Shown here: positions 1 to 38,750 of the stretch, one piece after another
Numbering within the stretch: the stretch's first letter is position 1
Layout of the letters: each line of letters begins with the position of its first letter
Origin: Streptomyces somaliensis DSM 40738
GTDB taxonomy: Bacteria; Actinomycetota; Actinomycetes; Streptomycetales; Streptomycetaceae
Length of the DNA: 38,750 nt
Direction: 5' to 3'
Assembly (NCBI GenBank): GCA_012396115.1
Contig: JAAXOU010000012.1
Coordinates: forward strand, 1-38,750
Position numbers and translations under genes: made by a program
The notes under the pieces: model-generated
What the model saw: the letters and a program-made list of their open reading frames with translations, nothing else
What the model was told of the DNA's origin: nothing
The model's database searches: none

Positions 1-1412
1 GCGGGGGCGGCCGGGGCCGTACCGGCGGCGTCGCGGCCGGCGGGTCCGCGCTCCCGCGCGCGTCCTTCGAGCAGGGCCTCCACGGCGGCCTCGACCCGCC
101 GGCACGCCGTGGCGAGCCGGACGTCGCGGCCGGCGTCCGGATCGGCGACCACCGCGGCCAGCCCCCGTACCTCCCGCGCGCAGTCGTCGAGCAGGGCGAG
201 CACCCGGCGGGCGCGGGCCTTGCGGTCGCGGAAGGGGCTCAGCGGGTGGACGAGCGGCGCCAGGGCGAGCCGTACGCGCCCCAGCAGCACCTCCAGCTCG
301 GCGGCGTGCGGGGCGGGGTCGGCGGTGGGCGAGCCGGCGAGCCGTTCGGCGGCCTCGGCGGTGCAGCGGCGCACGGCGATCAGTGCGCGCTGGATCCAGG
401 CGTCGTTGGTGGCGTGGGTGGTGACCGGCAGGACGAACGTCACGGCGAGCGCCGCGAACAGTGCGCCGACCCCGGTCTCGGCGGCCCGCAGGAGGAGCAG
501 GCCGGGGGTGAGCACGCCGAGCAGCCCGTACAGGAGCCCGGCCATCAGCGTCACGGCGAGCATCATCCAGCTGTACGAGACGGGGGCCGTGTAGAAGACG
601 CCGAAGACGCACACGGCGACGAGGACCGCGGTCGGGGCGGGCGCGCCGTGCAGCGGCAGGGCGACCACCAGGCCGGCGAGGATGCCGGCGGCGGTTCCCA
701 GGACGCGGCGGAAGCCCCGTACCAGGGCCTCGCCGCGCGACGCGGTGTTGACGAAGATCCACCAGGTGGTCCCCACCGCCCAGTACCAGCGCTCCTCGGA
801 GAGCACCTGGCCCACGGCCAGGGCGAAGGCGCAGGCCACGGTCGTCTGGAACGCCTGGCGGGTGGTCGGCCGGGCCAGGCCGCGCCCGGACGGCGGCGCG
901 GGCGCGGGGGCCGGCGGGGTCCGGCGCTCGATCGGCCACAGGGCGAACCGGACGGCGCCGGCCACGGCCAGGGAGACGGCCGTGGCGAGGCACAGCCCGG
1001 GCAGTTGGGCCGGGGTGGCGTGGAGGAACTGCACCACGAAGAACTGCATGAACGCGAAGATGCCGAGCGCGTGGCCGCGCGGCCCCCAGCGCCGGGCGTA
1101 GACCCCGCAGAAGACCACGGCGAGGAACGCGGCGTCCCGGGCCGGGGGCAGGTCGTGCAGGGCGGTGGCGAGGGCGAGGACGGGGAACCCGGCGGCGGGC
1201 AGCAGCGCGGTGGTGGCCCGCTGGGCGCGGACGGTGCCGTCGGCGACGGTGAAGAGGGCGAGCAGTGCGGCGAGTCCGCCGGTGATGGACGCGGTCAGCG
1301 GCAGCCCGGCCAGCTCGGTGGCCGTGACGGCGAGCCCGATGCCGAGGACGGCGCGGGTGGCGTTCCGCAACCGGAAGCGCCCCGGGTCCGGGGCCACGAG
1401 GATCCTCTTCAT
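1..1412 (-). CDS. FUSC family integral membrane protein, C-terminus cut by window edge
   Basis: The frame opens at ATG 1412 and runs without a stop to base 1, giving about 470 codons of a longer gene. The N-terminal part has several hydrophobic helices, then a charged linker rich in Pro and Ala, then a second hydrophobic block. That second block contains ERWYWAVGTTWW and an RGFRRVLGTAAG stretch typical of the FUSC (fusaric acid resistance / aromatic acid exporter) fold. After it comes a soluble Arg- and Ala-rich helical tail. Family members are inner-membrane proteins, some linked to export of aromatic acids, but the substrate here is unknown. The gene is upstream of no obvious partner; the next gene on the same strand ends 313 bases before its start. 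The assignment to FUSC is fairly sure, the transport role is inferred. Confidence 0.8.
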   Translation of the reverse strand, partial: MKRILVAPDPGRFRLRNATRAVLGIGLAVTATELAGLPLTASITGGLAALLALFTVADGTVRAQRATTALLPAAGFPVLALATALHDLPPARDAAFLAVVFCGVYARRWGPRGHALGIFAFMQFFVVQFLHATPAQLPGLCLATAVSLAVAGAVRFALWPIERRTPPAPAPAPPSGRGLARPTTRQAFQTTVACAFALAVGQVLSEERWYWAVGTTWWIFVNTASRGEALVRGFRRVLGTAAGILAGLVVALPLHGAPAPTAVLVAVCVFGVFYTAPVSYSWMMLAVTLMAGLLYGLLGVLTPGLLLLRAAETGVGALFAALAVTFVLPVTTHATNDAWIQRALIAVRRCTAEAAERLAGSPTADPAPHAAELEVLLGRVRLALAPLVHPLSPFRDRKARARRVLALLDDCAREVRGLAAVVADPDAGRDVRLATACRRVEAAVEALLEGRARERGPAGRDAAGTAPAAP

Positions 1413-1725
1413 GACGGTGGTGCCGCCCCCCTGTCTCGCTCCCGCCGGCCGCGGGGCGCCCGGGGGTGGTGGGCGCGCCGGAGGCACGGCGAAGGCACCG
1501 CGGTCCGGATCCGGCCTCGTCGCCGTCCGGCGTCGCGGCGCCGCTGTTACGTGGATGGGACAAGAGAACCATCCGTCATGGCATTGGCTCAAATCGAGCG
1601 CCGTCGACCGGGCCACCGACCCGGTGGCAGCCGCCGCCGACCAGCCGGTACGCGGCCGAGGGGCCGGTCCCCGGGACACCCGCCTCTCGTCGGGCCCGGT
1701 CCACGGCGTGGCCGGTTCCCGGCGG
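1413..1725. other. Intergenic stretch with one dyad, no gene seen
   Basis: This gap lies between the FUSC start and the stop of the enolase-superfamily gene. It has less GC-biased sequence around 1545-1610, where a promoter for the FUSC gene is likely. Within it GGATGG (1553-1558) and CCATCC (1569-1574) form a perfect six-base inverted repeat separated by 10 bases, a possible regulator site. I see no convincing coding frame or RNA. Confidence 0.4.
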
Positions 1726-2823
1726 TCACGGGCGGCCGGGCAGTTCGGACAGCCCGTGGCCGAGGCCCGGGGCGCCGGGCAGGTCGACGCGGCCGGTGTC
1801 CGCGGCGCCGGCGAAGGCCAGCGGGGCGAGCGGCTCCTCGGCGACGAGCAGGGGGCCGACGAGGTCGGCGGGGACGGTGGCGTGGGGCAGGGCGGCCGCG
1901 AGGTGGGCCGCGGCGAGGGTGGCGACGCCCAGTTCCGGCATGGAGCCGATCTTCACGGTGAGGCCGGCGGCCTCCGCGAGCGCGGCGATCTGGCGGGCGC
2001 GGTGCAGCCCGCCCACCTTGAGGACCTTGACGTTGAGCACGTCGGCGGCGCCGCGCCGGACGATCTCCATGGCGTCGTGCAGCGACTGCAGCGACTCGTC
2101 GGCCATCACCCGCGGCCCGCCGCGGCCGCGCAGCGCGGCCATCCCCGCGAGGTCCCAGCGCGGCAGCGGCTGCTCGACGAGGTCGAGGCCCTCCTCGCCG
2201 AGCCGCGCCACGGTGCGGGCGGCGGTGGACGGGTCGTAGCCCTCGTTGGCGTCGAGGCAGAGCTCGACGCCGTCGGGGACGGCCGCCCGGACGGCGCGGA
2301 CCAGCGCGACGTCGCGGTCCGGGTCCTCGCCGCCCTTGAGCTTGACGTGGGTGAAGCCCCGCGCGGCGTACTCGGCGGCCTCCTCGGTCATCTCCCGGGG
2401 TGTGCCCAGGCCGACCACCCAGGCGGTGGGCACCCGCGTGCGCAGCCGCCCGCCGAGGAGCAGGTGGACGGGCCAGCCGGCGGCGCGTCCGGCGAGGTCG
2501 TGCAGGGCCAGGTCGAGGGCGGCCTTGGCCAGGCGCTGGCCGCGGATCGCCGCATCCATCGCGGCGTGGGCGCCGGCGAGGTCGCGCGGGTCGCGGCCGA
2601 CCAGGGCCGGGGCGGCGTGGCCGGTGAGCGCGGCGCGCAGCCCGTCGAGGGTCTCCCCCGTGTAGGCGGTCATGGGCGACGCCTCGCCGTAGCCGGTGGC
2701 GCCGTCGCCGGTGCGCACCTCGACGACGAGGCTGACGAGGTCGGGGCTGGTCCCGCTGCTGATGGCGAAGGGGCGTCGGTAGGGGGCCCGGACGACGTGG
2801 CTGCGGATCGACTCGATCTTCAC
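1726..2823 (-). CDS. Mandelate racemase / muconate lactonizing enzyme family (dipeptide-epimerase-like)
   Basis: This is a 365-residue enolase-superfamily enzyme. Such enzymes remove a proton alpha to a carboxylate using Mg2+. The GTG start at 2823 has an AGGAG ribosome site just upstream. An N-terminal capping domain (about 1-125) precedes the barrel. Visible catalytic features are the KxK pair K161 and K163 (HVKLKG), metal ligands D191 (LDANEG), E217 (LVEQPL) and D242 (MADESL), and K266 opposite (NVKVLK). This pattern fits the MLE / dipeptide epimerase subgroup, not mandelate racemase itself, but the substrate (dipeptide, acyl-amino acid or lactone) cannot be read from the sequence. The start lies 45 bases after the stop of the regulator gene on the same strand, so the two probably form an operon and share the control region at 4149-4193. 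Confidence 0.88.
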   Translation of the reverse strand: MKIESIRSHVVRAPYRRPFAISSGTSPDLVSLVVEVRTGDGATGYGEASPMTAYTGETLDGLRAALTGHAAPALVGRDPRDLAGAHAAMDAAIRGQRLAKAALDLALHDLAGRAAGWPVHLLLGGRLRTRVPTAWVVGLGTPREMTEEAAEYAARGFTHVKLKGGEDPDRDVALVRAVRAAVPDGVELCLDANEGYDPSTAARTVARLGEEGLDLVEQPLPRWDLAGMAALRGRGGPRVMADESLQSLHDAMEIVRRGAADVLNVKVLKVGGLHRARQIAALAEAAGLTVKIGSMPELGVATLAAAHLAAALPHATVPADLVGPLLVAEEPLAPLAFAGAADTGRVDLPGAPGLGHGLSELPGRP

Positions 2824-2868
2824 GCGGCTCCTGACGGGTCGCGGCCCGACGCCGTCGCGGCGCCGTGC

Positions 2869-4095
2869 CTAGAGGCGTACTCGGTAGACGATGGGCGGCC
2901 GGCCGGTGCGCCCCTCCTGCCGGCTGCCGACGGGGACGGCGACGCCGGCGCGCTCCAGGCGCTTGAGGATGCGCCGGGCGGTGCGCTGCTGGACGTCGAG
3001 GTGCTCGGCGACGCGGTGCGCGGTGATGCCGGGCTCCTCCTCGGCGGCGACCAGTTCCCGCAGCCGCTCCAGCGTCCCCGGGTTGAGGCCGGCCCGCCGG
3101 GCGAGCAGCCCGGTGCCCTCCGCCCCGTCGGGCCGGGCGCCGTCCGCGCCGCCGGCGATGACGACGTCGACGTCGTCCTTCATGCAGACGACGCCGGCGA
3201 CCGGCCCGACGGAGCGGGCCCGGTTCACCGCCCGCCGGGCCAGCGCCTCCGCCTCGGCGGCGGTGCGGCCGAGGCCGAAGCCGACGCGGACGGAGCCGTG
3301 CCGGGCGGCGAGGCCGTCGAGGAACGGCAGGCGGGTGAACCCGTCGGTGGCCTCCTCCAGCGCGCCGCGCGTGGTCACCGCGAGGCGGCTGCCGTCCGGC
3401 AGCGCGGCGAGGCTGCCGCCGAGGACGGCGAGGTCCGCGGCGAGGTCCTCGTCGGCGGCCGGCAGGTCGACGATGCCGAGGGCGATCCGGGCGTCGTCGC
3501 TGTGCGCGCCGGTGGTGGCGAGGACCAGCGCCCGCAGGGTCGCGCGTATGGAGTGGCGGGAGGGGGCGAGCCGCACGGCGGGCAGGCGGTGCTCCAGCCG
3601 GTGGTAGGCCGAGCCCAGGCAGGTGAGGGCGGTGGTGGTGCCGTGGCGGTCGCGCGCGGCGAGGTGGAAGTCGACCAGGTCCTGGGAGGTGAGGCCGGGC
3701 CGGTGGGGCAGGACGCGGACGTGCTCGGTGGGCAGCTTGGCCTCGAGGAGGGTCTCGGTCACCTCGGCGCGGCCGAGGGTGTCGATGGAGAGGCGGGACA
3801 CGTCGTGGCCGAGGCGCAGCAGCTCGACGAGGGCCCGCAGCAGGGTGGCGCCGCTGTACGGGACGTACATGGCGGGGCGGTCGAGCAGGCCCGCGCCGGC
3901 GGCGAGGGCGTGCGGGACGACGCCGGTGAACAACAGGGCGTCGACGCGGGGGCCCGCGTCGCGGACCACGTCGGGCGTCTCGTCCTCGTGCCGGTACGGG
4001 AAGGCGCGCAGCCGGGCGGCTCCGGTCCCGCCGCCGACCGCGACCGCCTTCCCCACCAGGTCCTCGGGGCCTATCACGCCGACCGTGAGCGTCAT
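2869..4095 (-). CDS. Putative ligand-sensing transcriptional regulator with C-terminal winged HTH
   Basis: This 408-residue protein has three visible parts. Residues 1 to about 200 form an alpha/beta domain with VGVIGP at the start and VDALLFTGVVP, reminiscent of periplasmic-binding or PrpR-like sensor folds. Residues about 205-315 (LGIVDLP, GVGFGLGRTAAEAEALARRA-like pattern, VAGVVCMKDD) resemble nucleotide-cyclase / GGDEF-like domains of sensory regulators. The last 70 residues contain a winged helix-turn-helix (ITAHRVAEHLDVQQRTARRI) and a basic tail. It starts at ATG 4095 after GGAGA. It is divergent from the aminotransferase gene and probably cotranscribed with the enolase-superfamily gene. 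Being the only DNA-binding protein in the island, it is the best candidate to bind the repeated dyad found upstream of four transcription units. I do not recognise a named family; domain assignments other than the HTH are tentative. Confidence 0.7.
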   Translation of the reverse strand: MTLTVGVIGPEDLVGKAVAVGGGTGAARLRAFPYRHEDETPDVVRDAGPRVDALLFTGVVPHALAAGAGLLDRPAMYVPYSGATLLRALVELLRLGHDVSRLSIDTLGRAEVTETLLEAKLPTEHVRVLPHRPGLTSQDLVDFHLAARDRHGTTTALTCLGSAYHRLEHRLPAVRLAPSRHSIRATLRALVLATTGAHSDDARIALGIVDLPAADEDLAADLAVLGGSLAALPDGSRLAVTTRGALEEATDGFTRLPFLDGLAARHGSVRVGFGLGRTAAEAEALARRAVNRARSVGPVAGVVCMKDDVDVVIAGGADGARPDGAEGTGLLARRAGLNPGTLERLRELVAAEEEPGITAHRVAEHLDVQQRTARRILKRLERAGVAVPVGSRQEGRTGRPPIVYRVRL

Positions 4096-4148
4096 CGGCC
4101 GGTCTCCGTTCGTCTCGGCGAAGTGCCGCGGGGCCTTCCGCGGGCCGG

Positions 4149-4193
4149 TTGACGCCCGCCCGCGGGGGTCTTAGTTTCGGCCCAGGCCGCAAC
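4149..4193 (+). promoter_or_regulatory. Promoter with regulon dyad, site A
   Basis: TTGACG (4149-4154), a 17-base spacer and TAGTTT (4172-4177) make a good primary-sigma-type promoter for the aminotransferase gene. Over the -10 and start region lies the dyad GTTtCGG-CCCAGG-CCGcAAC (4174-4193), matching the sites at 6400, 10434 and 12552. Overlap with the -10 suggests repression. It lies in the divergent gap, so the regulator operon could be controlled from it too. Confidence 0.65.
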
Positions 4194-4222
4194 CGCGTGT
4201 CTGGCGGAAGGATAGTAACCCG

Positions 4223-5359
4223 ATGCCCGAACGGGAAATCCCCCTGCCCACGGTGCTCGACCCGGGCGGCAGGACGATCGGCGAGGAGGAGCGCGCCGCG
4301 GTGCTGCGGGTCCTCGACTCGGCGGTGCTGTGCAGCGCGTTCGGCTCCGAGGCGCGGTCGCTGGAGGCGGAGACGGCCGCGCTGTACGGGCGTCCGCACG
4401 CCGTGGCGTGCTCCTCCGGCACGGCGGCGCTGCACCTGGCGGTCGCGGCGTGCGGGGTGGGGCCGGGCGACGAGGTGGTGACCACGCCGATCTCGGACTT
4501 CGGCACGGTCGCGCCGGTCCTGGCGCAGGGCGCGGTGCCGGTCTTCGCGGACGTGCGCGCCGAGGACGGCAACCTCGACCCCGACGCCGTGGAGGCCGCG
4601 ATCACGCCGCGGACGAAGGCGGTGATCGCCGTTCACCTGTTCGGCGGAGCGGCGGACACGGCGCGGCTGCGGGAGGTGTGCGACCGGCACGGGCTGCCGC
4701 TGGTCGAGGACTGCGCGCAGGCGTGGCTCGGCGAGGACGCGTCGGGGCGGCTGCTCGGTACGGTCGGCGACGTCGCGTGCCTCAGCCTCCAGCAGTTCAA
4801 GCACATCACCGCGGGCGACGGCGGCCTCGCCGTGACGGGGGACCCGGAGCGGGCCCGGCGGATGCGGCTGTTCATGGACAAGGGCTGGGACCGCTCGGAG
4901 GGGCGCGTCCACCGCGAGATGGGCCTCAACTACCGGATGCCGGAGCTGGTCGCCGCCGTGGCGCGGGCCCAGCTGCGCAAGGTCGGGGGCGTCGTACGGG
5001 CCCGGCGGGAGGCGGCCGGGCGGCTGCTGGCCGCGCTGGAGGGGCTGGAGGGGGTGGCGCTCGCCGGGGAGCCGGCGGGGCACGCGTGGTGGATGTTCCC
5101 GCTGCTGGTCGACGACAACGCCCGCTGGGCGGAGGGGCTCGCGGCGCAGGGCGTGCCGGCGCTCCCCGGCTACCTGGAACGCCCGCTGTACGCCAACCCG
5201 GCGGTGCCGGGTGGCCGGGCGGGGCTGTGCCCGCGCGCGGAGGAGCTGATCGGCCGGACGCTGCTGGCGCTGCCGTGGAACGAGGCGTACAGGCGGGAGC
5301 ACGTGGACCGGATCGCCGGCGCCCTGCGCCTGGCCGGCCGGCGGGCGGGCGCCGGGTGA
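4223..5359 (+). CDS. DegT/DnrJ/EryC1/StrS family PLP-dependent aminotransferase
   Basis: This 378-residue fold-type I aminotransferase starts at ATG 4223 with GGAAGGA upstream. Landmarks are the phosphate-binding SSGTAALHLA (64-73), the PLP-ring Asp D163 in VEDCAQ, and the Schiff-base lysine K193 in QQFKHITAGDGG. The family transfers an amino group from Glu or Gln to keto-sugars, keto-cyclitols or related ketones, usually in sugar or antibiotic biosynthesis. Here it stands alone among catabolic-looking genes beside a sugar-type importer, so it may act on an imported keto- or amino-sugar in either direction. That is inference. It is convergent with the DapA-like gene (15 bases between stops). 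Its promoter carries the regulon dyad. Confidence 0.9.
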   Translation: MPEREIPLPTVLDPGGRTIGEEERAAVLRVLDSAVLCSAFGSEARSLEAETAALYGRPHAVACSSGTAALHLAVAACGVGPGDEVVTTPISDFGTVAPVLAQGAVPVFADVRAEDGNLDPDAVEAAITPRTKAVIAVHLFGGAADTARLREVCDRHGLPLVEDCAQAWLGEDASGRLLGTVGDVACLSLQQFKHITAGDGGLAVTGDPERARRMRLFMDKGWDRSEGRVHREMGLNYRMPELVAAVARAQLRKVGGVVRARREAAGRLLAALEGLEGVALAGEPAGHAWWMFPLLVDDNARWAEGLAAQGVPALPGYLERPLYANPAVPGGRAGLCPRAEELIGRTLLALPWNEAYRREHVDRIAGALRLAGRRAGAG

Positions 5360-5374
5360 GCCGGCGCGCCGGGG

Positions 5375-6349
5375 TCAGCCGGCGCCGTCCTCCGCGGCGA
5401 GGCGCTCCAGGCAGGTGACGACGGCGCGCCGCTCGGCGTCGGGCAGGGCCGGCCCGTACGGGTCGAAGGCGGCCTCCTCGGGGATGGCGCCCTCCCAGAC
5501 GGCGGCCCACAGCATCCGCTGCACATAGCCCTCGACGGGGGCGTGGAAGGTGGCCTCGGCGAACCGGTCCAGCCGCCCGGAGGCCCGCAGGAAGCCGGCG
5601 GCGTCCCCCGTCCTCCACGCGTCGAGCACGGCGGTGGTCAGGCCCGCGCGGGCGGCGGCGACGCCGACCAGCGCCGTGTCGGCGCCCCACATCAGCGACG
5701 GGCCGAACATGCGGTCCTCGCCGGTCACGACCAGAGCGCCGGTGCCCTCGGCGGCCCGGACGGCGTCCTGGCAGTCCACCGCCCGGTCCAGCGTGGCGAT
5801 CTTGATGCCGGCCACGGAGGGCAGCGCCAGCAGCCGCCGGACCAGCTCCGGCGGGTAGGGGTAGCCGCCCGCCTCCGCGTGGAGGAGGAAGCCGAGGACG
5901 GGCAGCCCGCTCGCCTCCGCCACCCGCTCGTGGAGCCGCACGGCCCGCTCCGTCCCGTCGGGCAGGGCGTGGTGGCGGGCCACCGGGTACACCATCACGG
6001 CGTCGGCGCCCAGTTCGGCGGCCTCCGCCGCCATCGCCACCGCGGCGTCCTCGGCGTCCTCCAGGGGTGCGCCGCGCAGCGCGCGCGGCACGCCCGCCCC
6101 GGCGACGACCGGTACGTCCACCGCCTCCCGCCACAGCGCCAGCACCCGCCGCCGGTCGGCCGCCGCCAGGTGCAGTCCTCGGCCGGTGTGCGCCCACACC
6201 GCGACGCCGCCGATCCGCTCGGCCGCCATCCGTTCGGCGTACCGGCGCAGGGCGGCGTGGTCGACGGCGCCGGCGGCGTCCATCGGGGTGAGCACGGCGG
6301 GCAGCACGGTGCCGCGCAGCCGTCCGGCGAGTTCCTCGGTGGCGGACAC
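5375..6349 (-). CDS. Dihydrodipicolinate synthase (DapA)/NAL family lyase, lacking the usual catalytic Tyr
   Basis: This is a 324-residue protein of the class I aldolase TIM-barrel family, whose members cleave or form 2-keto acids through a lysine Schiff base. The GTG start at 6349 is chosen because GGGGGCC precedes it and because the in-frame ATG at 6439 would run back through the shared operator and over the start of the neighbouring gene. The Schiff-base lysine is K183 in GIKIATLD. The substrate-carboxylate loop is altered (AHTGRG at 53-58). The position that normally holds the proton-relay tyrosine (YNxP in DapA) reads FLLHAEAGG (153-161) with no tyrosine. The fold is clear but the chemistry probably differs from DapA. 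It is divergent from the flavin oxidoreductase gene across site B. Confidence 0.85.
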   Translation of the reverse strand: MSATEELAGRLRGTVLPAVLTPMDAAGAVDHAALRRYAERMAAERIGGVAVWAHTGRGLHLAAADRRRVLALWREAVDVPVVAGAGVPRALRGAPLEDAEDAAVAMAAEAAELGADAVMVYPVARHHALPDGTERAVRLHERVAEASGLPVLGFLLHAEAGGYPYPPELVRRLLALPSVAGIKIATLDRAVDCQDAVRAAEGTGALVVTGEDRMFGPSLMWGADTALVGVAAARAGLTTAVLDAWRTGDAAGFLRASGRLDRFAEATFHAPVEGYVQRMLWAAVWEGAIPEEAAFDPYGPALPDAERRAVVTCLERLAAEDGAG

Positions 6350-6399
6350 GGGCGGCCCCCTGTCTGACGGTCTGTCGCCTCGGTGTGCGTTCACGCTAG

Positions 6400-6423
6400 C
6401 CTTTGCGGCCCGGACCGTAAAGG
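6400..6423. promoter_or_regulatory. Regulon dyad, site B, in a divergent promoter region
   Basis: CCTTTgCGG-CCCGGA-CCGtAAAGG is a dyad with nine-base arms and one mismatch, placed 50 bases upstream of the lyase GTG and 14 bases upstream of the oxidoreductase ATG. It matches sites A, C and D in spacing and core. A single site could control both divergent genes. A TAGCCT hexamer (6397-6402) may be the -10 for the rightward gene, but no clear -35 was found. Confidence 0.65.
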
Positions 6424-6437
6424 AAGGAACCGGTGCC

Positions 6438-7424
6438 ATGCGCCTCGGCCTCTACGTCAACCTCTACGCCGACGGGGCCGACCGGCCGCGGCTCGCCGAC
6501 GCGGTGGAGCAGGTGCGGCTGGCGGAGCAGGCGGGCTTCGCCTGGGCGGTCCTCGGCGAGCGGCACCTGCACCGCCCGGGCTACCACGAGGCCGTCACGA
6601 CGCTGGCGTACCTCGCCGCGCACACCGAGCGGATCGGGCTGGCCACGGCCGGGCTGATCGCCCCCGTCTACCACCCGGTGTGGCTGGCGGAGACCCTCGC
6701 CCACGTCGACGTGCTGTCCGGCGGGCGGCTGACGGCCGGCTTCGTCCTCGGCTACCGGCCGGAGGAGTTCCGGCTGTACGGCACCGAGCCGCGCGAGCGG
6801 GTGCCGCGGTTCGAGGAGTGCCTGGAGCTGGTGACGCGGCTGTGGACCGAGGACGAGGTCACCCACGAGGGCCGCTTCACCTCCCTGGAGGGGGCATTCC
6901 TGTCGCCCCGCCCGGTGCAGGACCCGCGCCCTCGGATCTGGAACGGCGGGCGGGTGTCCGCCTCGCTGGAGCGGACGGCCCGGATGTGCGACGGCTGGAC
7001 GACGTCCTTCAACGAGCTGGACGCGGAGCTGCCCGCCAAGATCGCCGAGTACCGGGCCTACCCGCGGGGCGCGGCGAGCCTCGGCGCGGAGGTCGTCGTC
7101 TGCCGCGAGGGCTACTGCGCCCCCACCACGCGGCTGGCGCGGGCCGCGCTGGAGGGCCCGCTGCGCGGCCTGTACGACGCCTACGGCGACTGGAAGCGCA
7201 CCTCTGCGGACGCGGCGCGGTACGCGCAGGAGTGGGACGACATCGCGGCCCGGTCGGTGATCGGCTCCCCCGGGGAGTGCGCCGACCGGCTCGGCCGCTA
7301 CGCGGCGATGGGCGCGGACGGGGTCGTCCTGCGCGTCCAGCCGCCGGGCATGCCGCAGGCGGACGCGCTGCGCGCCGTCGAGGCGTACGGCGCGCACGTG
7401 CTGCCGGGGTTGCGGGCCGCCTGA
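6438..7424 (+). CDS. LLM-class (luciferase-like) flavin-dependent oxidoreductase
   Basis: This 328-residue protein starts at ATG 6438, preceded by GGAAGGA. It shows the bacterial-luciferase TIM-barrel pattern: MRLGLYVNL at the N-terminus, WAVLGERHLHRPGYHEAVTTLAYLAAHTERIGLATA (residues roughly 36-71, read in parts), AETLAHVDVLSGGRL, and GSPGECADRLGRYAAMGADGV near the C-terminus. Such enzymes use FMNH2 or F420 to oxidise or reduce varied substrates. Which cofactor is used here cannot be decided. It is divergent from the DapA-like gene and shares site B, and its stop is three bases from the convergent permease stop. A role in modifying the imported substrate of this island is inferred. Confidence 0.88.
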   Translation: MRLGLYVNLYADGADRPRLADAVEQVRLAEQAGFAWAVLGERHLHRPGYHEAVTTLAYLAAHTERIGLATAGLIAPVYHPVWLAETLAHVDVLSGGRLTAGFVLGYRPEEFRLYGTEPRERVPRFEECLELVTRLWTEDEVTHEGRFTSLEGAFLSPRPVQDPRPRIWNGGRVSASLERTARMCDGWTTSFNELDAELPAKIAEYRAYPRGAASLGAEVVVCREGYCAPTTRLARAALEGPLRGLYDAYGDWKRTSADAARYAQEWDDIAARSVIGSPGECADRLGRYAAMGADGVVLRVQPPGMPQADALRAVEAYGAHVLPGLRAA

Positions 7425-7427
7425 GGG

Positions 7428-8231
7428 TCAGCCCTTGAGGCCGGCCGTGGCGACGGACTCGGTCAGGTAGCGCTGGAGGAGGCCGAAGACCAGCAGGCAC
7501 GGCAGGACCGTGATGGTCGCCCCGGCCATGACCTGGTTGACGGCGACGTTCTCCCCCTCCAGGGTGGCCAGGCCCACGGTGAGGGTCCGCATCCCGGAGG
7601 ACTGGCCGATCACCAGCGGCCACAGGAAGTCGTTCCAGTGCCACAGGAAGACGAAGACGCCCAGGGTGGCCAGGACCGGGGTGATCAGCGGGACGACGAC
7701 GGTGGTGTAGATCCGCCACTCGGACGCCCCGTCGATCTTCGCGGCCTCGAACAGCTCGTCGGGGAGCTGTGCGATGAACTGCCGCATCAGGAAGACCGCC
7801 TGCGAGTTGGCGAGCGTGGGCACGATCAGGCCCCAGTACGTGTCCACGCCGCCGAGCCGGGAGACGAGGACGAAGTACGGGACGAGCGTGGCCTGGAACG
7901 GCACCATCAGCGTCGCCAGGAACGACCAGAACAGCACCTCGCGCCCCGGGAACCGCTTCTTGGCGAAGGCGTACCCGGCCATGGACGAGAACAGCAGGAT
8001 CAGCACCACCGACACGAGCGAGTAGACCAGGGAGTTGACGGCCCAGCGGGTGACGTCGGCGCCGGAGAGCACGGCGGAGAAGTTCTCCCAGGTGGCCCGT
8101 GTCAGGTCGAAGGCGCCGGGCAGGGTCCTCCCGCCCGGCGGCGCGAACGCGACCAGCACCATCACGACGAAGGGCGTCACCGTCACCAGCGCCACCAGGA
8201 CCAGCAGGACCGGCAGCCGCACCCTCGCCAT
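7428..8231 (-). CDS. Carbohydrate ABC transporter permease (MalG-like)
   Basis: This 267-residue inner-membrane permease has about six hydrophobic helices, starting VLLVLVALVTVTPFVVMVLV. The binding-protein-dependent transport loop (EAA motif) ELFEAAKIDGASEWRIY contacts the ATPase. Its ATG overlaps the stop of the preceding permease by one base (TGATG), so translation is coupled. It is the last gene of the operon that begins with the binding lipoprotein. No ATPase gene is adjacent. In Streptomyces a shared ATPase such as MsiK, encoded elsewhere, commonly serves these carbohydrate importers; that this holds here is inference. Confidence 0.92.
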   Translation of the reverse strand: MARVRLPVLLVLVALVTVTPFVVMVLVAFAPPGGRTLPGAFDLTRATWENFSAVLSGADVTRWAVNSLVYSLVSVVLILLFSSMAGYAFAKKRFPGREVLFWSFLATLMVPFQATLVPYFVLVSRLGGVDTYWGLIVPTLANSQAVFLMRQFIAQLPDELFEAAKIDGASEWRIYTTVVVPLITPVLATLGVFVFLWHWNDFLWPLVIGQSSGMRTLTVGLATLEGENVAVNQVMAGATITVLPCLLVFGLLQRYLTESVATAGLKG

Positions 8232-9046
8232 CACCCGTCCCGTCCGATCAGCCGGCGCTGGATCAGGGAGAACACCAGGACCACCAGGAAGAGGACCAGT
8301 CCCAGCGCGCTCGCGTAGCCGAAGTCGAAGAACTTGAAGCCGGTGTCGTACAGGAGGTACACGAGGGAGTAGCTGGCGCGCACGGGGCCGCCCGCCGTCA
8401 TCACGTACATCGCGTCGAACACCTGGAACGCTCCGATCGCCTCGATGACCAGGACGAAGAAGAGCACCGGTCGCAGCAGCGGCAGCGTGATCCAGCGCAG
8501 CCGCCGCCAGCCGGTGGCGCCGTCGACGACGGCGGCCTCGGTGACCTCGCGCGGGACGGACTGGAGCCCGGCGAGGAGGATCAGCATCGAGTAGCCGAAG
8601 CCCTTCCAGGCGGACGCGGCCGCGATGGCGGGCAGGACGAGGGCCTCGTCGCCGAGGAAGTCGACGGGGCCCAGGGAGAGGACGCCGAGCGCCGCGTTGA
8701 GCAGGCCGTCCTCGACGTCGTAGATCCACTTCCAGACGACGGCGGCGAGCACGATGCTGGTGACGTACGGCAGGAAGAACACGCCGCGGAAGAAGCCGCG
8801 CAGCCAGACCGTGCGGTGCAGCAGCAGGGCCGTGCCGAGCGAGAGGCCGACCGTCAGCGGCACGAGGAACAGGGTGTACAGGGCGGTGACGCCGAGGCTG
8901 GACCAGAACAGGTCGTCCCTCAGGAGCCGGGCGTAGTTCGCGGCCCCGACGAAGCTCCAGTCGCCGCTGAGCCGGTAGTCGGTGAGGGAGAGGAACGCGG
9001 CGCCGAGCGTCGGGCCGAACCGGAAGACCGCGAACAGCAGCAGCAT
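8231..9046 (-). CDS. Sugar ABC transporter permease (MalF-like); 5' end probably frameshifted
   Basis: The intact part is 271 residues with about six membrane helices and the EAA loop VTEAAVVDGATGWRRLRW. The first ATG in frame (9046) falls inside the first membrane helix, since the upstream in-frame codons read REARVGLLFVAP directly before it. No ATG, GTG or TTG exists in frame further upstream. A different frame starting at TTG 9135, overlapping the stop of the binding-protein gene, encodes a plausible N-terminus with strong G/C third positions (see 9047-9135). The gene therefore likely starts at 9135 and is interrupted by a one-base loss, either real or a sequencing error. If translated only from 9046 the protein would lack its N-tail and half of helix 1. 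The product is probably the partner permease of the gene at 7428-8231. Confidence 0.8.
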   Translation of the reverse strand: MLLLFAVFRFGPTLGAAFLSLTDYRLSGDWSFVGAANYARLLRDDLFWSSLGVTALYTLFLVPLTVGLSLGTALLLHRTVWLRGFFRGVFFLPYVTSIVLAAVVWKWIYDVEDGLLNAALGVLSLGPVDFLGDEALVLPAIAAASAWKGFGYSMLILLAGLQSVPREVTEAAVVDGATGWRRLRWITLPLLRPVLFFVLVIEAIGAFQVFDAMYVMTAGGPVRASYSLVYLLYDTGFKFFDFGYASALGLVLFLVVLVFSLIQRRLIGRDG

Positions 9047-9135
9047 CGGCGCGACGAACAGCAGTCCGACGCGCGCCTCGCGGCGGCGGGCCCGGGGGTC
9101 GCGGCGGTGCGCTCGCCCGCCGTGTCCGCCGTCAA
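9047..9135 (-). pseudogene. Displaced 5' reading frame of the MalF-like permease
   Basis: TTG 9135 overlaps the TGA stop of the binding-protein gene (TTGA) and opens a frame reading MTADTAGERTAATPGP, a normal hydrophilic N-tail for this family, with every third base G or C. Around 9085-9105 this frame becomes implausible, while the -1 frame becomes RRREARVGLLFVAP and runs into the permease. One extra base in the C-run GGGCCC would join the two frames. A homopolymer sequencing error or a genuine single-base deletion would both give this picture. Confidence 0.55.
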
Positions 9136-10391
9136 CGCTGCCTCGCCAGCAGGTCGTCGGCCTGCGCGGCCGCCGCGTCCAGGGCCTCCTTCGGGCTCTT
9201 GCGCCCCGTGAGGGCGGCCTGGATCTCGGGGGCGATCAGGGACATCAGCTGGCGGGCGACGGGGCTGGGCTCGCCGGGGTGGGCGAACGGCAGGGCCTCC
9301 TGGAACCGCTTGGCGTACGGGGTGTCGCCGGTCACCGTCACGTCGGTGCGGGGCGAGAGGAAGCCGCTGGCCTCGCCCAGGCTCCGGATGCGCTCGGGCT
9401 GCGCCATGAAGGCGAGGAACTTCTCGGCGCCCGCGACGTTGCGCGAGTCGGCGTTGAGGCCGAGGCCGCCGGGGACGCCGAAGGCGACCTGCTCGGCGTC
9501 GCGCAGGGGCTTGCCGACGACGACGTTCTCCGCGCCCCAGGTCCTGCGGGCCAGGTCGGCGTCGGCGGGGGTGTTGGAGAAGCCCATGGCGGCCTGCTGC
9601 TTCCCCAGGGGGTGGTCGGCGAAGATGTTGGTGTTGGTGAGGGCCGTCCGGGGGATGGCGCCCGCCTTGTAGAGGTCGGTGAGGAAGGTGAGGGCGGCGA
9701 CCCCCTCGGGCCCGTTGAAGGCGGCCTTCCGGCCGTCCTCGGAGAAGACGCTGCCGCCGGCCTGCCACAGCAGCGGGTAGAAGTTCAGGTTGAGGGTCGC
9801 TTCGTTGCTCGCCGAGTAGTCCAGGGTGGCGACGCCGGCCCGCTTCAGCCTGGGCGCGGCGGCCCTGATCTCGTCCCAGGTGGCGGGCGGCTCCTCGATG
9901 CCGGCCCGGTCGAGGAGCCGCTTGTTGTAGAGCGTCGTGGTGACGGTGTGGTAGATCGGCACCGCGTACAGCCTGCCGTCGTGGCTGAGGGCCTTGAGGG
10001 CGTTGGGGAGGAACGATTCCTCGATGCCCTCGACCGCCTTGTCGACGGGGCGCAGGGCGCCGTTGCCGAGGTACTGGGGGACCTGGTCGGGGTTGAGCAG
10101 CATCACGTCGGGGCCCTTGCCGCTGCCGAGGGCGGTGGCGAGCTTCTCGTCGCGGTTCTCCCAGGGCTGCTCCTCGATGGTGACCGGGGTGCCGGGGTTG
10201 GCCGCCTCGAAGTCCTCCTCGACCTTCTTCCAGTAGGCGGAGTTGGCCTTGGGGTCGGCGATGACGGGATACATCCAGACGGTGACGTCGTTCGATCCGG
10301 CCCCGCCGTCGCCGCCGCCGCAGCCGGCCAGCAGGGAGGCCGTGGCGAGGAGGGCGAGGAGGGTGGTGGCGCGCTTGGAGCCTGTCGTCAT
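9132..10391 (-). CDS. Extracellular solute-binding lipoprotein of a sugar-type ABC importer
   Basis: This 419-residue protein has a lipoprotein signal peptide with lipobox LLAGC (Cys24), followed by a Gly/Asp linker and a two-lobed binding-protein fold of the MalE / family 1 type (for example YWKKVEEDFEAANPGTPVTIEEQPWEN, split here as residues around 50-77). It should be anchored outside the membrane and deliver substrate to the two permeases downstream; its stop overlaps the probable permease start. ATG 10391 follows GGAGGCC. The promoter at 10474-10451 carries the regulon dyad, so uptake is tied to the enzymes of the island. The ligand is unknown; the family mostly binds oligosaccharides but also glycerol phosphates and other polyols. 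Confidence 0.92.
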   Translation of the reverse strand: MTTGSKRATTLLALLATASLLAGCGGGDGGAGSNDVTVWMYPVIADPKANSAYWKKVEEDFEAANPGTPVTIEEQPWENRDEKLATALGSGKGPDVMLLNPDQVPQYLGNGALRPVDKAVEGIEESFLPNALKALSHDGRLYAVPIYHTVTTTLYNKRLLDRAGIEEPPATWDEIRAAAPRLKRAGVATLDYSASNEATLNLNFYPLLWQAGGSVFSEDGRKAAFNGPEGVAALTFLTDLYKAGAIPRTALTNTNIFADHPLGKQQAAMGFSNTPADADLARRTWGAENVVVGKPLRDAEQVAFGVPGGLGLNADSRNVAGAEKFLAFMAQPERIRSLGEASGFLSPRTDVTVTGDTPYAKRFQEALPFAHPGEPSPVARQLMSLIAPEIQAALTGRKSPKEALDAAAAQADDLLARQR

Positions 10392-10430
10392 GGAGGGCCT
10401 CCGCAGGCCTGAGAAGGAGAGGCAAGCCCG

Positions 10431-10479
10431 GTCACTTTCGGTCAGGGCCGAAAGTAACCGGGCGGAAATCGGCTGTCAA
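10431..10479 (-). promoter_or_regulatory. Promoter with regulon dyad, site C
   Basis: On the minus strand TTGACA (10479-10474), a 17-base spacer and TACTTT (10456-10451) give a near-consensus promoter for the importer operon. The dyad ACTTtCGG-TCAGGG-CCGaAAGT (10434-10455) overlaps the -10 and has eight-base perfect arms; allowing one mismatch, it extends to 10431-10458. This is the most perfect of the four sites and lies 36-60 bases upstream of the ATG, a repressor-like position. Confidence 0.75.
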
Positions 10480-10496
10480 TGGGACCGGAAGCGGGT

Positions 10497-12524
10497 TCAG
10501 CGGCGCACGTCGACCTTGTACAGCTCGGGGCCGCGGCTGAGGTACAGCCACCCCTCGTGCGCGATCAGCCGCCGGTGCGGGAAGTTGACCAGGAGCTGCG
10601 GGTCGCGGTGGGGGAAGAGCGGGTCGACCCGGAAGATCAGCGCGCCGTCGACGGAGACGTACAGCTTGCGGCGGCTGACCGCGATCGACCCGTCGTTGTT
10701 GCGCGTGCCCAGTTCCAGGCGCCGCAGGACGGCTCCCGTCCGCGGGTCGAGGGCGAACAGCGAGTGCCCGGCAAGCGCCCAGACCGCGTCGCAGGCGACC
10801 GCGACGGCGCTCACCGCCGCCGTCCCCGGGACGAGCTCCCGCTCCCACAGCTTCTCGGCGCGCTCCACGTCGTACGCGAAGGCGGCGCCGGCCGTCCGGG
10901 TGGGCGGGGTGGTGCCGAGGCCGCCGAAGATCGACGCGCCGCCGTAGACCACGCCGTCGGCCGCGGCGAGGGCGATGATCGACATGTCCCGGACGATGTT
11001 GCGGGTGAACGTCCACCCGCCGGTGGCCTTGTCGTACACGGCGAGGCCACCGCCCAGGCGGTTGCCCTCCGGGACCGTGCCGACCGCGATCTTCCCGTCG
11101 ACCTCGGCGAGGCTGCGGGCCCGCGCCTGCAGGTGGGGCCTGAGGGTGAGGACGACCTCGGGGTTGGCCGGGGTGCCGGGCGGGCCCTCCGGGGAGTACT
11201 CGGGGCTGTTCCACGGCCGGTCCGGCCGGTAGCGGAAGAGCTTCGCGTCGGGGTACTGGCCGATCCAGACCGTGCCCTCGGAGTCGCGCAGGATCGCCTC
11301 GATCTGGCCGAAGCGGTGGAAGGACGCCTCACCCGTCACCGTGTCGACGGACGACAGACCGCCGTTGAGGAACCCTCCCGCGTAGACGGTGCGGCGGCCG
11401 CCGGCCGCGAGGGCCTGGATGTCGATCGGCTCCCTGCGGACATCCGTCCCCAGCACGGCGTGCGCGCCCGTGGTCGGGTTGTACCGGAACATGTCGCCAC
11501 GCCACAGGGTGCCGACGAGGCTCCGGCCGGGGTAGTCGGGCAGGCCCAGCTCGGCCCAGCCGAACGAGCGGGCGTTCTGCACCTTGCCGGTGAGGAACAG
11601 GCCCGTGCCGGTGTTCTGCCCGGTGACCGGGTCGTACCGGCGCAGTTCGCCGCGCTGGAAGAAGTAGACCGCCCCGTCCTCGTCCGGCGGCGAGACGCTC
11701 AGGCCGTGGACCTCCGGGATGGGGTCCGACCAGGTGCGGGTGGCGAGGTCGAAGACGTACAGCGGGCTGGGGGCGTCGGAACCGATCCGGGCGTACAGCC
11801 GGCCGTCGTACGCGTTGAGGTCGTAGACCGGCTTGCCGGCGATCGTGCCGAGGCCGGGCGGCGTGGGCAGCTGGGTGAAGACGCCGGTGGCCGGGTCCAG
11901 CTCGGCAATGTGGGCGGCCGCGTAGGAGCCGCTGTACACCCTGTCGCCGTAGCAGGCGATGCTGCGCACGTACGTCTGTCCCGGGACGGCCTGCCCGAAG
12001 TCGGTGAAGGCGCGGGTGGCCGGGTCGAAGCGGAAGACCCTGCCGCCGGGGAACGTGCCGCCCCACACCCTGCCGTCGGCGTCGGTGGCGAGGCACCAGA
12101 TGAAGGTCTGCCCGGCCACCGGCAGGCCCAGGTCCTCCACGGTGTCGCCGGAGCCCGGCGTCCAGCGGTACAGGTGCGCGTTGCCGTAGGTGCCCGCGTA
12201 CACGCCGCTGGGGGCGGCGGTGACGGCCCAGGCACCGTCGGCGCCCGTCAGCGGGGCGCTGACCAGCAGGTCTCCGGTGGTGGGGTCCATCGCGTTGAGG
12301 CGGGCGGGCTTGCCCGTGGAGGCGCTCCACAGGGCCTGCCTCCCGGAGGGCCCCGGAGCGACGGTGCCGCCGAGCAGCAGGACGTCGGCGAGGGGGATCC
12401 CGATGAACTGGGGTTCGCGCATGAGCTGGCTCCCGGCCTCGGCGTGTGCTTCGGGAGAGGGGGGCAGGAGGGCGGCGGAGATAACTGCGGTCGAGCCGGC
12501 GAGGAACGCGCGTCGCGTCGCCAC
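10497..12524 (-). CDS. Tat-exported beta-propeller repeat protein (PQQ-like repeats)
   Basis: This protein of 675 residues starts at GTG 12524, chosen because GGGAGG lies eight bases upstream and it opens a Tat-type signal (TRRAFLAG, hydrophobic stretch, cleavage AHA around residues 28-30). An ATG 66 bases earlier lies upstream of this ribosome site and before the signal. The body is a series of blade-like repeats of the form GRVWGGTFPGGRVFRFDP and GDRVYSGSYAAAHIAELDP, ending in YKVDVRR. Such propellers bind ligands or act as scaffolds; some are lyases or oxidases, but I see no catalytic signature. The upstream dyad ties it to the importer and enzymes, so it may handle the substrate outside the cell. 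Function unknown. Confidence 0.8.
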   Translation of the reverse strand: MATRRAFLAGSTAVISAALLPPSPEAHAEAGSQLMREPQFIGIPLADVLLLGGTVAPGPSGRQALWSASTGKPARLNAMDPTTGDLLVSAPLTGADGAWAVTAAPSGVYAGTYGNAHLYRWTPGSGDTVEDLGLPVAGQTFIWCLATDADGRVWGGTFPGGRVFRFDPATRAFTDFGQAVPGQTYVRSIACYGDRVYSGSYAAAHIAELDPATGVFTQLPTPPGLGTIAGKPVYDLNAYDGRLYARIGSDAPSPLYVFDLATRTWSDPIPEVHGLSVSPPDEDGAVYFFQRGELRRYDPVTGQNTGTGLFLTGKVQNARSFGWAELGLPDYPGRSLVGTLWRGDMFRYNPTTGAHAVLGTDVRREPIDIQALAAGGRRTVYAGGFLNGGLSSVDTVTGEASFHRFGQIEAILRDSEGTVWIGQYPDAKLFRYRPDRPWNSPEYSPEGPPGTPANPEVVLTLRPHLQARARSLAEVDGKIAVGTVPEGNRLGGGLAVYDKATGGWTFTRNIVRDMSIIALAAADGVVYGGASIFGGLGTTPPTRTAGAAFAYDVERAEKLWERELVPGTAAVSAVAVACDAVWALAGHSLFALDPRTGAVLRRLELGTRNNDGSIAVSRRKLYVSVDGALIFRVDPLFPHRDPQLLVNFPHRRLIAHEGWLYLSRGPELYKVDVRR

Positions 12525-12907
12525 AGACGGAACACCTCCCTGGAGGAAGAGAGTTACGGCACTAGCCGAAAGTGATACGCCGCAGCTCATGGGCCGTCAA
12601 CGGTACGCGTCGCCCTCACCGTGTCCCGATACGACACACGGCCGCCCCCGAGACGTCAGCCGGAGGGGCGACACCGTGGTCACGGGGTGTGCGGCGCCTC
12701 CCGCGCCGGTGTTCCGGAACTTTTCGGCCGACTCCCCGGGCGGCCGGGGTCGCGCGCCCCTTCGGCCATCCGGACGCCACCGGACCGGCGGCCGCACCCG
12801 GACGGCGGAGGCGGCGCGGTCGGTGGGGTCGGCGGGGCCGGCACGGTCGGCACGGTCGGCACGCGCAGCGCCCGGCCACGAGGGGCGGCGGGCGGGCCGG
12901 AGCGCCG
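12525..12907. other. Intergenic stretch with the propeller promoter and a short tandem repeat
   Basis: The right-hand part of this gap contains no convincing gene. The propeller promoter and site D lie at 12552-12600. A short direct repeat, GGCACGGTC in about three copies, occupies roughly 12838-12866. The rest is GC-rich with no recognisable element. Confidence 0.4.
12552..12600 (-). promoter_or_regulatory. Promoter with regulon dyad, site D
   Basis: On the minus strand TTGACG (12600-12595), a 17-base spacer and TATCAC (12577-12572) precede the dyad, which on the plus strand is AGTTaCGG-CACTAG-CCGaAAGT (12552-12573). It matches site C in core, spacing and outer A/T pair. It lies 28-49 bases upstream of the propeller GTG. 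Confidence 0.65.
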
Positions 12908-13354
12908 TCAGCCCTCCCCGTCGGGGGCGTCGACGGGCGCCAGTGTCACGGTGCCGTCCTGCGCAACCGACCAGCCCGGGTTGTGGCAGACCTCCCAGCG
13001 GTGGCCGTCGGGGTCGGCGAAGTAGCCGTGGTAGCCGCCGAACGCCGCGCGTTGCGGCTCCTTGAGGACGGTCGCGCCCGCAGCACGGGCCCGCCGCACG
13101 GCCTCGTCGACCTCGGCGGGCGAGTCGAGGTTCTGGGCGAGGGTGAAGGGCGTGCCGGCCACCGCCGGGTGCCCGGTGTCGGCGCCGAGGTCGGCCAGGG
13201 AGAAGAGCGCCAGGGCGAGGCCGCTGCCGACCTGGTAGAAGACGACCTCCTCCATGTCGAGCAGGGGCTCCCAGCCCAGGCCGCGGCTGTAGAACCGGCG
13301 GCTCGCCCCCACGTCCTGGACGCCCAGCGTCACCAGGCTCAACCGCTGTTCCAT
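12908..13354 (-). CDS. VOC-superfamily (glyoxalase/bleomycin-resistance fold) protein
   Basis: This 148-residue protein starts at ATG 13354 with GGAGGG upstream. It has the paired beta-alpha-beta-beta-beta modules of the VOC fold: LSLVTLGVQDVGASRRFY at the N-terminus and a second module beginning near residue 75. It ends in FADPDGHRWEVCHNPGW, where the metal-binding Glu of the second module is present (E in WEV). The first-module ligands are less clear. Family members bind metals and act on small molecules or sequester antibiotics, and no substrate can be named. It is a single-gene unit with no evident partner. Confidence 0.88.
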   Translation of the reverse strand: MEQRLSLVTLGVQDVGASRRFYSRGLGWEPLLDMEEVVFYQVGSGLALALFSLADLGADTGHPAVAGTPFTLAQNLDSPAEVDEAVRRARAAGATVLKEPQRAAFGGYHGYFADPDGHRWEVCHNPGWSVAQDGTVTLAPVDAPDGEG

Positions 13355-13862
13355 GAACCCTCCGTGCCCGGCAGCCGATCGCGGTCCGGGCGCGATGCTA
13401 CCGCCCCGGGGGGCGCCGCTCGAAGCGGCCGCGGTACGCACCGCCGGCCCGGGGGCGCGCCGGGCGGGGAGCCGGGTCGCCACCCGCCCGCCGAACCGGG
13501 CCAGCCGCCGCGCCGGAAGCGTACGCGACGTTCGAGCACCGCGCGGGCGCCTCCGAAACCGGCCGGACGGGCGGATCGGCGGAGGCCTGCCGGGGCCGCG
13601 TACGCTCCATGAGCCCCTCGTGCTGAACGATCGGCCGTACGGCCCGCGCACAGCGCCCCACATCGGCGCCCAACCGCTCTCACACCGTATCCTCCATGCT
13701 GACAGGGGCAGTTGAGGCTACGAAAAAGGGCCTCCCAGGACGCCGCCCATCCGCACCGTGCCGGGCGGGCGCCCCTCGGCGGAAGCGTGCCGGCGGCGCT
13801 GACCGGTGTCGCCGCGGACCGAGAACGCCGGTGGCCCGAACCCTCACACCGAAGAAGGACCG
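13355..13862. other. Intergenic stretch, promoters only
   Basis: This gap separates two divergent genes. Open frames here have no codon bias, family motif or ribosome site that I can support. The less GC-rich part around 13670-13735 is the likely promoter area for the small membrane protein. It contains GGCAGTTGAGG (13706-13716), an 11-mer seen again at 14835-14845. Confidence 0.4.
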
Positions 13863-14177
13863 ATGAACGGAAACGCGTTGTTCCACGCTGTAGGACTGGC
13901 CTTCTACACACTGGTGCTGCTTCCGCTGCCCCTGCTGGTCCTGACCGGACGCATGCCCGGGAGGTTGCGGACCCGAGTCGCCGACCCGCGGTCGCTGGCT
14001 CTGGCCCTGATCGGTTTCTGGCTTCTCGTGCTGGTCAACGCGGTGCCGCGGATCCTGGACGCCGGAACCGGCGTCGTCGCGGCCTGCTCCGTCGTGGCCG
14101 TACTCTGCGGGCTCGGCGGCGTCGTCTTCTTCTTCCGGGCCGCGTGGGCGACCGCGCGGGCCGCCCGGGGACGCTGA
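13863..14177 (+). CDS. Small membrane protein of unknown function
   Basis: The product has 104 residues. ATG 13863 is preceded by AAGAAGGACC. Three hydrophobic helices are visible: FHAVGLAFYTLVLLPLPLLV near the N-terminus, LALALIGFWLLVLVNAV in the middle, and VVAACSVVAVLCGLGGVVFFF near the C-terminus, followed by a short basic tail. The topology suggests a small inner-membrane protein. I do not recognise a family and the flanking genes give no hint. Confidence 0.72.
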   Translation: MNGNALFHAVGLAFYTLVLLPLPLLVLTGRMPGRLRTRVADPRSLALALIGFWLLVLVNAVPRILDAGTGVVAACSVVAVLCGLGGVVFFFRAAWATARAARGR

Positions 14178-14438
14178 GCCCCGCCACCGGAGTGGTCCCG
14201 GGCCGTGGGCCGTGGTGAGGGTGACGCATCACCGTGAACCGTCCGGTGCCGAGTGGCGTCCGATGAGCCCGTGCCGTCACGGCCCGTGCCGGGGACGGCT
14301 CACACCGGGACGGTCCCGCGTGGACGGTGCTCCGCACCGTTCCTGCGGACGGCCGGCGGACGGCGCGTCCGAGCGGATGCCGCGGACGACGCGGAAGACG
14401 GGCGCGGCCGGTCCGCACTCCCGTCGCCCTGTCGTCCA

Positions 14439-14735
14439 CTACCGCGCGCCGCTCACCGGGACGCTCGGGTGCACCTCGCGGTCGACGCGCGGCAGGATCT
14501 CCGGGAGGTAGATCTTTTGGATGGCGTCGCCGGAGTCGTGCGCCTCCCAGTGAGCACGACTCGTCCAGCGCTCGACGAGGACGAAACGGCCCGGGTCCTC
14601 CTGCGACGCGTACGCCTCCCAGCTGACACAGCCCTCCTCGGCGAGACACAGGGGGCGCATCCGGGCCAAGGCGTCGGCCACCGGGGCGATGTCGTCGGAC
14701 TCGCGAACCCGGACGATGACGATGAGGTCGAACAT
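14439..14735 (-). CDS. Antibiotic biosynthesis monooxygenase (ABM) domain protein
   Basis: This is a single-domain protein of 98 residues, starting at ATG 14735 with AGGAG six bases upstream. It shows the dimeric ferredoxin-like ABM pattern: MFDLIVIVRVRE, then MRPLCLAEEGCVSWEAYAS, then GRFVLVERWTSRAHWEAHDSG (read in parts). This resembles YgiN-like quinol or small aromatic oxygenases that work without a cofactor. Stress-related or catabolic roles are typical, and the substrate is unknown. It has no operon partner. Confidence 0.85.
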   Translation of the reverse strand: MFDLIVIVRVRESDDIAPVADALARMRPLCLAEEGCVSWEAYASQEDPGRFVLVERWTSRAHWEAHDSGDAIQKIYLPEILPRVDREVHPSVPVSGAR

Positions 14736-15197
14736 CACTGCTCCTGGGAGTCGGGGGTGCCGGCCCGGCCGGCGATGAAAGTGCGGGCTACCACGGAGAG
14801 CCACTATGCCGTTCTCAACTCGTTTCCCAGAAATGGCAGTTGAGGTGACAACAGGCCGAACTCCCGGCAGTCGGGTTTTCGGCCGGGAGAATCGTCTCCG
14901 CCCGAGGCTCCGCATGGTCGCCCACCCGTCCGGCGCCGACTCCCGGGTCCAGCGCCAGGAACGGCCGTACCGGTCGGGCCGACGCCCGCAACGTCATCGA
15001 CTCGGCTCGCCGAGCCCTGAGCGTGCGCTGACGGCCCTGCCGGCGTACGCCCCGGAGCGCGGCACGGGGCGTGACGGGTGGGCGTGGCGTCGGTGGGCCC
15101 GCCGAACGACGTGGCCGAAGCTCCGGCCTCCTGGCCCGTGGGGACGTACGGGAGCCCCGGACGCGCACGCACCCGCCCGCCCGGGGCCCCGTTCCCG
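14736..15197. other. Intergenic stretch with a dyad, no gene seen
   Basis: Open frames on both strands here are low-complexity and lack ribosome sites. At 14815-14843 an imperfect inverted repeat has outer arms TCAACT/AGTTGA and inner arms TTTC/GAAA, near the start of a less GC-rich patch (14800-14890). It may be a regulator site or hairpin for the ABM gene or an unknown transcript. Confidence 0.4.
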
Positions 15198-15401
15198 TCA
15201 GAGTGCCGCGAACTCCACGAACGCGGCCCACGCCGGGGCGTCCACGGCCAGTGGCGCACGGGCGGTGTCCTTCGAGTCACGGACGTGAACCCTGCCGGAG
15301 CAGGCGGCGACCTCGACGCACTCGCCGCCTTCCTCGCTGCTGTAGCTGCTCCTGCGCCATGTCAACCGGTCTATGGACAGTTGATCTACGTGTGCGTTCA
15401 C
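15198..15401 (-). CDS. DUF397 domain protein
   Basis: This 67-residue protein has the DUF397 hallmark [20 protein letters not shown] (residues 13-32) and the later VRDSKD motif followed by a W-x-x-F ending. Its ATG overlaps the stop of the XRE gene by four bases (ATGA), so the two are translationally coupled. In actinomycetes these small proteins are encoded beside XRE-DUF5753 regulators (whiJ-like loci) and are thought to antagonise or modulate them. Confidence 0.92.
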
Positions 15402-16228
15402 GGCTCTCCCAGCAACTTCTCTATGTACGCCAACGATTCGCGTGGAGTCAGGGCCTGTGCCCGGATGATTCCGTACTTGGCCTCCAGCGCACGAACTCGA
15501 TCCCGCTCCGTCTGCAAGCGACTCACGTTCTGTACCTCGACGTACGCGATCCTCCGCCCTTCCTTCGTCTCGATCAAGGTGAAGGGACCGGCCATACCGG
15601 CGTTCTCCTCACGGTCGAGAGGCATCACCTGGATCTCGACGTTCCGCCGCTCCCTCGTCAGGAGGACGTGCTCAAGCTGGCCGCGTAGGACTTCCCGTCC
15701 TCCGATCGGCCGCCTCAGCACAGCCTCGTCGACGACGAAACTGGCGAGCGGCGCGTCACGGCCGGAGAGGATCTCCTGCCGTGCCAGACGTGCGGACACC
15801 CGTTGCTCGATCAGTTCGTCGTCCATGGGTGGCCGCATCATCATGAAGATGGCCCGCGCGTACTCTTCCGTCTGCAAGAGCCCGGGCACCGCCTGGTTCG
15901 CATACACATGCAGCTCGACCGCCTCCGCTTCCAACCGCGCCGCGTCCCGGAAGAAGGCCGGATACTGGGCCCGGGCCACCTCCTCCTTGCCCGCGCTCAG
16001 GACCCCGCCCGCCTCCAGCAGTTCGTCCGCCCGGTCGATGAACCTGGGTGGCGGGATCCGCCTCCCCTGCTCGAACGACGCGATGGTCGAGGCCGAGTAC
16101 CCGGTCAGCGAACCGAACTTCGCGCGGTCCATCCCCGCCCGGTCCCGCAACAACTTCAACTGCCGCCCGAAGACGGACAGCATGCCCGACCCGAGCCCGT
16201 TCTCCGGCTGCTGAACCTCGTCGTCCAC
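15398..16228 (-). CDS. XRE-family regulator with DUF5753 (WhiJ/Scr1-like)
   Basis: This 276-residue protein has an N-terminal helix-turn-helix (about 19-75, including [20 protein letters not shown] and [10 protein letters not shown]) and a long C-terminal DUF5753 domain with [20 protein letters not shown] and RLARQEIL. The domain order and length match the actinomycete family that pairs with DUF397 proteins and often with an anti-sigma-like HATPase protein, the last encoded divergently here at 16403. Members influence development and antibiotic production. The DNA target is unknown. It is the first gene of a two-gene operon. Confidence 0.93.
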
Positions 16229-16402
16229 GCCGCAGCTCCTCCCGTACGACCGCCGCAGTCACCGGCTTCGCCCGCCCAACGCACGACCCGCGAGCCGGTC
16301 ACGCCCCACACCGCGTACAAGCGCGCCGATCACGGGTACAGCAGGCACCCGTCAACACGTCACACCTGGTCAACGCTACGGGCTGCCACGAACGTTGGCG
16401 GC

Positions 16403-16936
16403 ATGAAGTCAGCAACTCCCCCGAACGGGCACGTGGAGCGGACCTTCGCCATGCGCTTCACCTCGACACCGCGCGGCGCGCGGCTCGCCCGCCGGCTGGT
16501 CTCGCACCGCCTGCACGACTGGGGCCACCCCTACGCGACCCCGGTCAACGACAGACTCACCCTCATCACGGCCGAACTCGGCGCCAACGCCGTACGCCAC
16601 GGACGCGTCCCCGGCCGGGACTTCCACGTCCGGCTCACCCTGGCCGGGGGCACCTTCCGCATCGAGGTGAGCGACACCCGCGCCGAGGAGCACCCCCCGC
16701 TCGCGCCCCCGGCCCCCGAGCCGCTGTCCGAGTCCGGCCGCGGCCTCCACCTCGTCGGGGCGCTCGCGGACGACTGGGGTGTCGCCGCCCGCACGGCCGC
16801 TCCCGGCAAGACCGTCTGGGCGGAGTTGCGCGTACCGGCCGGAGGCCACCCGCACGCGCGGCCGGCGGCCCCTCGCCCGGCGGGCCCGGCATCGGCGTCC
16901 GAGTCCGGCGCCGAGCCCTCCCCCGCCACGTCCTGA
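16403..16936 (+). CDS. ATP-binding protein, anti-sigma-factor-like HATPase
   Basis: This 177-residue protein starts at ATG 16403. An HATPase_c_2 domain similar to RsbW/SpoIIAB is visible: ARRLVSHRLHDWG, then the N-box LITAELGANAVRHG, then FRIEVSDTR, and the G-box SESGRGLHLVGALADDWGV. A Pro/Ala-rich tail of about 30 residues follows. Such proteins bind ATP and in some cases phosphorylate anti-anti-sigma factors. In Streptomyces they often flank XRE/DUF397 pairs as here (divergent, 174 bases apart). No sigma or anti-anti-sigma gene is adjacent, so its partner is unknown. The gene is convergent with the iron ATPase gene. Confidence 0.88.
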   Translation: MKSATPPNGHVERTFAMRFTSTPRGARLARRLVSHRLHDWGHPYATPVNDRLTLITAELGANAVRHGRVPGRDFHVRLTLAGGTFRIEVSDTRAEEHPPLAPPAPEPLSESGRGLHLVGALADDWGVAARTAAPGKTVWAELRVPAGGHPHARPAAPRPAGPASASESGAEPSPATS

Positions 16937-17000
16937 CGGCGGCGCGCGGCGGCCCCGGGCCGCGGCACGGCCGTGGGAGGGGGTTTCCGTCGGGGCCGGT

Positions 17001-18047
17001 TCAGGTGCCGTGCGGGTGCAGGGTGGCCTCGCCGGTGAGGTGGACGCCGACCCTCCGTCCCGGTTCGACCCGCAGCGGGGCGGGGGCGCGGACGTCGACC
17101 GGCCGGTCGAGGCCGTCGACGGCGACCGTGACCAGGGCGTCGTGGCCGAAGAAGCGGACGTCGGTCACGACGCCCTCGGCGCCGGCGCCGCCCGGCTCCA
17201 CGAGCCGGAGCTGTTCGGGCCTGAGGAGGACCAGGCCCTCGCGCCGGCCCGCCGGGGCGGCGGCCAGCGGGACGCGGCCCAGCGCGGTCGTGGCCGCGCC
17301 CCCCTCGGCGGTGCCGGGCACCAGGACGGCGTCCCCGACGAAGGAGGCCAGCCACGGGTCCGCGGGCCGGTGGTAGAGATCCTCCGGGGTGGCGCACTGG
17401 GCCACCCGCCCCTCGCGCAGGACGGCGACGACGTCGGCGGTGGAGAGCGCTTCCTGCTGGTCGTGCGTGACGAGCAGGCCGGTCGCGCCGCTCTCCCGGA
17501 GCACGGCGCGGACCTCCGCCCGCACGGCGCCGCGCAGTCCGCTGTCGAGTGCGCTGAACGGCTCGTCGAGCAGGACGAGGTGGGGTCGCGGGGCGAGCGC
17601 GCGGGCCAGGGCCACGCGCTGCTGCTGGCCGCCGGAGAGTTCGTGCGGCATGCGGTCGCCGTAGCCGGGCAGGCCCACCAGGTCGAGCATCTCCCCCACG
17701 CGCGCCCGCCGGGCCGGGCGGTCGAGGTCCCCCAGCCCGAAGGCGACGTTCCGGGCCACGCTCAGGTGGGGGAAGAGCGCGCCCTCCTGGGGGACGATCC
17801 CGATGCGGCGCCGCTCGGGCGGCAGGTGGACGCCGGGGCCGCCGAGGAGCCGGCCGGCGACCGTCACGGTGCCGGCGTCGGCCTTCAGGAAGCCGGCCAC
17901 CACCCGCAGCAGGGTGGTCTTGCCGCAGCCGGAGGGGCCGAGGACGGCGGCGAGGGCGCCGCCGGGGACGGTGAGGTCGAGCCCGTCGAGGACCGGCGCC
18001 CCCGGCCCGTACGCCTTGACCAGGCCGTCGACCTGGAGCTCGCTCAT
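17001..18047 (-). CDS. Ferric iron ABC transporter ATP-binding protein (FbpC-like)
   Basis: This 348-residue cytoplasmic ATPase has Walker A GPSGCGKT (37-44), a Q-loop, the signature LSGGQQQR and Walker B LVLLDEPFS, followed by the H-loop LLVTHDQQEA. A C-terminal TOBE-like region (about 240-348) is typical of the Fbp/Pot/spermidine group. Its ATG overlaps the permease stop by four bases (ATGA). It is the last gene of the three-gene operon behind the iron box at 20711. The iron assignment rests on the binding protein and the iron box. Confidence 0.92.
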   Translation of the reverse strand: MSELQVDGLVKAYGPGAPVLDGLDLTVPGGALAAVLGPSGCGKTTLLRVVAGFLKADAGTVTVAGRLLGGPGVHLPPERRRIGIVPQEGALFPHLSVARNVAFGLGDLDRPARRARVGEMLDLVGLPGYGDRMPHELSGGQQQRVALARALAPRPHLVLLDEPFSALDSGLRGAVRAEVRAVLRESGATGLLVTHDQQEALSTADVVAVLREGRVAQCATPEDLYHRPADPWLASFVGDAVLVPGTAEGGAATTALGRVPLAAAPAGRREGLVLLRPEQLRLVEPGGAGAEGVVTDVRFFGHDALVTVAVDGLDRPVDVRAPAPLRVEPGRRVGVHLTGEATLHPHGT

Positions 18048-19633
18048 GTGCGGTGCCTTCCGAGGAGGTACGAGGGGACGGCTGCCAGCAGGATCAGCGC
18101 GGCGGCGTAGGGGGCGGCCGCGGCGAACGACCCGGTGCCGGTCTCGGTCCACAGCCGGGTCGCCAGGGTGTCCATGCCGGTGGGGCGCAGCAGCAGCGTG
18201 GCGGGGAGTTCCTTCATGCAGACGACGAAGGTGAGGGCGGCGCCGGCCGCGACGCCGGGCGCGGCGAGCGGCAGGGTGACCTCCCGCAGCACGCCGAGCG
18301 GTGTGCGGCCGAGGGAGCGGGCGACGTCGTCGAGGACGGGCGGCGCCTGGAGGACGGCGGCGCGGGTGGCGGCCACCGCGACGGGCAGGAAGAGCACCGC
18401 GTACGCGCAGACCAGCAGCGGCGTCTCCTGGTAGAGCGGGCGGGCGTAGCGGACGGCGAGGAACACCAGGGCGAGCGCGACGGTGATGCCGGGCACGGCG
18501 TGGCCCGCGTACGCGGCCTGTTCGAGGAGGTGGGCGAGGCGTCCGCGGTGGCGGGCGGCGATGATCCCGACCGGCAGCGCGAGCAGGGTGGTCAGGGCGG
18601 CGCCCGCGGCGGCCACGCCGAGGGTGGCGAGGGCGGTGGTGGTCAGCGCGGCCGGGTCCCAGGTGGCGGAGGTGCCGACGGCGAGCCAGTAGCCGAGCGT
18701 CGCGAGCGGGAAGCCGACGGCCAGGGCCGCGACCGCCCCGCACCAGGTGAGGGCGAGGGGCTTCAGCCGCCCGAGGGCGAGGGGGACGGCCCGCCGGGCG
18801 GTGCCCGTGCCGGTGCGGGCGTAGTCGGCGCGACCGCGGGTGCGGGTCTCGGCGGCGACGAGCAGCACGGTCATGACGACCAGGACGACGCTGAGCGCGG
18901 CGGCCGGGGTGCGGTCGAAGCTGGCCCGGTAGGAGGTGTGGATGCCGCGGGTGAAGGTGTCGTACCGCATCAGGGAGACGGCGCCGAAGTCGGAGAGGAC
19001 GTACAGCGCGACGAGGAGGCCGCCGCCCGCCGCGGCGGGCCGCAGCTGTGGCAGGGTGACGCGCAGGAAGGTGCGGAGGGGGCCGTGGCCGAGGGAGCGG
19101 GCCACCTCCTCGTGCCCGGGGTCGGTGCCGCGCAGTGCGGCGGCGACGGGCAGGTAGACGTACGGGAAGCTGGCGAGGGTGAGCGCGAGGGCCGATCCGG
19201 CGAAGCCGGCCAGCGAGGGCGCGGCGGACAGCCAGGCGAAGGCGGTGACGTAGCTCGGCACGGCCAGCGGCAGGGTGACCAGGACGGACCAGGCCCGGGC
19301 GCCGGGCAGCGCGGTGCGGACCGTGAGCCAGGCGAGCGGGACCGCGATCAGCAGGCAGGCGGCGACGACCGCGGCGGTCAGGCCGAGGCTGCGCAGGAGC
19401 AGTTCGCCGGTGCGCCGGTCGGCGACGACGTCCCAGGCGTAGGCGGGGCCGCGTTCGAGGGCGCGGACGGCGAGGTAGCCGAGCGGCAGGACGGCGAGCA
19501 GGGCGGCGGCCGCGGCGGGCACGACCAGGGTGCGGGCGGGCCGGCCGGCGGCGCGCCACCGCCCGGCGGGTGCCGGGGCACCTGCCGGGCGGGGGGTGCC
19601 GGGGGGCCGGACGGGGGCGTCCGGTGAGGCCAT
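18044..19633 (-). CDS. Ferric iron ABC transporter permease, fused two-domain (FbpB-like)
   Basis: This 529-residue inner-membrane protein has about 12 helices in two homologous halves. Each half has its own EAA-type loop: HEEVARSLGHGPLRTFLRVT in the first and LDDVARSLGRTPLGVLREVT in the second. The fused arrangement is standard for FbpB/SfuB-type iron permeases. The N-terminal 35 residues are Pro/Ala-rich and cytoplasmic. ATG 19633 is one base after the stop of the binding-protein gene, and the gene overlaps the ATPase start by four bases, so the three are tightly coupled. Confidence 0.93.
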   Translation of the reverse strand: MASPDAPVRPPGTPRPAGAPAPAGRWRAAGRPARTLVVPAAAAALLAVLPLGYLAVRALERGPAYAWDVVADRRTGELLLRSLGLTAAVVAACLLIAVPLAWLTVRTALPGARAWSVLVTLPLAVPSYVTAFAWLSAAPSLAGFAGSALALTLASFPYVYLPVAAALRGTDPGHEEVARSLGHGPLRTFLRVTLPQLRPAAAGGGLLVALYVLSDFGAVSLMRYDTFTRGIHTSYRASFDRTPAAALSVVLVVMTVLLVAAETRTRGRADYARTGTGTARRAVPLALGRLKPLALTWCGAVAALAVGFPLATLGYWLAVGTSATWDPAALTTTALATLGVAAAGAALTTLLALPVGIIAARHRGRLAHLLEQAAYAGHAVPGITVALALVFLAVRYARPLYQETPLLVCAYAVLFLPVAVAATRAAVLQAPPVLDDVARSLGRTPLGVLREVTLPLAAPGVAAGAALTFVVCMKELPATLLLRPTGMDTLATRLWTETGTGSFAAAAPYAAALILLAAVPSYLLGRHRT

Positions 19634-19634
19634 G

Positions 19635-20654
19635 TCAGACGAGCCCGACGTCCTGGAGCATGGCGAGGGTCTGCTTGAGCGAGTCGAGCCTGCCGAGGTC
19701 GATCCTCGGCGGCTGGAGGGACTCCAGCGGCGGGACGCCCTCGGCCGTCCTCACGCCGGCGGCCAGCGGGTACTCCTTGGTCTCCTCGGCGAAGTAGCGC
19801 TGGGACTCGGCCGAGAGGAGGAAGTCGACGGCCTTGCGGGCGTACGCGGCCTGCTTGTCGTCGGCGCCCTTCAGGACGCCCGCGCCGGCGACGTTGACCA
19901 GGCAGCCCGGGTCGCCGCCGGGCAGGTAGTGGATCCTGGCCTCGACCTTGTCGGCGCCCTTCTCGGCGACCTGCTCGTACCAGTAGTAGTGGTTGAGCAG
20001 TCCGAGGGCGACCTCGCCCTTGTCGACGGCCTGCAGGACGTCGTTGTTCTTCTCGTACGCCTTGGGCTCGTTGGCCTTGAGGCCCCGCAGCCAGGTGCGG
20101 GTGGCCTCGTCGCCCTCCAGGACGCGCATGCCGGTGACGAAGGCCTGGAAGGAGGCGTTGGTCGGCGCGAAGCCGATCCTGCCCTTCCACTCCGGCTTCA
20201 CGAGGTCGTGGACGCTGTTCGGCGGCGCGGGGACCCGGTCCGGGTGGTAGGCGAGGACGCGGACGCGGCCGCTGACGCCGGTCCAGTCGCCGGCGGAGCC
20301 GCGGTAGGCGGGGGCGACCTTGTCGAGGGTGGCCTCGGGCAGCGGGGCGAGGCGCCGCTCCTTGGAGAGCGCGCCGAGGGCGCCGGCGTCCTGGGAGAGG
20401 AAGAGGCCGGCCTCGGTCTCGTCGCCCTCTTCGAGGAGTTGGGCGGAGAGTTCGGCGCTGTCGCCGTAGCGGACCTCGACCTCGGCGCCGAGGTGCTTCT
20501 CCAGCTTCTCGATGAGCGGCTGCACGAGGTTCTCGTTGCGGCCGGAGTAGATGACGAGATCGGCCGGTTCGTCGCTGCCGCAGGCGGCGAGCGCCGGGGT
20601 GAGCAGGACGGCCGCGGCGATCGCGGTCAGCGTGCGGGCCGGGGGGCGGCGCAT
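19635..20654 (-). CDS. Iron-binding lipoprotein of a ferric ABC importer (FbpA/FutA-like)
   Basis: This 339-residue protein has a signal peptide ending in lipobox LAAC (Cys25). The mature part opens with LVIYSGRNENLVQPLIEKLEK-like sequence (about 32-53), characteristic of Fbp/Fut iron-binding proteins. A tyrosine cluster NHYYWYEQ occurs where iron-ligand tyrosines lie in the family. It should be anchored outside the membrane and bind Fe3+. It is the first gene of the operon, behind a strong iron box centred near 20720. Regulation by a DmdR/IdeR-type repressor with Fe2+ is inferred; that repressor is not encoded here. Confidence 0.93.
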   Translation of the reverse strand: MRRPPARTLTAIAAAVLLTPALAACGSDEPADLVIYSGRNENLVQPLIEKLEKHLGAEVEVRYGDSAELSAQLLEEGDETEAGLFLSQDAGALGALSKERRLAPLPEATLDKVAPAYRGSAGDWTGVSGRVRVLAYHPDRVPAPPNSVHDLVKPEWKGRIGFAPTNASFQAFVTGMRVLEGDEATRTWLRGLKANEPKAYEKNNDVLQAVDKGEVALGLLNHYYWYEQVAEKGADKVEARIHYLPGGDPGCLVNVAGAGVLKGADDKQAAYARKAVDFLLSAESQRYFAEETKEYPLAAGVRTAEGVPPLESLQPPRIDLGRLDSLKQTLAMLQDVGLV

Positions 20655-20706
20655 ACGGGTGGGGCCTTCCTGCCGTCACATGTGAAGAGAATCTGCAAGT
20701 ACGGCA

Positions 20707-20736
20707 TTGATAAGGTAAAGCTAACCTAAGAGTCAA
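20707..20736 (-). promoter_or_regulatory. Iron-box promoter of the ferric importer operon
   Basis: On the minus strand TTGACT (20736-20731) and TATCAA (20712-20707) are 18 bases apart. The plus-strand sequence TAAGGTAAAG/CTAACCTAA (20711-20729) matches 16 of 19 positions of the DmdR/IdeR/DtxR consensus TTAGGTTAGGCTAACCTAA by hand alignment. It fills the spacer, so bound repressor would block polymerase. Confidence 0.85.
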
Positions 20737-20791
20737 GTCAGGTTTTGATAACGGCACGGCCGCGAAAGGGCATCCGGACCCCTCCCCCCTT

Positions 20792-20829
20792 TTCCTGATA
20801 AGGGAAGCCTTACCTACGATGCGTCCGTG
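20792..20829 (+). promoter_or_regulatory. Second iron-box promoter, apparently leaderless
   Basis: TTCCTG (20792-20797), a 17-base spacer and TACGAT (20815-20820) predict a transcript start near 20827, which is the GTG start codon of the ligase gene. No ribosome site is present before it. Within the spacer TAAGGGAAGCCTTACCTA (20799-20816) matches about 13 of 19 positions of the DmdR/IdeR box. The upstream ATG at 20819 meets a stop after three codons. Confidence 0.65.
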
Positions 20830-23430
20830 ACGCTCCTCCCCGCCCCGCCCCTCGACGGCCGGGCCCTCCCCCTCGCCCGCGACCTCGCACGCCACGGCGA
20901 CCGCACCGCCCTCGTGACGGCCGAGGGCGGGATCTCCTACCGCGAGCTGGCCGGACGCGTCGACGAGACGGCGCGGCGGCTCGGCCCGGGGCGGCGGCTG
21001 GTCCTGCTGCCCGGCGCCAACGAGGTCGGGGCGCTCGTGGTCCACCTGGCCGCGCTGTCGGCCGGCCACCCGGTGCTGCTCGTGCCCGGCGGCCACCCCG
21101 AGGCGGTCGCCGCGCTCACCGCCGCGTACGACCCCGACGTCGTGGTCCACCCGGAGGCGGGCGGCGAGTGGCGGATCGAGGAGCGCCGGGCCGCCTCCGC
21201 GCACGTCCTCCACCCCGACCTGGCGCTGCTGCTCAGCACCTCCGGCTCCACCGGCTCCCCCAAGCTGGTGCGGCTGTCGTACGAGAACCTCCAGGCGAAC
21301 GCCGAGTCGATCGCCGCGTACCTCGGCATCCGCGACACCGACCGGGCCGCGACCACCCTGCCGATGCACTACTGCTACGGGCTGTCGGTGGTCCACAGCC
21401 ACCTGCTGCGCGGCGCCGGACTCGTCCTGACCGGCCTGTCGGTGGCCGACGCCTGCTTCTGGGACCTCTTCCGGGCCGCCCGCGGCACCGCCCTCGCCGG
21501 CGTCCCGTACACCTTCGACCTGCTCGACCGGGTCGGCTTCGCCGACATGGACCTCCCCCACCTCCGGTACGTCACCCAGGCGGGCGGGCGGCTCGCGCCC
21601 GAGCGGGTCGCGCGCTACGCCGACCTCGGGCGGCGGCGCGGCTGGGACCTGTTCGTCATGTACGGCCAGACCGAGGCGACCGCCCGCATGGCGTACCTGC
21701 CCCCCGCCCTGGCGGCCGAGCACCCCGGCGCGATCGGGGTCCCGGTCCCCGGCGGCTCGTTCCGTCTGGAGCCGGTCGAGGACGCGCCCGAGGGCGTGGG
21801 CGAACTCGTCTACGCGGGCCCCAACGTCATGCTCGGGTACGCCCGCACCTCCGGCGACCTCGCCCTCGGCCGCACGGTCGACGCCCTGCGCACCGGCGAC
21901 CTCGCCCGCCGCACCGAGGCCGGGCTGTACGAGATCGTCGGACGGCGCAGCAGCTTCCTGAAGATCCTCGGCCTGCGCGTGGACCCCCGGCGGGTCGAGG
22001 CGGTGCTCGAGCGGCACGGCCTGGCCGCCCTGTGCGCGGGCGACGACGAACGGGTCGTCCTCGCCGTCGTGCGCGAGTCCGGGTGGGACGAGCGGCGGAT
22101 ACGCGGGCGCGTGGTGGAGGAGTGCGGCCTGCCCGCCCGCGCCGTCCGCGTCCATCTGGTGGGCGAACTCCCCCGGCTGCCCACGGGCAAGCCCGACCAC
22201 CGGGCCGTACGCGCCCTGGACCGCCCCGCCGACGGGGCCCCGGCCGAGGGGGGCGCGGCCGGCGGGGACGCGACCCCGGAGTCCCTGTGCGCGCTGTACG
22301 CGCGGATCCTGGACCGCCCGGACGCGACGCCCGACGACTCCTTCGTCTCCCTCGGCGGCGACTCCCTGTCGTACGTGGAGGTGTCGCTCCACCTCGAACG
22401 GCGTCTGGGCCGGGTACCGCCCCAGTGGCACACGACCCCCGTCCGTGAGCTGGCGCGGCACGCCGCGGCCGGGCCGGCCGGCCGGCCCCGGTGGCGGAGC
22501 CTCGAGACGAGCGTGGCCCTGCGCGCGGTGGCCATCGTGTGCGTCGTCGGTTCGCACATCAGGCTCTTCGAACTGCGCGGCGGGGCCCACCTCCTGCTCG
22601 CCGTCGCCGGGTTCAACTTCGCCCGGTTCCTCCTCGCCCCGCCCGAACGCCGCGAACGGACGCGCCGCGCCCTCCGCGGCGTCGCGCGGATCGCCGTCCC
22701 CACCATGGCCTGGACGGCCTTCGCGCTCCTCCTCACCGACGACTACGACCTGTCCAACGTGCTCCTCCTCCACAACGCCCTCTGGCCCGACGTGATGGGC
22801 CCCGGGATCCACCTGTGGTTCGTGGAGGCCCTCGTCTACATCCTGCTGGCCCTGACGGCGCTGCTCGCCGTCCCCGCGGTCCACCGCCTGGAGCGCCGCT
22901 TCCCCTACGGGCTGCCGACGGCCCTGGTCGGCCTGGGTCTGCTCACCCGCTACGAGCTGGTGGGCCTGCCGGACCGCACCCAGATCACCGACGCGGTCAC
23001 CGTCTTCTGGCTCTTCGCCCTCGGCTGGGCCGCGGCCCGGTCCCGCACGGTGCCCCGGCGGCTCCTCGTGACCGTCGCGGCCCTCGCCGCCGTCCCGGGC
23101 TTCTTCCCCGGCGAGCCGCGCCGGGAGCTGTTCGTCATGGCGGGCTTCTGCCTGCTGACGTGGTTCCCGACCCTGCCGAGCGTCCACCGCGTCAACCGGG
23201 CCGCCGGCCTGCTGGCGGGCGCCTCGCTCGCCATCTACCTGACGCACTGGCAGGTCTACCCGGTCCTCGACGGCGTCTCTAAGCACCTGGCCCTCGTCGT
23301 GTCCCTGCTCTTCGGCATCGGGTACGCCGCGGCGACCGGTCGGCTCGTCCGGCGCGGGCCGGCGCTCGCGGCCGCCGCTCGCCGCGCCGCGAGCGGCCTG
23401 CGGAAGCGGCGTCCCGCGTCCGGTCCCTGA
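20827..23430 (+). CDS. Three-domain fusion: AMP-dependent ligase, carrier domain, membrane acyltransferase
   Basis: The protein has 867 residues. Residues 15-465 are an adenylating domain: P-loop STSGSTGSPK (137-146), YGQTEA (279-284), RTGDLA (355-360) and the catalytic Lys K455 in LPTGKPD. The PMHYCYGLS and GVPYTFDLL motifs look more like acyl ligases than amino-acid-activating NRPS domains. Residues 484-548 are a phosphopantetheine carrier with S513 in LGGDSLSYVE. Residues about 560-860 are an acyltransferase-3-like multi-helix membrane domain (start LRAVAIVCVVGSHIRLFEL, end YLTHWQVYP). It should load an acyl or amino acid, hold it on the carrier, and pass it to an acceptor at the membrane. 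The acceptor is unknown. The iron box suggests expression in iron starvation; a link to a siderophore or envelope change is inference. Confidence 0.87.
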   Translation: MTLLPAPPLDGRALPLARDLARHGDRTALVTAEGGISYRELAGRVDETARRLGPGRRLVLLPGANEVGALVVHLAALSAGHPVLLVPGGHPEAVAALTAAYDPDVVVHPEAGGEWRIEERRAASAHVLHPDLALLLSTSGSTGSPKLVRLSYENLQANAESIAAYLGIRDTDRAATTLPMHYCYGLSVVHSHLLRGAGLVLTGLSVADACFWDLFRAARGTALAGVPYTFDLLDRVGFADMDLPHLRYVTQAGGRLAPERVARYADLGRRRGWDLFVMYGQTEATARMAYLPPALAAEHPGAIGVPVPGGSFRLEPVEDAPEGVGELVYAGPNVMLGYARTSGDLALGRTVDALRTGDLARRTEAGLYEIVGRRSSFLKILGLRVDPRRVEAVLERHGLAALCAGDDERVVLAVVRESGWDERRIRGRVVEECGLPARAVRVHLVGELPRLPTGKPDHRAVRALDRPADGAPAEGGAAGGDATPESLCALYARILDRPDATPDDSFVSLGGDSLSYVEVSLHLERRLGRVPPQWHTTPVRELARHAAAGPAGRPRWRSLETSVALRAVAIVCVVGSHIRLFELRGGAHLLLAVAGFNFARFLLAPPERRERTRRALRGVARIAVPTMAWTAFALLLTDDYDLSNVLLLHNALWPDVMGPGIHLWFVEALVYILLALTALLAVPAVHRLERRFPYGLPTALVGLGLLTRYELVGLPDRTQITDAVTVFWLFALGWAAARSRTVPRRLLVTVAALAAVPGFFPGEPRRELFVMAGFCLLTWFPTLPSVHRVNRAAGLLAGASLAIYLTHWQVYPVLDGVSKHLALVVSLLFGIGYAAATGRLVRRGPALAAAARRAASGLRKRRPASGP

Positions 23431-23479
23431 CCCGCCCGCGCGGCGGGACACCGGGCCCGCGGCGCCGCCGGGACCTCCG

Positions 23480-23525
23480 GACGCCGACGTGCCGGCCGGG
23501 GGCCGGCCCCGGCGGCCGGCGCGGC
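23480..23525. terminator. GC-rich hairpins between convergent genes
   Basis: The 109-base gap between the convergent ligase and YjbQ genes contains GCCGGC-CGGGG-GCCGGC and nearby palindromes. There is no T-tract. It could end both transcripts, but very GC-rich sequence makes such repeats by chance. Confidence 0.3.
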
Positions 23526-23539
23526 GGCGGCCCGTCCGG

Positions 23540-23962
23540 TCAGCCCAGGAAGCTCAGCCGCACCTGGCGCTCCGGATTGTCGACATTGGTGTCGACCAGG
23601 CAGACCGACTGCCAGGTGCCGAGGGCCAGGCGGCCGTCGACGACCGGGAGGGTCGCGTGGGGCGGGACCAGGGCCGGCAGGACGTGGTCGCGGCCGTGGC
23701 CGGGGCTGCCGTGGCGGTGCTGCCAGCGCTCGTCGGCGGGGAGGAGGGTGTGCAGGGCGGCCAGCAGGTCGTCGTCGCTGCCCGAGCCCGTCTCGATGAG
23801 GGCGACGCCGGCCGTGGCGTGCGGGGTGAAGACGTTCAGCAGGCCGTCGCGGCCGGCCGCCACCTCGTCGAGGAAGGCGGCGCACGCCTCCGTCAGGTCG
23901 TGGACGGTCTCGCGGCGTCCGGTGGCGATGTCCAGGGTGCGGGTGGTGAATGCGTCGCTCAT
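23540..23962 (-). CDS. YjbQ family protein (UPF0047)
   Basis: This 140-residue protein starts at ATG 23962. It has the conserved pattern of the family: DLTEACAAFLDEV, then NVFTPHATAGVALIETGSGSDDDLL (around 43-67), then DERWQHRHGSPGHGRDHV, and LALGTWQSVCLVDTNVDNPERQV near the end. Several members have weak thiamine-phosphate synthase activity in vitro, but the true role is not settled. The His and Glu residues of the metal-binding pocket appear intact. It is divergent from the flavoprotein gene, 63 bases apart. Confidence 0.92.
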   Translation of the reverse strand: MSDAFTTRTLDIATGRRETVHDLTEACAAFLDEVAAGRDGLLNVFTPHATAGVALIETGSGSDDDLLAALHTLLPADERWQHRHGSPGHGRDHVLPALVPPHATLPVVDGRLALGTWQSVCLVDTNVDNPERQVRLSFLG

Positions 23963-24025
23963 GGCTCCATGGTGCCCGCCCGGCGGCCCGGGAAGATCCC
24001 CGGCGTCCGGGGGGTTGGTGGAGAC

Positions 24026-25126
24026 GTGGACGGGTTCGAGGTGCGGGACGTGGACGTGGTCGTCGTGGGCGCCGGGCAGGCCGGGCTGTCCGCCGCGTAC
24101 CACCTGCGGCGCACCGGGGGCGTGCCCGGGCGGGACTTCGTCGTGCTGGACCGCGCCCCGGGGCCCGGCGGCGCCTGGCGGTCCCGGTGGCCGTCGCTGA
24201 CGTACGGCAGGGTGCACGGGATGCACGCGCTGCCCGGTATGGAGCTGACCGGGGCGGACCCCGACCGGCCCTCCGCCGAGGTGGTCGGGGAGTACTTCGC
24301 CCGGTACGAGGAGGCGTTCGACCTGCGGGTGCGCCGGCCCGTCCGGGTGACGGCGGTGCGGGACGGGGAGGGCGGGAGGCTGCGCGTGGAGACGTCCGAG
24401 GGGGTGTACGCGGCGCGGGCGCTGATCAACGCGACGGGCACCTGGGACCGGCCGTTCTGGCCGCGCTACCCGGGGCAGGGGACGTTCCGGGGGTGGCAGC
24501 TGCACACGGCGGACTACCCGGGGCCCGGGCCGTTCGCCGGGCTGCGGGTGGTCGTGGTCGGCGGCGGGGCCTCCGGCACGCAGCACCTGATGGAGATCGC
24601 CGGGGTGGCGGCGGAGACGACGTGGGTGACGCGGCGCGAGCCGGTGTACCGCGAGGGGGGCTTCGGCGAGGCCGAGGGGCGGGCGGCGGTCGCCCTGGTG
24701 GAGGAGCGGGTGCGCGAGGGCCTGCCGCCGCGCAGCGTGGTGAGCGTGACGGGGCTGCCGCTGGACGACGCGGTCCGGGAGGCGCGGGCGCGCGGCGTGC
24801 TGGACCGGCTGCCGGTGTTCGACCGGATCACCCCGACCGGGGTGGCCTGGGACCCGACCGCGGCGGGTGGGCGGGGGCGGAGCGTGGACGCGGACGCCAT
24901 CCTCTGGGCGACCGGCTTCCGGGCGGCGATCGGCCACCTGGCGCCGCTGCGGCTGCGCGAGCCGGGCGGCGGGGTGCGGATGGACGGCACCCGCGCCGTG
25001 CGCGACGAGCGGGTCCACCTCGTGGGGTACGGGCCGTCCGCGTCGACCGTGGGGGCGAACCGGGCCGGGCGGGCCGCCGTCCGGGAGGTGCGGCGGCTGC
25101 TGGCGCGCGAGCCGGCGGCGGCCTGA
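24026..25126 (+). CDS. FAD-dependent NAD(P)-binding monooxygenase-like protein (CzcO/FMO type)
   Basis: This 366-residue protein starts at GTG 24026, chosen because GGTGGAGAC precedes it. An FAD-binding GAGQAG (15-20) follows the first strand, and a second nucleotide-binding GGGASG (179-184) is the NAD(P) site. PGGAWRSRWPSLTYG (48-61) and INATGTWDRPFWP (134-146) are typical of flavin-containing monooxygenases and the CzcO group. Such proteins oxidise small molecules or metals-related substrates; the true substrate is unknown. It is convergent with the MltG-like gene, 13 bases between stops. The N-terminus is compact with no signal peptide. Confidence 0.88.
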   Translation: MDGFEVRDVDVVVVGAGQAGLSAAYHLRRTGGVPGRDFVVLDRAPGPGGAWRSRWPSLTYGRVHGMHALPGMELTGADPDRPSAEVVGEYFARYEEAFDLRVRRPVRVTAVRDGEGGRLRVETSEGVYAARALINATGTWDRPFWPRYPGQGTFRGWQLHTADYPGPGPFAGLRVVVVGGGASGTQHLMEIAGVAAETTWVTRREPVYREGGFGEAEGRAAVALVEERVREGLPPRSVVSVTGLPLDDAVREARARGVLDRLPVFDRITPTGVAWDPTAAGGRGRSVDADAILWATGFRAAIGHLAPLRLREPGGGVRMDGTRAVRDERVHLVGYGPSASTVGANRAGRAAVREVRRLLAREPAAA

Positions 25127-25139
25127 CCGCCGCGGGGCG

Positions 25140-26012
25140 TCAGGAGGCGGTGGTGCTGCGGTACCGGTTGAACTCCTCGACGTTGGCGAGGTGTTCGCCG
25201 TAGTCGGCGGTGAAGCGGGTGTCGCCGGGCTTGACGGTGACGAAGTACAGCCAGTCGCCGGGCGGCGGGGCGAGCGCGGCGCGCACGGCCTGTTCGCCGG
25301 GGTTGCCGATGGGCGTCGGCGGCAGTCCGGCGGCCGCGTAGGTGTTGTACGGGCTCTTGACGCGGGTGTCGGCGCGCGAGGTGTCGAGGGTGGAGCGGTC
25401 GAGGGCGTAGTTGAGCGTCGAGTCCATCTGGAGGGGCATGCCGCGGGCGAGCCGGTTGCGGATGACGCGGGCCACCTTGCCCATGTCGTCCTCGGTGTCC
25501 GCCTCGGCCTGCACGATGCTGGCGATGGTGATCGTCTCGTAGAGGCCGGTGGCGGTGCGCTGGGAGCCCTGGGTGACCTCCGGCGTCCCGAACCGCTCCC
25601 CCGCCGTGGTGACCATGTACCGCAGCAGGCTCCGCGGCGTGGTCGTGCCGTCGATCGGGTAGGTCGCCGGGAAGAGGAAGCCCTCGGGGTTGCCCCGGGC
25701 GGCGGCCGGCAGGTCGAGCCCGGCGGTGCCGGCCTCGACGCGGGTGGTGCCGGGCGGCAGCTCCAGGGCCTTGTCCACGGCGTCGTAGACCTGGCTCGCG
25801 CGCCAGCCCTCCGGGATGAGCAGCGTCCCGCTCCTCGACGGAGGCGGCGGCGGCACGGGGGGTTCGCGGACGAGGAGGAGCGGCACCAGGACGCCCGCCG
25901 CGACGAGGGCGAGCACGCCGGTGATCAGGACCACCCGGCCGCGGCGGGTCAGCCGCGGCCTGCGGTGTCTGCGGTGCCTGCGACGGGGCGCCTGCGGGGC
26001 CTGGTACCTCAT
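25140..26012 (-). CDS. MltG-like endolytic peptidoglycan transglycosylase, short form
   Basis: This 290-residue protein has a basic N-terminus (about 25 residues, many Arg and His), one membrane helix (VVLITGVLALVAAGVLVPLL), a Pro-rich linker, a LysM-like start (LIPEGWRASQVYDAV), and the catalytic YceG domain. The conserved glutamate is E170 in ASIVQAEADTEDD, followed by KVARVIRNRLARGMPLQMDSTLNYAL and PYNTYAAAGLPPTPIGNPG. MltG cleaves nascent glycan strands and sets strand length. The usual actinomycete MltG is much longer, so this is probably a second copy. The start at ATG 26012 has no good ribosome site, so an alternative start or leaderless message is possible. Confidence 0.85.
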   Translation of the reverse strand: MRYQAPQAPRRRHRRHRRPRLTRRGRVVLITGVLALVAAGVLVPLLLVREPPVPPPPPSRSGTLLIPEGWRASQVYDAVDKALELPPGTTRVEAGTAGLDLPAAARGNPEGFLFPATYPIDGTTTPRSLLRYMVTTAGERFGTPEVTQGSQRTATGLYETITIASIVQAEADTEDDMGKVARVIRNRLARGMPLQMDSTLNYALDRSTLDTSRADTRVKSPYNTYAAAGLPPTPIGNPGEQAVRAALAPPPGDWLYFVTVKPGDTRFTADYGEHLANVEEFNRYRSTTAS

Positions 26013-26132
26013 GCGGGCACGCTAACCCGCAAACGCTCAGAAATTTCGCATATCGGACATGTCGTTACGTACGGCGGGGTGAGCGCACTGCCGGACGGCC
26101 ACGGGCCCCGCCGCCGCGCGCCCCGGCCGGCC

Positions 26133-27977
26133 TCACCCGCCGCGCGGGCCGGCCGGCCCGACGCCCGCGCCGCCCGGCGCCGGCACGTCCCCGTCGACCA
26201 GGGCCGCGTACCGGCCGCCCCCCGCCAGCAGCTCCTCGTGGGTGCCGCGCTCGACGATGCGCCCGGCGTCCAGCACGACGATCTGGTCGGCGTCGCGGAC
26301 GGTGGAGAGCCGGTGGGCGATGGTGATGGTCGTGCGGCCGGCGGACAGGTCGTCGATCGCCCGCTGGACGGCGTGTTCGGTCCGGGTGTCCAGGGCGCTG
26401 GTCGCCTCGTCGAGGATGAGTACGGGCGGGTCGCGCAGGATGGTCCGGGCGATGGCCAGGCGCTGCTTCTCCCCGCCGGAGAAGCGGTGGCCGCGCTCGC
26501 CGACCAGCGTGTCGTACCCGTCGGGCAGCGAGGCGATGTGGTCGTGGATCTGGGCGGCCCCGGCGGCGGCCTCGATCTCGGCGTCGGTGGCGTCGGGCCG
26601 GGCGAAGCGGAGGTTGTCGGCGACCGAGGCGTGGAACAGGTACGTCTCCTGGGAGACGACGCCCACCGCGCGGGCGAGGCTGTCGAAGTCGAGGTCGCGG
26701 ACGTCGACGCCGTCGAGCGTGACCCGGCCCCCGGTCACGTCGTAGAGGCGGGGCACCAGGTAGCCGAGGGTGGATTTGCCGGAGCCGGTGGCGCCGACGA
26801 CGGCGAGGCGGCTGCCCGCCGGGACGACGAGGTCGATGCCGTCGAGCGCGGGGGCGCCCTTCCCGTCGCCCTCCTCGTAATGGAAGCGGACGTTCTCGAA
26901 GCGCACCTCGCCGCGGATCCCGCCCAGGCGCACGGGCCGCTCGGGCTCGGTGATGTCGACGGGCAGGTCGAGGTACTCGAAGATCCGCTGGAAGAGCGCC
27001 AGCGAGGTCTGGATCTGCACTCCCGTGGAGAGCAGTCCGACGGCGGGGCGGAACAGCCCCTGCTGGAGGGAGACGAAGGCGACGAGCGTGCCGATGGAGA
27101 TCGCCGGGCCGCCCGTCCGGAGGGCGAGCCCGGCCGCCCAGTAGAGCGCCGCGGGCATGGCGGCCATGATCATGCCGATGGACGCCATCCGCCACCGCCC
27201 GGCCATGGAGGCGCGGACCTCCAGGTCGACGAGGCGCTCGGACTCGGCGGCGAAGGACCGGGTCAGCGAGTCGGCGCGGCCCATGGTGCGCCCCAGCAGG
27301 ATGCCGCTGACGGACAGGGACTCGGTGACCGTCGCCGCCATGGCGGCCATCTGCTTCTGCCGCTGGGTGGTGATGGTCTTGCGCTCCCTGCCGACCCGGC
27401 GGCTGATCCACACGAAGAAGGGCAGCAGGAGGAGCGACACGAGCGTGAGGCGCCAGTCGAGCGCGAGCATCGCGACGACCGTCGCGACGACGGCCGTGAG
27501 GTTGGAGACGAGGGAGGTGGCCGTCGACGTGACGGTGGCCTGCATGCCGCCGATGTCGTTGGCGATGCGCGACTGGACCTCGCCCGTGCGCGTCCTGGTG
27601 AAGAAGGCGAGCGGCATCCGCTGGAGCCGGGCGTAGACGGCCGTGCGCAGGTCGTGCATGACGCGCTGCCCGACCGTGGTGGAGACCAGCGTCTGCAGGA
27701 CGCCGAAGACGCCGCTCACCACCGCGGTGAGGACCATGCCGAGCGCGAGCAGGCTGAGCAGCCCCGTACGCCCCTGCGGGATGGCCGTGTCCAGGATCTC
27801 GCGCAGGAGGAACGGCGAGGCGACCCCGACCAGGGAGGAGGCGCCCACGAGCAGGCCGACGAGGGCGAGCCGGCCGCGGTAGGGGCGGAAGAGGCGCAGG
27901 ATGCGGCCGATCTGGGCCGGCGGCTGGTCCGGGTCGGGCGGCGGCGGGGTCCAGGTGGACTCGGCGTGGATACGCAT
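26133..27977 (-). CDS. ABC exporter, fused membrane and ATP-binding domains
   Basis: This 614-residue half-transporter has six membrane helices (about 35-320) followed by an ATP-binding domain with Walker A GATGSGKST, Q-loop SQETYLFHASV, signature RFSGGEKQRLAIAR, Walker B VLILDEATSALD and H-loop TIAHRLSTV. It would work as a homodimer, exporting lipids, drugs or peptides. ATG 27977 follows GGAAGGAG. It is divergent from a MarR regulator, the usual arrangement for inducible multidrug exporters. Its promoter, TTGTGA-N18-TAGGCT on the minus strand, has a perfect dyad over the -35. Confidence 0.93.
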   Translation of the reverse strand: MRIHAESTWTPPPPDPDQPPAQIGRILRLFRPYRGRLALVGLLVGASSLVGVASPFLLREILDTAIPQGRTGLLSLLALGMVLTAVVSGVFGVLQTLVSTTVGQRVMHDLRTAVYARLQRMPLAFFTRTRTGEVQSRIANDIGGMQATVTSTATSLVSNLTAVVATVVAMLALDWRLTLVSLLLLPFFVWISRRVGRERKTITTQRQKQMAAMAATVTESLSVSGILLGRTMGRADSLTRSFAAESERLVDLEVRASMAGRWRMASIGMIMAAMPAALYWAAGLALRTGGPAISIGTLVAFVSLQQGLFRPAVGLLSTGVQIQTSLALFQRIFEYLDLPVDITEPERPVRLGGIRGEVRFENVRFHYEEGDGKGAPALDGIDLVVPAGSRLAVVGATGSGKSTLGYLVPRLYDVTGGRVTLDGVDVRDLDFDSLARAVGVVSQETYLFHASVADNLRFARPDATDAEIEAAAGAAQIHDHIASLPDGYDTLVGERGHRFSGGEKQRLAIARTILRDPPVLILDEATSALDTRTEHAVQRAIDDLSAGRTTITIAHRLSTVRDADQIVVLDAGRIVERGTHEELLAGGGRYAALVDGDVPAPGGAGVGPAGPRGG

Positions 27978-28031
27978 GGGCTCCTTCCGCGGTCGTGCGC
28001 CCCGCGGAACGGGGCACGGCCCTGCGCGCAG

Positions 28032-28067
28032 AGCCTAGCCCATTGTTACCTCTGTTCACAATGAACA
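28032..28067 (-). promoter_or_regulatory. Exporter promoter with MarR-type operator
   Basis: TGTTCA-CAA-TGAACA (28053-28067) is a perfect six-base dyad. It overlaps the -35 TTGTGA (28061-28056) of a minus-strand promoter with -10 TAGGCT (28037-28032). It is the likely binding site of the divergent MarR protein, which could control both genes. Binding is inferred. Confidence 0.6.
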
Positions 28068-28089
28068 TGATCCTGATACCCTTCCGGCC

Positions 28090-28539
28090 ATGGACGCTTC
28101 CGACGCCGACGGTCTGCTCGCCGAGCGGCTGCTGCGGCTGACCCGCCGCCTCCACCGCAGCCAGCAGCGGCAGCTGGAGGCCGAGGGCATCAGCATCACG
28201 CCCGCGCAGTCGCGCCTCCTGCGCACGGTCGGGCGCTGCGGGGCGCCGCCCCGCATGGCCGATCTCGCCGAACGGCTGGAGGTCGTCCCCCGCGCGGTGA
28301 CCAGCCTCGTCGACGGGCTGGAGGCGAGCGGCCGGGTGCGCCGCGTCCCCGACCCGGCCAACCGCCGCGTCATCCGGATCGAGCTCACGGACGAGGGACG
28401 CGCCACGCTCGGGCGGCTGGGGAAGGCACGCCGGAGCGCCGCGGAGGACGTCCTGGCCCCGCTGACCGCCGAGCAGCGCGAGGTGCTCGGCGATCTGCTG
28501 TCCGCCCTGGTCGACGGGGCGCCGGAGCGGTGCCGCTGA
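28090..28539 (+). CDS. MarR family transcriptional regulator
   Basis: This 149-residue regulator has the MarR winged-helix pattern: RLTRRLHRSQQRQLEAEG, then ITPAQSRLLRTVG, then PRMADLAERLEVVPRAVTSLVDGLEASG (recognition region, split near 54-81), then the wing RRVPDPANRRVIRIELTDEG. It probably dimerises and represses the divergent exporter and itself, releasing DNA on binding a small ligand. ATG 28090 has no clear ribosome site. TGATAC about 11-16 bases upstream could be a -10, so a very short or absent leader is possible. Confidence 0.92.
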   Translation: MDASDADGLLAERLLRLTRRLHRSQQRQLEAEGISITPAQSRLLRTVGRCGAPPRMADLAERLEVVPRAVTSLVDGLEASGRVRRVPDPANRRVIRIELTDEGRATLGRLGKARRSAAEDVLAPLTAEQREVLGDLLSALVDGAPERCR

Positions 28540-28701
28540 GCCGGAGTGCGCCGTCGTACGAGGGCGGGGGCGCCGGGCCGGCGCCGGCGTCGCCTTCCGG
28601 GGGCCCGCCACGCGGACGGCAGGGGAAGCCCGCCAGGGCCGCCCGGACCGCCCCCTCCCGCCCCCGCCCCCGCCGGTCAGCGGGATCAGTCGGTCAGCGG
28701 G

Positions 28702-29493
28702 TCAGATCACGTGGAGCGCGACCAGGCCGCCGTACCCGCCGAGCACCGTGAACAGCGGCATCAGCACCCTGACCTCCACCCAGCCGCCTGCCCGGAAGCG
28801 CAGCGCCCTCGGCGGCCCGACCGGGTACCAGCGCTTCCCCCCGATCGACAGGGGCCACAGGACGGGGCAGCCCGACACGGTCAGCGCGTCGCCGACGTCG
28901 TGCACCAGCGCGCCGAGCACGACGGGCAGCCCCAGCCACAGGTACTCCTGGCCGGGGGCCTCGAACAGCCAGTCCGCGCCGCCCCCGGGCCGGTCCAGGA
29001 CGCCGGCGAGGATCCAGGCGCAGGCCGCGCCGAGCAGCCACACCAGTACGTCGCTGGAGACCCGGGCCGCCCGCCACAGCAGGCCCTCGACGGCGAGGAC
29101 CAGGTGGACGAAGAGGAGGCCGAGGACGGCCCAGCGGCCGCCGGCGACGGCGAGCGCGGAACTCCCCGCGCCGAGCGCGACCGCCCAGAGGGCCGTGTGG
29201 GTCAGCGTGCGGTGGCCGCCGCTGCGGCGCGGGTCGGTACGCGTGCGGGTCGCCCGGTACACGGCGTACGACAGCCTGTCGACGACCTCGCACACCCAGC
29301 GGGACAGCGGCCCGAAGGCCCGGGATATCGTCGCCGACCTGTGGTCGAGGTCGGGGGCCAGCGCCGCGCCGGCGCAGATCAGCGCCCCGGCGACGAGAAC
29401 CGGCCACGGCATGGGGCGTCCGGCCGCCGTGGCCGCGGCGCCCACCCCCAGCCAGGCCGCCGCCCCGGAGAGTGAGTGCGCCGGTCCCATCAT
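28702..29493 (-). CDS. YdjM-like membrane-bound metal-dependent hydrolase
   Basis: This 263-residue protein has several membrane helices and the conserved family motifs MGPAHSLSGA at the N-terminus, ALAPDLDHRSAT (around 44-55) and GGHRTLTHT (around 92-100), whose His and Asp residues are the presumed metal ligands. The family is linked with LexA-controlled YdjM of E. coli, but the reaction is unknown. Two adjacent ATG codons (29493 and 29490) could start it. It is divergent from the helicase gene, with 118 bases between. Confidence 0.9.
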   Translation of the reverse strand: MMGPAHSLSGAAAWLGVGAAATAAGRPMPWPVLVAGALICAGAALAPDLDHRSATISRAFGPLSRWVCEVVDRLSYAVYRATRTRTDPRRSGGHRTLTHTALWAVALGAGSSALAVAGGRWAVLGLLFVHLVLAVEGLLWRAARVSSDVLVWLLGAACAWILAGVLDRPGGGADWLFEAPGQEYLWLGLPVVLGALVHDVGDALTVSGCPVLWPLSIGGKRWYPVGPPRALRFRAGGWVEVRVLMPLFTVLGGYGGLVALHVI

Positions 29494-29611
29494 GTGTGTG
29501 CCCCGCGGTTGTGTGGTGGTGTGGCCGAGTCGACGGCACAGGGTACCGTCCGTGATCTTCCCGGTGGCGGCCGGTTCCCGCTTCCCCGAGGGGGCCAGGC
29601 AAGATGGAGGC

Positions 29612-32125
29612 GTGACCCTTATCGATCAGCTGCCGCAGACCGCCGGTCCCGACGCCCTCTTCGAGGCCTTCTCGACGTGGACGGAGGGCCGGGGCATCTC
29701 CCTCTACCCGGCCCAGGAGGAGGCGCTGATCGAGGTGGTGTCCGGCGCCAACGTGATCCTCTCCACCCCCACCGGCTCGGGGAAGAGCCTGGTCGCGGCG
29801 GGCGCGCACTTCACGGCGCTCGCCCACGACCAGGTGACGTTCTACACGGCGCCGATCAAGGCGCTCGTGTCGGAGAAGTTCTTCGACCTGTGCAAGCTGT
29901 TCGGCACGGAGAACGTCGGCATGCTCACCGGCGACGCGTCCGTGAACGCCGACGCGCCGGTGATCTGCTGCACGGCGGAGGTGCTGGCGTCGATCGCGCT
30001 GCGCGACGGCCGGGACGCCGACGTCGGCCAGGTCGTGATGGACGAGTTCCACTTCTACGCGGAGCCCGACCGGGGCTGGGCGTGGCAGATCCCGCTGCTG
30101 GAACTGCCGCAGGCGCAGTTCGTCCTGATGTCGGCGACGCTCGGCGACGTGTCGATGTTCGAGAAGGACCTGACGCGCCGCACGGGCCGCCCCACCGCCG
30201 TGGTCCGCTCGGCGACCCGTCCGGTGCCGCTGTCGTACGAGTACCGGACGACGCCGATCACGGACACGCTGACCGAGCTGCTGGAGACCCGGCAGGCGCC
30301 GGTCTACATCGTGCACTTCACGCAGGCCGCCGCCGTCGAGCGGGCGCAGTCGCTGATGAGCATCAACATGTGCTCCCGCGAGGAGAAGGACCGGATCGCC
30401 GAGCTGATCGGCGACTTCCGCTTCACCACCGCCTTCGGCCGGAACCTGTCGCGGTACGTCCGCCACGGCATCGGCGTGCACCACGCGGGCATGCTGCCCA
30501 AGTACCGGCGGCTGGTGGAGAAGCTCGCCCAGGCCGGCCTGCTGAAGGTCATCTGCGGCACGGACACCCTCGGCGTCGGCGTCAACGTCCCGATCCGCAC
30601 GGTGCTGTTCACCGCCCTGACCAAGTACGACGGGAACCGGGTGCGCACCCTGCGCGCCCGCGAGTTCCACCAGATCGCCGGCCGCGCCGGACGGGCCGGG
30701 TTCGACACGGCCGGATTCGTGGTGGCGCAGGCGCCCGAGCACGTCGTCGAGAACGAGAAGGCCCTGGCGAAGGCGGGCGACGACCCGAAGAAGCGCCGCA
30801 AGGTCGTCCGCAAGAAGGCCCCCGAGGGCTTCGTCAACTGGACGCAGACCACCTACGAGAAGCTGATCGCGTCCGACCCGGAGCCGCTGACCTCCCGCTT
30901 CCGGGTGACGCACACGATGCTGCTGTCGGTGATCGCCCGGCCCGGCGACGCGTTCTCGGCGATGCGCCGCCTGCTGGAGGACAACCACGAGCCGCGCAGG
31001 AACCAGCTGCGCCACATCCGCCGCGCCATCGCGATCTACCGTTCGCTGCTGGCCGGCGGCGTCGTCGAGCAGCTGGACGAGCCGGACGCGGAGGGCCGCA
31101 CGATCCGGCTCACCGTCGACCTGCAGCAGGACTTCGCGCTGAACCAGCCGCTGTCGACGTTCGCGCTGGCCGCGTTCGAGCTGCTGGACCCGGAGTCGCC
31201 CTCGTACGCCCTGGACATGGTGTCGGTCGTCGAGTCGACGCTGGACGACCCGCGGCAGATCCTCGCCGCCCAGCAGAACAAGGCGCGCGGCGAGGCCGTC
31301 CAGGCGATGAAGGCGGACGGCGTCGAGTACGAGGAGCGGATGGAGCGGCTCCAGGAGGTGTCGTACCCGAAGCCGCTGGAGGAGCTGCTGTGGCACGCGT
31401 ACAACCTCTACCGGAAGTCCCACCCCTGGGTCGGCGACCACCCGGTGTCGCCGAAGTCGGTGGTCCGCGACATGTACGAACGCGCCCTGTCCTTCACCGA
31501 GTTCACCTCCTTCTACGAGCTGGCCCGCACCGAGGGCATCGTGCTGCGGTACCTGGCGGGCGCGTACAAGGCGCTGGACCACACCATCCCCGACGACCTG
31601 AAGACCGAGGACCTCCAGGACCTGATCGCATGGCTGGGCGAGATGGTCCGCCAGGTCGACTCCAGCCTGCTCGACGAGTGGGAGCAGCTGGCCAACCCGG
31701 AGGTGGAGACGGCCGAGGAGGCGCAGGAGAAGGCCGACCAGGTCAAGCCGGTCACCGCCAACGCCCGCGCCTTCCGGGTCCTCGTGCGCAACGCGATGTT
31801 CCGCCGGGTGGAGCTGGCCGCGCTCGACCACGTCGAGGAACTCGGCGAGCTGGACGGGGAGTCCGGCTGGGACGCCGACGCCTGGGGCGCGGCGATGGAC
31901 GGGTACTGGGACGAGTACGACGACCTGGGCACCGGTCCGGACGCGCGCGGCCCGAAGCTGCTGTCCATCGAGGAGGACCCGGAGCACGGCCTGTGGCGCG
32001 TCCGGCAGACCTTCGCCGACCCGAAGGGCGACCACGACTGGGGCGTCAGCGCCGAGGTCGACCTGGCCGCCTCGGACGAGGAGGGCCGGGCGGTGGTCCG
32101 GGTCACCCACGTGGGCCCGTTCTGA
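29612..32125 (+). CDS. DEAD/DEAH-box helicase with DUF3516 C-terminus
   Basis: This 837-residue Ski2/Brr2-like helicase starts at GTG 29612 with GGAGG upstream. Visible motifs are Walker A TPTGSGKS (52-59), the DEFH box (144-147), SAT (174-176), IVHFTQAAAVERA, and QIAGRAGRAG. A long C-terminal region (about 380-837) corresponds to DUF3516. It probably unwinds RNA or RNA-DNA in an ATP-dependent way. In actinomycetes such genes are usually single and not stress-specific. It is followed 58 bases later by the thioesterase gene on the same strand, a possible operon. Confidence 0.93.
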   Translation: MTLIDQLPQTAGPDALFEAFSTWTEGRGISLYPAQEEALIEVVSGANVILSTPTGSGKSLVAAGAHFTALAHDQVTFYTAPIKALVSEKFFDLCKLFGTENVGMLTGDASVNADAPVICCTAEVLASIALRDGRDADVGQVVMDEFHFYAEPDRGWAWQIPLLELPQAQFVLMSATLGDVSMFEKDLTRRTGRPTAVVRSATRPVPLSYEYRTTPITDTLTELLETRQAPVYIVHFTQAAAVERAQSLMSINMCSREEKDRIAELIGDFRFTTAFGRNLSRYVRHGIGVHHAGMLPKYRRLVEKLAQAGLLKVICGTDTLGVGVNVPIRTVLFTALTKYDGNRVRTLRAREFHQIAGRAGRAGFDTAGFVVAQAPEHVVENEKALAKAGDDPKKRRKVVRKKAPEGFVNWTQTTYEKLIASDPEPLTSRFRVTHTMLLSVIARPGDAFSAMRRLLEDNHEPRRNQLRHIRRAIAIYRSLLAGGVVEQLDEPDAEGRTIRLTVDLQQDFALNQPLSTFALAAFELLDPESPSYALDMVSVVESTLDDPRQILAAQQNKARGEAVQAMKADGVEYEERMERLQEVSYPKPLEELLWHAYNLYRKSHPWVGDHPVSPKSVVRDMYERALSFTEFTSFYELARTEGIVLRYLAGAYKALDHTIPDDLKTEDLQDLIAWLGEMVRQVDSSLLDEWEQLANPEVETAEEAQEKADQVKPVTANARAFRVLVRNAMFRRVELAALDHVEELGELDGESGWDADAWGAAMDGYWDEYDDLGTGPDARGPKLLSIEEDPEHGLWRVRQTFADPKGDHDWGVSAEVDLAASDEEGRAVVRVTHVGPF

Positions 32126-32183
32126 CCCCGGCCCCGACCGCCGCACGCCCCCGTTCACGTACGAGAGGAAGTACCGGACACCC

Positions 32184-33056
32184 ATGACGACGAACCCCGC
32201 CGAGAGGTTGGTCGACCTGCTCGACCTGGAACGGATCGAGGTCGACATCTTCCGCGGCCGCAGCCCCGAGGAGTCCCTGCAGCGGGTCTTCGGCGGGCAG
32301 GTCGCCGGGCAGGCGCTGGTCGCCGCGGGCCGCACGACGGAGGGCGACCGCCCGGTGCACTCGCTGCACGCGTACTTCCTGCGGCCGGGCGTCCCCGGCG
32401 TGCCGATCGTGTACCAGGTGGAGCGGGTGCGCGACGGCCGGTCGTTCACCACCCGGCGGGTCACGGCGGTGCAGTGCGGCAAGACGATCTTCAACCTGAC
32501 GGCCTCGTTCCACCGGCCGGAGGAGGCCGCCTTCGAGCACCAGCTCCCGCCCCGCCTGGACTTCCCGGCCCCCGAGACGCTGCCGCCGCTCGTGGACGAG
32601 ATCCGCGCGCACCTGGGGACGCCGCCGGAGTCGCTGGAGCGGATGGCGTGGCGCCAGCCGTTCGACATCCGGTACACGGACCGGCTGCGCTGGAGCGCCG
32701 AGGAGATCGAGGGCGCCGACCCGCGCAGCGCGGTGTGGATGCGCGCGGTGGGACCGCTGGGCGACGACCCGCTGGTCCACACCTGCGCCCTGACCTACGC
32801 GTCGGACATGACGCTGCTGGACGCCGTCCGCATCCCGATCGAGCCGCTGTGGGGGCGACGCGGCTTCGACATGGCGTCGCTGGACCACGCGATGTGGTTC
32901 CACCGGCCGTTCCGGGCCGACGAGTGGTTCCTGTACGACCAGGAGTCCCCGATCGCGACGGGCGGCCGCGGACTGGCCCGCGGCCGGATCTACGACCGCG
33001 AGGGCCGGCTGCTGGTCTCCGTGGTGCAGGAGGGCCTCTTCCGGCGGCTCCGCTAG
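32184..33056 (+). CDS. tesB: Acyl-CoA thioesterase II (TesB family)
   Basis: This 290-residue double-hotdog enzyme hydrolyses acyl-CoA to fatty acid and CoA. Residue patterns typical of TesB are FGGQVAGQALVAAGRT (33-48), HSLHAYFLRPG, DGRSFTTRRVTAVQ, and near the end SLDHAMWFHRP and GRGLARGRIYDREGRLLVSVVQEG, which include the Asp, Ser/Thr and Gln of the active site. The length matches the family. The start follows GAGAGGAAG, about 12 bases away. It shares a strand with the helicase and its stop overlaps the stop of the convergent DUF6011 gene. Confidence 0.93.
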   Translation: MTTNPAERLVDLLDLERIEVDIFRGRSPEESLQRVFGGQVAGQALVAAGRTTEGDRPVHSLHAYFLRPGVPGVPIVYQVERVRDGRSFTTRRVTAVQCGKTIFNLTASFHRPEEAAFEHQLPPRLDFPAPETLPPLVDEIRAHLGTPPESLERMAWRQPFDIRYTDRLRWSAEEIEGADPRSAVWMRAVGPLGDDPLVHTCALTYASDMTLLDAVRIPIEPLWGRRGFDMASLDHAMWFHRPFRADEWFLYDQESPIATGGRGLARGRIYDREGRLLVSVVQEGLFRRLR

Positions 33057-33328
33057 AAGAGGCCCTCCTGCTCCACCTCGTGGCGGCGGGGGCGCACATC
33101 GGGGCGGGAGGGGTGCAGCTTCGCGTCGCACGCCGGGCCGAGGCCGGTGCGGCGCGAGGCCCGGCCGGTCAGCGGGCGGCCGCACAGCCGGCACCGCACG
33201 GGCGGCCGGTCGGGCGGCTCGGCGGCGGCCGCGTCGAGGGCGGGCGGCTCGGCGGCGGGCGCGTCGAGGGCGGGCGGCTCGGCGGCGGGCGGCTCGGCGG
33301 CGCGGTGGGGAAGTGGCTCGTCGTTCAC
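33053..33328 (-). CDS. DUF6011-like zinc-ribbon protein with Pro/Ala repeats
   Basis: This 91-residue protein starts at GTG 33328. The N-terminal half is a tandem repeat of the ten-residue unit AAEPPALDA plus one variable residue. The C-terminal half has CRLCGRPLTGRAS and GLGPACDAKL, the three-cysteine pattern of the small DUF6011 domain, probably metal-binding. It ends RRHEVEQEGLF. It overlaps the thioesterase stop by four bases on the opposite strand. Function unknown. Confidence 0.78.
   Translation of the reverse strand: MNDEPLPHRAAEPPAAEPPALDAPAAEPPALDAAAAEPPDRPPVRCRLCGRPLTGRASRRTGLGPACDAKLHPSRPDVRPRRHEVEQEGLF
33211..33300. repeat. 30-base tandem repeat inside the DUF6011 gene
   Basis: Two copies of a 30-base unit (33211-33240 and 33241-33270) differ at one base, followed by a partial third copy (33271-33290) and further GGCGGCTCGGCGG. 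The unit is in frame and encodes ten residues, so copy number can vary without a frameshift. Confidence 0.75.
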
Positions 33329-33376
33329 GGTACGTGTCTACCCTGTCGTTCGATCCGACGACGAAGAGGAGGGCCC

Positions 33377-33862
33377 ATGAGCCTGTACGACATCCCGCTG
33401 CGCACCCTGTCCGGCGAGCCGACGAGCCTGGCCGAGTACCGGGGCCGGGTGGTGCTGGTGGTGAACGTGGCGTCCGAGTGCGGCCTGACCCCCCAGTACG
33501 CCGGGCTGGAGAAGCTCCAGCAGGAGTACGGCGGGCGCGGCCTGACCGTGCTCGGCGTGCCGTGCAACCAGTTCGGCGGGCAGGAGCCGGGCGGCCCGGA
33601 GGAGATCCGGACCTTCTGCTCCACCACGTACGGAGTGACCTTCCCGCTGCTGGAGAAGACGGACGTGAACGGGCCGGACCGGCACCCGCTGTACGCGGAG
33701 CTGACGCGGGCCGCGGACGCGGACGGCGAGGCGGGCGACGTGCAGTGGAACTTCGAGAAGTTCCTGGTCTCACCGGAGGGCGAGGTCCTGCGCTTCCGCC
33801 CGCGCACGGAGCCGGACGCGCCGGAGCTGGTCGCCGCGATCGAGGAGCGGCTCCCGGCCTGA
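33377..33862 (+). CDS. Glutathione peroxidase family (thiol peroxidase)
   Basis: This 161-residue peroxidase reduces hydroperoxides. The peroxidatic cysteine is C35 in NVASECGLTPQY. The catalytic Gln is Q69 in FGGQEPG, and Trp and Asn are W124 and N125 in VQWNFEKF. A further cysteine, C81, lies in the region where a resolving cysteine occurs in thioredoxin-dependent members. Actinomycetes have mycothiol and not glutathione, so thioredoxin is the more likely reductant (inference). ATG 33377 follows GAGGAGGG. Single gene, convergent with the acyl-CoA dehydrogenase. Confidence 0.94.
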   Translation: MSLYDIPLRTLSGEPTSLAEYRGRVVLVVNVASECGLTPQYAGLEKLQQEYGGRGLTVLGVPCNQFGGQEPGGPEEIRTFCSTTYGVTFPLLEKTDVNGPDRHPLYAELTRAADADGEAGDVQWNFEKFLVSPEGEVLRFRPRTEPDAPELVAAIEERLPA

Positions 33863-33870
33863 CGCGGCCC

Positions 33871-33920
33871 CCGCCGCCGCCCGGCCGCACCCGCGGTGCG
33901 GGGCCCGGCCGGGCGGCGGG
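33871..33920. terminator. Strong nested hairpin between convergent genes
   Basis: CCGCCGCCCGGCCG (33874-33887) pairs perfectly with CGGCCGGGCGGCGG (33906-33919), and an inner CCGCACC/GGTGCGG stem (about 33885-33901) overlaps it. It stands right after the glutathione peroxidase stop, and close to the stop of the opposite gene. No T-tract follows. A bidirectional terminator is likely. Confidence 0.6.
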
Positions 33921-33957
33921 TCGCCGCGCCGGGCCCGGGCCGCCCCGTCCCGGCCCG

Positions 33958-35184
33958 TCAGCGGATCGGGACGCCCGACAGGGTGCGGGCGATGACGAGG
34001 CGCTGGATCTCGCTGGTGCCTTCGAAGATCGTGTAGATCGCCGCGTCGCGGTGCATCCGCTCGACCGGGTACTCGCGGGTGTAGCCGTTGCCGCCGAGTA
34101 TCTGGACGGCCCGGGCCGTGACGTCCTTGGCGACCTCGCTGGCGTACAGCTTCGACATGGAGCCCTCCGCCGAGGTGAAGGGCCTGCCCGCGGTGGCCAT
34201 CCAGGAGGCGCGCCACACCAGGAGGCGGGCCGCGTCGATCCGGGTGCGCATGTCGGCGAGTTGGAAGGCGACGCCCTGGTTGTCGATGATCGGGCGGCCG
34301 AACTGGTGACGCGTCGTGGCGTAGTCGAGGGCGACCTCGTACGCGGCGCGGGCCGTGCCGACGGCCATCGCGCCGACCGCCGGGCGGGACGCCTCGAAGG
34401 TGGCCATCGCGGCGTTCTTCACGCGCTCGCCGTCCTTGCGGGCCTTCTCCCGTGCGCGGGCCAGGCGCTCGTCCAGCTTCTCCTTGCCGCCGAGCAGGCA
34501 GGAACCGGGGACGCGCACGTCCTGGAGGACCACCTCCGCCGTGTGGGAGGCCCGGATGCCGTGCTTCTTGAACTTCTGGCCCTGCGACAGGCCGGGCGTG
34601 CCCGGCGGGACGATGAAGGAGGCGTGGCCCTTGGAGCCGAGCTCCGGGTCGACCACGGCCACGACGACGTGGACGTTCGCGATGCCGCCGTTGGTGGCCC
34701 AGGTCTTGGTGCCGTTGAGGACCCACTCGTCCTTGGCCCCGTCGTACACGGCGCGGGTCCGCATGGAGGCGACGTCCGAGCCGGCGTCGGGCTCGGAGGA
34801 GCAGAACGCGGCGACCTTCACGTCCTCGGGGGTGCCGTACATCTGGGGGATCCAGGTGCCGATCTGCTCCTCGGTGCCGTTGGCGAGGACGCCCACCGCG
34901 GCGAGGCCGGTGCCGACGATGGACAGGGCGATGCCCGCGTCGCCCCAGAACAGCTCCTCCATCGCCACGGGGATGCCGAGGCCGGTCGGGTCGAAGAACT
35001 GCTGGGCGTAGAAGTCGAGGGAGTAGATGCCGACCTTGGCGGCCTCCTGGATGACCGGCCAGGGGGTCTCCTCGCGCTCGTCCCACTCGGCGGCGGCCGG
35101 CCGGATCACGTCCTCGGCGAATCCGTGCAGCCAGTCACGGACCTGCTTCTGGTCGTCGTTCAGCTCGAGCGTGAACTCGGCCAT
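33958..35184 (-). CDS. Acyl-CoA dehydrogenase
   Basis: This 408-residue flavoenzyme oxidises acyl-CoA to enoyl-CoA in fatty-acid or branched-chain catabolism. FAD-binding and substrate motifs are [10 protein letters not shown] (near 128-137), [28 protein letters not shown], and the C-terminal [10 protein letters not shown] with E388 as the probable catalytic base. ATG 35184 follows AGGAGGG. It is divergent from a TetR regulator across a gap with GTTACC half-sites, which fits FadR-like control. The length of the acyl chain cannot be told. Confidence 0.94.
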
Positions 35185-35210
35185 GGTTCCCTCCTGGCGG
35201 ACACATGCAC

Positions 35211-35258
35211 GTTACCAACGGTAACCAAAGTCTGTTACCGGCAAGTAGCATCTGTCAA
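35211..35258 (-). promoter_or_regulatory. Promoter and operator of the acyl-CoA dehydrogenase
   Basis: TTGACA on the minus strand (35258-35253) is a likely -35. GTTACC-AAC-GGTAAC (35211-35225) is a perfect dyad downstream of the start region, and a third half-site GTTACC lies at 35234-35239. The divergent TetR-type protein is the likely binder. Confidence 0.6.
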
Positions 35259-35330
35259 CCAGCAGCCCTCGCCGGGTCGGTGTTACGTTGCGCTGGCCTC
35301 AGGACCACCGACGGGCGGGGAGAGACACCT

Positions 35331-35978
35331 ATGGAGACCACACACCGGACCGAGCAGCAGCGATCGGCCGAGCGACGGCGGCGCGAACTGCTCGATGCGG
35401 CGGACCGCGTGGTCCTGCGCGAGGGGCCGCGGGCGTCCATGAACGCCATCGCCGCCGAGGCCGGCATCACCAAGCCCATCCTCTACCGCCACTTCGGCGA
35501 CAAGGGCGGACTGTACCGGGCGCTCGCCCAGCGGCACACCGACGCCCTGCTGGCCGCGCTGCGCGCCGCGCTCGACGCCCCGGCCGACCGCCGGCGCCGC
35601 GTCGAGGCGACCCTCGACACGTACCTCGCCGCGATCGAGGCGCGCCCGCAGGTCTACCGGTTCCTGATGCACCCCGCCGAGGGGGCCGGCCAGTCCTCGG
35701 AGGCGGGGTTCGATGCGGGCCGGCACTCGGCGCCGCTGCTGCGCCGGATGGGCGAGGAGCTGGCCGGGGTCATCGCCGAGCGCATCGACCCGGGCGGGGG
35801 CGGCGAGGCCCTGGCACGGGTGTGGGGGCACGGCATCGTCGGCATGATGCACGCGGCGGGCGACTGGTGGCTGGGCGAACGGCCGTGCAGCCGGGCCGCA
35901 CTGGTCTCCGCCCTGGCCGACCTCCTGTGGGGCCGCCTCGCCGAGGCGGCCGACCGCGCGGACGGCCCCCGGTTCTGA
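35331..35978 (+). CDS. TetR family transcriptional regulator
   Basis: This 215-residue regulator starts at ATG 35331 after GGGGAGAG. The N-terminal helix-turn-helix is around 25-60 (ELLDAADRVVLREGPRASMN, AAEAGITKPILYRHFGDKGG). The C-terminal part has the all-helical ligand domain with WGHGIVGMMHAAGDWW. It is divergent from an acyl-CoA dehydrogenase and probably represses it through the GTTACC dyad, with an acyl-CoA or fatty acid as inducer (inference). Confidence 0.93.
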   Translation: METTHRTEQQRSAERRRRELLDAADRVVLREGPRASMNAIAAEAGITKPILYRHFGDKGGLYRALAQRHTDALLAALRAALDAPADRRRRVEATLDTYLAAIEARPQVYRFLMHPAEGAGQSSEAGFDAGRHSAPLLRRMGEELAGVIAERIDPGGGGEALARVWGHGIVGMMHAAGDWWLGERPCSRAALVSALADLLWGRLAEAADRADGPRF

Positions 35979-36022
35979 CCGCCGACCCCCGGGGCGGCGC
36001 GGACGGCGGGCCCGCGTTCCCC

Positions 36023-36571
36023 TCAGCCCGCGCGGCGCCCCCACGGGGAGCGCCGCGCCGCGCGCAGGACCCTCGCCCGGCGCCAGCCGCCCAGGCGGTC
36101 CGGGTAGACCAGGCCCTCCAGGTGGTCGCACTCGTGCTGGAGGCAGCGGGCGAAGAACCCCGTCCCCTCCACGCGCACCGGCTCGCCCCGCACGTCGACG
36201 CCCTCGACCACGGCCCGGTCGAAGCGCTCCGTCCCGGCCTCCAGGCCGGGCAGCGACAGGCAGCCCTCCGGGCCGCGCACGGTCACCCCGCCGGCCTCCA
36301 CCAGACGGGGGTTGACGACGTGCCCGAGGTGCCGGACGTCCTCGTCGTCCGGGCAGTCGTAGACGAAGACCCGCAGGCCCACCCCTATCTGGTTCGCCGC
36401 GAGGCCCACGCCGTTCGCCGCGTACATCGTGGCGAACAGGTCCTCCACCAGGCGGGCCAGGGACGGCCCGAAGTCGGTGACGGTGTCGCAGGGGGCGTGC
36501 AGGGCGGGCGAGCCGAGCAGGCTCATCGCCCGTACGGCGCCGGAACTGCCGGGGATAGGCCGGTTTCGCAT
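36023..36571 (-). CDS. def: Peptide deformylase
   Basis: This 182-residue metalloenzyme removes the formyl group from new proteins. Motif 1 is GVGLAANQ (54-61), motif 2 EGCLSLP (102-108) with metal ligand C104, motif 3 QHECDHLEG (145-153) with ligands H146 and H150 and catalytic E147. ATG 36571 gives the N-terminus MRNRPIPG; a second ATG 45 bases later is possible. It is divergent from MurT. Actinomycetes often carry several deformylases, so this may be an extra copy. Confidence 0.94.
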   Translation of the reverse strand: MRNRPIPGSSGAVRAMSLLGSPALHAPCDTVTDFGPSLARLVEDLFATMYAANGVGLAANQIGVGLRVFVYDCPDDEDVRHLGHVVNPRLVEAGGVTVRGPEGCLSLPGLEAGTERFDRAVVEGVDVRGEPVRVEGTGFFARCLQHECDHLEGLVYPDRLGGWRRARVLRAARRSPWGRRAG

Positions 36572-36683
36572 GGCGCTCAGGGTACGTTCGGCCCCACCAC
36601 CTGCCGGGGGCGGGTAGCGGGGTTCGGGGCGGCGGCCGGATCTCGATAGGCTGAGGCGACCCACGCTAGGAGGAACAAGGACG

Positions 36684-37922
36684 ATGGCAGGCAACTCGGA
36701 GCCGCTGTCGCCGCGCGCCAAGCTGGCCGTGACGGCGGGCAAGGCCGCAGCGGCGGTGTCTCGCGCGGCGGGGCGCGGCAGCGGATCGGTGATCGGCGGC
36801 CGGGTGGCGCTCAAGCTCGACCCCGACCTTCTGGGCCGGCTCGCGCAGCACCTGGACGTCGTCCTGGTGTCGGCGACCAACGGCAAGACCACCACGACCC
36901 GCCTCATCGCCGAGGCCCTGCGGGCCAGCGGCCCGGTCGTCTCCAACGCGCTCGGCGCGAACATGCCCGCGGGCATCACCTCCGCCCTGGCCGGCGGGAC
37001 GGAGTCGAAGTACGGCGTCATCGAGGTGGACGAGAAGTACCTGTCGGGCGTGGCCCGGGACACCGAGCCCAAGGTCATCGCGTTGCTCAACCTCTCCCGC
37101 GACCAGCTGGACCGTGCCGCGGAGACCCGGATGCTCGCCGAGAAGTGGCGCGAGGGCCTCGCCGGCACCAAGGCCGTGGTCGTCGCCAACGCCGACGACC
37201 CGCTCGTCGTGTGGTCCGCCTCCTCCTCCCCCAACGTGGTGTGGGTGGCGGCCGGCCAGGAGTGGAAGGACGACGCCTGGTCCTGCCCGGCGTGCGGCGG
37301 CGTGATGCAGCGCCCCGGCGACGACTGGTTCTGCGGCGAGTGCGGTTTCCGCCGCCCCGCGCCCACGTGGGCGCTCAGCGGCGACCACGTCCTGGACCCG
37401 AACGGCTCCGCCTGGCCGATCCGCCTCCAGCTGCCGGGCCGCGCGAACAGGGCGAACGCCGCCACCTCCGCCGCCGTCGCCGCCGTGTTCGGCGTCCCGC
37501 CGCAGGTCGCGCTGGAGCGGATGTACCAGGTGCAGGCCGTCGCCGGCCGGTACGACGTGGTCTCCTTCCTCGGCCGCGACGTGCGGCTGCTGCTGGCGAA
37601 GAACCCGGCCGGCTGGCTGGAGACGTTCTCGCTCATCGACCGGCCGCCGACACCGGTCGTCCTCTCCGTCAACGCGCGCGGCGCGGACGGCATGGACACC
37701 TCGTGGCTGTGGGACGTGGACTACACGCGCCTCGCCGGCCACCCGATCCTCGTCATCGGCGACCGCAGGCTGGACCTCGCCGTCCGGCTGGAGGTCGCCG
37801 GCCTGGAGTTCCGGGTGTGCGACACCGTCGACGAGGCCGTGCAGCTGGCCCCGCCCGGGCGGATCGAACTGATCGCCAACTACACCGCGTTCCAGGACGT
37901 CCGCCGCCGCGTCGGCAACTGA
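36684..37922 (+). CDS. murT: MurT, lipid II isoglutaminyl synthase ligase subunit
   Basis: This 412-residue Mur-ligase-like protein starts at ATG 36684 behind AGGAGG. The ATP-binding loop is SATNGKTT (63-70). A four-cysteine zinc ribbon is C201, C204, C217 and C220. The C-terminal DUF1727 domain contains DTSWLWDVDY. With GatD it amidates the alpha-carboxyl of the D-Glu in lipid II, which is needed for crosslinking. The GatD gene follows 28 bases later. Confidence 0.95.
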   Translation: MAGNSEPLSPRAKLAVTAGKAAAAVSRAAGRGSGSVIGGRVALKLDPDLLGRLAQHLDVVLVSATNGKTTTTRLIAEALRASGPVVSNALGANMPAGITSALAGGTESKYGVIEVDEKYLSGVARDTEPKVIALLNLSRDQLDRAAETRMLAEKWREGLAGTKAVVVANADDPLVVWSASSSPNVVWVAAGQEWKDDAWSCPACGGVMQRPGDDWFCGECGFRRPAPTWALSGDHVLDPNGSAWPIRLQLPGRANRANAATSAAVAAVFGVPPQVALERMYQVQAVAGRYDVVSFLGRDVRLLLAKNPAGWLETFSLIDRPPTPVVLSVNARGADGMDTSWLWDVDYTRLAGHPILVIGDRRLDLAVRLEVAGLEFRVCDTVDEAVQLAPPGRIELIANYTAFQDVRRRVGN

Positions 37923-37950
37923 CCCACGAGCCCTCTAAGGACGAAAGAGC

Positions 37951-38679
37951 ATGAGCGACAGCAGCCTGCGCGTGGTGTGGGTCTACCCCGACCTGCTCAG
38001 CACCTACGGAGACCAGGGCAACGTCCTCGTCGTCGAGCGCCGCGCCCGCCAGCGCGGCCTGGGCGTGCAGCGCGTGGACGTGCGCAGCGACCAGCCGATC
38101 CCGACCTCCGGCGACATCTACCTCATCGGCGGCGGCGAGGACCGGCCTCAGCGGCTGGCCGCCGAGCGGCTGAGGCGGGACGGCGGCCTGAGCCGGGCCG
38201 CGGGAAACGGCGCGATCATCTTCTCGGTGTGCGCCGGGTACCAGATCCTCGGCCACGAGTTCATCAACGACCTGGGCGAGCGGGAGCCCGGCCTCGGCCT
38301 GATCGACGTGGTCTCCACCCGCGGCGAGGGCGAGCGGTGCGTCGGCGACGTCCTCGCCGACATCGACCCGCGCCTCGGCCTGCCGCAGCTGACGGGCTTC
38401 GAGAACCACCAGGGCATCACGCACCTGGGCCCGACGGCCCGCCCGTTCGCCCGGACCGTCTTCGGCCGGGGCAACGGCACCGGGGACGGCACGGAGGGCG
38501 CGTACAACGACACCGTCTTCGGAACGTACATGCACGGCCCGGTCATGGCGCGCAACCCGCAGATCGCGGACCTGCTGCTGAAGCTGGCCCTCGACGTGAA
38601 CGCGCTGCCGCCGACCGACGACCGGTGGTACGAGGCGCTGCGCGCCGAGCGGATCGCGGCGGCCAGCCAGCCCGCCTGA
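37951..38679 (+). CDS. gatD: GatD, lipid II isoglutaminyl synthase glutaminase subunit
   Basis: This 242-residue class I glutamine amidotransferase releases ammonia from Gln for MurT. The catalytic cysteine is C94 in FSVCAGYQ, the same number as in S. aureus GatD, and the catalytic His is H195 in GTYMHGPV. ATG 37951 follows AAGGACGAAAG. It is the second gene of the MurT-GatD operon. After its stop, 38680-38750 is GC-rich with short palindromes and no gene. Confidence 0.95.
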   Translation: MSDSSLRVVWVYPDLLSTYGDQGNVLVVERRARQRGLGVQRVDVRSDQPIPTSGDIYLIGGGEDRPQRLAAERLRRDGGLSRAAGNGAIIFSVCAGYQILGHEFINDLGEREPGLGLIDVVSTRGEGERCVGDVLADIDPRLGLPQLTGFENHQGITHLGPTARPFARTVFGRGNGTGDGTEGAYNDTVFGTYMHGPVMARNPQIADLLLKLALDVNALPPTDDRWYEALRAERIAAASQPA

Positions 38680-38750
38680 GCCCGGGCCGGCGGGGCCGGG
38701 CGGCCGCGCCCCTCCCGGAAGGCCCGGCGGGCCGGTGCACCCGGGCGCCC

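What the first reader, a model, noticed from the sequence alone, without database searches (positions are those of the whole stretch)
4149..12600. Four matching dyads define an undescribed local regulon of seven or more genes
By eye, (G/C)TTnCGG-N6-CCGnAA(C/G) occurs at 4174-4193, 6400-6423, 10434-10455 and 12552-12573. Each copy is in a control region and I found none elsewhere in the window. They front the regulator-enolase operon and the aminotransferase (A), the lyase and the flavin oxidoreductase (B), the sugar-type importer (C) and the Tat propeller (D). The identical N6 spacing and core show one regulator. This joins enzymes that do not match any pathway I know.
Basis: partly seen in the sequence, partly recalled or inferred. 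Interest (0 to 1): 0.74.

Follow-up and report, generated by a model that had tools for sequence, protein, structure and literature searches.

The report
One repressor's four-promoter Streptomyces regulon
A soil bacterium carries nine neighbouring genes, an importer, a secreted protein and several enzymes, that are most likely switched together by one unnamed repressor binding the same 18-letter palindrome at four promoters; it matters because the regulator and the pathway it controls both look undescribed.

Summary
The four dyads are real. The core TTnCGG-N6-CCGnAA occurs exactly four times in the 4.73 Mb Streptomyces genome, all at the claimed places; a reversed control gives none. Only the outer G/C fails, at one site. 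The sites recur at orthologous promoters. A matrix from 66 sites of relatives, without the window, ranks the window's four first, above a random genome's best. Where genes are rearranged, or split 1.3 Mb apart, sites go with them. Sites are also found by homologues of the 408-residue regulator down to about 42% identity, once beside mostly other genes, but not at 26-35%. At the DegT and binding-protein promoters the site overlaps the -10 box; TTGACR starts 26-28 bases before the site in 29 of 30 copies. So this is a nine-gene, autoregulated, most likely repressed regulon. The regulator has a C-terminal winged HTH behind about 330 residues of no clear family. The pathway is unidentified; my weak guess is uptake and oxidative breakdown of an amino-sugar-like compound. 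Binding, repression and ligand are inferred, not tested. The fold prediction did not finish.

The parts
1726..2823 (-). ENOL: enolase-superfamily enzyme, muconate-lactonizing (MLE) type; behind the regulator, 45 bases apart
   Evidence: Pfam MR_MLE_N and MR_MLE_C; K161-x-K163, D191, E217, D242, K266 invariant in 6 of 6 aligned sequences
2869..4095 (-). REG: 408-residue regulator, C-terminal winged helix-turn-helix, N-terminal ~330 residues of no clear family; proposed repressor of the four sites and of itself
   Evidence: HTH_23 E 7.8e-6 at 343-386; no NCBIfam family at E 0.001; weak GCH_III match E 0.25 at 269-307; no clear PDB relative
4149..4154 (+). -35 box TTGACG of the DegT promoter; -10 TAGTTT at 4172-4177 overlaps site A
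4175..4192 (.). operator A, between REG and DegT
   Evidence: score 23.3 with the matrix from relatives
4223..5359 (+). DegT/DnrJ/EryC1/StrS-type PLP aminotransferase
   Evidence: Pfam E 1.8e-86; lysine K193 invariant in 8 of 8 aligned sequences
5375..6349 (-). DHDPS-family lyase/aldolase
   Evidence: Pfam E 5e-17; K183 invariant in 9 of 9 aligned sequences
6403..6420 (.). operator B, between DHDPS and LLM
   Evidence: score 24.6; exact site in 17 of 17 relatives whose fetched DNA shows an LLM gene
6438..7424 (+). LLM: luciferase-like flavin or F420 oxidoreductase
   Evidence: Pfam Bac_luciferase E 5.5e-56; best NCBIfam TIGR03619, 156.5 bits against a cut-off of 166.9
7428..8252 (-). ABC permease 2 of the sugar-type importer (start uncertain, overlaps permease 1)
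   Evidence: BPD_transp_1 E 2.1e-21 on the longer frame 7428-8729; UgpE-like
8231..9046 (-). ABC permease 1
   Evidence: BPD_transp_1 E 1.4e-17; UgpA-like
9132..10391 (-). SBP: solute-binding protein of the importer
   Evidence: SBP_bac_1 E 6.3e-43
10436..10453 (.). operator C in front of SBP; -35 TTGACA at 10479-10474 and -10 TACTTT at 10456-10451 on the - strand
   Evidence: (score 27.3)
10497..12524 (-). PROP: secreted beta-propeller protein with a TRRAFLAG Tat-type signal
   Evidence: PQQ_2 E 3.5e-8, Reg_prop E 4.3e-6 on the ORF 10497-12590; signal read by eye; no NCBIfam family at E 0.001
12554..12571 (.). operator D in front of PROP; -35 TTGACG at 12600-12595 and -10 TATCAC at 12577-12572 on the - strand
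   Evidence: (score 21.0)

Best explanation
The four palindromes are operators of one repressor, the 408-residue protein REG (2869-4095). It very likely binds as a dimer to a site of the kind TTWCGGYCYRGRCCGWAA, covers the -10 box and the start of transcription, and keeps nine genes off: itself with the MLE-type enolase, the DegT aminotransferase, the DHDPS-type lyase, the LLM oxidoreductase, the importer (binding protein and two permeases) and the secreted Tat propeller. A small molecule, probably the imported compound or a breakdown product, would release it. Shown by sequence: site rarity, conservation, promoter overlap, co-movement with the genes, co-inheritance with REG. Inferred: binding, repression, dimer, ligand. 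Weak inference: the genes import and oxidatively break down an amino-sugar- or aminocyclitol-like compound (deamination by DegT, oxidation by LLM, lactone opening by amidohydrolases in relatives, cleavage by the DHDPS-type lyase); for the pathway alone I would say 0.25.
For: 4 exact sites in 4.73 Mb, all here, 0 reversed-control hits. In 18 relatives' loci (366,526 bases) 47 exact sites, 47 of 47 outside called genes or close to their ends; 60 of 319 other half-sites of like make-up average 0.45 hits, largest 4. Matrix from 66 relative sites without the window: window sites score 21.0-27.3, next window place 4.9, best of a random 4.73 Mb 15.9. Site B exact in 17 of 17 relatives with an LLM gene; site A with 0-1 mismatch in 19 of 19 relatives, 4 of them exact. 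TTGACR starts 26-28 bases before the site in 20 of 20 A and 26-27 before it in 9 of 10 C copies, window included; 9 of 20,000 random positions. In G047, REG/enolase/DegT lie at 3.54 Mb and propeller/importer/LLM/DHDPS at 4.84-4.85 Mb, with sites at both. REG and LLM occur in the same 4 of 199 genus genomes. In Prescottella (REG 42-43%) an exact site lies in the divergent promoter region of the operon that holds REG, among mostly other genes. In a REG tree of 26 rows, one clade of 21 (100/99) holds every REG with a site found near it; the other 5 rows have none.
Against: No binding or expression data. SBP of L018 has no site with up to one mismatch. L078 REG (49%) has no site and L075 only one with two mismatches. 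The HTH letters do not explain this neatly: Prescottella REG has a site but reads IEPRSARR, L078 has none but reads VQPRTARR. The stricter palindrome is found in 4 of 195 genus genomes that lack REG and in no place of the window's own genome, whose sites have drifted. Promoters of REG, LLM and enolase are not clear. D has the -35 at the expected distance in 5 of 10 copies. Five relatives (L009, L011, L012, L017, L020) have another propeller gene (c14) with no site called before it. Relative sites were found with the window's pattern, so only the N6 and the positions are independent of it. In 20 relative genomes the exact pattern occurs 170 times against 51 for its reverse, so it also occurs outside islands.
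Confidence: 0.8

Rival explanations
1. The sites are real operators of REG, but REG is an activator at these promoters.
For: Site B covers the spacer between a weak TTTACG and TAGCGT for DHDPS in 16 of 17 copies scored, as the sites of some activators do (recalled).
Against: At A and C the site overlaps, and at D it abuts, the -10 box of promoters with a good -35, a place typical of repressors (recalled).
Confidence: 0.1
2. Another transcription factor reads these sites, and REG is a neighbour that only shares the island.
For: Binding was not tested. REG and LLM are inherited together in the genomes sampled, so in Streptomyces presence cannot tell them apart. HTH letters and site presence do not match neatly in L057 and L078.
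Against: The site is also there by REG where most neighbours differ (Prescottella L057), and sits 44-46 bases before REG in 12 of 15 more distant loci L063-L077, many of one genus.
Confidence: 0.07
3. The repeats are chance or some other conserved promoter feature, not a protein-binding regulon.
For: With one mismatch the motif is hardly commoner than its control in the window's genome (92 against 82).
Against: 0 control hits for the exact form, 47 against a mean of 0.45 for other half-sites, scores beyond a random genome.
Confidence: 0.01
4. Same regulon, but it serves synthesis of a small molecule rather than uptake and breakdown; the DegT enzyme would be biosynthetic as in amino-sugar antibiotics.
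For: Among the best solved relatives of DegT are biosynthetic sugar aminotransferases such as perosamine synthetase.
Against: An importer, a Tat-type secreted propeller and a DHDPS-type lyase, and amidohydrolases in relatives, point to intake; no glycosyltransferase or assembly enzyme among the nine genes of the window.
Confidence: 0.2

Closest known systems
Local one-component sugar-catabolism repressors of Streptomyces with a CUT1 importer, such as the CebR and DasR regulons (recalled)
   Same: Importer plus other genes under a repressor that reads a palindrome at several promoters; no ATPase among the genes behind the sites, as for importers served by MsiK (recalled).
   Different: REG shows no LacI domain and at best a weak GntR match in Pfam; gene set with MLE enolase, DHDPS-type lyase, LLM and DegT; another palindrome, though GGTCTAGACC in the centre of some relatives' sites resembles the DasR site (recalled).
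PucR-type regulators (GGDEF-like part and C-terminal HTH; PMC7652997 and PMC11617747, title and start of abstract seen in the listing)
   Same: Long protein with the HTH at the C-terminus.
   Different: No PucR HTH (HTH_30) among the 21 Pfam matches of REG at E 1; REG matches HTH_23 and HTH_24.
GTP cyclohydrolase III (GCH_III, PF05165)
   Same: A 39-residue stretch of REG (269-307) matches the end of its profile (E 0.25).
   Different: 11.1 bits against a cut-off of 21.3; the rest does not match; REG has a DNA-binding end.
Oxidative sugar-acid pathways with lactonase, enolase-superfamily dehydratase and DHDPS-family aldolase (recalled)
   Same: Amidohydrolases (in relatives), an enolase-superfamily enzyme and a DHDPS-family enzyme together with a sugar-type importer.
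   Different: The enolase is of the MLE type (KxK), not the usual acid-sugar-dehydratase type (recalled); DegT and LLM are extra.

Membership tests
Single-regulator local regulon | Shared operator in front of several transcription units and rare elsewhere | tested here: met
   4 of 4 exact genome sites in the island
Single-regulator local regulon | Operators conserved at orthologous promoters | tested here: met
   misses: L018 SBP; a separate enolase site is present in 12 of 19 relatives but not in the window
Single-regulator local regulon | Operator co-inherited with the regulator | tested here: met
   exceptions: L078 without site, L075 with two mismatches, 4 of 195 genomes with the stricter palindrome but no REG
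Single-regulator local regulon | Regulator binds the operator and changes transcription | not testable with these tools
   needs EMSA, footprint or RNA measurements
GntR/HutC (DasR-like) | N-terminal GntR winged helix and UTRA domain | tested here: not met
   HTH is C-terminal (343-386); GntR weakly in 3 of 17 members, best E 0.0015; UTRA not among the 21 matches of REG
LacI or ROK sugar repressors | N-terminal HTH with a LacI-type or ROK domain | tested here: not met
   neither among the Pfam matches of REG at E 0.001 or E 1
PucR | C-terminal HTH_30 behind a GGDEF-like domain | tested here: not met
   HTH_30 not among the 21 matches of REG at E 1
GCH_III-domain regulator | GCH_III fold over the N-terminal part | tested here: inconclusive
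   39-residue match, E 0.25, under cut-off; fold prediction unfinished
CUT1-type sugar ABC importer | Binding protein and two permeases of sugar type | tested here: met
CUT1-type sugar ABC importer | ATPase encoded with it | tested here: not met
   none among the nine genes; a shared MsiK is recalled, not searched
MLE subgroup of the enolase superfamily | KxK and K acid-base lysines with three metal ligands (recalled) | tested here: met
   invariant in 6 of 6 aligned sequences

The most novel reading that the evidence does not exclude
REG founds a family of repressors, spread over many Actinobacteria and with a homologue in Bacillus, whose large N-terminal domain derives from a nucleotide-cyclohydrolase-like fold now used as a sensor, and which controls an undescribed pathway for taking up and oxidising an amino-sugar- or aminocyclitol-like natural compound.
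Probability: 0.22. Interest if true: 0.72.

Novelty: new variant of a known kind. Interest (0 to 1): 0.52.

Why it matters
It gives an exact operator, a candidate regulator and nine target genes for a pathway of unknown substrate, with a related gene set in several actinobacterial families. The regulator has no named family beyond its HTH in Pfam or NCBIfam, so finding its ligand would reveal both a new kind of sensor and the substrate. The operator can be used to find the rest of the regulon where it is split, as in genome G047.

Tried and rejected
Chance was rejected. Relaxed scans were useless. A stricter palindrome missed the window's own sites. Sequence searches for the regulator's N-terminal fold gave nothing clear and one weak GCH_III hint. 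Closest solved enzymes did not name the substrate. Plasmid-collection records with distant REG or LLM relatives gave the Prescottella and Nonomuraea comparisons; the haloarchaeal ones led nowhere. Two profile surveys of REG disagree: 2 of 296 phylum genomes at E 1e-10 (profile A1) and 63 of 394 class genomes, 24 of 137 genera, at 1e-20 (profile A6, which includes two more distant rows); samples, profiles and candidates scored differ, so I give no frequency. Paper searches found no paper. Searches (10 of 18 listed) listed papers of which no title or abstract start concerns this regulon; 64 was on a relative species. I opened no paper. An idea that the site's loss follows a changed recognition helix was dropped, since L057 and L078 do not fit.

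L017, L019 and L021 (inserted or split regulator) and L025 (source rule of the fold tool) were left out of alignment A2; L007's genome was not held. The 66 sites were picked by me, with one mismatch allowed.
Full report
What was checked. The window is contig 24 of a Streptomyces genome of 4.73 Mb in 535 contigs. The exact core TTNCGGN6CCGNAA has four places in that genome and they are these four; the same pattern read backwards has none. With mismatches allowed the pattern loses its power.

Genes behind the sites. Site A: REG and, 45 bases behind it, the MLE-type enolase to one side, the DegT aminotransferase to the other. Site B: the DHDPS-family enzyme and the LLM oxidoreductase. Site C: binding protein and two permeases of a sugar-type importer without ATPase. 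Site D: a secreted propeller protein with a twin-arginine-type signal. Lysines K193 of DegT and K183 of DHDPS and the KxK...D...E...D...K set of the enolase are invariant in the sequences aligned (8, 9 and 6); that these are the catalytic residues is recalled.

Relatives. One scan gave 18 loci with orthologues of REG; the 15 aligned are 64-90% identical to it. G047 adds one independent genome. Site B is exact in 17 of 17 relatives whose DNA shows an LLM gene. Site A lies between DegT and REG, or before DegT where REG has moved, in 19 of 19, exact in 4 and with one mismatch in 15. Site C lies before the binding protein in 9 of 10 whose gene start is in the DNA (7 of the 9 exact; L018 has none). 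Site D lies before PROP in 4 relatives, and before a set of secreted-protein genes and PROP in L010 and L018; L008, L019 and L021 keep a D-like site 76 bases from C although no PROP is next to it. Twelve of 19 relatives have a further site before the enolase that the window lacks. Five relatives have another propeller gene with no site called before it. In L010, L013 and L018 genes are in another order and sites lie at the new promoters too. In G047 the regulon is in two places 1.3 Mb apart, with sites at both.

Strength. In the 18 loci, 366,526 bases, 47 of 47 exact sites lie outside called genes or close to a gene end; 60 of 319 other half-sites of the same make-up have a mean of 0.45 and at most 4 places (genes called by my own crude script). 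A palindromic matrix from 66 relative sites gives the window's four 27.3, 24.6, 23.3 and 21.0 bits; the next place in the window has 4.9 and the best in a random sequence of genome length 15.9. The relatives' sites were found with the window's pattern, so the fixed letters are not independent evidence; the palindromic YCYRGR centre, which the pattern left open, and the positions are. In 20 handles of relatives' genomes the exact pattern occurs 170 times against 51 for its reverse, two handles repeating others; so in those genomes it also occurs outside the island.

Promoter geometry. TTGACA or TTGACG begins 26-28 bases before the site in 20 of 20 A copies, 26-27 before in 9 of 10 C copies and 29-30 before in 5 of 10 D copies, window included; at random places of the same loci it begins at -28 to -26 in 9 of 20,000. 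The -10 hexamer (TAGTTT, TACTTT, TAATTT and the like) then shares its last bases with the operator at A and C, and TATCAC abuts it at those five D copies. A protein on the operator would block RNA polymerase. The promoters of REG, LLM and the enolase are not clear.

Which protein. In 199 genus genomes REG (E 1e-30) and LLM (E 1e-100) occur in the same 4. The stricter palindrome TTWCGGYCYRGRCCGWAA is in 3 of 3 other REG genomes, in 4 of 195 without REG, and in no place of the window's own genome. Those four hold only matches to the HTH end of REG, and no island gene lies within 1.5 kb of the one site read in each. Farther off, Nonomuraea REG (46%) has an exact site 44 bases before it, between DegT and REG, another exact one at L056 15396 and a one-mismatch one at 3220. 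Prescottella equi plasmid REG (42-43%) lies behind L-serine ammonia-lyase; an exact site lies in the divergent promoter region of that operon, whose neighbours are mostly other kinds of gene, two DHDPS-like ones among them. Of 15 loci L063-L077 (44-49%), one has an exact site and 11 a one-mismatch site 44-46 bases before REG; L076 and L077 have one-mismatch sites at -87 and -95, L075 one with two mismatches at -63. Many of these are one genus, g229, so they are not independent; one-mismatch places occur about once in 51 kb. L078 (49%) has none, nor have the 12 loci L079-L090, L058 and L051 (26-35%) apart from one distant one-mismatch place in L086. Eight control palindromes had 0 places in the 36 loci. 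In the tree, 21 of 26 rows form a clade at 100/99: 18 have a site of at most one mismatch in their island, L010's second REG only one 2.4 kb away, L075 two mismatches, L078 none; the other 5 rows have none. Long branches make the order within the tree unsure. Three of the distant loci read at length (L098-L100) carry DegT, amidohydrolase and propeller genes, two of them DHDPS and one the whole importer, with exact or one-mismatch sites.

How it works. Shown from sequence: a shared, rare, conserved operator on promoters of nine genes, one of them the regulator's own. Inferred with good support: REG binds it, as a repressor. Inferred weakly: an imported compound or its product releases it. Pathway: the enzymes fit intake and oxidative breakdown of an amino-sugar- or aminocyclitol-like compound, with amidohydrolases (PF04909) for lactone or amide opening in relatives. 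The window's island lacks those amidohydrolases, which speaks against a complete pathway here, or for simpler chemistry.

Comparison. It works like the local sugar-catabolism repressors of Streptomyces (recalled). REG is not a GntR, LacI, ROK or PucR member by the tests made; GCH_III membership is open. No NCBIfam family reached E 0.001 for REG, and two distant homologues with annotation are named hypothetical protein. I found no paper on it in the searches named; the library holds open-licence papers only.

Noticed in passing
L010 2983-4194 and L097 1501-2712: A second REG, 47-49% identical to the window's, lies near the first in L010 and in the genome taken to be that of L018; L097 has an exact palindrome about 160 bases upstream. 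The two regulators may read each other's sites.
   Followed up: partly
L017, L019, L021 regulator genes: REG has extra residues within one open frame in L017 and L019 (537 and 497 aa called) and is split into two called frames in L021; decay or assembly error.
   Followed up: no
L008 124-217, L019 1487-1580, L021 1230-1323: Where no propeller gene is adjacent, a D-like site remains 76 bases from site C, as if the gene was lost between two operators or a second operator is kept.
   Followed up: partly
L058 7817-7834: The Bacillus badius REG homologue (26%) has a perfect 18-base palindrome of another sequence about 90 bases upstream, a candidate operator for that branch.
   Followed up: no
L015 9924-9981: Tandem 10-base repeats of the kind CACTCCGGAA between site A and REG.
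   Followed up: no
window 17001-20654: A second ABC importer (binding protein, permease with two matched stretches, ATPase with TOBE domain), without the operator.
   Followed up: no
window 29612-32125: DEAD-box helicase with a full DUF3516 domain (E 4e-222).
   Followed up: no
window 36789-38679: Gene pair with a MurT ligase C-terminal domain and a GATase_3 domain, MurT/GatD-like.
   Followed up: no
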